In this document: positions 1 through 64,000 of the stretch, in pieces
How the letters are laid out: each line of letters begins with the position of its first letter
Numbering within the stretch: position 1 is the stretch's first letter
NCBI GenBank assembly: GCA_950295325.1
Contig: OX485807.1
Span: 10,505,001 to 10,569,000 of the forward strand
Direction: 5' to 3'
DNA: 64,000 nucleotides
Source: Polytrichum commune
Lineage: Eukaryota > Streptophyta > Polytrichopsida > Polytrichales > Polytrichaceae
The notes under the pieces: generated by a model
Told to the model about the DNA's origin: nothing
The model's input: the letters and a program-made list of their open reading frames with translations, nothing else
Databases searched by the model: none
Position numbers and translations under genes: made by a program

Positions 1-155
1 TCAACAGCGCGGAGCTTAGTGTGGCGCTAACTGTGAGGGACTCTGTTGGAATGTTCTACAGACGTACGCCCGATCGTATACGTTCCTAAATACTGTCTCC
101 GTACCGTATACCATTGATCTCCGGATCCCTACGGTGATTTCATTGGTATTTTAGG
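1..155. other. Left edge, no gene seen
   Basis: No coding region or RNA gene is visible. The last eight bases (148-155, ATTTTAGG) are the left target-site duplication of the adjoining hAT element. Confidence 0.6.
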
Positions 156-1048
156 CAGGCCTCCTTAAGAGTGGTAAACCCCACTTTTAGCCCTCTTAAG
201 CTAAAAGTGGGGTCGATTGGGGGTCCACAGTGGTAAACCCCACTTTTAGCACTTTTAGCAGCTAAAAATGGGGTCCATGTGGGCCATTTTAGAATTTAGA
301 GTCAAATTGGCGCCTCAAATTGCGTTTCAGCTTGATTAGACGAGCAACACGTTCAGCGATATTCGGATCGAGAGCCTCACCATCATCGTGCTCGAGGGCG
401 GCCATCTCGTCTTCAGGCCGGAACAAGAGCTCGCCAATGATCGTATCGACAACGGCGTTTGAAATCTTGAGCGTCAGCTCATCGCCGTCAATCTCAATGT
501 ACCGGTGCAGCGTGTTGTTGCATGACACGATCCCGTCGAAGAACTTGAGCTGTTCAGACGGCGACAATGTCTAGTACTCGCTCTATTTCTCCTGGTGTTG
601 TGACTCCATGTGTTTGGTCATGACATTAGAGCAGAAATCGGGCCCGTACGTCTGGTTCGTGACGCGCGCGGCGCGCTTCCGGTTCGCTATGTCGACTTGC
701 CGCCCAAAGTATTTGCAAAACGAGCAGACCGCCTCGATAACTGCGGATGTCTTGACATCGCAGTTTGTCACGTGCAGCCCGAGTTTTTGTTTGTAGGCCG
801 GCTGCCAGGGGCTCGACTTTTTCTTCGGCATGATCACTATAGTGACGCGGAGGTCCACAACAAGGTCTGCAAGTGTACCTGTAACTGCAATCGACCCCAA
901 GTGCATCGTTTTGCACCTTTGGACAATGCTCTCTTAAAAATGCTTTGAACAATGCTTTGGTCTCACTCTCTTAAAAGTGGGGTCTGGCGAGGCTTAAATG
1001 TGGTAAAAGTGGGGTCTGTTTTTAGAATCCCACATTTAAGGAGGCCTG
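156..1048. mobile_element. Non-autonomous hAT-type DNA transposon (893 bp)
   Basis: The element starts CAGGCCTCCTTAA (156-168) and ends with the inverse TTAAGGAGGCCTG (1036-1048). A perfect 8-bp duplication ATTTTAGG lies at 148-155 and 1049-1056. A CAG...CTG terminus with an 8-bp duplication is the hAT signature. Both subterminal regions repeat AAAGTGGGGT in both orientations (about 178-275 and 970-1017), as expected for transposase-binding sites. The interior retains only the 5' coding part of a transposase, so it is a deletion derivative. The intact target duplication suggests a fairly recent insertion. Confidence 0.9.
289..831 (-). pseudogene. hAT transposase N-terminus with BED-like zinc finger, two nonsense codons
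   Basis: The likely start is the ATG at 831 (MPKKKSSPWQP), preceding a basic stretch and a zinc-finger-like pattern: Cys-x2-Cys in CSFC, then a final His-x4-His in TKHMESQH, as in BED fingers. Reading on in the same frame, two TAG codons (583-585 and 571-573) interrupt an otherwise continuous frame of about 180 codons that ends in RRQFDSKF. Both could be single-base changes from Trp or Gln codons, which is inference. No catalytic RNase H-like domain remains, so it cannot supply transposase. The BED-hAT assignment fits the element's termini. Confidence 0.65.
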
Positions 1049-2448
1049 ATTTTAGGCCCATAACTTTGTCCTTCAATGTATGTTTCATACATTCAAGTGG
1101 ATGGAAGTGGATGGTGCAAAGGTAGCATGTTGTATTTTTTTGTTACGTCTTTGTAATCTATGTGGAAGTCTACTCTACGGAAGGTCTCGCGAATGTCCAT
1201 AAAAGCAAAGAGAATATAATGAAGATTTGTGGATATGAAGATCCTATCATTCATATTTACTACCTAAATTATAATGCCAATCATGTCTTCGTGATGAATT
1301 TTTTGGTAATCACTTCTCAATCAATTGAGATTTGATTTGGAACCAATGATGTTATTCAAGAGCAACATAAGCTTATTGGATACATCAAATTTCAACTAAT
1401 ATTCATCGCTTACAATTACCAAGTTATGTCACATGTTTCCATTCAGCTTCACATATAGAATGTCACACAAAAATTCCAATCCATCTATTGGGTAGAGCCT
1501 CGAGTCTAGCACCCATGTGTCATCTTAACTTTGCAAAAAAAGTTTTCACTATGAATGTGTGCTCCAATTGCATGCCGATGCAATCAAGAAATTATCCAAC
1601 ATCCACATCATTTTTTTGGTGTAATCAATTTGTGATTCAATAGCAATAAGGAATGATGGTCATCTTCAAGTAACTGTTGCTTGCATATATCAAGCATGTT
1701 GTCAAGCATAATGCACACTTGGGTTTTCTTGAAGGTTGCTAGTACATTAACTAGCATAATATGGATTTATGAAAGAAAAACGAAAGAAACCTCCATGTTC
1801 ATGTATCGACGTGAATTTGGGCCCATTCTCCTTACCTTGATCATGTGTGACCGTGATGCAGTGCATGGTGTGGGCCTTTCTTTAAGAATGAGGGCTCTAT
1901 GATATCTAAGGGGTACAAAAAGACAAAAATAATAGGATATTGTTTTATGATGGGGGTGCCACAAGTGCTTGTATAAGGTTAAATATCCTCTTATTGAGGA
2001 TAACACATGGAAGGTGTCTTATGGTATTTGTAAGTTAAGTGTCACAAAACTTTACCCTCCTTCACCCACCCCAATCAACCTTGAACTAAATATAAGTCTA
2101 ACTTACAAAGCCGGCGACTAGGATCATGGAGGATGAGAAGGGATGACATAGATTGACCTTAATCAAACAACGGACTTAATCGGACACCTAGATTCACGTA
2201 GTACGTGGTTAGGTGTGGATTGAAGAATGGACATCCAAAACATGTATGTTTGGAAGAGATTGGACTATGCACTAAAAATATACTGATCATTCTACACTCG
2301 ATAGTCAACCTAAATTGGGGGAACCTATATTACCCAAGTAACGAGCACATGGAATCTTCACTTCGATAAATTATGAACAAGATTTGCTTACAAACGCTGA
2401 AAATTATGAAGCAAATTGACTATGAACACAATTTGGATATGTTCATCG
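1049..2448. other. AT-rich intergenic DNA
   Basis: No supported gene; open frames are short and unlike known proteins. The stretch near 2281-2400, together with 2713-2765 beyond the palindromic repeat, resembles 59149-59340 (shared CATCTTGCACTAA and GAGAAGTGGGTGCAGA). This suggests an old dispersed repeat into which the palindromic repeat was inserted. Confidence 0.4.
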
Positions 2449-2701
2449 TAACCGGTTGGCCGCTTTGTTTCGCCGAGGTGGCACTACACGATTGGCTCTG
2501 AGCACACAGGTTTGCAGACGATAACCTCGACATCCCAACCGGTTATGATCATCTAAATCGGTTATGGTGACAAGTGACCCACTGTTTAGGTCACCTGCGC
2601 GGCTCAACAAAGCGGCCAACCGGTTACGTCCGGTAAACGTTTTATTGGAACCGGTTATCGGTGCAGAACCGGTTCTGCACCGATAACCGGTTCCAATAAA
2701 A
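2449..2701. repeat. Palindromic AACCGGTT-rich repeat
   Basis: There are two nested symmetries. A 21-bp perfect inverted repeat occupies 2449-2469 and 2606-2626. Next to it is a 62-bp perfect palindrome without spacer (2640-2701), centred on GAACCGGTTC and with AACCGGTT repeated in each arm. The motif also occurs near 2533 in the loop. A related stretch at 59.2-59.3 kb lacks it, so it is probably an insertion. It could be a fold-back element or a rearranged member of the AACCGGTT family seen elsewhere in the window. Confidence 0.8.
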
Positions 2702-3018
2702 TGATTACCTAATGCATCTTGCACTAAATTGTGTGTTCCATATCATACTCGAGAAGTGGGTGCAGAGAGAAATGCTTCTGAATAACACATGTGTATACCT
2801 TACAACTTGAAGAAGCCCGATGAGTGCTCGGTCTGAAGCTTTTCTAATGGAGCGCATGAAGGAACATTTTCACCAAGATTTGCAAACCAACTTGATGTAC
2901 CTAATGCGAGTTCATCCTAGAATCAGTGTCAAATTTGGTTGTGATGCTTGTGGGGAAGAAACGCTGGCTCAATAGAGAAACAATATTAATAGTTACAAGA
3001 ACCGATTACAACAGCATG

Positions 3019-3050
3019 GGATCCGTGGCGCAATGGTAGCGCGTCTGACT
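3019..3050 (+). tRNA. tRNA-Trp(CCA), 5' half, split by a LINE
   Basis: These 32 bases form the acceptor 5' strand, D arm and 5' strand of the anticodon stem of a nuclear-type tRNA-Trp, stopping after the first two anticodon-loop bases. The A box (TGGCGCAATGG, 3026-3036) is intact. The remaining 40 nt lie at 11041-11080; joining the halves gives a 72-nt tRNA with a CCA anticodon. With about 8 kb of LINE between the halves, and the B box lost to the far side, the locus should not yield a normal tRNA. Confidence 0.93.
3035..3050 (+). repeat. 16-bp target-site duplication, left copy
   Basis: GGTAGCGCGTCTGACT is repeated exactly at 11025-11040 at the far end of the LINE. It runs from the D loop to the anticodon loop of the tRNA gene and gives the staggered-cut positions: one nick between tRNA nt 16 and 17, the other after nt 32. 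Confidence 0.95.
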
Positions 3051-3139
3051 TGGACACTCGGCTATGGAGCTCCGCGAAACCAGGAGAGATCTGGTTTTCT
3101 AGGAAACATGCTAGAATCCTGAATCCTTAACGCACTGAA

Positions 3140-5302
3140 ATGAATCTTGACTCGACGTTACTACGAGGAGATGCGCCTCCCCGTACTGAATCCAAGGACC
3201 CCCAATACGCTAGATTTGGACAACAGCAAGCATGGCGGGTGAAGTCCGTCGGAGAAGGTCGGGGCGGCTCTGGCAGAATCGAAGACAGCAACCCAGAGAA
3301 GCAGCAATACAATCCTTCGATTCACAATAGTAGTAGACCCTTCGCGCAGGTAGGAGAGCGATTCCCTCCCACGCCCGTAGCCAGGTCAACAGACTCGGCC
3401 AAGATGCAGTCTTCAGCGAACAACACTTTTCCACCCACCAACACGCATAGGGATACTGAAACCGCAGCACAGCTGCCTACAGCCGCCACCCGCAAGCTGG
3501 TGGCCACAATCCCCGCAGACCTCCTCGCATCTCTGCGTACAAGTTGCGAAAACAAAGCGTCAGTCTCGCTTCTCGGGCGAATTCAAGGTAAGCATCCCGG
3601 GCTCAAAACCTTAACGGCTTGGGCCCGGGAAACCCTTCACCCAACTCTTACTCTATTATCTTTAAAAGCTAACAATGTGTTTGAGGTCACCTTTGGTAGT
3701 CCGGAAGGCCGGACTCACGCTCTGAATCAAGCCGACCTCACCTGCGAGTCGGCATCCATCTTCTTTTCGAGCTGGAGGCCGCACTTCGATGCTAGGAAAT
3801 CACAAGATACCGACAGCCTCGACTACCCGGTGTGGGTGCAGATAGTAGATTTGTGTCAAGTCTTAAGGAATGAACCGTTCCTGCAGACCATTGGTGAGCA
3901 AATCGGTCAAGTAATCTCAATCGACAGCTCAGATGCATACAAGGCGAAAATGTTTGGTCCCCGCATTAGGTTGTTGGTGAGAGACCTACATACACTACCG
4001 CAAGCGGTTGTAGTCCCGCGCCTGGATGGTGACGGCATAGTTGAATACGCCCTTGAATTCAGTGGCTTACCACACCAATGTGGTCGGTGTCGCTCCCGCG
4101 ACCACCAAGTCCGACACTGTCTGAGAAAGGAGCAATACCGTAAAAGAGAGTCAAAACCCATCACAACCCAGCCGCAACTGCACAACCCCACAGCCACGAG
4201 TGCACCTACACGGACTCTCAGTAACATGATAGCTTCGGGCACAATAACCGGGTCACAAGCAGCGGACAAGGAGAAAGAGGAACAACGAATTCCTACCCAA
4301 CCCGAAGCGCCACGTGTGGCAACGCAGTCGCCCGCCCCAACCTCGCAGATGTCTTCGGAACAGCCACCCGAGCCTTCCCCCCGCCTTGCAGTTCCAGAAT
4401 TGCCCACCTTTGGAGCCGACCCCGATCTGCATACAAATGATCACAACTTCCCGAAGCTCCCGTCGTCAAAAAAGAAACCAGAAGGGGAGGGAGCAACCAG
4501 CCATTCACCGACCTGCACGTCGAGCTTGGATAGCCCGACTCCGACCCATTTTGTGTGGAGATCAAAACCTTTGATATTGCAACAGGAGGAACCCGAGGGT
4601 GGAGAGGAAGTAAAAGGCAAATCAGTTGCTAAAGCCCCAGACTCAACCCCTATAACGAGACAAGGGTACAGGACAGGACGACTTGCGGACGACTTCTGGA
4701 CAACTATGAACCCACCTAATACACCACTGTCCACACGCAAAACCCTACAGGTCATTCCTTTCCTCCTCACGGACCACAACAAGGAATCGGCAGAATATCT
4801 GGTAGATAACAGAACAGTCCCGCATCAACCACTCGCACATGTACACATAGCCGAATTGCTCGCGGGGATACCCTGGACTGAATCAAGAGCAAAACAACAT
4901 GTGGTTAATGAAGTGGCTCAAGCACTCCACAAAGTTTTAATCTTCACCAGCAAAGCACCAAACCCCCTACAGAGATGGAAACACGGACGTTGGTTTGCTA
5001 GTTGGGAAGGCGATTCGGGAGGAGAACATACCTGTACACTATACGTTAGCGTGCAAGTACAAGTGCCCAAAATAAAACCCCGGAAAGGCCAAAATTTCGG
5101 CTGGCGTAGGGTGCCACCCGAAATCTGGGACAGAATTAATCTCCACAATTCAGACAAGATCGAAGACAGCGAAGCAGAACGCACCCACTGGCAGAAGATG
5201 ATCGGAGCACCTCGCCGAAGCTTCAACAAACCCACCACCACAGCAGGTTCAACACAGAACCGGTATTCGGTGCTTACTGAGGAGGAAATCCTCACCCTCT
5301 AA
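3140..5302 (+). CDS. LINE ORF1: nucleic-acid-binding protein with CCHC zinc knuckle (720 aa)
   Basis: ORF1 proteins of plant L1-like elements package element RNA into a ribonucleoprotein. Residues about 1-110 are disordered and polar. Residues about 110-305 resemble the DUF4283 region of plant LINE ORF1 and retroelement proteins, including the PVWVQIVDLCQVLRNE stretch. A zinc knuckle follows at C314-x2-C317-x4-H322-x4-C327. Residues about 330-540 are Pro/Ser/Thr-rich linker. The last 170 residues form a further ordered-looking domain that I do not recognise, containing HGRWFASWEGDSGGEH. The start is the first ATG after the 89-bp leader. The stop (TAA) is 8 bp before the ORF2 ATG, in another frame, so ORF2 needs reinitiation or another unusual translation mechanism. 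Confidence 0.88.
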   Translation: MNLDSTLLRGDAPPRTESKDPQYARFGQQQAWRVKSVGEGRGGSGRIEDSNPEKQQYNPSIHNSSRPFAQVGERFPPTPVARSTDSAKMQSSANNTFPPTNTHRDTETAAQLPTAATRKLVATIPADLLASLRTSCENKASVSLLGRIQGKHPGLKTLTAWARETLHPTLTLLSLKANNVFEVTFGSPEGRTHALNQADLTCESASIFFSSWRPHFDARKSQDTDSLDYPVWVQIVDLCQVLRNEPFLQTIGEQIGQVISIDSSDAYKAKMFGPRIRLLVRDLHTLPQAVVVPRLDGDGIVEYALEFSGLPHQCGRCRSRDHQVRHCLRKEQYRKRESKPITTQPQLHNPTATSAPTRTLSNMIASGTITGSQAADKEKEEQRIPTQPEAPRVATQSPAPTSQMSSEQPPEPSPRLAVPELPTFGADPDLHTNDHNFPKLPSSKKKPEGEGATSHSPTCTSSLDSPTPTHFVWRSKPLILQQEEPEGGEEVKGKSVAKAPDSTPITRQGYRTGRLADDFWTTMNPPNTPLSTRKTLQVIPFLLTDHNKESAEYLVDNRTVPHQPLAHVHIAELLAGIPWTESRAKQHVVNEVAQALHKVLIFTSKAPNPLQRWKHGRWFASWEGDSGGEHTCTLYVSVQVQVPKIKPRKGQNFGWRRVPPEIWDRINLHNSDKIEDSEAERTHWQKMIGAPRRSFNKPTTTAGSTQNRYSVLTEEEILTL

Positions 5303-5310
5303 CACAAAGT

Positions 5311-8300
5311 ATGAATGGAGGCCCTATAACGATAGCGACCCAGAACACCAGGAGCTTGGGTCAAGGCTTCGCAGGGCGACGGAAGAGGAAGGAGATCAAA
5401 TCCTTCTTCAGACAGACCACCCCAACTACAGATATCCTCCTACTACAGGAGACAAAAATTCCCGAAGCAGTGTGCATCAAACAAGCCAGATTCATAGAAT
5501 TTAAAGGTGGCTCCAGCCTCTGGAACGAGAGTGCATTCTCAGCTCAAACAGGTAAATTCAAAGGTGGAACAGGTATTATACTAGCAGCAAGTGTGGCATC
5601 CATTGTCACTCATCACGGCATACTCTATCCCGGCAGAGCTCAATTCGTGATTCTCAATATTAGTCCCAGCCTTCAATTAGGTATTATGAATGTCTATGGC
5701 TTTAGCCATACGGGCGCAAGAGCAATGATGTGGCAGCATCTTGCACAAGCACCCCTACCGGAGGCAACTTGGGTCCTAGCCGGGGATTTCAACAACATCG
5801 AAAGTGTAGCGGACAAACAGGGCGGATCCACCAGGACGAGCATCAGCAACCGGGAATTGGAAGCATGGAATAAGTTGCTGCTAAGGCTCCGAGTGAAGGA
5901 CGCACACAACCTCGGGAACTTTCACAGGAAATCGGCGAAACTTTTCACGTGGACCAACTTCCACACTGACGACACAAGGATACAGACACGGATAGACCGC
6001 ATCTACATAGTGGAAACTCTGGAAAACATAGGGGGTGAGACAGAAATCCTCCCCACTATTCCAGATATTTCAGATCATGCTGGAGTCATCCTGCACACAC
6101 ATCGCACCACAAAGAGAAAACACCAACAACCCCCCTTTAATAAAGGGCTTCTATTGAATCCTGAGAGTAAAGCCGCACTTCTGCATACATGGAAGGCAGT
6201 TATGGATTCTAATCTCGAAACCTGGAACAAGAAGATGGTTGCGGCGAATCAAGCCATCCGAGCCAAATCGGAAGAATTGACTAAGGCACAGAAGAAGAAG
6301 TGGAAAGAGGCCTACCTCTCTCAATTCGAAGACATCAGTAAGGCTGAGGAGGAACTTCAACGTAACTGGAATTCGCAGGAAGCTCGCGACAAATTGAGTG
6401 ATGCCCAAGCTGTCCTGCACGAAGTAAGACAACAGAAATTTCAGTATCAAGAAAGCGCTATTCTTTCCAAATGGGCAAGAGTCGGGGATAGGTGCACAAA
6501 GGAATTCTTCGAATTCCATGAAGGGCACAGAAAACCGATCTCCATCTCACAATTGCGAGGAGAAGGAGACAGGCTCATCACCACACAAGCTGATCTGGAG
6601 ACCCACATTCTGACCTTTTACGAACAACTCTACACTCGTGATGACAACGTTGAAGTAGATGAGGCAGCTCGGGAGGAGTGCTTCAGAACACTACAACCGA
6701 CTGTAACTGAAGAACACAACCAAGAATTACTGCGGCCACTTACTTTGGAGGAAGTTACCACAGCAATGAAGCAACTCCCCGCAGGGAAGGCGCCAGGAGT
6801 AGACGCTATCCCGGCAGAATTTTACCAAGCCATGTGGGAAGACATTGATACTGACATCTTCAGTTTTGTTTCGGAGTCCATACAAGATGCACACATCGAG
6901 GCAGAATTGAATGTCAGCAAGATAGCCCTCCTCCCCAAATCCGAAGACCGCAGCAGAGTTCAGAATTTCAGACCTATCTCCTTGCTGAATACTCTTTACA
7001 AAATTGTGGCTAAAGTCTATGCGAACAGAATGAAACCACTCCTACACAATTGGATTCTACCCTCCCAAACCGGTTTTGTTCCAAACCGATGCATCCTCGA
7101 CAATATATTTCTTGCATTCGAGGCCATAGAGTGGACTCTAGAAAATAAACAGGAATTGAGCATGCTCTTACTTGATTTCGAAAAGGCGTACGACAGAGTG
7201 AATTGGACATTCCTGAAGCACACAATGGCACGCATGGGATTTCACGACACCTGGATTCAACAAGTGATGTCACTCAACCAGAATGCAGCTGCCGCAGTGA
7301 TCGTCAATGGGGAGCAATCCCGAACGTTCAACCTCCAGCGCTCTGTGCGTCAAGGATGCCCGCTGGCACCTTATCTCTTTCTCCTGACTGTAGATGTCTT
7401 AGGCCAAATGTTACAACATCCTCTTCACAGCGTCAAAGGCCTTCAACTACCAGATAAGTCAAGCATAACCAACCAGATGTTCGCCGATGATACTCTCCTT
7501 TTTCTTGATGGCACACCAGATAATCTCGACAGAGCCCTTACAGTGATTAACAAGTTCGGGGCGGCATCAGGAGCTAAGCTTAACCTTCATAAATCGGTGG
7601 GCCTTTGGCTGGCCCACCGAGAGAGGCCATGGACGTGGGGTGAAGAGGCAGGTTTGAAATGGCTACACACAGGTGAAGTAACGCGATACCTGGGCTATCC
7701 TTTCGGCCTGCAAATACCTCAAAAGGAAAAGGACGGTAAGATGCTTGGCCAAATACGAAAGCACTTACTCAAATGGTCGGCACACCCGTTATCGTTAGCA
7801 GGTCGTATCATGATCTCCAACCAGGTGATCCTCTCCTCCATCTGGTACCTCGCTTCCTGCACGGATTTCACAGGAAAAGCACTCAAAACTGCCAAGGCCA
7901 CAGTTAGAAACTACATATGGTTTGGAAAGAGAGAATCATGCGCGAGAGCCAAGGTGAAGTGGGACACTGCTGTCCTCCCAATTGTCCGTGGTGGGGTTAA
8001 AATCCTGGATCCACAATGGCAAGCATCGGCCTTATTGGTAAAACAACTGATTAGAGGCCTCTCTAGTGGATACGAACCATGGAAAATATTAGTCAGGTAC
8101 AGAGTCAGCCAAACACGGCAGTCTAGAAGAGGCAGGTGGCCGGCTCACCCAAATTGGATGATGAATGCTCGAAACCTCGTCAAACAAGGGTCTCCCTTGT
8201 GGCAAGGCATAATGAAAGCTTGGAATACAATTCAGTCTGGGCTAGAACAACAGGATCCGAGCAGTTGGGCAGAAATTATCCGACAGCCCCTGTTTGGCAA

Positions 8301-10818
8301 TAGGTTTCTCACAAATGACCTAGGCATCCAATGGGGCACTGACTCACGATCAACCATTCTAAGGTGGATGGAACGCGGGATGCGCTCCCTCAGGGATATG
8401 GCTACACCAGACGGCCGAGGCTGGCTGCCCTTCGCCCAAAACCCGAAACTGCACCACAACCGAATTACTGGAGCCCTCTACAACAACATCCTTCACAACA
8501 TTCCTTGGGACAATAACCCCCCTAACAACATCACACCGAGACAATGGGTGGCACCCAAGGAAGCAGATGGATCCATTCACCGAATACTCCACATTACTCG
8601 AGAGGACCCCTTGGAAGCTACTCTCTATCACAAAGACGCCACAGAAAGGATCAAACCAGCAGCACAACAGAACCTCTGCTTTGGAGAAGAACTAGGGGAA
8701 GTCAGAGTGGTTAGCTGCATTGGCGACAAAAGAACGATTCTCGAATTCAACCCAATCACTACAACTGAAGAACATTCACTCTGGCTGTGGGGAGGGGAGT
8801 GGATTAAACATCTAGAGTGGGATCCCAAGGATTGGCAGTGGCGGAGGATCGGGATACTTCCGGACACCAACATCTTGAACTACTCTACAAAACGAGGGTA
8901 CCGCACAACACTCAGACAAAATAATCACCAAATGAAAGTAGATGCAGAAATGGAAGCCGCAGGCTTTAACAGCAAATCAAGAGCAAAATTTTTTAACCGC
9001 ATTTGGCACCCCTACCTGCCAAGGAAGGTGTCAGCGATGCAGTGGTTAATCTTAACGGAAGGCTTGCCAGTCGGAGCATGGCGAGAGCGACTCGGAATGC
9101 CGAATCAATGCCAACTCTGCCCCTTGCATCTTCGCGAAACGCTTCAGCACGCATTTCAGGAGTGTTCGGAAATTGACCGTACCTGGGAGCTATTTCGAGC
9201 CGTTCGACAATCTGCTGGCCTTCCAGCTTCCTACATCACCTGGCAAGACATCAGCCGAGGACTGATGTCCGATCCAAACGGCCCCAGCATGGAAGAAGAT
9301 CTCCGCTGGGACACGGCAGCGGCGGTCACCGTAAATATGAACACACCATGGGACGTGCTAAGGGCGCAGTTACTCTGGTCCATTTGGTGCAGACGAGTGG
9401 AGGTGGCATTTCGAGATGACCAATTTCATTTGGGCGCTGTGCTCTGGCACGCCTGGCGCAATACGATTTATTGCGCAATGGAGGCATACAGGGAACTTTC
9501 TCGACACGCTCGAAATGAAGAAAAGAGACAGGAGCTCATCTCCTGTTTCCAACAAGTGTGGACGCACGCTAATATTTTTGGTCGACTCAGTAACGGCGAC
9601 ATCAAGTGGAACATCACGCCCCTGGCGACCTTTCTCCCAGTCGACCTCGGAGCATGGAATGCCGAACCAATCCTCATCCGACGCCTGTCCCAATCCCCCG
9701 ATCTAGAGGCCGAATTTACTGCCCGCCAGGACTTCGCCCAATTGGTAGAAGACTTCCTACAGGAGGCGGCCAACGAATGGCAACCGGCCGAGAATGACTC
9801 ACCCCCGCACCAGGCGCACGGCCCAGAACTCCCCGAACAAGAGGAGCCATCTTCCCCGATTGACGGCCCAGTCCCACGAACCGGCCTAGAGCCCCCAGCA
9901 AACGCCAATACACACACCACACAACAGAACACGGCCAACACTAACATCCCTCCCAGACGGCAGGTGCTGAGCGAACGGGATGGGCAGGGGACCGCAACAC
10001 TCCTCCCCTCGACCTCGCGCAGACGAGCCCCGGATAAGGAGAACCTCCCCCCCGCACCCCAGCACCCTCAAGCGCAAACAAAGAGCAGGCCTAAACGGAA
10101 GTGCCTTCGCAAATTTAACCACCCCTCACGGACCTTAATCCCTTGCGCTCGGAGGCACATCGAAGGGGAGACGTGTCAAAATAGCAGAAATCGTTCCTCT
10201 TCACCTCGGGAGACCGAGCAGCCGCGGCCTCGCGGAAGACTGGTGAGCCGGCCGAAAGTGAAATGCCTATTTGGCCCACGTGCCAAACAGAGACAGGGGG
10301 TTCGTACACGACACACCATCACTGATACGACAGACGCTGATAAGGATCTCCCCGAATCATCCCTCGGATTGCACCCGGAGCCGCCAGAGATACGGCCCTG
10401 CCTCGCAACTGAGCCTCCACCGACCCCCCCCACCAGACACTTCAATGTCGACCGAGTCACTTTTACGCACCCGCATCCAACCCGGCGAACGCCGTTTGAT
10501 CATTATTGGCCATCCTGCGCTCCGGCTCCGGCCCCGGATTCGTTCTTCTTCGCCCAACGACGGCTGGGTATCTCGGCAGAGGCCCTGGAAAACGCAATCT
10601 CACAGGAGATTGATGATCTCCTTCTAGAAATTGAGACCACCCGCAGGCGGGAACTTCTTGAACAACAGCCAGTCGAACGGCCCCTCTCCAGAGAGGACTG
10701 CCTTCGAATGTTTCAAAACGGAGAACTCCCTACTACGGGCGCCATGGCTGGTGTCTACCGTTGGGCGGCAAGCCTCGACCTCGAGGACGCTCCTACTCAG
10801 CTCAACGCAAGCGAATGA
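5311..10818 (+). CDS. LINE ORF2: APE endonuclease, reverse transcriptase, zinc finger and long C-terminal tail (1835 aa)
   Basis: This is the enzyme for target-primed reverse transcription. The endonuclease occupies about 5-260: N12 (TQNTRSL), E47 (LLQETKI), D159/N161 (GDFNN), D255/H256 (SDH). The reverse transcriptase occupies about 480-800, with FRPISLLNTLYKI, LLDFEKAYDRVNW, VRQGCPLAPYLF and the catalytic FADD at 724-727. A zf-RVT finger is at C1267-x2-C1270-x9-H1280-x4-C1285. The frame then runs about 550 residues further, of which roughly the last 360 are Pro/Arg/Gln-rich with basic clusters (RPKRKCLRKF, RPKVKCLFG) and a short acidic helical end. Plant L1 ORF2 proteins are typically near 1300 aa, so this tail is unusual. 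I see no RNase H motif. All catalytic motifs are present. Confidence 0.93.
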   Translation: MNGGPITIATQNTRSLGQGFAGRRKRKEIKSFFRQTTPTTDILLLQETKIPEAVCIKQARFIEFKGGSSLWNESAFSAQTGKFKGGTGIILAASVASIVTHHGILYPGRAQFVILNISPSLQLGIMNVYGFSHTGARAMMWQHLAQAPLPEATWVLAGDFNNIESVADKQGGSTRTSISNRELEAWNKLLLRLRVKDAHNLGNFHRKSAKLFTWTNFHTDDTRIQTRIDRIYIVETLENIGGETEILPTIPDISDHAGVILHTHRTTKRKHQQPPFNKGLLLNPESKAALLHTWKAVMDSNLETWNKKMVAANQAIRAKSEELTKAQKKKWKEAYLSQFEDISKAEEELQRNWNSQEARDKLSDAQAVLHEVRQQKFQYQESAILSKWARVGDRCTKEFFEFHEGHRKPISISQLRGEGDRLITTQADLETHILTFYEQLYTRDDNVEVDEAAREECFRTLQPTVTEEHNQELLRPLTLEEVTTAMKQLPAGKAPGVDAIPAEFYQAMWEDIDTDIFSFVSESIQDAHIEAELNVSKIALLPKSEDRSRVQNFRPISLLNTLYKIVAKVYANRMKPLLHNWILPSQTGFVPNRCILDNIFLAFEAIEWTLENKQELSMLLLDFEKAYDRVNWTFLKHTMARMGFHDTWIQQVMSLNQNAAAAVIVNGEQSRTFNLQRSVRQGCPLAPYLFLLTVDVLGQMLQHPLHSVKGLQLPDKSSITNQMFADDTLLFLDGTPDNLDRALTVINKFGAASGAKLNLHKSVGLWLAHRERPWTWGEEAGLKWLHTGEVTRYLGYPFGLQIPQKEKDGKMLGQIRKHLLKWSAHPLSLAGRIMISNQVILSSIWYLASCTDFTGKALKTAKATVRNYIWFGKRESCARAKVKWDTAVLPIVRGGVKILDPQWQASALLVKQLIRGLSSGYEPWKILVRYRVSQTRQSRRGRWPAHPNWMMNARNLVKQGSPLWQGIMKAWNTIQSGLEQQDPSSWAEIIRQPLFGNRFLTNDLGIQWGTDSRSTILRWMERGMRSLRDMATPDGRGWLPFAQNPKLHHNRITGALYNNILHNIPWDNNPPNNITPRQWVAPKEADGSIHRILHITREDPLEATLYHKDATERIKPAAQQNLCFGEELGEVRVVSCIGDKRTILEFNPITTTEEHSLWLWGGEWIKHLEWDPKDWQWRRIGILPDTNILNYSTKRGYRTTLRQNNHQMKVDAEMEAAGFNSKSRAKFFNRIWHPYLPRKVSAMQWLILTEGLPVGAWRERLGMPNQCQLCPLHLRETLQHAFQECSEIDRTWELFRAVRQSAGLPASYITWQDISRGLMSDPNGPSMEEDLRWDTAAAVTVNMNTPWDVLRAQLLWSIWCRRVEVAFRDDQFHLGAVLWHAWRNTIYCAMEAYRELSRHARNEEKRQELISCFQQVWTHANIFGRLSNGDIKWNITPLATFLPVDLGAWNAEPILIRRLSQSPDLEAEFTARQDFAQLVEDFLQEAANEWQPAENDSPPHQAHGPELPEQEEPSSPIDGPVPRTGLEPPANANTHTTQQNTANTNIPPRRQVLSERDGQGTATLLPSTSRRRAPDKENLPPAPQHPQAQTKSRPKRKCLRKFNHPSRTLIPCARRHIEGETCQNSRNRSSSPRETEQPRPRGRLVSRPKVKCLFGPRAKQRQGVRTRHTITDTTDADKDLPESSLGLHPEPPEIRPCLATEPPPTPPTRHFNVDRVTFTHPHPTRRTPFDHYWPSCAPAPAPDSFFFAQRRLGISAEALENAISQEIDDLLLEIETTRRRELLEQQPVERPLSREDCLRMFQNGELPTTGAMAGVYRWAASLDLEDAPTQLNASE

Positions 10819-11024
10819 GTCGCCTCTGCGTGTGGCATCGCCCTCCCCGGGCCTCCCACGGGGGCCCTCCCCTGTCCCTCGTTGTGTACACCTGGCATGC
10901 TGGCCTTTTCTCCCGCCCGTTCTTTGCGGGTTTGTTTTGTGCTTTGGGGTTTTTACCCCCCCCCCCCCCTCTTTTGGGGCTTGTACTCGGTTTTTTCATT
11001 TAATTACCTCGGTGAGGTTTTCAC
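10819..11024 (+). other. LINE 3' untranslated end without poly(A)
   Basis: This stretch contains a run of 14 C (10956-10969), a T-rich patch, and a short hairpin ACCTC-GGT-GAGGT near the terminus. It ends TTTTCAC directly at the target duplication. Lack of a poly(A) or simple-repeat tail implies that the reverse transcriptase recognises 3' RNA structure, as in several site-specific LINEs; that part is inference. Confidence 0.6.
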
Positions 11025-11040
11025 GGTAGCGCGTCTGACT
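11025..11040 (+). repeat. 16-bp target-site duplication, right copy
   Basis: Exact repeat of 3035-3050, contiguous with the 3' half of the tRNA-Trp gene. Confidence 0.95.
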
Positions 11041-11080
11041 CCAGATCAGAAGGTTGCGTGTTCGATTCACGTCGGGTTCA
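11041..11080 (+). tRNA. tRNA-Trp(CCA), 3' half
   Basis: The sequence begins with the CCA anticodon and contains the 3' anticodon stem (TCAGA, pairing with TCTGA), variable loop, T arm with the B box GTTCGATTC, and the acceptor 3' strand ending in the discriminator base A. Together with the left half it completes a canonical cloverleaf. The B box without its A box is not expected to initiate normal tRNA transcription. Confidence 0.93.
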
Positions 11081-11105
11081 AATTTCCGAATTCACCCAGG
11101 ACAGC

Positions 11106-11118
11106 TTTTTCCTTTTTT
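11106..11118 (+). terminator. RNA polymerase III terminator of the tRNA-Trp gene
   Basis: A T5 run (11106-11110) and a T6 run (11113-11118) lie 25 bp beyond the tRNA 3' end, the expected signal for an originally functional pol III gene. Confidence 0.7.
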
Positions 11119-11119
11119 G

Positions 11120-11305
11120 GACTGGACAGGGACCGGTCGAGAAAGAGGAATCGGGAAAATTACCATCAATTTAGAGGAATCTAGAGAATATATCTCAAAT
11201 TAATAAAGAAAAACTGGAAGATGTCGTCTATCAACATGTAACCAATTGGACTTGGAAACACTAGGATCTTGACCACTTATGCCCAAAAATATCCCTGGAC
11301 AATGT
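11120..11305 (+). repeat. Dispersed AACCGGTT-family repeat, copy 1
   Basis: About 190 bp with landmarks shared with 55045-55250 (same strand) and, inverted, with 17462-17690 and 50440-50660: the block ATCAACATGTAACC and the end TTATGCCCAAAAAT. This copy has lost most of the palindromic AACCGGTT motifs by mutation. No ORF or RNA polymerase III box is recognised. Confidence 0.65.
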
Positions 11306-11356
11306 CATTATTGACATGTTTGTGTGGGTTGAAAATTAGAACAGAGGAATGTATAT

Positions 11357-11396
11357 GGAAGGAAGGAAGGAAGGAAGGAAGGAAGGAAGGAAGGAA
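11357..11396 (+). repeat. (GGAA)n microsatellite, about 10 units
   Basis: An uninterrupted GGAA tandem array of about 40 bp, likely length-polymorphic. Confidence 0.95.
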
Positions 11397-11912
11397 AGGG
11401 AAAAAATATACAAATGAAGACATGTGGAAAACGAGTCTTAATGCATTTTGTTACATTATCAACAATCAAAATTAGTTGGAAAGGTGTGTGACCTAAGGAT
11501 ATGATGTATTTTATTATTTATACTTATCATTTTGATATTACTAGAAGGAAAATATAATGAATTAAATGAATAATATTGGGGTTTAACTAATATAAAGTCC
11601 TATATAACGTATCCAATTTAGGGTTTTTTTTTGGATATAATATACCATGTGGGATAAACTATAGCCTTAATTCGAAGTGGACTCTACTACCTTACCTCGA
11701 AGGTTTGGAAAAATATGCTCACTAAATATTCGCACACTCCTGAGAGCACAATTATATATGTTGAGCAAGTCCCTCAAGCTGATTAAAGGAAGAATTCTTC
11801 ACTCTCTTTCTCATATGGGAGATGACCCCATCATTCTTTGAGCACATCATGAATCCAAAATTTTAGCCCCTTTTAGCTGGATACCAGCCAAGGTATACTT
11901 AAAAACGTACTA

Positions 11913-12276
11913 AGGTAAGTGCGCCAATGACCGCACGATCAATCTTCAAGTCCTTGTAAGTACAAATTTATAAGCTTAAATTGTTTCAAATTTTGAAGGA
12001 TTGTTAATTGTGAAGTGAGGATTCTCTTACAAAAAAATAAAAATGAAAGATATTTTGATTTGTGAAAGCTATTACAAAATGAATCCAAACATACACAAGT
12101 GGATCTCAAGAGCTTAGTGAGAACCCTTCACCGCACAGTGTGCGGTACCTGTACATTCACGTTCTCTCCGAAATTCCCTAAACGTTCCCGAAGTTCCCGC
12201 GAGAGTTCTCAAGATTGAAAACTGTGCGGTGGCTGTGCGGTCCATGGGCCGCGTTCGGTCAATGGCACACTTACCC
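11913..12276. mobile_element. MITE-like inverted-repeat element flanked by TA (364 bp)
   Basis: The left end is AGGTAAGTGCGCCAATGACC. The right end is its imperfect inverse (GGTCAATGGCACACTTACC, about 12257-12275). TA dinucleotides flank both sides (11911-11912, 12277-12278), as for Tc1/mariner-related MITEs. The interior carries repeated GTGCGG motifs in both orientations. It has no coding capacity. Confidence 0.6.
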
Positions 12277-15200
12277 TACCAGAAAAAAATCTAATTGTAA
12301 ATGCTGCAATTGTTAAAAAGGATCATGACGTGTTTTCAATTGTTCGGGAAGGGTTAATTGAGTGCAAATAATGTTGATTTCTTAGTGCATGCCTCTCTAG
12401 GTGTTGTTTAATCAGGTACTTACAAGGTGCTATCTCATGCATGAGGTGAGCACTAGAAGCTCTTCATTCATGCTTGTTTGTATACTAAGAAGGTTGCATG
12501 GAATCTATTCGTAGGTTTGCTTCAGAATAATTGACATGAATTGAATTGGAGATGTAACGTAGACTCGTAACATTACTCAGCTCCTTGGTCACGTTTTGTG
12601 GGACCATGTATCGGACGAGCATAATTTTCTTTTGATTCTTAGGATTCCCCATTTATTGGGAACAATCAGGTTATGTACTGTAGAGTTTTTAATAATCAAC
12701 TCCATATGATCAATTTTTTTGGATCACAACCTCTTTTTTTGGAAAGAGACCATCATCTAGTTGCTTAGTTTTGATATGTTGTAGCAACTCCTAATGTTAT
12801 CACTAGTATATGTTCCATGTACAAACAAAAAGTTCCCAAGGGAGGGGGGAAAGTCAATGTAGACAATACAATACTACTTAGATGACCAAAATACTACTTA
12901 TTGAGATTTTGACTTACAAAGTATACATATGGGGTGGGTATTGTTCCAACTAATGTTTAGAAAAATAAATACGAAAATACGAAAATATGAAATTTTGGGG
13001 AGAGGTAAGTGAACCTAAATGTGCCCTCAAGTTCCTCACAAGAGAACTCTATTTCATCCAAACATTATTTATACCCCCCCAAAATATTCATATGTGTTCA
13101 TCCAAGAAGCAATTATTGTCATACTCCCAGTGGCTTTGCCAATCAAAACCCACGTTTATCAACCTATATACAAGGAATGCCTAAATTTGTTTCCAATCAA
13201 TGATATTTTGTAAAGATGACTGAGGCAATCTACTAAGGATGTTTGATAATTCCCTTATACATAAACTTGGGTCTATAGTGCATGCAAGAAGAAATAGTAC
13301 TAATGCACGCTCCACTTATGTCAATTACAATGCATAACTAGACAAAATTCTTCAATAAGCTAATTTTGGGCGATGTCAATTTCAAGGAAATTAAAACTTG
13401 AAAGATTTGCGTTCTTGGCCTAGGGTGGCAACTCAAACAAATAATTACAGGGGGCTAGTCCAAAAATTTCACAAAGGCATAGATTATGTACACATAATCG
13501 TACATATAATCTAGATCATGTTTCAAATAATCTAGATTATGATTCAAATTATCTAAACTATGCTTCACATAATTTGGATTCAAGAGTTTAAGAAGAGAAG
13601 TGGAGAGAAGCCACCGAGAGAAGTTGGGAAGAGATTTAGGGTTAGGGCTTACAAGCCAAAATAATCTAGATTATCTTCAAATTTTTGTAGATTATATTAA
13701 TTATAATTAGGTATGATGGAGACCAGATTATGGATGAGCTCCCATGTCCAAGAGAACGTCCACATTATTTTCATATGATTCATGTATCATATATAATACA
13801 TAGACATGTTCAAATCAAAAAATATTACATATTATGGACGGTCACAATGTGCACTACATCACTCCATTCTAAATTCTGTAAAATTGTTCTTTGGTATGAA
13901 TATACAAGGACAATGTGGATGGATCATCTATTACAAATTATTTTGCACTAGTTGCCACCCCGGGGTACTTGGCCTTCTTATCTTCCATGTTATGAGATAA
14001 GACAAGGCAGATTCAACTTGTATTAACCTGAATCCCCTAAAGTAGCAACTTTGTAACTTAAAGCTCTTCAAATATCACATTTCAATAGTTAAAAGCATTC
14101 CCTCTGACCTCCTTGTTATCATTGTGCAAAGCTCCTAGATTTGTCTGAAGAAGCAAGGGAGGGGGGTTGATTATGAATGTATGATATAGTATAGCAGTTT
14201 TATTCATTATGTTTTTCATTACTTAATATTTAATTATATAGATTTAACATCAGAATTATGAATGTGTTTTTTGTTTTTCACCATATTGTAATGACATAAA
14301 ATTCAAGTCATCATTGAGGGTTCACATATTTCTCATGAAATTTAAGTTTATAAAAAGTATTTTGATGGATCCGCCCATAGGATTGAAGCCACCAAAAAGA
14401 TCATATTTTGAAAATATTTACTTAAACACGAGTTAAAGTATGTCAAGTATGTGTGTTCATGATGTGCTTGAACAACCACATGAGGTTTTAGGTACGCTCT
14501 TAACCCCTAGTATCCTCTGTGACCATAATGTGGTTGTGAGCAATTCGCTTTGACCCCTTTGACACTAGTCCAGATGGTTTCCTGATTGTTCAACTACTCC
14601 TCTTGTTCATATCCAAGTCTGCTATGTTATGTCATGTGGATAGTTTTGATTCAACATATTTTAGCTAGTTTTGGAATAATTCAAACATGGGAGTATGCTC
14701 CCAACTGGTTTACGATGAAGCCGGTCCACACACCAAAACTTGACATTTGTCACCTCTGCGGTTTAGGGGCAAGGTAGTCTAAACATGTTTTTTGTTGATC
14801 CCTATGTGCAAATGATTCCCAATTGATCTAGAAATTTTCATGACACTCAAATGCAACATATCCTAAACATCTACCGTTGGAATTTCTAGGTGGACATGTC
14901 TTGGTGGGTGTAAATCCATGTGGAAGGTGCACAGTTGCGGGCCGTTGCCTCAAATTGCAAAGCTTCCTAAAAAATCACAATATAATGGTTTCAAGATTTG
15001 TGAGGTGATTTGAGTAGGTCCCATCTTTTAGCCGAGGGCAACATTTTTTCATTTGGAGATGATTTGAGTGAAGGTTTGATAAAAAAACCCAACCCTACTT
15101 TAATCCCTAAATTGCTGCCCCTCAAGACCACTATTCAAATTCCTAATATAATCTCCCAGTAATAAAACTTCAATGTCTAAAATTTGGACTGTGAGTAGTC

Positions 15201-15689
15201 ACCTCTAACTTGCAAACATCTAAGTAGTTGGATTTGTCAAAACAACTTTAGATCTTCAACTACGGTTACTAAAATTGAGGTCACATTTTCTTAGCAAATT
15301 TGAGGGAAATAAGATGTGGGAAGTTAGGGGTTAATAGGGTGCTCAAGCACTGGTTCAATTGTTTAATCCCCCTTTCCATCCTTCCGCATCTCTCAATCCT
15401 TACCATTTCAAAATTTTGACAGGCTAATACAATCCTAACATTTGACAAATCTTGTTTGGAGGCTAATCTCTTTTTGGTGAACTTTCTTGAGTAATTCAGC
15501 CTTGCCATATACCACTCAAATATGAGTGACCCATTATGAAGAGTCCACATGCCTTTTGAGGCAAAGCTAAACAAACATGCTTATTGACAAGGCATATGCT
15601 CACACATTATATGATGTACCCCTTCCTAGTTTCTCTAGACCTATTCAAATTGAAGTCATGTAAGGCAAGGGAAGCACTTAGTAGAAATT
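12277..15689. other. AT-rich intergenic DNA
   Basis: No supported gene. At 13490-13690 there are several near-palindromic ATAATCTAGATTAT-type motifs. The rest is low-complexity AT-rich sequence with short random frames. Confidence 0.4.
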
Positions 15690-15840
15690 CACTACAAGGA
15701 TCACGGATCATTGCCACTTTTCTTGGGTCATTATGAAGTAAATGCTAATCCTAAATCTATTAGTGCAATAGATTTGGATATCCAAATTTTACCTTGTAGT
15801 GGCACAAAACTAGTGGCAATGACCCGTGGTCCTTGTGGTG
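15690..15840. repeat. Small CACTA-like inverted-repeat element (about 150 bp)
   Basis: The left end CACTACAAGGATCACGG (15690-15706) is mirrored by the right end CCGTGGTCCTTGTGGTG (15824-15840) with a few mismatches, about 30 bp in total including TCATTGCCACT. CACTA ends suggest a CACTA-derived MITE. The 3-bp flanks (ATT and TTT) do not match perfectly, so the family is uncertain. Confidence 0.45.
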
Positions 15841-17461
15841 TTTTGTAGATGTGGCATAGGGTGATCCCATGGGGTGCACGTCTCATTAAAAACCAAGAAC
15901 TACGTGCGTTTGCAACATCCTCTAAAAACCCCCTGTATACAATTTTTTTTTGGTTGTAAAATCAAGTAATACATGTACAGTTGCAATGATAAAATACAAG
16001 TGACAATATGTGTCCGTAAAAAAAAACATATTCATATATAGTCATTAACATAAGCATACAAATATACTTTTGGGTAATAACGAACCCCTATTATATGTAT
16101 AATGTAAAGCCCTAGCATTCATTCATAAAGTCATTAAAGCTTTTTTCATCTCCCAGATGTAACTTATAAGCATCTCAGTCTATAATATATGTCATAGAAG
16201 AGAATGCAGTCATTGTTTCCTAATCTACCATCAAATGATCTATAAGATCATAAGTTCATTTATTGTTGGTTCCTTTTTGATAAACCAATCTCCATGTTTG
16301 ATGGACGGTCCATCTAGTCAATTGGATCCCTATTCTCCACCCAATGATCACCAAATTTTCTATGCATCCTATAAACCTTCCCAACTAATCAAACCTTAAT
16401 TGGAGCTATTTTTTTGGTGTACCACTTATTTGATAATTCTATCTTCAGGTGTGCTCAAAAAACACACTTCACAATCACAACCAAGATTTAACATAGTATC
16501 ATGATTTGCGGCGATAAGGAATTTAGGCTTTGTATATTATATGCCAACCTTAATTTGAGTCAATCAATCTCTAGATAAATTTGGACTACCATTCAATTGA
16601 CTAACAAGTGTACTTATGAAAATTCTAGGCTCCCCTACCTCTACATAAGCCACAATGGATTGAGAAGGCATTTCAACATTTTCATACTCATCAATTAGCA
16701 TATTTAAGGCATGTCAAAGCTCACTTTGCAACTCCACATCTTCATGTAAATCATTTTCAACTCTTGACTGCATGTTTGAAATGTCCTATCCCATACGAAG
16801 ATTTTCCTTGTCATCACTTGGTGCTATGGAATCATCAATCAATGTAGGATCATAATCACACTCCTCATTCTCCTCCATATTTCCAAATAAACGAGCCTCA
16901 AACAAGTGACCCTACCATACAAACACAAATGTTGTCTATTTTCTAGAAATTCTCTATACATGTACATGATTGCATTTATAATTTGTGTAACATATGTATA
17001 CTTGATATTAAAAAATTCAAAATAAATACCCCTTATGTGCACTCACGTATACTCGTGTGTGTTAAGAAAGGTGCACCCCCGGGATGCTGATGCCTTTGGA
17101 AAATGTGTCAAAGCAACTAACCCTGCCTTTTTGAGTTGATGAACATGACATCTTGCATCATATTTAGCTAAAGAACATCCCTAACTTGCCCATACTATAT
17201 GATTGCTTACCTACAAATCACGAATGCTTAAGGATAAGTTAAATAATGTTTCATTGGCAATCAACCACGATAAATCGCTTGATTTGACATTGGGAGTTTA
17301 TACGATCCAAACCAGTTCTAGTACCAACCAACTGTGCAAAGCATTCAAGCCAGAGGAGCCAATGCTACTGATAAAAGCTGGATAAGCAAGTGCGTAGAGA
17401 CATAGAATCAACAATCAATCCATGTTTCTACACAGTTATATGTCAAAATGATAATGTGCAT
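15841..17461. other. AT-rich intergenic DNA
   Basis: Nothing recognisable on either strand beyond simple AT-rich sequence. Confidence 0.4.
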
Positions 17462-17690
17462 CAGTGCCCGGGAAGTTTTTGGGCAAAGTCGGTCAAGATC
17501 CTCGTGATTCTAAATCCAGCCGGTTACATGTTTACGTCTTCCAGTTTTGCTTCATTCATTTGAGGCATATTCTATAGATTCCTCTAAAATGATCGGTAAT
17601 TCTCCTGAAGTCTCGAAGATCAACCGGTTCTTTCTCAAACTCAACCGGTTCATCTGTAACTAACCGCCAGTTCTCCCTGAGCCCTGATGC
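17462..17690 (-). repeat. Dispersed AACCGGTT-family repeat, copy 2
   Basis: Closely parallels 50440-50660: CCTCTAAAATGATCGGTAAT is shared, followed by two AACCGGTT-type motifs separated by TTCTCAAACTC, then AACTAACYGCC. Its inverse matches 55045-55250. It lies immediately 3' of the minus-strand AP2-like gene. Confidence 0.7.
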
Positions 17691-17722
17691 ACATTGAAGC
17701 TCAAGACCTAATATAATGTGAC

Positions 17723-17917
17723 TCAACCTGGAAGGCAGCCAAATTTATCCAATGCGGCATGAAGGGCCGGTGAGAGAGTAAGGTCGGCAGCCGCACCAAT
17801 TTTTTGTATTCTTAAGATGCAGTTCCTTGCTTCTTGCACCTCGTCAGGATGGTTGGACCGTGTGATGTCTATTGAGGAGCATTCTGTCGAGGTTGAGCAT
17901 GAGTTCAGGACCACAGT
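17723..17917 (-). CDS. Candidate 3' exon of the AP2-like gene
   Basis: Directly after the TAG ending the main frame, the same frame stays open for about 64 codons (VVLNSCSTSTECSSIDI...KFGCLPG, then stop). The sequence before it on the minus strand (AACAAGGGTAG/ACTGTGG) could be a 3' splice site, so the TAG may lie inside an intron. The alternatives are a recent nonsense mutation or chance. It is not recognised as a domain. Confidence 0.35.
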   Translation of the reverse strand, partial: TVVLNSCSTSTECSSIDITRSNHPDEVQEARNCILRIQKIGAAADLTLSPALHAALDKFGCLPG

Positions 17918-18850
17918 CTACCCTTGTTCACCAAATGCCGCTAGTGTAGAGAACACACAAAGCATGGTGGGTGCAATGACAAACTCTAGCAATTTGTGGT
18001 CGCCTTGAAAATGAGTGGTTCCAAGAGGTGTGTAAATTATGATACGTCGGACCCACAAGTGATTTGAGGATGGGATCGCACCATAATATGGAAAGTTGGA
18101 AGATGTGGAACCAGATGGTCTCACATCTTGATCGGAATCAACACGTGGTGTTTCTTCATTTATATGCATACCTTGATGACAATTTTCAAAATCGCTCCTA
18201 AGATGATGACTTGACGGCCCGAATCCTGAGGTGTTTACGTTGATTGGGTCGTGTGCTGAAGCATTGGTACCAAGATCAACATTGAAATTTGTTGTTCCAT
18301 CCTTTGCTGACATGCCATCTTGCAAATTCTTGTCATGAGGTGCTAGGACAAACGGGTCTGTAGATAAAGATGACATGGCGCCGTGTGCTCTCAATGAATC
18401 TCCACTCTCACATGGCAAATGTGAAACAACTTTTGGAAAGCCTTGATGGTCCGAGTGTAAATAATATGAATTAGGTCGATGACCAAACTCTGCCATAAGC
18501 TCCGCAATCTCAAATGCTTCTTTGTATGCTTCCTCAAAGGCTGATTGATTCACTTTTGGGGCACCCTCTTCCACGAATTTGCAGATTTGTTGAGGAGACA
18601 TCCCTTGTGGGATGGGTCGAGCAAGACCATGTATGTACACTCTTGGATCAACATTGAATAGACCTTGTTTGCCAAGTGCAAAGTGAGCAGCATCGCGGAT
18701 GAGAACGGCTTGCTTAAGGCTCTGATATTCTCCAAGATAGATCCTAGACAAGTTGTCTCTTTGTGAAGAGACACGTGACTCAAACAACATTCGGACACCT
18801 TGTTTCCCTCTTCGGCCCCGACAAGAAATGCCACGAAACTTTGTCTCCAT
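17918..18850 (-). CDS. Divergent AP2/ERF-domain protein (about 310 aa, partial model)
   Basis: AP2/ERF proteins are plant transcription factors. Soon after the first ATG (18850) comes an AP2-like core: KFRGIS, ESRV, then RIYLGEYQSLKQAVLIRDAA and GLFNVD. These fit the AP2 pattern of a YRG start, a WLG-type turn, the alanine-rich helix and the terminal NF/NVD. A helix-rich stretch (EEGAPKVNQSAFEEAYKEAF) and a Ser/Asp/His-rich tail follow. The frame is open upstream without an ATG to the TGA at 18932-18934, so a 5' exon is likely; a CAG acceptor candidate lies near 18912. The last 60 or so residues before the stop look less protein-like and may be intronic. The gene at 48016-50198 has a comparable domain order. 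Target genes cannot be inferred. Confidence 0.6.
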   Translation of the reverse strand: METKFRGISCRGRRGKQGVRMLFESRVSSQRDNLSRIYLGEYQSLKQAVLIRDAAHFALGKQGLFNVDPRVYIHGLARPIPQGMSPQQICKFVEEGAPKVNQSAFEEAYKEAFEIAELMAEFGHRPNSYYLHSDHQGFPKVVSHLPCESGDSLRAHGAMSSLSTDPFVLAPHDKNLQDGMSAKDGTTNFNVDLGTNASAHDPINVNTSGFGPSSHHLRSDFENCHQGMHINEETPRVDSDQDVRPSGSTSSNFPYYGAIPSSNHLWVRRIIIYTPLGTTHFQGDHKLLEFVIAPTMLCVFSTLAAFGEQG

Positions 18851-18934
18851 TGCATCACGCAAGCCTCGTTTGGATGCAATATCCCATGGATTTGTGATGC
18901 CAAATTTGGCTGATGATGTATGACATTTTGATCA

Positions 18935-20424
18935 TGTTGAGCACGCCCGCGTCCATTTAGATTTGAGGCCACTTCTCTAAACTTTTGGAATGGATGCCCA
19001 GCCAATCTTAGCTCAATACATACATATGTTGCACGAAATTCCTGCGAACCATTTGAATATGTACCCCATTTGACCCTCTCTCCACGTAGCCCATCAAGTA
19101 CTTGAATATAAAAACCACTAGAATAGTAAAGTAGGTGTACATTTGATATACTATCTTTGTCAATTCCAAAAGAAACACAATCCGGGAGGACAAAGAAGAT
19201 GAAGGAAGTTTTGCATCACACTCAACATCCAGATTGCTGAATCGGTTTTGATCCTCAAGATTTAAAAGTACAAACCGAGGCAGTACTGATCTATTTTATC
19301 TTTACAGAGTGTTGTCAATACCTGCAGAGTATATACCTGAATGCTAATTGTTGGCTGTTGTCTTTCTGCTCATTTCGTTTAATGGAACCTTTGAAAAGAG
19401 GGAAAAGAAAAGATTTCTCGTGGAAGAAGGTCTAAGTAGAAGAGGATGCATAAAGTAGCCTTGGAAATATGAAAAACCATTCTCACAGGAAATTAACCTT
19501 TGGGCATTTCCAAGTTACCTCCAATTCTTTGTACAGTGATGTCATTTATCCCTCAACAGTTATGCTTTCTCTGAGGAAACATGTTACCACTGAATGGCCT
19601 CTTTTTTTGCAGACACTGTATTCGGTAGTTAATCTGGCCGGCCCTTGTTTTCTTTGAAATTTCTAAAACTAGGTACTTATTGACTGACAAATCAGAGAGA
19701 AACATTACCAATAACTCAGCACAAATATTTTCAAAGTTGCAAAATACACCTTGCTGTCACAACTCCAACCTATGTTCGGGGAAAACCGACGGCTAGTTCA
19801 TTATCAGCCGATGGATTCCCCCTCATGGCCGGTCCAAATTTCCAACCATCGGATGGCAATCCGACTGTAATTTCAATCCTCCGGCAATTAGCCGATGAAC
19901 CAGAAAATGTCCCGGAAATGTAGTCAATTCTTCTTGTGAGTTACTGGATTTCAGCCGGAAGCATCCAGAGCGCTATTGTCTGGGGCATCTGATGATGCAC
20001 TTGAGGAAGTACCCTAAACCTTAAACTTTTTAAATTATGCAACCTTTCCATGACCAAATCCAATTGCTTCTATGAAGAATTGGGGGACCCTTGGCCTTCA
20101 AGCGGTGAAGGCATTGCTAGGTTCAATTCCTGCCAAGGATATTAACTCTTCAAATTTAAAGTTTTGAACATGCCTTTCTTTTCACTTATTCAAGATTTTG
20201 TACTAAGAAATGATTTCTAATAAATTTTCATACATTTTTTAAACAATTAGTGCCAATATGAAAATATAGGCAATTGGCCGATGGATTTTACAAAAGACTA
20301 GCTCTTGCCAATGTAAATTGGGAAAAATCCGACCCTTCGTAGCAACTACCGGCAATTAGCCACTAAGGCTTCAAAAACTTCCCGAACTCTGACTCCAACA
20401 ATGAATGCATCGGCTGTTGCACAT
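18935..20424. other. Upstream region of the AP2-like gene and repeat-like sequence
   Basis: A 5' exon and promoter of the minus-strand AP2-like gene should lie in 18935-19700, but I cannot place them. From 19780 to 20420, motifs such as GGCAATTAGCCGATG recur (near 19875, 20270 and 20350), suggesting subterminal repeats of an undefined element. Confidence 0.35.
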
Positions 20425-21320
20425 TCATGGATATTGTAATAGGCTAGTCAATTGTGGGAAGATAATGTATTCTTGTTTTGTGAATTTTGTGAGGAAATTA
20501 TAAATTTTCATGGGGAATGGGGTATGTGTATTGGAGGGGTGGGGTGGTTTGTGGGGTGGGGGTCCTTCTGACTTAAAATTAGGAGAGGGGGGGGGGGGGG
20601 GAAATTGGAGGGTCACTAGGAAGTGGTCAGAGCTAAGGTGGAGTTGTGTGTTTGTGTGACATAGACATTGAGTGTGGTGGGAAGTGGAGATGTAGAAGTT
20701 GTCTATAAGGCTTGTGTGGATGAAGTTGGGCCTACCTTGTCTAGTGAGATTTGGTGAGTTTGGGATTGGTACAAGGTTAAGGGTATTTGTGTAAGTGTGT
20801 CATCCAATGTTTGCATTTTTTTTTGGGGGGGGGGGGGGAATTGTGTGCTCGTTGTGCATTTTGTCCAAAGAGAAAGATGTCTCGGTTAAAATCTCTTTGA
20901 AGATGGGGATAAATGTCAAATTTAAGGATTTTTTTCTTCTATTATTTGTTGTATGGTGGGTATTAAGTATATGTCCTCTTCATGTGATGGCATGTATAGG
21001 TGTATATGGAGGATGGGGAGAGAAGGGTTTGCTGGTTATTTGTATTATCTTAAGATTTGGGATAAGTTTGATGGGTGTTGCGATTTTCATGATGTTTCCG
21101 GTTAAGGCAATGGATTTATGGATCAGGGTGATTAGTCCACTTCTTGAGGAGGCGTATTGTATGTGTGGTCACGTTAGGCAAGTGATTGCATCTATTATAT
21201 TATTAAATATTATATTGGGAGAGGGGAATTGTAGGTCTATGTATGTTGTTGATTTGTCTATTGGGAGTTTTGTTTCTTATATGAGGATGATTGACATGGG
21301 GGTTGTGGAGGTTGGTAAGT
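20425..21320 (-). pseudogene. Decayed LINE apurinic-type endonuclease domain
   Basis: Read on the minus strand with frame changes, the segment gives an endonuclease-like series: ETKLPIDKS, SRSGLITLIHKS, NIMKIATPIKLIPNLKIIQI, a TRQGRPNFIHTSLIDNFYI block, and the catalytic-type SDHFLV (about 20625-20650). This fits the endonuclease N-terminus of a LINE ORF2 from a family different from the 3-11 kb element. In-frame stops, shifts and a G15/G14 run show decay. The A/C-rich minus strand matches the composition of the LINE relic at 51.8-53.3 kb, so both may belong to one family. Confidence 0.6.
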
Positions 21321-21363
21321 AAGTGGATATCTTGTTGGCATGTGCTCAAGTGTCCACAATTCC

Positions 21364-22778
21364 AACTTCCTCATCCATCCCATCAACCAAATTTAAAAAG
21401 AATAATGTTTATGATGATACTGCTTATGAAGATATCAAACCATATATAAGTCATGACAAGTTTGACTACATGAAAAGAGGTAATTGCCTCTCGGAGTCAA
21501 TTATAATGAATTATGTTAGTGGGATCTCTTGACTCCTTATATTTTACTTTGTGTTGTTGTAAATTGATCTAGCCTTGTCATAGCCATATGTTCGTATATC
21601 TAGAAGATTAAGAAATACTTAGAAAATATTTCATTTGAAATTTAGGGAAAGAGGTCACGGCATTGATGAAAACCAAGTGGATTATGGAGAGTAATTAGTT
21701 TTTTTTTTTTTTAATTGACAAGTTGTTCAACAAATGAAAAAAAGAAGTCTTAGAATGAAAGTAGGTAACAAACAACCATCTAAGGGGTTGATCCCATACA
21801 AAGACTCTTCTCATGCCAAAGAAGGGTTAATGACCATGTTTGAGCAATCCAATTGCAGATAACTCAAATGGCATCAAAGAATATATTTGCCTCAAACATC
21901 ATGCTAGTAAGCACCCTATGGTAGTCTAAAGGACGGTACGATATGGCACATGTGACATAACGACATCAGTGGGTTCAATGCAATGAAGATCTACAAACAA
22001 AGGCTATTGGCAAAGGCTTGGTTCTCAATGGATGCCCATTGCCTACGAAGAATAGGGGGAGGCAAGGAGGGGACTATTAAGGACATCTACAATAAATCAC
22101 ATGTTTGTCCACACCCCCATCACTGCCAACACCAACATCGGGCACCAACGTGGACAATGAATTTGATAATCATATGAGCCAATGAGTTGTCGTCTTGGTC
22201 TCTTTTTTTGTATCCCTTTGAACTTAAAAGTTGACAGGTTGACTAATTTAAGATCCAAAATTAGGTGTTCACTTCATATCATTTAGAGGTCATTCTAACC
22301 CTCCAAACAAGTATAAATTAAAAAAATCTAATTGAATCAAACCAAAATTGGTTGTCATTTAAAGAATGTACTATTCAAGAAAATGAGGGTGAGGTGGAGC
22401 TTGCCTTACGTCCACCTAGTGCCACCTTGCACTCACACATACAGTGTTCATCACCAAAGTCTCGCCACCTAGAAAGATGGGACAATAGGGTTCCACCCTA
22501 AGCCAAAATCTCAACCATTTGTTTCATCAAATCTTGAGCGTGGACGGTGGAACAACTACCCTAAATATGATATTTAGCGTCACCAATTCTAATTGCCTTG
22601 CTCAATACTAATTGAAAATCGTGGTGTAGTTTCACCAACACTAATGTCAACCCAACATAATTAGGGAATCATAGATTTACAATGTTGCATTACTGACATT
22701 TATCAAGTGATTTTTCATCCTAATTTTAATCATTCATGGCAACATATATCTCATCACAAGTTGTTGCCAAAAGAAGAT
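21364..22778. repeat. Segmental duplication copy A, left part
   Basis: Matches 42595-about 44000 base for base with scattered substitutions and small indels. Landmarks are AACTTCCTCAT at the start and shared blocks such as CAAAGGCTATTGGCAAAGGC. Its homology is broken at 22778/22779 by the 6.27 kb transposon and resumes at 29053. No gene is recognised in this part. Confidence 0.85.
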
Positions 22779-23655
22779 AACACTATATTCGTTAAAAGGA
22801 GACTTTCTCTTGTCTCAACTTAATATATGGACCACAACAACATGATGTCGCCCAAAATTATGTTGTCAACAATCTCAAATATATTATCAGTCCTAGTATC
22901 CCAAAATCAATCGTTGGTTGACATAAGCACATTGGGTAGAGCATTTGACACCAACTTCATCAACAAAAATACATTGGGTAGAGCACTTGAAACCAACTCC
23001 GCCAAAAAAAATCATATGTAATGATTCTATTATTAGCATGTCCAATAATATATATACACTACGAGCTACATAGCATCATGTATTAAATGAAAATTTGTTC
23101 AACTGTACAATATAGTCCCCCACATAATAATAAAATAAAGTTAACATTTGTTGGCAAATATCCTATATGGATATTCATCCAACCCCGAACAATATAGCGT
23201 TTCTAAGTTCAATCCAAACTCTACACCAATTTTGAAGAGCACACATATGACTAATACGTATCTACTAGTTACATATGAGACTATAGTCATGATAACACAA
23301 TTCTACCAATGTCTCATTCAACGTGGTTTGCTTCTTGTGTGATTTGAGCAAGGTTGTTTTTTGCAAAAATTATGTACTTTTGAGGGATGGACACTGATCC
23401 ACTATGATTTTTCCATGGTATCCATACTATGAATATGGGATCTATATCAATCCAAGATGGACTGTGTTTAGAATTCACCCTCCACCGAAAGTTAGGGTTT
23501 GTATCCCAGCCCGTGTAATGCCGAATCACATCTTCATTCCGTGCCGTTGGTCGGTAGTACTCCACTTGAATTTGTCGAAAATGAGGACTAGAAGTTGCAA
23601 AATTTGGTTTGGACAAAGCTCTTGCTACCCACACTGGCTTTGCATATGTCTCATC

Positions 23656-26389
23656 TCAAGGACGTAAAATGAGCATATAGCCTTCATGACAATCCACTGC
23701 AATGCGGAAAGATGGTGGGGGACGGTTACTAGTTGGCCCGATGTAATGGTCATCTACATCAAACTCCTCAGGAACCTCTCCATTTCCCAAAAGACTAGCC
23801 TTCGAAGCTTGTACACCGACTCGTGTTTGTGGCCAAAATCCATGTTTTAAAGTAAAGGGGGTATCTTGGTGAAGGTCTACCAAGGCGGCACGAACACGTG
23901 TCCAATATTGTATCCAACTCCCGTAACGATGCCAACATGACCCACCAACATCCGCTATCTTCAAACTTTCCCAATATTGTATGAAGTCTGATATGCATTT
24001 TACAATATCTTCCAAGTTCTTTATGGGTATTGGCTTGTAAGGCCTAGGCTCCCCGTCTAGTAACATTGTTTTTCCCTCCGCATCAATGCGCCACACAAGG
24101 AAACCTTCTGGCGGACTCCAATCTTGTATAGTGTAGAACAACTTGTATTGCATAGTGGGGACACCATCACCCCGCATGTAGAACCGGAATTGTTGTGCTT
24201 TCATGTGCCCGATCAATCCATGACCTCCACTTTGAATATACGGTTCTATAAATGCCTTGAAGTCCGGCACCTCCTCGATCATATGGGGGATGACGGGAAC
24301 ATTCTCCAAATCCATGTACGACTTCATCAACAATGGGATTGTTGGAAAATCCTCCTCTCGCAACTTCATGCTCCACCGTCCAAAAGATGCATCAATATCA
24401 TCGTGCATGTGTCCTACCAACAAAAAAAACACAAACACTTCCTTGAAAATGCCTTTCGCAACCAACAACGACCAATATGCAAAAACATATTTACTCTTAT
24501 TGTCCTTGGCACAATTGTCCAATTGGACATGCAGAATTGGGGGCAAATTCGTGGCAATCACATCTTCACTTGGTGGCTCCGACAACGAATGCATGCATAC
24601 ATTTTTCCATTCAAGACCGCTTCATATAGAGGTGTTGACCCCGAGTTTTCAAATAACAATCTTGAAGAATATGAAGGCAGTTTCTTCAAAGCACGTAAAA
24701 ACATTGCAAATGATCCTATCGTGTGGTTTGAGTCCACCGGATACAAATCGAGAGCATAATGAGCAAACTTGACATCATTGTATCCATGTGCAATCATTCC
24801 TGCAATGTCAACCCAAAGGATTAATATACATCTTTAAATGATCCATTTTGTATACATCTATGTCCCCGTGTACAACACGGAAAACAAACAAAGTTGTGTT
24901 TAAGGTATGTGATGCAGTCGTTTCCAAATTCATTTGTAACCGATACAGGTAGCTTAAAAAATCCATCCGTAATTTTGATTCGATTTGCAAAACATGGTGA
25001 CGTTGTTTTGGTATGGTCCATTTTGTCATGAATGACAGTAAGAACCTCCAAAGGTTTGGAAATGGACAAGGCTATATTTATGTAGTAATCATTATGGTGC
25101 GCCTCTTACATGTTCACATGCTTGAAATAGTTCAATTGATGTGTTGCATAAGACTTGGTACCCATCGTGTGTGCATCTCGAAGGCGCTTCAACTTCTCGC
25201 AATTGGAACACCGGGCAAATTTGTCGCCTTGTCTTTTTGTAATGTATTCGCTAAAATTTGCTTTCTTGATTGCACTCAATTTGACAACGAAATTGGCTCC
25301 AAACCGGCCTTCTTACCAACTGCATTTATGTCCAACAATATGTCTTTCCATTTTGTGCATGTGGGAAGAACCTTCTCCACAACCTTCTCACCGGTTGCGA
25401 GTGTGCGTGTCTTGTGTGGCATTGCATCGGCAAGGGGAACAATGATAGTCGCCAAAGTGGTAGTTGTTTGTCTTCCCTAGGTTTCTTCAAACTCATGTTC
25501 CCATGGTGACGGGACTGGCGGCCTTCCTTGGCATATACGGCTTGTCTATAAAATTCCGCTTTGGACACACCGTGAATGGTGTATCATGCCGTACAACACA
25601 CGTCTATACTTTCAAGGGTGATGATCTTGCGACCCGTCCCGTTCACATGTATCGCCCTAAGCACATCAAATTTTTTTGTGGATCTTAGACGGAAATCTCT
25701 AAGCCACATTTCTTTGTGGATGGCCTTCATTTTATCCCTTGGGATCAATTGGCAACAACGGTGCACACAACAATCTTTTGTGGCAACTTCTCGAATGGAC
25801 TCTTCACCGAGTAACCTTTGACGTTTACACTCATTTGTAGATGGAGTAGGACGTGCCAATGTCTCGTACTTTTGTTGACCTTTACGTGGGCACATGTTTG
25901 TTTGGAACTCCTTTTGGATTTGAATGTGTCATCGCTCATGTTCACGCAAGCTAACTCCATCAATCGTGATATTCCTCAATGACCATGCGGAGGGAGAACA
26001 TATGAGTGGGATCCACCTCGGAATGAATGAGTGACTCTAATATGACAACCCCAACATCCTCGGTGCCAAACGGGTTTCCATCAATGCAATCTTATGAATG
26101 GGTGTTACGACAATACCTTCTGCCACAGCCACTCCATTTTCATTAACAAGTATCACCTCCAAATTTACCCACGAAGCTCTTAAAAGCCCTACACATTCCA
26201 CAATGGGGCAAAACGGAACGGAAGCCAAAGGACCCCCAAATGATCTTCATTTGCACTATCATCCATAGTGGCCTCCCCGACAATGTCTAGCTCATCCTCA
26301 GATGCAGATAGCCAAGTGGCCATGTTTTCAGAGGAGCAATCTTCTCTTCCATTAAATCCCTCCATCGTGCCTACACATATGCACATCAA
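23656..26389 (-). pseudogene. DUF7869-like (DDE-type) transposase, decayed
   Basis: Pieces in order on the minus strand are: an acidic N-terminus (MEGFNGREDCSSE, near 26360); a Cys-rich block ending DVCCTAWYTIHGVSKAEFYR (25895 to about 25530); LPTCTKWKDILLDINAVG with a CSNCEK pair (about 25390-25190); IHDKMDHTKT (about 25020); then MIAHGYNDVKFAHYALDLYP and a final open frame (24594-23656) with QLDNCAKDNKSKYVFAYWSL and GHMHDDIDASFGRWS. The DKMD, DN..KDN and GH.H.DID series is, from memory, that of DUF7869 proteins with an RNase H-like fold. A frameshift near 25275 and stops between blocks (some may be introns) mean no intact protein is readable. Confidence 0.7.
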
Positions 26390-26561
26390 GCCTTGTCAAA
26401 GGGGCACACAAGTTTTAAGGTCCAAAAGCAAAATATTTAAAATATTTCACTTCATGAAATTCGGGGACACTTAGTCCTAAAACCTGTTTGTATGACTACT
26501 ATGTCATTGCGATTGTAATGATTGTGTTGTCAGAATGACACATAATCATCATTGGGGGAAG

Positions 26562-27376
26562 GGCTTTGGGTCGACTAACCCAAACCTTGTTGAGGTAGAA
26601 TGGGGTCAGAGTCATCCTCTGTACGTCCTCACTGTGGTAAAGGGTTTGGGTCGACCGACCCAAACCTTGTGGGGCAGGATGGGGTCAGTGTCATCCTTAA
26701 AACCTGCCCACTGCAGGAAAGGGTTTGGGTCGAATGATCCAAACCCTCTTGGACAAGATGGGGTCAGTGTCATCCTTAATACTTGCCCACTGCGGAAAAG
26801 GGTTTGGGTCGACCGACCCAAACCTTCTTGGGCAAGATGGGGTTAATGTCATCATGAAGACCTACCCATTGTGGGAAAGGGTTTGGGTCAACCGACCCAA
26901 ACCTTGTAAGGCATGATGGGGTCAGAGTCAGGCTCCACACCTACCCCATGTGGGGAAGGGTTTGGGTCGACCGACCCAAACCTTGTAGGGCAGGATGGGG
27001 TCGGAGTGAGGCTCAACACCTGTACCATGTGGGGAAAGGTTTGAGTCGACCGACCCAAACCATGTAGGGCATGATGGGGTCAGACTCATCCTCAATACAT
27101 GCCCCCTGTAGGGAAGGGTTTGGGTCGACCGACCCAAACCTTGTAGGGCAGGATGGGATCAGAATCACGCTCAACATCTGCCCCATGTGGGAAAGGGTTT
27201 GGGTCAACCGACCCAAACCTTGTTGGACATGATGAGGTCAGAGTCATCCCTAATACCTACTCATTGTGGGGAAGGGTTTGGGTCGACCAACCCAAATCTT
27301 GTAGGGCAAGATGGGGTCATACTCATACTCAATACTTGTCCATTGTGGGAAAGAGTTTGGGTCGTCCGACCCAAAT
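26562..27376. repeat. 79-bp tandem array with a palindrome in each unit, about 10.3 copies
   Basis: Units begin near 26562, 26641, 26719, 26798, 26877, 26957, 27036, 27115, 27194, 27274 and a partial 27353. Each opens with a near-perfect palindrome (TTTGGGTCGACCGACCCAAA) followed by GATGGGGTCAGAGTCAT-type sequence. Several deviations in the palindrome are paired or arm-specific. The array lies just upstream of the transposase 5' end, where transposase-binding or promoter repeats would be expected. Confidence 0.9.
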
Positions 27377-27929
27377 TATTTGTAAAATCCGCCGTCTAAT
27401 GCGGCAGGAACATGGCATCTTCTAAATATAAGCTCAGCGGGGAAATTAAACTCGTGAATGGATGTTGTGATTGCTTGCTCATGAATGCTAGCGTGCACTA
27501 ACCTTGTAATAGAGCTCCAAGTGAGAAAGCTTGCTTTAATTTTAGGAGTGGGAGATGAGCAAAAACGACCAACTTTTGGGGGGGTTGACCCTTTATACTG
27601 TCCGCCTCCGCTCCCTCTACTTCCTCTTTGGATACCTTTCATGCTTGTTTCCCCTTTAACCATTAGTTCAAACCTTCTGACATAATTTCCCGCTTCATGT
27701 TTATAATAGAAAATGTGTACTAAGCCTGGCTCTTTGATGCCCCAACCATCAAATGACTTGAGTTGACATATATTGTGTGTGTAGAATAAATATATGTTGT
27801 CACTATTTGAGATATTGTATCCGTTTATTATTATTTTAAGTGAATATGACATGCACCATTGGGAGAAGGATAGCAACCACATGTATTTCCCCCCCCCCCC
27901 CCCCCCTTCCTTTGGGTTATGTTTGGTTT

Positions 27930-28760
27930 TATTTTGGCATCAACGTTTGGAGCCCTCGCTTGAGGTTGTCAGTGAATCAAACTTGGGAAGCTTCTTCTAT
28001 GAGACCGTTTACGATGCCGCATCCACCATCGACTACTCCAAGGAGCCTCTTGATGCCGGCGTCATCGATAGCCCCCTACCCAAGCAAATATTTCAACAAT
28101 CTCTGTCTCCGTTGCCACTTAAGGGCATAGATCGCAACTGCGTCCGGGTGTCCCCCTCTTAGCCCGGCGGCGGTATTACACCTCAACGGTGGCTTCGAAT
28201 GGACGCTCGGCCAGCAAAGAGTGGACCCCTCCCTATTCCTTTGCGGGACGCTTTGCCTCTCCTCGCAAACTCGGACGCAAGCGCCCCTCATGCCAAGGTG
28301 AACCCCCCCCCCCCCCCCCCCACCCCCCAGTTCATGGCTAAACCACACATTACAATCCTTCTATCCTGAAAGGAGCAATAACATCTTTGTCTTTCTCCTC
28401 AAACTAACACATGTTTTCTTGGTCCAATGTGTTGCAGGTTGCATCCACCCCTAAACCTCCGCGGTCCAATGCGTCCATCGAGTTAGAGCATTTGTATGCC
28501 ATGCCCTGAAATGCAAGACAACCCACTTCATTGTATTTGAATTCTTCATCATATAATTCGGGCGGTCGACGGAATTCAAAATGTGTTATGAAGGGCCCAC
28601 GTCCCAACCTTGGCTATAGTCGCGAGATTTTCAAGAATGCTGAAGCAATGCGAGCAAAAGAATCCGCTGCAAAAGAAAAAGATGCAGTCTCCAAGGCTAG
28701 ATAGACCATCGTAGGCGTAGAGGTTTGGGACATAGGCAAGGTGATTTTGGGTTGCACTAC
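27930..28760 (+). other. Coding-like GC-rich stretch inside the transposon
   Basis: Plus-strand frames give protein-like text in three pieces. One is LEVVSESNLGSFFYETVYDA (about 27960-28140). The second is RYYTSTVASNGRSASKEW with KLGRKRPSC (about 28165-28300). The third is NAEAMRAKESAAKEKDAV (about 28630-28690). Composition differs from the AT-rich surroundings. It may be an accessory gene of the element or a captured host gene fragment with introns. Runs of 18 and 19 C (27889-27906, 28303-28321) interrupt it. Function unknown. Confidence 0.35.
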
Positions 28761-29590
28761 CCAATGGATGTGTGGTGTTAGCATGCTATTCATTTTACAT
28801 GCCATACTAGTATATTTTATTTGCAATAATATGAGTGTCATATGATTTCCCCTTCAATATGATCTAATGTTTGGATTGCCCTACCTAAACCATCTTGATG
28901 TAAGCTCTTATTTGGGTTCTTGATATGAACACCCCCTTCATCATATTTGCATCTTCCAACATTCTCTAATATATGTGTGATTTTCTCCATGTTCTATTGT
29001 TTGTAAATGTCTCAAAATGCCCAAAAAGTCCCAAATTAACGAATATAGTGTTAGATAGGATTTTGGCCAATGGATGAACTCATCCATGACAATATTTGTT
29101 CAGTTATTCATAAGAAATGTCATCCGAAAAGTTGCCATAGTGACATCAAATACCATATGACACTAAATATCATATTTAGTGTACATCTTACCGTACGGTT
29201 GGCAGTCGCCATATCGTATTCCCAATGCCCACCCACCTACTGCATTGCTCTCGAGTAGTCATCTCTGGCTCATTTCTAGAATGAAAAAGTATGGACTGCT
29301 CCATACCTTAAAACCGCTTCCATAAAGGCATCCCAATTGCAAGAATAACTGTAAAGCCTGGTTTGATATTGCATGCAATCTTGAATATGGTCATGTTGAA
29401 TGACATCATCCAACATCACTGATCCGAATCCACCAAAGCAGAAAGTACGACCAGCTCTTAAATAAGGTCCTCAGTGGCAGGGGTGAGTAGTGAAAGCGGT
29501 TTTTTGTTGAAACCGAAGCTGCTGACAAAGTTTCCAGACATTGAAGTACTGAAACATGCCATTACATTCCTCTATTATAAGATTACACCT

Positions 29591-30007
29591 AAATTCATCA
29601 ACAAAAATGATCAGCGCTCTTCATCACTTTCCACAGGCTGATAACAAACACACCCTCATCGTGACAAGGAAGACTATCACAAGTTATGTCACAAGCTATG
29701 GTTTGGTTATCCCTAACAAGTAGTTTGACATTAAGGAGAATCCTCCCGGGTATAGCACAGAAGATTGTTCCATATTTATCGAGAAGCTCATTGTGGGCCA
29801 AGCATGCCCATTATGACATACTTGCACTGTAGACATTAAAAAGTTTGACTTTATACATAATACTATGCAACTATGCAGCTTCCCTTGAGGTTTCGGAGGA
29901 TAAAGGTTGCGGACCCTGCAAACAGAGTGAGTACAATTAACTCCCACTCTGCTAGTTCGCAACAAATCATCACTCCCCTTGCGCCACAACCTCCGTCTTG
30001 CAATTCC
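29591..30007 (+). promoter_or_regulatory. 417-bp upstream block of NmrA-like gene A, identical to copy B
   Basis: Every base matches 44528-44944, although sequence on both sides differs between copies. It ends 47 bp before the chosen start codon, so it covers the likely promoter and 5' leader. A TATA-like TTATACATAA lies at 29851-29860, about 195 bp before the ATG. Identity could reflect gene conversion or strong constraint. Confidence 0.6.
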
Positions 30008-30054
30008 ATGCAAATTGTAGGTGTATGCATCCGGCCACTAATACATACATTTCC

Positions 30055-31032
30055 ATGGCACACGTGGGAGGCGCTGGACCGCAGTTAATCCAAGGGAAGG
30101 ATATGGTGGGGAGTAGCTGTAAGCCAATTCTAGTGACGGGGGCTGGTGGAGGCGTGGGTTCTGTAGGAACAAAAGTTGTTGAACTCTTAATAGAGAGAGG
30201 ATTCCCAGTGCGCGCCCAAGTAAGAAGGCTAGATGACAGATCCGAGGCGTTGAGCAAGCTAGGTCATGTTGAGCTTGTTGTGGCAGACTTCACCAGCCTT
30301 GATGACACACATAGAGCTGTAAAGGGATGCAGCCGCATTCTCTTTTGCATGTCAGTCGCAGGGGACTATTTGGAGGCGTCCCTCAACATGGTAGCCGTTG
30401 CAAAACACCATGGAGTGGAGGTTTTTGTCAATCTCTCGCAAATGTCGTTGTCGTCAATGAGCATCACGGCCTCGTCAAAAAGCAAGCAGCAACGGCATCA
30501 CTGGCTGGTGGATCAGGCACTCGAGTGGTCAGGGTTGCCAACCGTTCAATTGAGACCTACGATATTCCTCGAGCACCCGTTCTTCAATGTGATGGCCGCA
30601 AAGTCCATTGTGAATTCGGGAGAAATTCGATTGCCTTTCAAACGAGGTAAAGTGCCACCGGTTGCAGCTGATGATGTTGCACGTGTGGCGTTTGAGGTTA
30701 TCACCAATCCCGAGGGCCACCTGGGCAGAGTGTACAATATTTATGGGCCGGTATCCGAGGATATGGACGCTGTTGCCCGAGAGTACTCCAAGGCACTTGG
30801 GCGTGAGGTCAAGTATGTTGACCTACCGTTGGAGGAGTGGGAGCAGACAGAGTTGCTTAGAGAGTGGCATTTCTCAGATCACCTGAAGAACCACTTTGTG
30901 ACCCTCGCAACCCTAGCTGCCCAGGGGGAGCTGGACCAAAAGAGTGATGACTTCGAGCATGTCACAGGGTTGAAAGCAATGACAATTGCGGCATGGGTGC
31001 GACAAAACAAGCTTTTTGATCAGACTCTGTGA
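30055..31032 (+). CDS. NmrA-like NAD(P)-binding protein, paralogue A (325 aa)
   Basis: An atypical short-chain dehydrogenase of the NmrA/HSCARG type: a Rossmann domain binding NAD(P), acting as a redox sensor or reductase. ILVTGAGGGVGSVG near residue 25 is the GxxGxxG dinucleotide loop. VRAQVRRLDD follows the second strand and ELVVADFTSLDD carries the acidic turn. LRPTIFLEHPFFNVM and GRVYNIYGPVS belong to the C-terminal substrate half. There is no intron. The chosen ATG has a good plant context (CCATGGC); an upstream in-frame ATG at 30025 would add 10 residues. Length is close to the usual 290-330 aa. It differs from paralogue B at 23 residues by hand count. The intronless bacterial-like architecture leaves open an old horizontal origin. 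Substrate unknown. Confidence 0.82.
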   Translation: MAHVGGAGPQLIQGKDMVGSSCKPILVTGAGGGVGSVGTKVVELLIERGFPVRAQVRRLDDRSEALSKLGHVELVVADFTSLDDTHRAVKGCSRILFCMSVAGDYLEASLNMVAVAKHHGVEVFVNLSQMSLSSMSITASSKSKQQRHHWLVDQALEWSGLPTVQLRPTIFLEHPFFNVMAAKSIVNSGEIRLPFKRGKVPPVAADDVARVAFEVITNPEGHLGRVYNIYGPVSEDMDAVAREYSKALGREVKYVDLPLEEWEQTELLREWHFSDHLKNHFVTLATLAAQGELDQKSDDFEHVTGLKAMTIAAWVRQNKLFDQTL

Positions 31033-32085
31033 AGTGAAAGTGATAGCACTGTCTGTATGGTAGAAGGGAAGGCACTTAAATCGACGTATCAAGATAATAT
31101 CGCTTATGAGAATAAGCACTAGTGATTCCTCACCCCTGCTCCAATATTAAGCCTCGTAGCTTATCTACTTGTACGATAATGCTTTGTGTAAGTACAGTTT
31201 TCAATTCCAACCCTTTCAGAGTGCCTTGGAGCTCAGGATATTGCTTTGAGAAATGACACTGTATCTCATCAATATCAAATAGAAGAACAGCTTCACAACA
31301 TTCCTTTAGTGTATGTAATTTTATCAAGCTGCTTGCGACTGTGTCGTTCCATTTACTTAATCAGTTCCTAAACATGTGTCTAAACTCATTGAGATGTATA
31401 TTTATGAAAATATGACGAATTTGTGGGCATCAACTATAGACGCTTCAATACTATTACTACATATTGATTGTCGATTTTGATGGACTCTATAAACTTTTCT
31501 TTTACTTCACAGAAGCAATGCACAGCATCTTTTGAATAAAAAGGTAGGAAATGTCCTTGAAGGCTTTAGAATTTTTGAGCCATAGTACAAATGATGTGGA
31601 ATAATTTCAAAATGGCTGTGAGGGCTCCCCCATTCAAGCCCATGAGAAAAGCTCGTACAAACAAGATGGAGGATGGACAGACAAAAAATGCAGAGGCACG
31701 TGTTGGGGAGCATCGTGGAAACTTTGAAGTCACATTAGACCGTCTTACTCATGATGAATGAACACATGACCATCACTCTGGACAGAGAAGGTTCATACAT
31801 CCTGCTCAGTACTATGCTCTAACTCCACTTACTAGTAGAGAAAATGTTGTTCATTAGGAATGTCCACTGCATCTCAAATGATGCGAGTGGAGGATTTAAG
31901 GCAAGCTTGCAAATCTCACTTTATAAATGATCTTCAAAATACATGAAACCTGAGGGATATCAAGAGTCAAGGGTCGAGGAAGCATTTAGCAGTGAAAGCA
32001 TCTTATTTCATACACTAGGAAATTATTGGTGCTGGGTGGCATACCATCTCCTCTAGATCTCGATGAAAGCTTCAATCAAAATACT

Positions 32086-32646
32086 TCATTTCAATTCCTT
32101 CGTGTAGTACCACTGTGAACTGTTCACATAGTGGTCAGTACTGTCAAAGAGCATTTCACTGTCTGAGAGGTTGTGAATGACATCAGTACCCTTTGGGTCC
32201 ATATTTGCACTTGGCAGTAGTTCTTCATAACCTCGTCCAGATTAAATGAAGCCTGGTTGGAGAGTTTCTGCTGTGCAGGAAGCAATGTACATTCTTGAAG
32301 ATTGTGGTGGCCATTTTGATCTCTTCGCTCCACCTCAGACATTAATTGCTGCTGAACCAATGATGTAGAGAGACATGTTCCAATGCTCAAGCTTGGAGGT
32401 ATACTAGGTTCACCATTAGTCCAATCCACTGCAGAGTCAGGTGTCCTTCGTAGTGATTTGTTGCTGCTGAGAGGATAATTTCCAGCTACTTGAGGGTCAG
32501 AATGAAGCTCACGGTGCAATGAGGATGGCAGTCCTTGAACACGGTGATATTGATGCCGAATAAAGGATAAAAAAATTTATCGCCTTCAATATTATGTAGC
32601 TCCCCTAGTGCATTCCAGATCTTATTGGTGAAGCGCTCTCCAAGGA
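32086..32646 (-). pseudogene. Truncated copy of the AP2-like gene
   Basis: Homologous to 48016-48616, the 3' half of the AP2-like gene in copy B: SNKSLRRTPDSAVDWTNGEP and HHNLQECTLLPAQQKLSNQ read through clearly. The AP2 domain and 5' exon are absent because the duplication ends within the gene. Frames change near 32500 and in the C-terminal region, where a segment duplicated in B (DVIDNLF) is missing. It cannot encode a DNA-binding factor. Confidence 0.8.
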
Positions 32647-32754
32647 CATCATGACTATTTATGGCAATGTAATAAGAAAATACTTGCGGTATGTGTTGCA
32701 GAGGCCTACATTGGGTGCCCATACCCATGCACATGCCCATGGGTTTTGGGTAGG

Positions 32755-32900
32755 CATGGGTGTGATATTGTTGTTCATGGGTGGGCATGGGTGGGCATGG
32801 GTGGGCATGGCTGCGATATTATTGTTCATGGGCGGGCATGGGTGGGCATGGCTGCGATATTATTGTTCATGGGTGGGCATGGGTGAGCATGGGCTAAAGC
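32755..32900 (+). repeat. Nested minisatellite (10-bp GGGCATGGGT within a 41-bp unit)
   Basis: The 41-bp unit combines two or three GGGCATGGGT repeats with CTGCGATATTATTGTTCAT and occurs about three times. Degenerate copies of the 10-bp unit recur at 33340-33420. It begins about 100 bp beyond the end of copy A of the duplication and may mark that breakpoint. Confidence 0.85.
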
Positions 32901-34094
32901 AAAGCATATTAGAAGGGGTCATTGAATGAGCTCTCATTCAATGCTTTCGAGGGTAAGAGCACCAAATCACCTTCACCCAATAAGGTGAGTCCATCCTTCA
33001 GTGTGTGTTCTTCTTGTTCTCCTCCTCCTCCTTCTTGAGTGTGTCCCTGGGCTCCCAAGAATCCTCGGTCACTTTTTTGTCACTTTCTTGTGCTTCTGCT
33101 TTTCCCACCCTACCTTAAACCCAATCCTGCCAAGAGGATTCCAAAACTCAAGAAAGAGAGGATGTTGTAAAGTGGTAGGGAGCGAGAGGAAAAAATGCAG
33201 GGAATACGCTAATCAAGAAGCGCTCCAGGCTGAAGCCAGCGATAGTGAACGACCTTTTATTTGTCCGATCCAACCAAGACTTGGTGTAGGCGGGTAATGC
33301 ACATTACACAATTTTTGAATACATGGGCGCAATTTGAATAGCATGGGTGGGCATGGGTGCGCACATGTCATGCTATGGGTGGGCATAGGTCGCTGCTGAT
33401 GGGCATGGTCTGGGTATGAATGCAAATTTAAAGGAAAATATTGGGCTCTGATGTGCTGAATATATGTCCTCAAAGCTTGATACCCAAGAATATTTATTCT
33501 TTACAGAGCTTTGAAAAGACTTAAGCTTATAGAAGAATGAGGTGGTTGCCTCTTTCACAACTTTTTTGGCCCCTATAATGTTCTAGTCAGTAAAATTCCT
33601 TCTGCATGTCCCTCTCTCCAAATTGAGGATGTTGAACCCACCAAGACATTAAAGAGTGCAGCCATAACAAGTAGAGGAAATCATAACAACATCTTTTATT
33701 CCCAAGTTCATTTGTCCAACATAAACGTCTTAATTGATCACACTTGTGCATCTATTTATAGTATTTATTCAAAATATTAAAGTTGCAATATTCCTTCTGA
33801 ATTTTTTTCGTACGGGCGCAAATATATAGGATCCTGGCCACACTATCATCTCACGTTTCACATTCAAAAGTGTGAGTTCTTAAGACATATCGTCTTCTAC
33901 AATTACAAACAATAGACAATCTTGAACTAAAATTCGCCCAACATTAATCTTAAACATTCCATACGCAATACTCATGCTATCGAATGATTTTCTAGCACAA
34001 CCGAAAACAGTGCAACACTTGGCCACTTTTTTTTCCGGTTCATCAAGGTGCCACCAATTCCCTTTTTGACCATGCTCCCTGGCGCATAAATAAT
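32901..34094. other. Intergenic DNA between the minisatellite and the solo LTR
   Basis: No supported gene. Minisatellite-like GGGCATGGGT repeats recur at 33340-33420. Otherwise there are short frames only. The last five bases (34090-34094, ATAAT) are the LTR target duplication. Confidence 0.4.
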
Positions 34095-35067
34095 TGTCGC
34101 ACACCTCTCCATGAGGAGTGCTCGAAACACCATGGGCACAATGGGGACCCCAGAGTGACACCCGGGACTTGTGGTGCCGTCGGTGAGAGGGCCCAAGTGA
34201 TCCTAGTGTGGGCGAGGGCCCCGGGCGTTGGGAACGCCTCCCACCCACAGAGACTAGGAGGCATGAGGGTAAGGCCATAAGCTATACGTAGCTTATGGCG
34301 TGTAGATTCTAGAATGCTCAAGAACACCTCAATTGGAGGTGTGAGTTAGGAGTTGTGGCAATTTGAGTGGGGCGCTATCCCGGGACAACGCCCTGGTACA
34401 GCAGTGGCCTGGGAGTGGCTCCCGGGACTGCCAAGGTTTGAACAGGCATAACTTCCTTAATAATTGCCCAAATGGGGTAAGTGAGGAGTCCATTGGCATC
34501 TACGTGAAACGTAGATGAAGATGGATTGGTTGCTTTTTAGCATCAGAAATCACTTAAGGAAGTTATGATGGTCTGAAGCTGCTAGGGGCTTCTAGGCCCA
34601 GCAGCTAAGGCAAAATGTCTACTTGGCCCCAACTCTTGGTAGAGAGACAAAAGGTTTCTTAACAGTGGGGTAAGGGCCCCGCATAGAGTCCTAGAGGCTT
34701 ATATGGGTGAGGTGGTGTGGCCTCATCCACCCGATGCCGAACGGCACGGCCTCCATGGGCATTGGCCCAATGTGAGCGCATAGTTGCCTAGTATGCTTCG
34801 GGTTGTTGTAGTGTTGCTCTGGCAATGGGATGATCAACATAAGATTGGACTTCCATGGATGGAAATCCACATCTAAGAATTGGTTACCGATTAAGGAGTG
34901 AGTCCCGAAAGCAAAGTAGAAAGGTTGGTTCCCTCTTATGAACTATAAGATCCGGGGTAGGAGGAGCTAACCATTAGCATGGCGGAATGCGAAGGGTTAG
35001 CACTCGTAACCTTTGCTAGGAATGAAAATGGGGAAGATTGTTAAGGGGCCTAACAAGGGTTGTGACA
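34095..35067 (-). mobile_element. Solo LTR (973 bp), probably Gypsy-like, minus orientation
   Basis: The ends are TGTCGCA (34095) and TGTGACA (35067), short inverted termini of TG...CA form. The 5-bp duplication ATAAT lies at 34090-34094 and 35068-35072. The interval coincides with a visibly GC-richer block. In minus orientation it starts TGTCACAACCCTTG, a common style for plant Gypsy LTRs. No second LTR or internal retroviral-type genes lie beside it, so it is a recombined solo LTR. Confidence 0.75.
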
Positions 35068-35360
35068 ATAATTGTAATACAATCCATATTCAGTACGGAT
35101 AAAATTATTAGAAGAATAACGTCCGGTCATAAAGTTCAATGTTTAGATTCCTTGTAAAAGTCGCAAGTCTTATATAAGGCATGTTCTTATGAGAAAACTA
35201 TGAGATTATCCAGCATGTATGTTTAGACATTTGCATGTCTCTGCATGTGTACATTCATACTTCAATTTCATGTTGGCAGACTCTCTAACATAATGCATTG
35301 AATTTGTTGCAAAATTAGTAGGTTGGTATAAAAACCCAACACAAAGACCAAGCTACCAAC

Positions 35361-38330
35361 ATGGAAAACTCAGCGCCTCAACGTGATCTACTGGATCTTA
35401 TACGTGTCGCAATGCGGGATGAGAAGTTAGGGTGTCGTGAAAAGGTCATGTATCCACAACATCACATAAAATACATGACTTGCCCTTGCAAACTTTGCAA
35501 AGAGAGTAGAAAACACATGGCAATGGACACGGTTGGAAATCATCACATGGAAAATGGGAGACACCACTTCTTTCGAAAATGGAGAAGCCCAAGTGTAAAG
35601 GATGATTCTGATGATGAATGGGATAATTACGTTCGTAGCGTTGGAGCCTCCTTCCCCCCATTTCCAGCGGACATGATTGTTGGACTACAAAGGTTGTTTC
35701 AAAATGTGAATGTTATCCCATATACAATTGTCCTTTCGGCTCGTGAACCTCATGGTGTTGGTCTTACAGAACAACAAAACCTTGCAAACATTGCAACAAA
35801 ATGGGAAGATGAAGAGTTGGACAACCACGTTACGAAGGTTGTCTAACAAACCCAAACCATTGTGGAGAATGTGCAAGCAGAGACAAATATATGTGGAACA
35901 CGATAAAGTGAGAGGCAAAAAGTTGTTGCATCTACACACGGAAATTTATTTGGCAAACCTGAAATGAGTGACAGGGCAACGGGTCCAGGGAATACACCTC
36001 TAGATATTGTTCAAGATTTGAATTTGACAGATGTTTTGTTGCCATGCCACCCCTTGTTTGCAGGGGCCTCTGTGACAAAGCTAGCAGCCATCATGCTCTT
36101 CATGACTATATGCACAATGCATGGAATAAATAATAAATTTGTGAATGAATTATTGTACTTGCTACAGAAATGCATATCGCCTCAACCAAATTCTCTGCCC
36201 TCCAACATATATCATGCTAAGGTGCTCGTAGGAAAAATTAGCCACAGCTACGAGAGCATACATGCTTGCAATAATGGATGTGTTTTGTTTCAAGGGGACG
36301 TATACAAAGATATGACAAAATGTCCAATTTGCGATGTGAATCGATACAAAGCCTATGAAAAGTCACAAGTGCTAGTAAGTGTCTTGAAACACTTCCTTTT
36401 AATATCCCAATTCGTAAGATAATACAAGTTACTAAGAATAGCATGATTATTGATGTAGATTCATTTAAAGAAAACCACCGATGACAAAATACATGGCATA
36501 TACAATTCACCTGCATGGCGTACAATCAATACCAACTTTCCTTCATTTAGAAGAGGTTTCCGAAACATCCGCATGATGTTGTCTGCAAATGGGTTTGACC
36601 TATTCTCATCCCTTCTATACCAATGGTCAACATGGCTAGTGTTTGTATTTATATAATTTGCCTCCCTAAATTATTATAAAAAAAATTTATCATATCCGTC
36701 CTATTCATTTCATGAAAGCACTCTCCAAACGGAGAGAACATCGATGTGTACATAAAGCCAATTATAAACTAACTAAAAAATTTGTGGTGACATGGTCTGT
36801 GGGCAAACGACCATAGCATACCGCTAGAGCTCATACGAAAGTTTGGACTCAAAGGGTGCTTGATGTGGACAATTAATGATTGGCCATGATATGACCTCCT
36901 ATCTGGGATGGCACACGCCGGCTATCTTGGTTGCCCTTCATGTGGGCCCGTAGTGATATCAAGATACTCAAGGGAGCTTCATAAATATTCATATATTGCT
37001 TTTACATCGTACATCGTTCTAACTACTATGCATGTATAATTCCAACCACTATGCACAATCATTTACAGCCATTTATGGAAAACCATATTCATATAGGAAA
37101 TTGCCTTCCAGCCACATTTAAAATCCAAATGCTATAAATATGTTTGTCTTATCATGGAGAATTAAATTAACACGTGGTAGTATTAGAACAGAGAATATAT
37201 TGTTGTCCGAGCAAAGTTCAAGGCTATTGTGTATTTGAAAACCCCAATTGCTATATTTCCAAGTTTGTATATATGGGTGAGAGAGGTTGTGCAGAAGTTG
37301 GGAAGAAGGAGAGAAGTTATGAGAGACAAAAATATGAAAAAATTCTCAATGCCTCCAAAATTGATGTCAAAATTATATTTCAAGATGGAAGCGTATGTAA
37401 AACATTATCGGTGCGATGATGGATCATGAATTGGAATCGTGAGTTATGATTGCGGTGTGGTACCTTTATTGAGTGCGTAAGGTTCCAAGATCGGAAAAAC
37501 ATTGGGCCAAATATACTATGTGAGTGTCTTAAAACATATAAGAGTTATAAACTACAAAATAATTGCTACATACATTGCCTTGATGGAATGTGATTGGGTG
37601 AGGCATGGTATGGACAACATAGAAGAACCCACATACAAAAGAGACAAATAAGATTTCTTGTTGGCCAACTTTTTATGTGTGGTGGAACATCCACATGGTT
37701 TTTTCATGTTGTCATCCCAGGTTCAACAAGTTTTCTACGCTGACACAAACAACATTGGACCTTGGCGCGTTGTACTACATAACGAGCCAAGATCCAAAAG
37801 GTTCCAAGTCTCCGACTACGAGGAGTTCATAAACACTCAGTTGTGTGTTTTAACTTTGGAGGCTAAAGCCTTGATGCACCCCACATCAAACATTCCTAGC
37901 ATGGTGGGTGCTATAACATTGTGCAAAAAAGACATAAAGCTCGTAATAGCACCTTTGCTTAGGGGTGACTTTAGCAACATATCCGATGGAGACTGAGTGC
38001 AACCATGCCACTATTAGATGGTGGAAACAACACCATCAAGACATAAATGAAAATGGGAAGCTTGTTGCAATGCATGTTGTGTCTCCCACATACCACAAGG
38101 GCCATAGATCGTTGATATGCAATGTATGCATTGGCTCTCGATTCTCAACTCCTTAACACGTAATTCTTTACCCACTGACAACACCAAACAAAAGAGCAGG
38201 TCAACTCGGGGCAGAAGTTCATGCACGTGCACAACATTAAACGTACACATTGACCTGCAGATTGTGTTGAACCCCCTATTGGTAGAATCATATAGTCCAT
38301 GGGACACAAACAATGGTCAGGGAAGGCACA
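35361..38330 (+). pseudogene. Decayed CACTA (En/Spm, TNP2-like) transposase
   Basis: The first frame (35361-35846) has the N-terminal Cys/His motif of TNP2-associated proteins (CPCKLCKESRKHM). At 35964-36420, LLYLLQKCISPQPNSLPS, YHAKVLVGKI, SYESIHACNNGCVLFQGDVY and CPICDVNRYKAYEKSQ are the classic TNP2 opening. Near 36880-36960, with stops, comes a block resembling the WTINDFPA...LSGW...CP.C part. At 37700-37830, SQVQQVFYADTNN, GPWRVVLH and KRFQVSDYEEF match the C-terminal DUF4216-like region. Many stops and shifts show it is dead. I could not find paired CACTA termini, so the element's limits are unknown. Confidence 0.75.
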
Positions 38331-41300
38331 AATAGATTTTTAGTGCCCAAGTTTGGCAGTTTAGGCACATTGTATATTTTATATGCTTCCTACATCAATA
38401 CACATTGAAAACAACAATTGAATATAATGGATACATGTACATGTGAGCCTGAATTGGGGAGGAGGGTAATATGCGTGTGGAATGGGTAAAGAAAAAAAAA
38501 CCCCAAAATAGATGTATAATTTAGTTGCAGTCCATGTTTGCAAGGACATACTAGAAACAAGGGTTCAACATGAAACCCCTTACACAAATATGGAGAATAA
38601 TGAATGCCAACTATTCTGATGCACCCAACCTTAGCCACAACCATCATGCTCATTCAAAAGAAGTTGTATATTAATGCCCTTGGATATGTTTATGAGTTTC
38701 TCTTAAGGGAAAGAAGCAGAAACATGGAAATCTAAAAACACTGCAACCACACACGTGGTAGGCAACACTAGTGCGGATTATCATAATCAACATATAGAAA
38801 ATACTTGAATCCCATAGGAGAATGGCATGACAAAGAACATATATGAAAGGTTGCACACATAAATTTACAACATAGAAAGAACAATACAAATGTGGTGGTC
38901 ACCGCACAGTCCATGTACATCAAGAAATGGTGGTGTATCACGCCTTGCAGACCATAAATCAATGAAGGTCATTTCATCACCTTCAAGGTCATCTTTCAAA
39001 AAGAAGGTGCAAAAGTGTTTCGGAGACCAGAAGGGGTATTCTATGTCGCACAGTGATTCGCAGTCATCAACAAGAACGGTTTGATGACCATATGAATTCC
39101 CAAACTCCGCATCATAGAGGTCTCTCCCAGACGAGAAGCAAATGTAGTTTTCCAAAACATGTCCGACCACCCAAGTCTTTGCACATATGTTGAGCACAAG
39201 TTGGTTCACACATACAAGTTTCTTGGACGGTTTTCCGATTTCCTCGAAGTCTCCGCTCGCAGATCCATGAAATTCTCCACACACAGGGACTGCCGCATTG
39301 TTGCTACCACCCCATGAGTGTGTCCCTTATGCATGACCAAACATAGGTGCACAACAACCATCCGGCGCAACAAACTTAAGGGATGGGCAACAACTCCCAT
39401 GCAGTCCTGACGATGGTATGTGTACAACAACCGGTTGTTTAACGAAACAAGCAGGTAGTTGTAATCCAAAGAATTGTAGTGACCCAAAAGAATCCCCTCT
39501 ATTGTTGTTATCATTTTCCCCCTCAACATCCACCACATGAATTGAGCAATGGCATGCACACTTGAAATTTTTGCACAAGCAGGCTGCACCAAACGGGCTT
39601 GCAATATTTGTAAAACTTACTCATTGTCATGTGCCAATGATCCATGGATGGGCTAACCATCATTTTGGGCACATCCGCTGCCTTCACCCAAAAACAATGG
39701 ATGTCCTTGTTGAGGGAGGTCCATGCATCCAGACCTAACATCGATGGACACGATGGGCGGGAAGCCTCCAATATGTGCTTCCACTATGTGCCCATCACAT
39801 TGCAGCGGCCGTGGGCTACAAACCACAACATGTGCAACATGTGGACTATTTTTGGTGCTATTGGTCTCATTTACAATGTTATATTGAACACCAAGGTGGG
39901 AATTATGTGTTGATGATCATGTATGAGCGCAACGTGGGGACCTGGTTGCCCATCCCGCATATGTTGGCTTTGAAGACACATTGGCCAAATTGAAACGCCG
40001 TTTTGTGGGGAATTTCTTGTGCCAAGGGCACGATGGGCGGGGACAGATTAAACGATCCACAATGTTGTGCAAGGATGGAAGGAGTTGGATGACAAATGAT
40101 TGAAGCCAAATCATATTTGCGACAACATTCTATGAACGGATGTGCAGTGTAATCATGATTGACAATTACAAAAACATTCGGAAATGATAGTGTTTAGAAT
40201 CCAAAGGTGTTGCACACAATTGAACACGAAACATGTGCAAAATCCCACATCCCTAAACCGATGTACAACATGAAAGCACATGACCCACATGGCTGAAAAT
40301 AAAATCCCACGGTTCAATCCTAAATGGAAGTCGCAACGTGCCCACATGAGAAGCCCTAAACCATGGGAACCCCACATCTATTGGCCACACTTGTAGCAAT
40401 CGCACGCCCATGTGGCTCAATTCTACACATGTCGCGCAGGGAAGCAATTGTGCAAGTGACCTTTGTGTATGCAGGGAACACCTGAAAACCACGGACCTAC
40501 GCATCAATCATGGTTCTTAATGTTGAGGAGGCGGATTGTGGATGTGAATCCCCCGCATGTGCATGGCAATTGCAGTTACTGGGGGGCTTATGGTCGCCAT
40601 CTCCCATTGTGGTCTAGACCCACAAATATGAGGCAACCAGTGTCACAAACAAAGCTTCTGCATGTAAAGGCAAATGTTGTTCCCTTCCACCTTAGGGTTT
40701 TGCATGTAACAATACTTCTTGTTTGTGCAGAAGTCAATTCACCTGGGAAAATCAGTTTATACTTGGGAGCAAACACCTGGGAGAGTACAAGCCCATCAAG
40801 GGAAAGGAGAGGAAATGACCAAAATGCAAATGGCCCGGGGGGCGCTAAAGACACCCGACACAGGTGCCAAACCACCCACATATGGCGGCCACCCTCACTA
40901 GTGCATAGTGCAACCCATGAACTCCAACCCACTTGCAACTCTATGCCCAAAAACCAAACCCGAGACACAAAGAACGCCAAACAAAGGCTACCAAAACGGT
41001 GGTGGTCAACTGATTGGGTTGACATCATAATTGTCACCCATCTAAACCAGGTTTCACCCAACATTTGCTGACAAATACCCAAGTGCAGTCACGGCAGCAA
41101 TCAGAATGGGAGTGGACACATAGGTTGCCATCACCACAGAGCAGGGTTGATTTGGACACGATTCCTTCTAGTGAGGTAATCTCAACACCTTCAACTTCTC
41201 TAAGTCTTAGAAACATTCACTCTCTGAACCCCATAAGCTTTCTAAACACAAAACCATTCAAACCCCTTAAGAATACCCACTTCCTAATGCCAACCGCCCA

Positions 41301-42594
41301 AGATGCCCACAATAATGCCTCACCACCCTTTGTCTACTCCTCAAACCTCTTACCCTTTGTCCCCTTTAGCCAATAGGAAATCATTATGTTTACGGCATTA
41401 AGGAACCCTAAGCGGCTTGGTAACAACCGTCACCGGTAAACCATAGACGCACTCCCACTCTTCCGTTCAAAACCGGTTCTCAACTAAACAACTAACTAGA
41501 ACATGATTGATACTATATTATACTAACATCTATCTACATGTATACTTGGAATAGTAATAACACATGTAAGTGCCTACGTTTTTAAGACTAACTGGCCCAC
41601 ATCACAACATTAGGTTAAATGATCGTCGCATCCTACCATTCATAGATGTCAAGGCAAAGGTGGGTATTAAACATATAAGTGACAAAGAAGAGGATGAGGG
41701 AATAAAGGACGACAAGGGTAGTTATGAAGCTTCTATCCATGGTTCCACATTAACTACATTGAATGTACTCATTACTTTGTGGACATTGACATGGGTGAGT
41801 AAGTTCCTATTGTACTTCCATCTATGTCCAGAAACTTCAATTTCTAAAATTTTCACAATGCCTCCATCAATTTTATTTTCAAACGTACATGAATTCTAGA
41901 ATATAGTCTAGAGCATGCTTGATACTTGGAATGTGCTTTCAATTTTTTTTTAAATGAGTGTTGACTCTAACGACAATGTTAAAAGTCATCTCCAATCTCT
42001 TATACCAAGCTTGCGGTTGTTGATTTTATAAGTAAAGTAAGGCATTCGTTAGGTTGATTGCATTTTGTGTGACTTCCCACTCATACTATTATAAACAAGG
42101 ATGTTATTATTTATGCCAAAATACCATGGTTACATGATACTAGTGGGTGTATTTCCAAATATTTTGCCAATTTCACTACTCACATTTAATCACTCCATGT
42201 ATTGAACATGATATAGATTTCATCTTCAACATGAAAATTCTTTGATGTTTCAAGAATAAATAAGTGCAAGTCTTGTATGATTTTGTTTTAATTTGAAACA
42301 AAATAAAGTTCTAAAGTCTTTTGAAGTTTGTAGAAGGTTACTAAGACTTGGAGTAGGAAGCAAATTGTCATACTCAGGGTATTTCACATTGCAAGGATAA
42401 ACCTTCTTTAGTAATGCCAATGCACTTCACTTTAAACTATTAATGTTTCAAAATTGCAATTCAAGTTCATTGTGAGAAACACTCATCATCTAGTCAATGA
42501 ACTTTGACCACCTCTAGAAATACGTGCATATGAACTCCAAATACAAAATGTTAATTCCCACATACATGTCTTCTAACTATATACAAAATAATTG
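38331..42594. other. Intergenic DNA, repeat-like in part
   Basis: No recognised gene. Frames of 60-200 codons at 38865-39604 (minus) and 39640-41080 (plus) resemble no family I know. From 39300 to 41000 motifs such as CCCACATG and ACATGTGCAA recur, possibly the subterminal region of the decayed CACTA element. The remainder, up to 42594, is plain AT-rich DNA. Confidence 0.35.
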
Positions 42595-44527
42595 AACTTC
42601 CTCATGCATCCCATCATCCAAATCTAAAAAGAACAAGGTTTATGATGATATTACTTATGAAGATATCAAGCCATATATAAGTCATGACAAGTTTGACTAC
42701 ATGAGAAGAGATTATTTCCTCTAGGAGTCAATTATAATGAATTATGTTAGTGGGATCTCTTGACTCCTTGTATTTTATTTTATGTTGCTATAAATTGATC
42801 TAGCCTTGTCATAGCCCAAATGTACCTGCATCAAGAAGATCAAGAAATACTTAGAAAATATTTCAATTGAAATCTAGGGAAAGAGGTCATGGCATTGGAG
42901 AAAACCAAGTGGATTATGGATAGTATCTTTATTTTTATTGGCATATGTTCAACAAATGGGGGGGGGGGGGAATCTCAAAATGAAAGTAGGTAACAAACAA
43001 CCATCTAAGGGGTTGATCCCATACAAAGACTCTTCTCATGCCAAAGGAGGGTTAATGACCATGTTTGAGCAATCCAATTGCTGACAGATCAAATGGCATC
43101 AAAGAATATATTTGTCGCAATCATCATGCTAAGCAACCTATGGTAGCCTGAAGGACAGTACAATATGGAACATGTGACATAATGGACATCAGTGGGTCCA
43201 ATGCAATGAAGATCTACAAACAAAGGCTATTGGCAAAGGCTTTGTTCTCAATGGATGCCCATTGCCTACGAAGAATAGGGAGAGGCAAGGAGGGGACTAT
43301 TAAGGACATCTATAATAAATCACATGTATATCCGCACTGCCACCACCAACATCGGGCATCAACATGGACAATGAATTTGATAATCATATGAGCCAATGAG
43401 TTGTCATCTTGGTCTCTTTTTTTGCGTCCCTTTGAACTTAAAAGTTGACAAGTTGATTAATTTAAGATCCAAAATTAGGTGTTCATGTCATATCATTTAG
43501 TAGTCATTCTAACCCTCCAAACAAGTACAAACTAAAAATATCTAATTGAATCAAACCAAAATTGGTTGCCATTAAAAGAACGTGCTATTCAAGAAAATGA
43601 GGGTGAGGTGGAGCTTGCCCTACGTCCACCTAGTGCCACCTTGCACTCACACACACATTGTTCATCACCAAAGTCTTACCACCCAGAAAGATGGGGCAAT
43701 AGGGTTCCACCCTAACCCAAAATCTCAACCATCAGATCCATCAAAACTTGACCATGGATAGCAAAACAACTACCCTAAATATGATATTTAGCATCACCAA
43801 TTCTAATTGCCTTGCTCAATACTAATTCTAAACCACGGTGTAGTGTCACCAACACTAATGTCAACCCAACATTATTTGTCATTCCTTGTTAAAAAAAAAT
43901 TAGGGAATTATAGATTTATAGTGTTGCATTAGTGTCACTTTCCAAGTGATTTTTCATCCAAAATTCAATCATCCATGACAATATTTCATCACAAGTTGTT
44001 GACATGAGAAGATAGGGTTTTGGCCAATGGATGAACTCGTCCATCATCCATGAAAATATTTGTTCACTTATTCATAGGAGGTGTCAGCCGAAAAGTTGCC
44101 ATAGTGACTTGAAATACCATATCATCCTAAATATCATATTTAGTGTACATCTTACGGTGGGCAGTCACCACCCACCTACTGCATTGCTCTCGAGTAGTCA
44201 TCTCTGGCTCATTTCTAGAATGAAAAAGTATGGGCTGCTCCATACCTTAAAACCGCTTCCATAAAGGCATCCCAATTGCAAGAATAACTGTAAAGCCTAG
44301 TTTGATATTGCATGCAATCTTGAATCTGTTGATGTTGAATGACATCATCCAACATCACTGATCCGAATCCACCAAAGAGAAAGTAATACCAACCCTAAAA
44401 TAAGGTCCTCAGTGGCAGGGGTGAGTAGTGAAAGTGGCTTTTTGTTGAAACGAAGTTGCTGACAAAGTTTCCAGACATTGAAGTACTGAAATATGCCCCT
44501 ACATTCCTCTGTTATAAGATAATACCC

Positions 44528-44944
44528 AAATTCATCAACAAAAATGATCAGCGCTCTTCATCACTTTCCACAGGCTGATAACAAACACACCCTCATCGTG
44601 ACAAGGAAGACTATCACAAGTTATGTCACAAGCTATGGTTTGGTTATCCCTAACAAGTAGTTTGACATTAAGGAGAATCCTCCCGGGTATAGCACAGAAG
44701 ATTGTTCCATATTTATCGAGAAGCTCATTGTGGGCCAAGCATGCCCATTATGACATACTTGCACTGTAGACATTAAAAAGTTTGACTTTATACATAATAC
44801 TATGCAACTATGCAGCTTCCCTTGAGGTTTCGGAGGATAAAGGTTGCGGACCCTGCAAACAGAGTGAGTACAATTAACTCCCACTCTGCTAGTTCGCAAC
44901 AAATCATCACTCCCCTTGCGCCACAACCTCCGTCTTGCAATTCC
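44528..44944 (+). promoter_or_regulatory. 417-bp upstream block of NmrA-like gene B, identical to copy A
   Basis: Matches 29591-30007 at every base. The neighbouring bases differ on both sides: ACCCAAATTC versus ACCTAAATTC to the left, and a substitution plus an indel to the right. The TATA-like TTATACATAA lies at about 44788-44797. Confidence 0.6.
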
Positions 44945-44990
44945 GTGCAAATTTAGGTGTATGCATCCGGCCACTAATACATACATTTCC

Positions 44991-45968
44991 ATGGCACACG
45001 TGGGAGGAGCTGGACCGCAGTTAATTCAAGGGAAGGATATGGTGGGGAGTAGTCATAAGCCAATTCTAGTGACGGGGGCTGGTGGAGGCACAGGTTCTGT
45101 AGGAAGGAAAGTTGTTGAACTCTTAATAGAGAGAGGATTCCCAGTGCGCGCCCAAGTAAGAAGGCTAGATGACAGATCCGAGGCGTTGAGCAAGCTAGGT
45201 CATGTTGAGCTTGTTGTGGCAGACTTCACCAGCCTTGACGACACACATAGAGCTGTAAAGGGATGCGGCCGCATTTTCTTTTGCATGTCAGTCGCAGGGG
45301 ACTATTTGGAGGCGTCCCTCAACATGGCAGCCGTTGCAAAACACCATGGCGTGGAGGTTTTTGTCAATCTCTCACAAATGTCGGTGTCGTCAATGAGCAT
45401 CACGGCCTCATCGACAAGCAAGCAGCAACGGTATCACTGGCTGGTGGAGCAGGCACTCGAGTGGTCAGGTTTGCCAACCGTTCAATTGAGACCTACGATA
45501 TTCCTCGAGCACCCGTTCTTCAATGTGATGGCCGCAAAGTCCATTGTGGATTCGGGAGAAATTCGATTGCCTTTCAAACGAGGTAAAGTGTCACCGGTTG
45601 CAGCTGATGATGTTGCACATGTGGGGGTCGAGGTTATCACCAATCCCGAGAGCCACCTGGGCAGAGTGTACAATATTTGTGGGCCGGTATCCGAGGATAT
45701 GGACGCTGTTGCCCGAGAGTACTCCAAGGCACTTGGGCGTGAGGTCAAGTATGTTGACCTACCGTTTGAGGAGTGGGAGCAGACAGAGTTGCTTAGAGAG
45801 TGGCATTTCTCAGATCACCTGAAGAACCACTTTGTGACCCTCGCAACCCTAGCTGCCCAGGGGAAGATGGACCGCAAGAGTGATGACTTCGAGCATGTCA
45901 CAGGTGTGAAGGCAATGACAATTGAGGCATGGGTGCGACAAAACAAGCTTTTTGATCAGACTCTGTGA
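44991..45968 (+). CDS. NmrA-like NAD(P)-binding protein, paralogue B (325 aa)
   Basis: Same architecture and length as paralogue A, with a canonical dinucleotide loop ILVTGAGGGTGSVGRKVV; A has VGSVGTKVV. By hand count the coding regions differ at 39 of 978 bases, with 23 amino-acid changes and about 10 silent ones, spread along the protein. There are no stops or indels, so both copies could be functional. The start is the ATG in CCATGGC, aligned with that of A; frames upstream of the next in-frame ATG (44961) are broken by an indel between the copies, which supports a start no earlier than that. Intronless. The reaction is unknown; the family includes redox sensors and quinone or azo reductases. 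Confidence 0.82.
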   Translation: MAHVGGAGPQLIQGKDMVGSSHKPILVTGAGGGTGSVGRKVVELLIERGFPVRAQVRRLDDRSEALSKLGHVELVVADFTSLDDTHRAVKGCGRIFFCMSVAGDYLEASLNMAAVAKHHGVEVFVNLSQMSVSSMSITASSTSKQQRYHWLVEQALEWSGLPTVQLRPTIFLEHPFFNVMAAKSIVDSGEIRLPFKRGKVSPVAADDVAHVGVEVITNPESHLGRVYNICGPVSEDMDAVAREYSKALGREVKYVDLPFEEWEQTELLREWHFSDHLKNHFVTLATLAAQGKMDRKSDDFEHVTGVKAMTIEAWVRQNKLFDQTL

Positions 45969-46208
45969 AGTGAAAGTGATAGCACTGTCTGTATGGTAGA
46001 AGGGAAGGCACTTAAATCGACGTATCAAGATAATATCACTTATGAGAATAAGCACTAGTGATTCCTCACCCCTGCTCCAATATTAAGCCTCGTAGCTATG
46101 CTATGTGTAAGTACAGCTTTCAATTCCAACCCTTTCAGAGTGCCTTGGAGCTCAGCATATTGCTTTAAGAAATGACACTGTATCTCATCAATGTCAAATA
46201 GAAGAAAC

Positions 46209-46523
46209 TGTTGAAATTGTGATGACATGGCCCAAGTCCAGCTGGGCACAAGTCCAACTGGGCACATTAAAGGTATGGAAAATACTGCTTGAGTATTTAG
46301 ATTTGGAATCAGTCTGTTAAGAAGAAATGATTAATCTGTTACAGCCCTAGTTTGTTGCAGCCCATGCTTGACTAGTACAGCTAATGTTCTTAAAGGCATG
46401 AAGCTCAAACGCTTCTCTTGTACTCTCATTGATTATGTAATCAAAATACTAAGTGTCTCTGCAGTTGAAACATCGCGTATACAAGGCATCTGAGTTTTTT
46501 GTCTTCCTCTTATATCTCCAACA
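46209..46523. mobile_element. Solo LTR (315 bp), Copia-like
   Basis: TGTTGAAATTGTG...ATATCTCCAACA, with perfect TGTTG/CAACA termini and the 5-bp duplication GAAAC at 46204-46208 and 46524-46528. Copy A has the uninterrupted sequence (AGAAGAACAGCTTC, about 31280), so the element entered B after the segmental duplication and then lost its internal region. Small size and termini fit Copia LTRs. Confidence 0.88.
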
Positions 46524-47308
46524 GAAACAGCTTCACAACATTCTTTTAGTGTACGTAATTTTATCAAGCTGCTTGTGACTGGGTAGTTCCATTTACTTAA
46601 TCAATTTCTAAACATGTGTCTAAACTCATTGAGATGTATATTTATGAAAATATGACGAATTTGTGGGCATGAACTATACACGCTTCAATACTATTACTAC
46701 ATATTGATTGTTGATTTTGATGAACTCTATAAACTCTTCTTTTACTTCACGTAAGCAATGCACAGCATCTTTTGAATTAAAAGGTTGGAAATGTCCTTGA
46801 AGGCTTTAGATTTTTGAGGCCATAGTACAAATGATGTGGAATAATTTCAAAATGGCTGTGAGGTTTCCCCCATTCAATCCCATGAGAAAAGCTCGTACAA
46901 ACAAGATGGAGGATGGACAGACAAAAAATGCAAAGGCATGTGTTGGGGAACATTGTGAAAATTTTGAGTTCACAGTAGACCGTCTTACTCATGATGAATG
47001 AACACATGACCATCACTCTGGACAGAGAAGGTTCATACATCCTGCTCAGTACTATTCTCTAACTCCACTTACTGGTATAGCAAATGTTGTTTATTAGGAA
47101 TGTCCACTGCATCTCAAATGATGCAAGTGGAGGATTTAAGGCAAGCTTGCAAATCTCACTTTATAACTGATCTTCAAAATACATGAAACCTGAGGGATAT
47201 CAAGGGTTAAGGGTCAAGGAAGCATTTAGCAGTGAGAGCATCTTATTGCATGCACTAGGAAATTATCGGTTCTGGGTGGCATACCATCTCTTCTAGATCT
47301 CGATGAAT

Positions 47309-47998
47309 GCACCCACCCCCCCAATTTTGTAAAACCTCTTCTTTTTGAGAGGCCAACTATAATCAGCTATGGATTGCCATAGGTATTGGGGTGAGTAGAC
47401 AGACCATTGGGAAGCTGTGATAGAACTTTCTCCTCTGCACCTGTATTCAATCTTGACAGCGAAAACATCAACAATCTCTTCTCATATGGGTTCCTTGACC
47501 GGTGTCACTTAATATATGAAATGTACAAGGTCAAATGCGATCATTCCTAATAAAAATTAAAAATCAATACTTCCTTGTCATGGAGAGCCACTTCGATTCA
47601 TTCACAAAATAGGTGTACATTGGACTTTAACATTGTGCAGCACACGTACATCATCCATGTGAATAACAAACCCTCAATGCCCATGTGAGCCCAAGAAGAT
47701 CATGAATGACACAAGAAAATAATTGATGTGTCATTTTATAAATACTGGAAATACACATATAGAAATTAAAGTATCAATGTCTCCACCACAACCTACTATA
47801 CTCACATCTGAACACTTTGCAATACAAGTCCCCAACTCCTTACCAGTTTCAAAATCATATGCACTAACAACATAGCTAGCCTAACAACATAGCTAAACAA
47901 AAAGTGATCACATCCATTAGGTGTCCGTCCTACCTACTTACAAAGCATATAAGAGATAGGGGCAGACTCAGCTACCTGAACTAAAACACTTGAAAAAA
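47309..47998. other. Block of about 690 bp present only in copy B
   Basis: Copy A jumps directly from CTCGATGA to AAGCTTCAATC where B has this block. I see no target duplication or inverted ends, and a short AAGC homology at the junction, so deletion in A is at least as likely as insertion in B. No gene seen. It lies just 3' of the AP2-like gene. Confidence 0.55.
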
Positions 47999-48015
47999 GC
48001 TTCAATCAAAATACT

Positions 48016-50198
48016 TCATTTCAATTCCTTCGTGTAGTCCCACTCTGAACTGTCAGAGACCCTTTGGGTGTTCACAAAGCAGTCACTACTGTCAAAGACC
48101 ATTCCACTGTCGAAGAGGTTGTCAATGACATCAATACCGAAGAGGTTGTCAATGACATCGAAGAGGTCCATGTTAGCAGTTGGCAGTAGTTCTTTCATAG
48201 CCTCATCCAGATCAAATGAAGGCTGGTTGGAGAGTTTCTGCTGTGTTGGAAGCAATGTACATTCTTGAAGATTGTGATGGCCATTTTGATCTCTTCGCTC
48301 CACCTCAGATAAGAATTGCTGCTGAACCAATGATGTAGAGAGACATGTTCCAGTGCTCAAGCTTGGAGGAATACTAGGTTCACCATTAGTCCAATCCACT
48401 GCAGAGTCAGGTGTCCTTTGTAGTGGTTTGTTGCTGCTCAGAGGATAATTTGCAGCTACTTGAGGGTCAGAATCAAGCTCACAATGCAATGAGGGTAGCA
48501 GTCCTTGAACAAAGTGATATTTATGCTGAATCAAGGATGAAACAAATTTTTCACCTTCAGTCTTCTGTAGCTCCCCTAGTTCAATCCAGGTCTCACTGGG
48601 GATGCGCTCTCCAAGGTAAAAATATCTGTCAAATGGAGCACCAGTGTGGGGGTGAAGGGTTTGGACTTGGTTACCTCTGGTCTCTGCTTCATATACAAAA
48701 GTTTTTGAAATTCCTGTGGAAGTTGCAAATTTATTAGGATAAGTCTCCTTGAACTTTCCCATCATCTCTTTGATTCTATCCCTGGCCTTCTCATTCAGCA
48801 GCTTGAGATCTGGATCTTTGGAACTGCTGCTCTTGCTCTTTCCTGGTGAAACCGCTCCTGCACTGTGGGTACTATTGGGAAGATTATTGGCAAACTTGAC
48901 ACAGGCAATTCTGAAAAGATCACAGACTCGAGGGTCCTGTGGTCTTTCGCATTCCTCAAAAATCTTCTCGGCTCCATGAAAGTGGTAGTTACCTGCTTTG
49001 GTAACACCCTCACTTGGAGCCCTAAGATAGGTGCAATAATCCCGAGCAACATGGGCTTCCCCTTCAGTTGCATATGTTCCAAAGTGTAACTTCCAGCTTC
49101 CATTCCAGCCCCCTGGTCGCACCTCCACTTGGTATAACCCTTCAGATTTGTTCATAATCCCCGAACGCAGTGCCTTGCCCTTCTCATCGGGTCGTTTCCT
49201 ACACACCATCAGGAACAAATATATTTAAACCCTCTACTAAACCCTAAAAATAGCAACATGTATCATCGTGTGGTGCTTTAGATACAGGGCAACATTCTCC
49301 TCTCTCTAAGGAGGAACCTCTCAATTCCTTCTTACAAACTCACCACTACCCTCCTTACTCCATGATTGCCCTGAAGAAAATATGACAATATCCAAACTAT
49401 CCCTAACAGCCTTGAAAAAACACCCAAACCAAACAGCCATCGATCAATATTCCAATAAATCCAAAACGCGAGAAAGAAACTATGCCACGGTGCTTTTACA
49501 ATCAAAATGTCAGTTGGCATCCTCACTGCAGAATTCTTTCAAACAGGAAAGGAATTCCTCATTCTTCCTTCCAAGCTGACCACTAGCAGCAAAACCCTAA
49601 ACCCTAAGCCCTAAACTTGAAACTTGAAACCCTACCTGTCTTTATGTGAAACCCCAAACTACCTTCAAAAAATCCAACCACAGCCACCAACGGCCACCAA
49701 ACAAAACCCCATAAAACTTCACAAACAGAGCAACATCCATGCAAATCAACTTGCAAAGCACAGCTCCATCATGTGCACACATCCCAGATTGAGACAAACT
49801 AACCAAATAAGCGCAATTAACACATGCAAGGATTAATCTTTTTCTTAAGTGGAGGGAATTTCTCCTTCCTTCCAAGCTAATTCCAAACCCTAAACCCTAA
49901 ACTTTAGACCCTCCCTGCCTTGAAGTGGACCCCAAACTACCTTCAAACAATCCAACCGCAGCCACCAATGGCCATCAAACGTGGCCCCACAAAACTTTCA
50001 CAAACAGAGCAACATCCACGCAAATCAACTGCAAAGCACAGCTCCTGCGTGTGCACACACTCCAAATTACGATAACCTAACCAAAACAACCTGCAACCAA
50101 CACACGCGAGGCATAGAGTTTGAGCATTACCTCTTCCTGCAACCTCTGTCGGAGGAGGCCGCCACAGGACCACCGGCTCTCCTCTTTCGAATATTCAT
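48016..50198 (-). CDS. Divergent AP2/ERF-domain protein, two exons (416 aa)
   Basis: Gene model by inspection: exon 1 50131-50198 (MNIRKRRAGGPVAASSDRG...) ends AG/GTAATG; intron 49199-50130; acceptor TGTGTAG/G; exon 2 48016-49198. Splicing joins phase 2 exactly and gives 416 codons plus TGA. Exon 1 supplies a basic, nuclear-localisation-like start. The AP2-like region is about residues 43-97: GLYQVEV, WNGSWKLHFGTYATEGEAHV, ARDYCTYLRAP, NYHF. A Lys/Ser-rich linker follows, then a conserved-looking block (LGERIPSETWIELGELQKTE) and an acidic-hydrophobic C-terminus with a short internal repeat (DVIDNLF twice), which looks like an activation domain. AP2 factors bind DNA and regulate transcription; targets are unknown. 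The divergent core may bind a non-standard site. A truncated copy lies at 32086-32646. Confidence 0.72.
49597..50110. repeat. Tandem duplication of about 260 bp within the AP2-like gene's intron
   Basis: Units at about 49597-49829 and 49883-50110 share CTACCTTCAAA, ATCCAACC, CAGCCACCAA, CACAAACAGAGCAACATCCA and CAAAGCACAGCTCC in the same order. Each unit starts with AAACCCTAAACCCTAA, a telobox-like motif often found near plant promoters. The repeat is intronic or leader sequence and may be regulatory; that role is inference. Confidence 0.75.
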
Positions 50199-50439
50199 GT
50201 CGGGCTCGCCTGCTGCTCAACTCGCACCAAAACCAATACAACTTCGGAGACCAAGAGGATTTGCCCTCCCGTCGCCAATTTTTTTGTACCGAAGCCATTG
50301 CAACCAGCGTCGTTCGAGATTGTTCCTGAAAAGACGTTGTCGGCCGAGTCTGCAGCCATTTGTCTGCGAAACACCATCTCCGCTGCTTCGTTCTCCTGCT
50401 CCCTCTTCTCCCCTTCCCTCCGCTACTGCCCCCTTCCAG

Positions 50440-50660
50440 TGATCGGGGAGATTCTAGGGCATAATCGGTTGAGATCCTAGCGTTTGCAAGTCCAACCGGT
50501 TACATCTTGACGTCCTTTGGTTTTCCTTTGTTAAATTGGGGTATATTCTATAAATTCCTCTAAAATGATCGGTAATTTTCCTGCACTCTTGAGCTTCAAC
50601 CGGTTATTTCTCAAACTCAACCGGTTCATTTGTAACTAACTGCCGGTTCTCCCCGGTCAT
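50440..50660 (-). repeat. Dispersed AACCGGTT-family repeat, copy 3
   Basis: The best-preserved member: four AACCGGTT or GCCGGTTC motifs, with CCTCTAAAATGATCGGTAAT and TTCTCAAACTC between them, closely matching 17462-17690. It lies upstream of the minus-strand AP2-like gene. Confidence 0.7.
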
Positions 50661-50662
50661 TA

Positions 50663-51185
50663 CTCCCTTCTCCCACCCGACTTTAGCTAAGACCCAAAGT
50701 ATTTCCTAAGAACCAGGTAAAGCTCCCTCAGTTATAGCATAGGCATCCGGCTATCCCATTGCACCTACAAGAACTTGCTCCGGAGATTTTCAAGTAGGTT
50801 TTCGTTAAGCAGCTTTCACACATGTTCATTGTTTTATCTACCAAGCAATAACATGTTTGAGTAGTTTTTGTCCCATCCCCAAATGTCTTACTACTCACCT
50901 ATCTTACCATCGGTTTTTGTTAATGAAGCTCCTCGTGCCCTCATAGCTAAGACTAAAAAGCAATCAATCACAAGGGTGGGAGGCAACACTTTTAAAGGTC
51001 CTATATTCTTGCCTCATGTTTAGGTACCAATGGGAGGGTCAGTGCTTGAGGCTTAAAACCTCCACTTTTAAGCCATGCCACATCATTTGCCAGCTAGGCT
51101 CAGCACTAGATAATGTCGATGGTGTGAAGGTTGGGTTGTTAGAACCAACTTTTAGTCTTAGCTAAAGTTAGGTGGGAAGGGGGCA
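50663..51185. mobile_element. MITE-like inverted-repeat element flanked by TA (523 bp)
   Basis: The left end CTCCCTTCTCCCACCCGACT plus TTAGCTAAGAC is mirrored by the right end GTCTTAGCTAAAGTTAGG plus TGGGAAGGGGGCA, about 35 bp with mismatches. TA flanks both ends (50661-50662, 51186-51187). No coding capacity. It sits directly beside the AACCGGTT repeat. Confidence 0.6.
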
Positions 51186-51756
51186 TACGAGTGATCCAGT
51201 AAAATCCCACATGTACTAAGATAATTGCGCTCCTCCCGCCCATTACCAGATGTAAGCAGAGCTCAATAGTGCGAGCATGTGGATTACTAGTGATATCCCG
51301 CACCGGACACCGGCTCGGTGACTATATCATTTAGAAGAAATTGAAATGAATACAATGGATTTTCCGTTTTACATCAACGATTATCAAATGATGCTCTATT
51401 TCTTCTCTTCTCTTGAGAATAACCTCATGTGAAGACATTTCTAAAAGCGCTCCGATGTTGCTATTTTGGACGTTGTTTGTGTTAAGTTAAGTTAGTGACA
51501 TGATAGCTTCAATCCTCCATGCCAAAGCAGTTGCTTTATTATGGGCCATCCTTGCAAATGCTTATTTGAGATGATACGGCCACAAACTTATAGGTGGTCA
51601 AGTTAGTTTTTATTACGTTGGATGGATGAGAGGTATGCTCGTATGTAACAATTCCCTCTCTCTTGCTCACATACGGATGAGAGACCCCTCATCCCACAAA
51701 GTATATTATAGAGTTTAGCATGATATTGCGGACTTCAAAGTATACATGCTGAAAAT

Positions 51757-53260
51757 ATGACAACCATTCTCAAAAAGTGGCTACGACCTCAATTAGTATT
51801 TGCTAACCATCATTTACTAATTAAACACGACCCAACATATATATATTCTACAAACGGTTCCTTTACCCCCCCCCCCTCCCCAAACGATGAAGGTCATGGT
51901 AATATTGTTGGTTCCAGCATATACGGAGCAAACCATGCCACCCACATCAAGGATAAACTCCCATGCTACACAAATTTACTCATAGTTGAACTCTATGCCC
52001 TCTTACTAGCATTCCAACTACCCAACACCTCCCCTCCAACACGTGCATCTTCACCAATAGCCTCAATAGCATCTATCTACTCGACAACCATGTACATAGA
52101 CCATCCTCTCAATACAACCATCGCAATAAATGACTCATTGCTAAAATTATCTCCATATTCAAAACTCATCACAATCCAAAAAGTGCACGTCTATTCGGAC
52201 ATACACGGCACCAATGAAGCCAACAAACTCGCTAAACTAGGGGCACTAAATGATCCCGTCCACAATTTCCCCTTCCCCCTTATTGGTCATACTACAAGTC
52301 TACGCCTAATTGACCGGAGGGTCGCATTACCTCTACCCAACATGATGGCTCCATCCGCAACGTCAAAAGAAACATTGAAAAAACGTACTTGGACATCATA
52401 TGTACATGTGCATCCAATTGTTTCCCATATGTTAAGAAATTTCTCGCCAACAAAAATATCCACCACCCCTAGTCAACCTATTATGGGCAATCCCCTCTAC
52501 CTATGATGCTCACAACTCTTAAAATTAAAATACCACACATGTATGGGCAATGCTCACAAATTTCTTTGTCCCCATAACTTCCCTATTTGTAACACCAACT
52601 CAAATGACACATGGCTCCACCTACTCTCCAATTGCTCCAACCAATATCTCAACAATCTATGCACCAACATACATAATATAACAATGCATGCCCTCGTAAG
52701 ACTCCTCAAAACACACCATGCCACTCAATGTTACACCATCGCACATAACCATACCTCTTTAGCAATGACCATACCCCATTAGATAACATGGTACCCTCAT
52801 GGCTACTCCCATGCACATGATATGAATCTAGATGTACATGCCTTGCTAGGCTCCGGGCAAACACTTTTTGTGTACATGGCACCCTACATGACGCTAACCC
52901 ATCTTTCCCATCGTCCCCCTATATCCACATCCAATACATTGAATTCACATATTGCAATGACCATTTCTTTGATAAAGCCACTATAATCAAGCACTTTCAA
53001 TACCTTCCTCTTACCAAACACCTCCGACAAATTGGATGGAATGTCCCAATCCCATCATCATCATGGCCAACATTCGTGGTGAGATACACTGCCCATCCAT
53101 CCAACACCTCCTAGACCTATGACTACCTAACTCTTATATCAAAACCTTCATGACTACTGTGCACCAAAATGAAATCAAATACGTATCTTGTATTGTTCTT
53201 AACATGCAAAAACTTGAGAAAAACCAAGCCCCCGTTCTTCCACCCTAATCACTTACTTTC
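51757..53260 (+). pseudogene. LINE 3' region: RNase H domain and C-terminal finger, decayed
   Basis: An RNase H-like series is readable: YIYSTNGSFTPPP (normally TDGS), IVGSSIYGANHATHIK, LLIVELYALLLAFQL (the Glu of strand or helix A) and VHVYSDIHGTNEANKLAKLG (the H..G..NE.AD-type end). A CPHNFPICNTNSNDTWLHLL finger-like block follows near 52570-52620, then CLARLRANTFCVHG and IQYIEFTYCNDHFFDKATI (about 52840-52990). Stops and shifts separate them. The family is a non-LTR retroelement with RNase H, unlike the 3-11 kb LINE, and may be the same family as the endonuclease relic at 20.4-21.3 kb. A C11 run lies at 51866-51876. Confidence 0.65.
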
Positions 53261-54833
53261 TACTCCCCATAGAATCATGGTCCATCTACTAAAAAATAGG
53301 CAGTAAACCTCCACCAACCCACACACACAAGTGGGTGACTGGCGGTTGTACCATTCCACGTCACCGCTACATGCCGATATTTTCTTCTTTCTTTGTCTTC
53401 TTCATCACAGCATGTTATGTTGAGTGGCGTCCCAATGTTTTGGAGAATACCATGCATGTCTAGATATGTTTCATGTATGAAGTTAATATTGCATGTGTCA
53501 TGGTACATAGTCCATGATACACAAGACATCATGGATGAACTACATAAATATAGAACATGGCATGTCTTATGAGATGATTCAATATGATTTGATATTTGAG
53601 CACGACACTCAAACTAAACATGGCATTCCTATTTAGGAATTGTGGGGTGGTTGATTTTATGACAAGTTTTGTATGATCAAGGCTAAGGTTCATTAGTTTG
53701 TAGTGTTTATGAGACAATATAAGGACACTAATGTAATTTTTGAATGATACACCACCTACTTAAAAACAACATGGGGAAACATTCTCTTGTATGTGTGAGT
53801 TTCTTCTTGCCATAAGGGTATGTGTTGTATATGCACCCAAGGCTTCGGTTATTCAAGTAGCTCCAATTTAGAGATTCATTACCTACCACCCCCCCCCCCT
53901 TTCCCTTTTGTGTATTGTTGAAGATGGTGGGGTGTCAAATGTGCACCAGCAAAGCACATCTTCCTCTTTCTTAAGCACTCAAAACTACAATTTAAGTAAA
54001 TGTGGACAAATAAATTGTCTAGAAAAATAATACATAGGCTAGAGAATATTGTGTGTTGTCGATACATGTACATTGCAAAACAAAGTAAACAAGGGAAGAA
54101 AACTAAAAGCATATCATGGAAACCCTACTTACATACTTTGAGAAGCAATGTGGTAAGAGCACCATTCCAAATGTGTAGTTTTTTCCCACAATAACGCAAT
54201 GTACAAGCAACAAAATGTGTTTACAACAAGTTTTGAGTCACTTATCTTATTTTGAGGCGTGAGCTAGATCAACAACTTCACCATTACTATGTCACCTCAT
54301 GACACTTGGCGTTCAATTCCGCTTACTAATATCTTGCATGAGTATGTTCAATGGTGTTGAGAGGTGTATGCCTATGTTACACAATGATCTACAAGGTGAC
54401 TAAAGTGGACACAAATGACACTTGGTATAGTATGATCAAGAAAATCTTCCTCTTGCATACCGAATTGTAAACATGTGACACTTGCCATCAGTATGCTCAA
54501 TGATATTTCTCCCTTGCATTTTAAAAATACAAAACCATCATCTCAATATCATAATGTGCTATGGTAGATGTCACTAGGTATATATTTTCTCACTTCAAAA
54601 AGTTACTTATGTTGTTGACAAATAGTGTCATATTGATAATTAACAGACGTAACACTTTGAAACCTCTAGGCATCTAGTGCAAGCCCTTCACAAATGATGT
54701 ACATGTCACTAAATACCATAAACATTGTAGCATGGTTGTGTGTGGTAGCAAAAGGCCTTTATGGAGATGAAACAAAGAGTGGTCAGGGGCTTATTCTTAA
54801 CAATGAATGGGGAGAACGAATAGCTACATAAAT
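53261..54833. other. AT-rich intergenic DNA
   Basis: No gene or repeat recognised apart from a C11 run at 53889-53899. Confidence 0.4.
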
Positions 54834-54835
54834 TA

Positions 54836-55034
54836 TCCCAAATAGTGCGTGTTACTATTTGGAGTTACACAATGCAATAACCTCTTACTCAGGAGTTCAA
54901 TTTTTACTAATGAAAGCTCAAAAAGTTGTTTGGAAATTATAAAACATAAATGACTTTGCTTGGTAAATAATTACATTCTCAATAAATAGTCATACCATTG
55001 TGTAACTCCGAATAGTAATACGCACTTATTGGGA
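54836..55034. mobile_element. MITE (199 bp) with long inverted repeats flanked by TA
   Basis: Arms of about 45 bp (TCCCAAATAGTGCGTGTTAC, TATTTGGAGTTACACAATG at left) are mirrored at the right end with few mismatches. TA flanks at 54834-54835 and 55035-55036 suit a Tc1/mariner-type (Stowaway-like) MITE. The transcript would fold into a long hairpin, a possible small-RNA source. Confidence 0.72.
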
Positions 55035-55044
55035 TAACCAATGT

Positions 55045-55250
55045 ACTTCAGATGAACCGGTTGAGTTTGAAAATTAGCCAGTTCGGATTCAAGACTTCAT
55101 AAAATTTACCAATCGATTTAAATGAATTTGCATAATATGTCTCTATTTACTAAAGAAAACCGAAAGATGTCAACATGTAACCGGTTGTTATTGGAAACCA
55201 TAAGATCTCAACCAATTATGCCCAAAAATCTCCTTGGGCATTGATCCTTA
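55045..55250 (+). repeat. Dispersed AACCGGTT-family repeat, copy 4
   Basis: Opens GATGAACCGGTTGAGTTTG and continues through AACATGTAACCGGTTG to TTATGCCCAAAAATC. It is the inverse of 17462-17690 and 50440-50660 and parallel to 11120-11305. Confidence 0.7.
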
Positions 55251-56049
55251 ACTTTGGGTAGTCATGAACATTGCAATGTGTGAGGTATCCCCATAGAGCT
55301 TTTGTGAGGGCAAACGAGATTGTAATGGTGCGGAGAAATGTTGCAATTCAACAACAAAACTTGCCTGCAACATATGTGTAAGAGTTTACCGTGGAGAGTG
55401 TTCGCGTTAGAAGGAGCATCATCCCCCTCCTCAATTCACTCCACACTCAAATCTTCTAGGGTCACATAACATTGCTAAGCCTCACTCTTCCTCGCCCTAG
55501 GCAAGAGAATACGATTATAGACTGGGAGTAAACATGTTGTGATTCTCAACAAATGACAATCTTAGGGGCGGTTTACACTATGGACCATGAAGTCGTCCCA
55601 TGGCCGTCTAAGCGATGTGATTGGACGTTGAAGTCGTCCCGGGATGACTTGGGTTTACACCAAGGAAAAAATGGCAGAGTGACCACAGAGGTTGAGGTCC
55701 ACAAAATATTTTTTTTAAGCCTACTCTATCCACTGCCATGGTCCAACGGATTTTCCATTGGGACAAGCAAAAGAGGTGGTCTGGGAAAAACAGCAAGGGC
55801 CCATGTCAGAAAATGCCGTTTTAATGATTTTTAATGATTTTTTAATGATTTTTTTCCCCGAATTAATAAATGATTTTCTTCGGCTACAGTTAGAAGGCTG
55901 GATTACTGTAAATACATATTTCCGTTATGGTTGAAAGCATAGTAGAAAAGGCCCGTTTTTTTGCAAGAAATGAATCATTTGTATTTGTTCGTTTCATCAT
56001 TGTTTTGGTGTACTTCAACTAGTAGTGTGTGATATTTTTGAGGTAGAAA

Positions 56050-57345
56050 ATGGAAGGTTATGGCGGTGATGGGGGATCACAAATAGAGTCACAAGGAGAG
56101 TGGTCACAAAATTCTGAGTGGATGCAAGAAATGGCAGCTCCAATTTTCAGATCTCATTATTCAATTTCCGAAATGCTACAAAGACCTAGTTTGCTTCCAT
56201 CTTCTTTGAGTTAATTTCCTCCTCCTCTTCTTTCCACTATCGAAGTTGGAATTTCTGAAGGCAAAAAAGAAGTAGGAAAAAATGGAATGGTTGGAAAGAA
56301 GAGGAGGCACGCAACAAAAGAAAGATCAAAGAAGGTGAGGAAAACGGATGTTATAGAAGTTGGAGAATCAGATGAAGATGAAACGAGAAAAGTGAAGTGG
56401 AAGGACTTTGAGGTTCATCAGCTCATTGCTATTCGAGGAGAAATGGAAGAAGAATTTGTAAAATCGGCAAACAAACAAGGTAAATTTTCAGAGAAGTATA
56501 ATTTGTTTGAACAAAAACTAAAACCTTGAAAACCTTGAATGTCTTGAATGTTTTGAATGTTTTGTATGATGCCGTATAATGGGCCGTAGAAGGCCTTGGC
56601 CTTAACCAAGGCCCCTATGCCCCCCTCCCCCAAAACAGGGTCGGAGGGGACATTTAGGGTTCTACGATTTTCGGATGCCTCACGCGCGAGGGGAATCGAA
56701 CCCGGCTCACTTTCGAGCAAAGCCTTCCGTCCCCCACTCATTTATTACTACTCCAATCCAATTTATTCGACATTTCTTTCAATTATTTTGTTCATATACA
56801 TCACTTACTTACCTAGTTTATGTTGTTTTGACATTCTTCTTTGACATTTTTTATTGGATTTTTACAGGTATTAAGGCATGACTTAAACTGCAAATTCGGC
56901 TGGCAGCTGCAATCAAAGGTTTTAACAGGTATTGGCTGTCCTGTAAGAAAAAATACAAATCCATTCTAACTGATTACAGAAATGATAAAAGGGCTAATGA
57001 AATTTTAGGTGCAGACAGACATAAAAAATGCAGGTGGTTCATTGAAATAGATGAGTGGCATGATAACACTGCAAGTGTACGCAACCAGATTCCAGCAAGT
57101 GCTACAGAAACAATTCTTGAAGATGTCATTCCATTTACTCCTCTATCTTAGACAACAACTGCTACAACACCGAACTCAACAACAACTTCTACACAAGACA
57201 AGAAGAAGAAAACTCAAGAGAAGATAGGACTTTTGCTAGAGCATGTTGTTGGTAATTCAGGGGTTCTTCTTTCTTCATTCCACGAATCCACAAATATTTT
57301 GAAAAACATGGACAAAAATTTTGTTGCCCTCCTAGAAAAATTCTA
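56050..57345 (+). pseudogene. Harbinger MYB/SANT-like accessory protein, decayed
   Basis: This partner protein normally binds the transposon ends and imports the nuclease. From the ATG at 56050 the frame is open to TAA at 56212-56214. It then continues in the same frame: KKRRHATKERSKK, and VKWKDFEVHQLIAIRGEMEE, a trihelix/MYB-like helix. It breaks off at the SINE-like block. Beyond a candidate acceptor (TTTTAACAG/G, near 56930) come RYWLSCKKKYKSILTDYRND and CRWFIEIDEWHDN, the rest of the MYB-like domain, with a TAG near 57149 before a Lys-rich tail. The order matches Harbinger second ORFs; nonsense codons make it nonfunctional. Confidence 0.75.
56520..56745 (-). mobile_element. Possible tRNA-derived SINE
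   Basis: In minus orientation a pol III B box (GGGTTCGATTCCCC, about 56692-56705) follows a tRNA-like stretch with a weak A-box candidate (AATGAGTGGGG). The 3' side ends in an ACATTCAA/AACATTCAA/TTTTCAAGG tail-like repeat (about 56520-56570). It interrupts the Harbinger MYB gene. No clear target duplication was found, so the limits are approximate. Confidence 0.45.
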
Positions 57346-58732
57346 ACTACTATCACTATCACTATCACTGTCTATTATAGTTGATTTCTGCCTGAGTTTG
57401 TATTGCCACAAACTTTCTGCCATCAATTCGTGCATAACTGTGGCTTCCCGTAGAAGGTCATTTGTCTTCTCATTTTCTTTTAATAAAAAGAAATCTGTTT
57501 CTTCATCATTTGCTTCATCTGCAACTGGAGCATATTCCGTGGCTAACATCCTCCTCTTCACTTCAGCAATTTCAGCCCTTTCGCCCCGTAATTCACTACC
57601 TTCTCCAATTTCTCCCCCACCAATCAATTTACTCAATTTATTTTTTGCCTCCACTATCCAATATTCTTCTATGCCTTCCTTGTTCACAATGCACAAATTG
57701 TGCAACACTATACAAGTGGCTACAATATCCGGCATATTCCGCAAAGGCACTTCGCATCGCTTCATTATCACCCTCCATCTACCCTTCAATATCCCAAATG
57801 CCCTCTCTACACACATCCTAGTTGAAGATTGAATGAAATTCCAATTAGCCTCCTTCCCGGATAGTGTTGTCTTCCCGCCCTTAAACGAACAATACATCCA
57901 TGGCCGAACCAGATATGCCGCATCCCTTATAAGTTTGTACGGCTGAAATTTACCTTCTATACATCCACGTCCGATTTTTGTAACTTGAAATACGCTCCAA
58001 TCGTGAAGACTTCCTGCCCATCCGAACTCATAATCCCAAAACATACAATCTGGTCTGACTATTCCTTGCAGAATTGCTGAATGAAATGACTTTCTGCAGT
58101 AATAATTTTGTCCGCCAATTAGAGAGGCTAAAATAGGAATATGTTATCCATCTATTGCACCCATGATATAAGGAACGCCGTGTAATTTTTCAAACCTCGA
58201 AGCTAAAACTCTAAACTGTGATTCGCTCGGAGTTTGTACAAAAACCGGTTGTAAATGTTTTCTAACCGCTTTACAAAACTCCCTCTGTACTACTGATAAT
58301 GTATTTTTGTGCACTCCATACAAATCGCCTATAGTTTGCAATCCATCACCACTTCCCAACCGATGCAATGACATTGTTATCCTATCTTGCACCGGCACCG
58401 TAATCCTAAATTAAGTATTTTTTTTTCAAATACGGACCTAACATCTCACACAAAAATCTGAATGTATTGTGTGTCACTCGAGTTCGCTTTCTAAATTCAT
58501 TCTCCGTCCACGAACCCAACAATAAGCGGTCTACGAATCCAATCATCCGATCTTGACTCCATATACTCCTCTCTCTATACCCCATATTCTCATAAACCAA
58601 GCTCAAAATTGCTAACTTCTCCCATTCTCCTTGCAAAATCAGCGCTTGAATATCTATCACATGCTTTACGAGCATGTACAAGAACATGTACAATCCTAAA
58701 AACAAAACAAATGTCCTCCTCCTCTCCTCCAT
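57343..58732 (-). pseudogene. Harbinger transposase (DDE_Tnp_4, HARBI1-like), decayed
   Basis: Starts MEERRRTFVLFLGLYMF (58732). An N-terminal helix-turn-helix-like part (NEFRKRTRVTHNTFRFLCEML) is followed by a frame change in an A9 run near 58422 and a stop nearby. The next block reads VPVQDRITMSLHRLGSGDG to AIDG, then TAA at 58144-58146 in place of the residue before HIPI. Reading on gives FWDYEFGWAGSLHDWSVFQ (first catalytic Asp region AIDG, second D in SLHD) and MCVERAFGILKGRWRVI (catalytic Glu region), ending in a Ser/Asp-rich tail. DDE residues are still visible, so few changes separate it from an active ancestor. It is related to the host gene HARBI1. Confidence 0.85.
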
Positions 58733-59063
58733 TGCTTGCTGAAATTTTAGGTTCAAGCAAGCGAAAACTATAAGACAAATGAAGAGAAAAGAAGTGAAGA
58801 GAAGAGAAGTCAATAGAAGTGAAGAGAATGGTCAAACTTGATTTTTTCCAAAAATTGCCTTTTTTTTTTAATTATTAAAAAAATCCGCACCTCCATTTTT
58901 TGGTGCATGGTCATTCTTCATGGTCCACATTCGGTTTACACCTAGTGAAGGGCCCATGAACCATGAAAACTAATATTTTAGTAACTCGGACCATGGAAGT
59001 CGTCCCACGCAGAATAGGCCTCTTACGTGGGACGACTTCATGGTCCATAGTGTAAACCGCCCC

Positions 59064-61022
59064 TAAGTCTTAGTGACGGGACAAGGTTCACATGGACACA
59101 TGAAATTTCTTTTACTTAATAAAGGGTGAGGAAGCATGATGCCTAACAATGTATAATAGTCAACATAATTGGGGGACCTATACAATCACTTGATGAGAGG
59201 GAAGAAAAAAAAAAACTCTTCACTTTGATAAGCTTCAAAACGTATGGGAACGGTGGATGAGGGCACAATTCACATTTTGCTACCCAATCATCTTGCACTA
59301 ATTTTGTGTTTCATAATTCATGAGAAGTGGGTGCAGAACTAAGAGTGTCCATTTAAAGACCTTCTTAACATAGTATTCATGAAAATAGAAAATTCACATG
59401 TGTCATTTTTTTTCAAGGTTGACTCAGTTTTTTTCTTGTAGAGTGCACTTCAACTTTGAAAAGATTTATATTTTGAAACTAATTTTGGATGGGCACCTAT
59501 GGTACAAATTCATAAAGTAATTCATAGAAGAAGTCCCTTTATGTTGTGATTGTCATGTTTTGATTGCTATCAAGAGTGTTTGAAGTAGCAATGAAGAACA
59601 TAACATTCATGATATAAAAAAAACTTCTTCCCTTGTTATCACTTGCACATGCTACTATCATTTTGTAAATACATCTGGATGTAGTTGGCAAAAGTTGCCT
59701 TCAAAGACCAATTCTAGCCGGCCTTCCATGTATTCAAGAAAACGGCATTTGTGACAATTTTGCGTGCCATGTGACTTGTCATGAATACCGTGTTTCTAAG
59801 AGGATGCCATGGTCCACAATAGGTGCACTCACCTATAAAATAAAATAAAATGAAATAAACGAACGTTAGTTGATCCGATGTATGAATTTGAACATGTTGG
59901 CTCTACCCTACGCAAGAATCCCTTTGATACGTGGTGGGGTTTATTACCTACCTTAGAGTAGGTGGGCTCTTGTTTGTAAGAGATGCACTCACCTTATGTA
60001 TTGCTATGTTATTAGAGTTGTTAACAAAGTAAAGCAAATGACCATGGGTTTAGTCTCAAACCTTGAGTTTTAAAACTTTAACACAAAATCACATAAAACC
60101 TAAAGTTTTTCTTAATGCTTAAATTATCATACACAAAGAGTGGTCTTGAGCTATTAAAACCAAGTTTTTATCTTATCTTACTAGAGTGGGTGAGCCAAGC
60201 TGACCTTGCATAGGCCAATCCATGATTTAGGATAGCAAATCCCATGCACATACCTTATTTTAAATCCTAAAATTTTCTTGAAGTTTGAGAGGTAAAAAAA
60301 GGAGGTCCCAAAAAAGTCACTCAACTTTCAAACTAGTTGATACACGATGGGCCAACAAGCTTTTAATAGAAAGTTTATCAAAGAAGGATCAAACTTATGG
60401 TTCATCTCCCTTTGAAGGACTTTACGGATAAAACTTTATAATCATGCAAATTCAAGTTTGACCAACTCAGCAAAGACAAAGTCTGCCAACAACTTAAGTT
60501 TTAAGTCCCTTCAAAGGAAGGAAATATCAACCTCACTTGGGGGCCTGTAGCTTATTGATATTTGTGCTTTAAAAACCATACTTACAAGCAAGGAATATAA
60601 TAAACCAACCACTATTTTAGTTACCAAATAAAAGGCCGGATGCTAAAGCACCCATGTTGAGCTTTTCCGCCTAAGAATTCGTTGCCTCTAGGCCACGTCT
60701 CAATGCCCAAACCATCATTTATTGGTCCTATCCACACTCCTCCCCGCAACTTGTTTGATAAGACGCAATCATAGATAGAGTCAACTCCAACGAAGTTAGT
60801 CATCTTTTGAGTTATAGACCCTCCTCGGACATTGGGAATGTTTCCTGCTCCCATCTCTACTCTTTTGCATCATGATACAATGTTATGCAAACGAGATCCG
60901 CTAATGTGTTTTGCAACAAAATTGACGGATCGGAACTTGTTAGTGCTCACAACTATTTCATATCAATAATGCATGTAATCAAATGGTCTTCCTCTCTAAG
61001 CCTATGGTGCCAAGAGTCTATA
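59064..61022. other. AT-rich intergenic DNA
   Basis: No gene recognised. 59149-59340 resembles 2281-2400 plus 2713-2765, an old dispersed repeat. Confidence 0.4.
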
Positions 61023-61335
61023 AGGTAGAGGGGCACATTCCCGCTTGAATTTCAGATTGGCATGTTCATTGGGGAGTTATTAAGGGGGAATCAATCTTGG
61101 AAGATGTGCAAAGTACATTGGAAATTGGACCAACTGGAATAATTAATTTTGGATTAGTATTGAATTAGTTATGAATTTTGGAAGGAGAACTCATAGGGGT
61201 ACCCAAAACCACTCACCCCAAAAATGTACACCATGATTACATAGAAATTTGAGGTACGAAGCTATAATGTACCCCTTGTTTGGATAGGTCTAGTGAGCGG
61301 TTTAAGGACCCGAGCGGGAATGTGCCCCTCTACCT
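61023..61335. mobile_element. MITE-like element flanked by TA (313 bp)
   Basis: The left end AGGTAGAGGGGCACATTCCC plus GCT is mirrored exactly over 23 bp by AGCGGGAATGTGCCCCTCT plus ACCT at the right end. TA dinucleotides flank both sides (61021-61022, 61336-61337). No ORF belongs to it. It is Tc1/mariner-type by its flanks. Confidence 0.72.
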
Positions 61336-61337
61336 TA

Positions 61338-64000
61338 GTGCAACACCTCTTGTTTGGTGCCTACACTCACATGATTTGTAGGTTGTGCATGAGTATTTCT
61401 AATCGCATTCCCCCACAAATCCGGAACACATTTAAACAAATCAACTTAATTGCCATACTATACGCACACCTAATACCAGTCCATAAAAGGCAAATAGAAA
61501 ATAGACAACCTATCACAGACATACAAAACCATATATAAGTTAGAAGGAAAAAAAACATATTATCGGTTCACCGATAAAACCACGTGTCACTAACATAGTG
61601 TCTACTCCCTGCAAAGGGTGAAGTAGTATTACACCTAACGCCATTACCCTAGGGTATGGCCAAGGATGTTCTACGAACAGACACTCTAGTCACTCCGGCC
61701 CCCTAACGGGGACTAGAGTTCTTCTTCTTCTTCTAATCGCATTTGATTTGATCATGTATTGGTAGTTGATGTGGTGTTATGAGATTTTTCTACGTTTGTT
61801 GATTATGCTAATTACAAGTGTTAATCTATGATTGTTCATTACAATCTACCGTTCATATTAATTAGTGTAGACCCACAATTGTTAAGTATCCGTTCTACTG
61901 GAATTTCACTTATGAGTCTTTAATTGGTTAAATATTCTAGTTAGTTTAATAACATGGACTTGTTGGTCTAATAACGTCTCCACATGCACATAACATATTG
62001 ATTTGTTGAATTTTGTGGTTGTAACATTACTGATTAAGACATGGTTGGAAACATGTTGTAGTTTGCGCAAAACACTTACAATCTCATTACATGAGAGTCA
62101 ACGTCATGGACTTCAAACCCAATTAGGAGACATAGACAAAGATGCTAGAGTTGATTCGATTGCCTTTCAAAGTTGTGCATGCATATTTCATAATGAAATT
62201 ACAAATATTGATTCAATACTCACTGACAAGCCCATTCCCATTTGACGACCTCCAGTGAACTCAACAAGTTATCTATGGAAACGGTCATTACAACACCATC
62301 AACTATGCAATCATACATTGGGAGAGGTTTCATAGTCGGTGAACAAACTAACAATTTCTTTCCCTACAAATTTACTAAGGAAATCATTAAGACAAATCTT
62401 CCAAATTCCCTTAGCAATCCAAAAGCCAACAATCATGGCCTTGTAATCATGTTATGTCATCCATCACAATCCTCTCTTGACTGGCCATTTCTCAAATTAA
62501 TGCATCCTCACCTACTCATTTTAATGTTTCTATTTAAATTAGGAACCATAAAAGCCACAAACCACAACAATTGCCTCCATCCATACATTGAGCCTCTAAT
62601 ATGAGAGATTTATGTTTGACAACTGTAGACATCAATAACTAGGATGTTATGTTTGAGATTTGCAATCAGTTTACCAATGCTTGACACTCTCCACTATATT
62701 TAGGTACATGTGCAACATCGGGCCAAACGATAAGACATGGATCATTTCTAAGGACATGCAAGTGCTCATGGAATCTACACAAAAGAGGTCTTAAAATTTT
62801 AAATTAATCCTAGGCGAGGTTATAAGACTATCCCCGACTATGAAAGTTCCCTATTAATCACAAGATGGACCAAAAAAGGCAAAGAATTGGGAAAACATTG
62901 GCAAGCATGTCCAATTTAAACGTGGGTTGTTGTTGTTTTGTTGCACAAGAGGCCTTACCTTGATAGCTCATTAGTTTAACTTATATATGAGCATGTAGAG
63001 CATTCAAATAAACATGGGGAGCCGTGTCATAGAAGCATAGTGGTTGGTATTTTTCATGCGTCGGGGTCTAATATTTTTGAAGAGATGAAACTTTGAATAA
63101 AATAGATGCACGCTTTTGGGTTATCTCCAACTCAAATCACGATCCAACACAACAAAATTTAAGGCAATTGGCAAAGCATAACAAGCGGGTGACAAGAGAT
63201 ATATTTTTGCTTCCTTTTGATGTACGGAATATCTACAAAAAGAGAGTTGATGAGTTGTGGAAAAAACATCCCTCAAATCCAAGATGTGGGTGCATGAAAA
63301 CCCTACCTTTGTGTTTATTTATTTATTTATTCGGGAACACTCTTTTCTAAACCTTAACAACACTAACAAAGAAAAAACACCCATTCACCATTGGAATTCA
63401 ATTTGAATGGCGGCAACAAATGATGGCTAGAACCAACCAAACCAATGTAAGTTGCTATCTCCAATGTTTCAATTTGGAAATTTATGCACCATTTAAGCTA
63501 AACTTTGCACTTTGAAAGATTGAAATTTGTATAATATTTTCCTAGCACCACTTTATCGGTTTCTTGGTTTTGTAGTACCCACTTTATACAATCATTGTGT
63601 TTGATGATTGGAGGAATGGGATACTAGTGGCCTTCTTTGTTATTTTATGGTGTCGTGAAAATATCTTAGATTCGTCCTTGATGCATTGCATTGCAACATT
63701 TAAACCCTTTATAATATATGAAGCCCATCATTAATAATTGTTGATAATGCACAAACTAAAATCAACACTTTGAGGTATGTACCTTTATTTTATGCACAAT
63801 GTGTCATATTCATTGTATCAAACATCATGTGTCATGCATTCTATGTCATTAACCATGTGTCATGCAATATGTGTTGCATATTAAGTGTCATCTAAAAACT
63901 ATTGAAATATTACTTAAGCATGTGATGTGGGGTAACATTATGTTATTCAATTGTAAATTTTCATGTGCATATGCTTTTAGTTTAGAGTTCTAGATTTTCA
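61338..64000. other. Intergenic DNA with coding-like fragments
   Basis: Short plus-strand frames at 62003-62245 (HESQRHGLQTQLGDIDKD), 62242-62604 (MQSYIGRGFIVGEQTNNFFP) and 63093-63350 (NIYKKRVDELWKKHPSNPRC) look more protein-like than chance, but I recognise none. They may be parts of one decayed mobile-element gene. The final 650 bases show nothing. Confidence 0.3.

Follow-up and report, generated by a model that had tools for sequence, protein, structure and literature searches.

A plant L1-type LINE splits a tRNA-Trp gene and very probably belongs to a family that inserts preferentially inside tRNA genes

In Polytrichum commune, a tRNA-Trp gene is divided by a complete LINE, which raises the question of whether the element fell into this gene once or belongs to a family that chooses such genes. 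We analysed the 64,000-nt stretch of DNA carrying the locus (hereafter the window) and searched the 407.8-Mb genome from which it comes. The evidence makes it very probable that the element is one of a family of L1/APE-type LINEs of a moss-like plant that inserts preferentially inside tRNA genes.

The divided gene and its LINE

The locus is composed of the following features, all on the forward strand:

3019..3050, +, tRNA-Trp(CCA) gene, 5' part, nt 1-32, comprising acceptor strand, box A and D arm as far as U33
3035..3050, +, target-site duplication, 5' copy, 16 bp, GGTAGCGCGTCTGACT
3051..11024, +, complete LINE, 7974 bp
3051..3139, +, 5' untranslated region, 89 nt
3140..5302, +, ORF1, 720 aa, with a DUF4283 domain and a CCHC knuckle identified by eye
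5311..10818, +, ORF2, 1835 aa: APE-type endonuclease, reverse transcriptase, zf-RVT and a long C-terminal tail
5311..6105, +, endonuclease domain, APE/L1-EN-like predicted fold
6943..7698, +, reverse transcriptase domain, RVT_1
8971..9186, +, zf-RVT domain
10819..11024, +, 3' untranslated region, no poly(A)
11006..11024, +, conserved 3' tail, ACCTCGGTGAGGTTTTCAC, 19 nt (74 genome matches including the window copy)
11025..11040, +, target-site duplication, 3' copy, 16 bp, GGTAGCGCGTCTGACT
11041..11080, +, tRNA-Trp gene, 3' part, from the anticodon CCA to nt 72, with the B box

When the two flanks are joined and one copy of the duplication is retained, ARAGORN recognises a 72-nt tRNA-Trp(cca); on the window as it stands, Rfam and ARAGORN report nothing, because the gene is split by the LINE. 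With up to three mismatches allowed, the duplicated sequence occurs at only two sites in the window (3035-3050 and 11025-11040), against a mean of 0.13 occurrences in shuffled controls, none of which (0/100) reached two. It corresponds to nt 17-32 of the tRNA, from the GG of the D-loop, directly after box A, to U33, before the anticodon. Hence the original prediction, that a perfect 16-bp duplication flanks an element in a split tRNA-Trp gene with nicks between nt 16 and 17 on one strand and after nt 32 on the other, is confirmed. It had also described the nick site as different from the T-rich/A site of L1 and the element as devoid of poly(A), and both descriptions hold: the bottom-strand nick implied by the junctions is GCTACC/ATTGCG, which is not T-rich, and the element has no poly(A) tail, since the longest A run in its last 61 nt is 2. 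No second copy was found in the remainder of the 64,000-nt window, and the predicted folds of the untranslated regions barely beat shuffles (z of -1.13 for the 3' UTR and -0.61 for the 5' UTR). At least eight intact tRNA-Trp genes were detected elsewhere in the source genome by ARAGORN, the interrupted gene being one of nine seen.

The element had been proposed to be a complete LINE, and its two reading frames indeed run over their full length with no internal stop. Judged from its sequence and modelled fold, the ORF2 endonuclease is of the APE type: its catalytic residues are unchanged across 24 sequences and the top Foldseek matches of the predicted fold are L1-EN, in a comparison whose Z does not separate L1-EN from other APE enzymes. 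The order endonuclease, reverse transcriptase, zf-RVT, together with DUF4283 in ORF1, is a plant L1-like arrangement. An APE endonuclease followed by a reverse transcriptase in ORF2 is the mark of L1/APE-type LINEs, and target-site duplications of 16-20 bp and 5'-truncated copies (L024, L026, L027 and L048) are found in this family, as in LINEs. Ordinary L1 elements end in a poly(A) tail and use a T-rich/A nick site. The window element has neither, and is therefore L1-type by its enzyme and no ordinary L1.

Insertions across the source genome

A query with window positions 10750-11060 retrieved six other element 3' ends from the source genome, namely the two tRNA-Pro insertions and the copies L025, L026, L027 and L028 described below. 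Searching for the 19-nt tail at up to two mismatches gave 74 matches, against 2 for the reversed tail; these are not all separate insertions, one flank being common to L050, L051 and L052 and another to L087 and L090. All 74 flanks were read. A clear tRNA gene, defined by a BLAST E of 1e-7 or less to a tRNA library, adjoins 15 tails (Gly-GCC 7, Lys-CTT 3, Pro 2, Trp 1, Glu 1, Val 1), with L097 (E 0.001) and L073 (E 0.005) left out of the count. An exact B box is present in 17/74 flanks, 11 within the tRNA copies and 6 beyond them, and in 0/74 at each of three downstream control offsets; at one mismatch the count is 29/74, against 0, 2 and 0 at the control offsets. When these flanks are read on the opposite strand, exact B boxes are absent (0/74) and one-mismatch B boxes occur in 14/74 because the T-arm is nearly self-complementary.

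If the family were strictly site-specific, most copies would lie at the target; here 15/74 do, or 21/74 when flanks with an exact B box are added, and the other 53 tails have neither. The family therefore has a strong preference for tRNA genes, not strict specificity. The proposed tabulation of the flanks of other copies, carried out here at their 3' ends in the source genome, thus gave a divided answer, with the 15 tRNA genes on one side and these 53 tails on the other, and copies at unrelated sites, which had been named in advance as counting against site specificity, were found to that extent. At three tRNA-Lys 3' junctions (L059, L066 and L078), one or two bases depart from the tRNA and are maybe untemplated. 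Six tails (L067, L069, L070, L072, L033 and L037) adjoin repeated tRNA-like or SINE-like sequence with B-box-like words, and such repeats are a possible second target class.

Both junctions were read at five tRNA insertions, in genes for tRNA-Trp, Pro-AGG, Pro-TGG, Val and Gly, the 5' junction thus being known in 5/15 tRNA copies; the other six Gly copies and the three Lys and one Glu insertions are known by their 3' ends alone. In 5/5 of these sites the joined flanks restore a tRNA, and the duplications measure 16-20 bp. The Pro-AGG copy is near full length (8650-bp insert, 20-bp duplication), the Pro-TGG copy is 5'-truncated (2260 bp) with a 16-bp duplication that ends directly before the anticodon, and the Val-CAC copy, an 8134-bp insert with matches to ORF1 and ORF2, has a 16-bp duplication that begins at the GG of the D-loop and runs to C32. 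The Gly-GCC copy, L048 (C2:13229455), is a 5'-truncated insert of 90 bp with an 18-bp duplication, in a tRNA-Gly gene in which ARAGORN places, at position 38, an intron of 11 nt. The 3' end of the element meets the D-loop just before the GG that follows box A in 4/5 copies, the exception being the tRNA-Gly copy, where the junction comes after nt 24. The 5' junction lies in the anticodon loop, except in tRNA-Gly, where it falls in the intron at nt 38. The position of the bottom-strand nick hence varies among lineages, with Gly at nt 24 and Lys and Glu different again. For the Glu copy, no duplication was found within the 9.6 kb examined, the start of which still lies inside ORF1; for one Lys copy, 9.6 kb contained an intact tRNA-Lys gene and no clear junction; and eight other tRNA copies showed no 5' junction within the 0.6-1.5 kb examined upstream. 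The tRNA-Gly(GCC) genes at L048, L038, L041, L045, L047, L060 and L082 seem to have variable introns after the anticodon.

Four further copies lie at sites that are not clear tRNA genes. Three of them, L025 (9613 bp), L026 (83 bp, junction AAT|GGTA) and L028, lie outside tRNA sequence; the duplication is a clean 17 bp in L025 and L026 and approximate in L028. L027 has an 18-bp duplication at a tRNA-like site with no ARAGORN call (junction AGT|GGTA). The 5' ends of L025 (C5) and L028 (C1) start with GTGGTATCATAGTACCCT or ATGGTATCATAGTACCCT, which resemble the stretch of tRNA-Gly from the D-loop to U33 (GTGGTAGAATAGTACCCT in L048); this start is perhaps a remnant of target DNA that the element brought with it from a previous home in tRNA-Gly.

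As copies lie inside several different tRNA genes, the target is tRNA genes generally, not that of Trp alone, and the targeting is leaky. What stands of the proposed tRNA-Trp specificity is that other copies start and end inside tRNA genes; what falls is Trp as the sole target, since Pro, Val and Gly genes, and by their 3' ends Lys and Glu genes, are also hit.

Relatives, target choice and rival explanations

Homologs of both proteins were found: 34 for ORF2 at 57-79% identity, among 58 matches, and 107 for ORF1. In the reverse transcriptase tree, 35 close rows form one clade (100/98), which two angiosperm rows join (99/96), but via long branches. The nearest named rows, again across long branches, are the plant L1 elements P0038 (Sesamum) and P0044 (Cannabis); the window element differs from plant L1 in lacking poly(A) and in its tRNA targeting. 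One ORF1 homolog from outside the source genome, P0268, bears on the insertion site. Its frame extends 212 aa above the core, the runner-up reaching 157 aa, among the 93 of 107 homologs in which the core could be located. The upstream reading, AVLAQLVERKALNL, agrees exactly with the translation of nt 1-42 of the source genome's tRNA-Lys(CTT) gene (14/14 codons), placing the 5' junction in the anticodon arm (tRNA match to nt 42), not at the exact nucleotide of the window. In the ORF1 tree P0268 and the window element fall in one supported 34-row clade (97/87), in separate subclades, and the likeness of their 5' UTRs is not significant (50/1000 shuffles, best of three frames). At the other end, P0023 reads 153 codons beyond the last conserved motif, a stretch with no recognisable tRNA 3' half. 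Scoring back-translated peptides for tRNA compatibility was dropped as too permissive (181/1,009,683 tests) and replaced by the genome's own tRNA-Lys gene. No relatives were detected among viral contigs, a search for the tRNA-Lys pattern included, among prokaryote genome contigs and plasmids, or in a phage collection searched with a short peptide.

On balance we lean towards a moss LINE clade, comprising these 34 ORF2 and 107 ORF1 homologs, that is at home inside tRNA genes. Its L1-type endonuclease would have acquired recognition of the D arm and anticodon arm, and its lineages would have radiated by switching between tRNA isoacceptors, in parallel to the unrelated Dada transposons. In the insertion reaction, probably target-primed reverse transcription, the ORF2 endonuclease would open the bottom strand where the DNA of box A and the D arm supplies a motif resembling A(A/G)T|(A/G)GTA. 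The freed end would then prime reverse transcription of an RNA whose short tail is conserved and lacks poly(A), and cleavage of the top strand would follow in the anticodon arm, 16-20 nt further downstream. Each insertion would destroy one member of a multicopy tRNA gene set, and lineages would have settled on differing tRNAs. The conserved 3' tail is probably the feature recognised by the reverse transcriptase.

The alternative that survives best, which we regard as a real though lesser possibility, is that the endonuclease merely reads a short motif of about A(A/G)T|(A/G)GTA, so that motif-rich tRNA genes and tRNA-derived SINEs are hit without any targeting of tRNA genes or Pol III. RGTA indeed stands at 32/74 junctions, against a background of 0.64% of flanking positions, and the motif recurs at the non-tRNA or uncalled sites L026 and L027. 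However, at that background frequency RGTA alone appears too common to explain 15/74 insertions at tRNA genes, and this reading would therefore need a longer, box-A-like motif. Less likely still is targeting through protein contact with the Pol III machinery at box A or B, as in the TRE5 element of Dictyostelium, whose ORF1 contacts TFIIIB (PMC5911963). The enrichment of B-box places, including tRNA-like sequences outside clear genes, agrees with such contact, but the insertions read at both ends lie at fixed points within the gene and not at a distance; PMC3706591 contrasts at-a-distance and inside-gene insertion as two modes. It is very improbable that the terminal tRNA sequence belongs to the element, as a tRNA-derived promoter or tail, and not to the target DNA: tRNA sequence does touch both ends of the element, and a tRNA-Gly-like stretch begins L025 and L028, but the tRNA that is split differs from copy to copy, every such site has its duplication, and whole tRNA genes are restored in 5/5 cases when the flanks are joined. 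That an ordinary plant L1 landed once in a tRNA gene by chance, which the window copy by itself could not exclude, is next to inconceivable, since the family has other tRNA insertions in the source genome and P0268 adds a case outside it.

Comparison with known systems

NeSL-clade LINEs have a restriction-like endonuclease and no APE domain; the window element has an APE domain and so falls outside that clade. They occur in planaria and in Trichomonas, the presumed host of NeSL-1_TV, whereas the window element is a plant, L1-like one with an APE-type endonuclease. Another LINE considered here, Dewa, is presumably of the Tx1L group. Like the window element, the NeSL-clade LINEs are non-LTR elements directed at tRNA genes, NeSL-1_TV being specific for tRNA-Pro, LIN15_SM for tRNA-Arg and LIN25_SM for tRNA-Glu (PMC4640811). 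The original statement that known site-specific LINEs target rRNA, snRNA, spliced-leader or tRNA-flanking DNA was accordingly too narrow. The L1-clade elements TRE5, TRE3 and NLTR-A/B of Dictyostelium are also aimed at tRNA genes, but land 2-150 bp outside the tRNA sequence, and TRE5-A and TRE3-A end in oligo(A), in contrast to the window element with no poly(A) (PMC5911963). The present family inserts inside the gene, in 5/5 tRNA insertions read at both ends. Dewa is a sequence-specific LINE tied to tRNA-Leu repeats, of which it targets the spacer and not the gene (PMC3706591). Dada DNA transposons also insert inside tRNA genes, near the A box and the anticodon and with the tRNA differing by family, but use a DDE transposase, make 6-7 bp duplications and involve no reverse transcription (PMC3706591 and PMC8869645). 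Among LINE targets, PMC5035012 also names tRNA genes.

LINEs specific for tRNA genes are thus already published for the NeSL clade; a plant or L1-type one seems undescribed, none having been found in the titles and abstracts of a partially covered literature, in which a search with the tRNA letters gave no match. If true, targeting of the interior of tRNA genes would add plant L1-type elements beside NeSL-clade LINEs and Dada, and would represent a convergent solution for life in multicopy genes. The acquisition of specificity by L1-type enzymes could be tested on an APE endonuclease that makes a staggered cut of 16-20 bp in DNA repeated across the genome, and such an enzyme is possibly a lead for targeted insertion; the family also raises the question of how the host tolerates the loss of tRNA genes (1/9 tRNA-Trp loci seen).

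Several other features were observed in the window. The product of a gene at 30055-31029 shares 65% identity with a protein of Ceratodon purpureus, as would fit a moss host, and 95% with one encoded on another contig. Positions 29080-32523 and 44044-48493 form a segmental duplication with two NmrA-like genes, its repeat blocks being mostly 90-98% alike, and 26515-27446 is a tandem array whose period is 79 bp, with a 300-nt overlapping register present in about 9 copies. Finally, 57346-58143, on the reverse strand, holds a DDE_Tnp_4 transposase-like gene, which we take to be of the PIF/Harbinger type.
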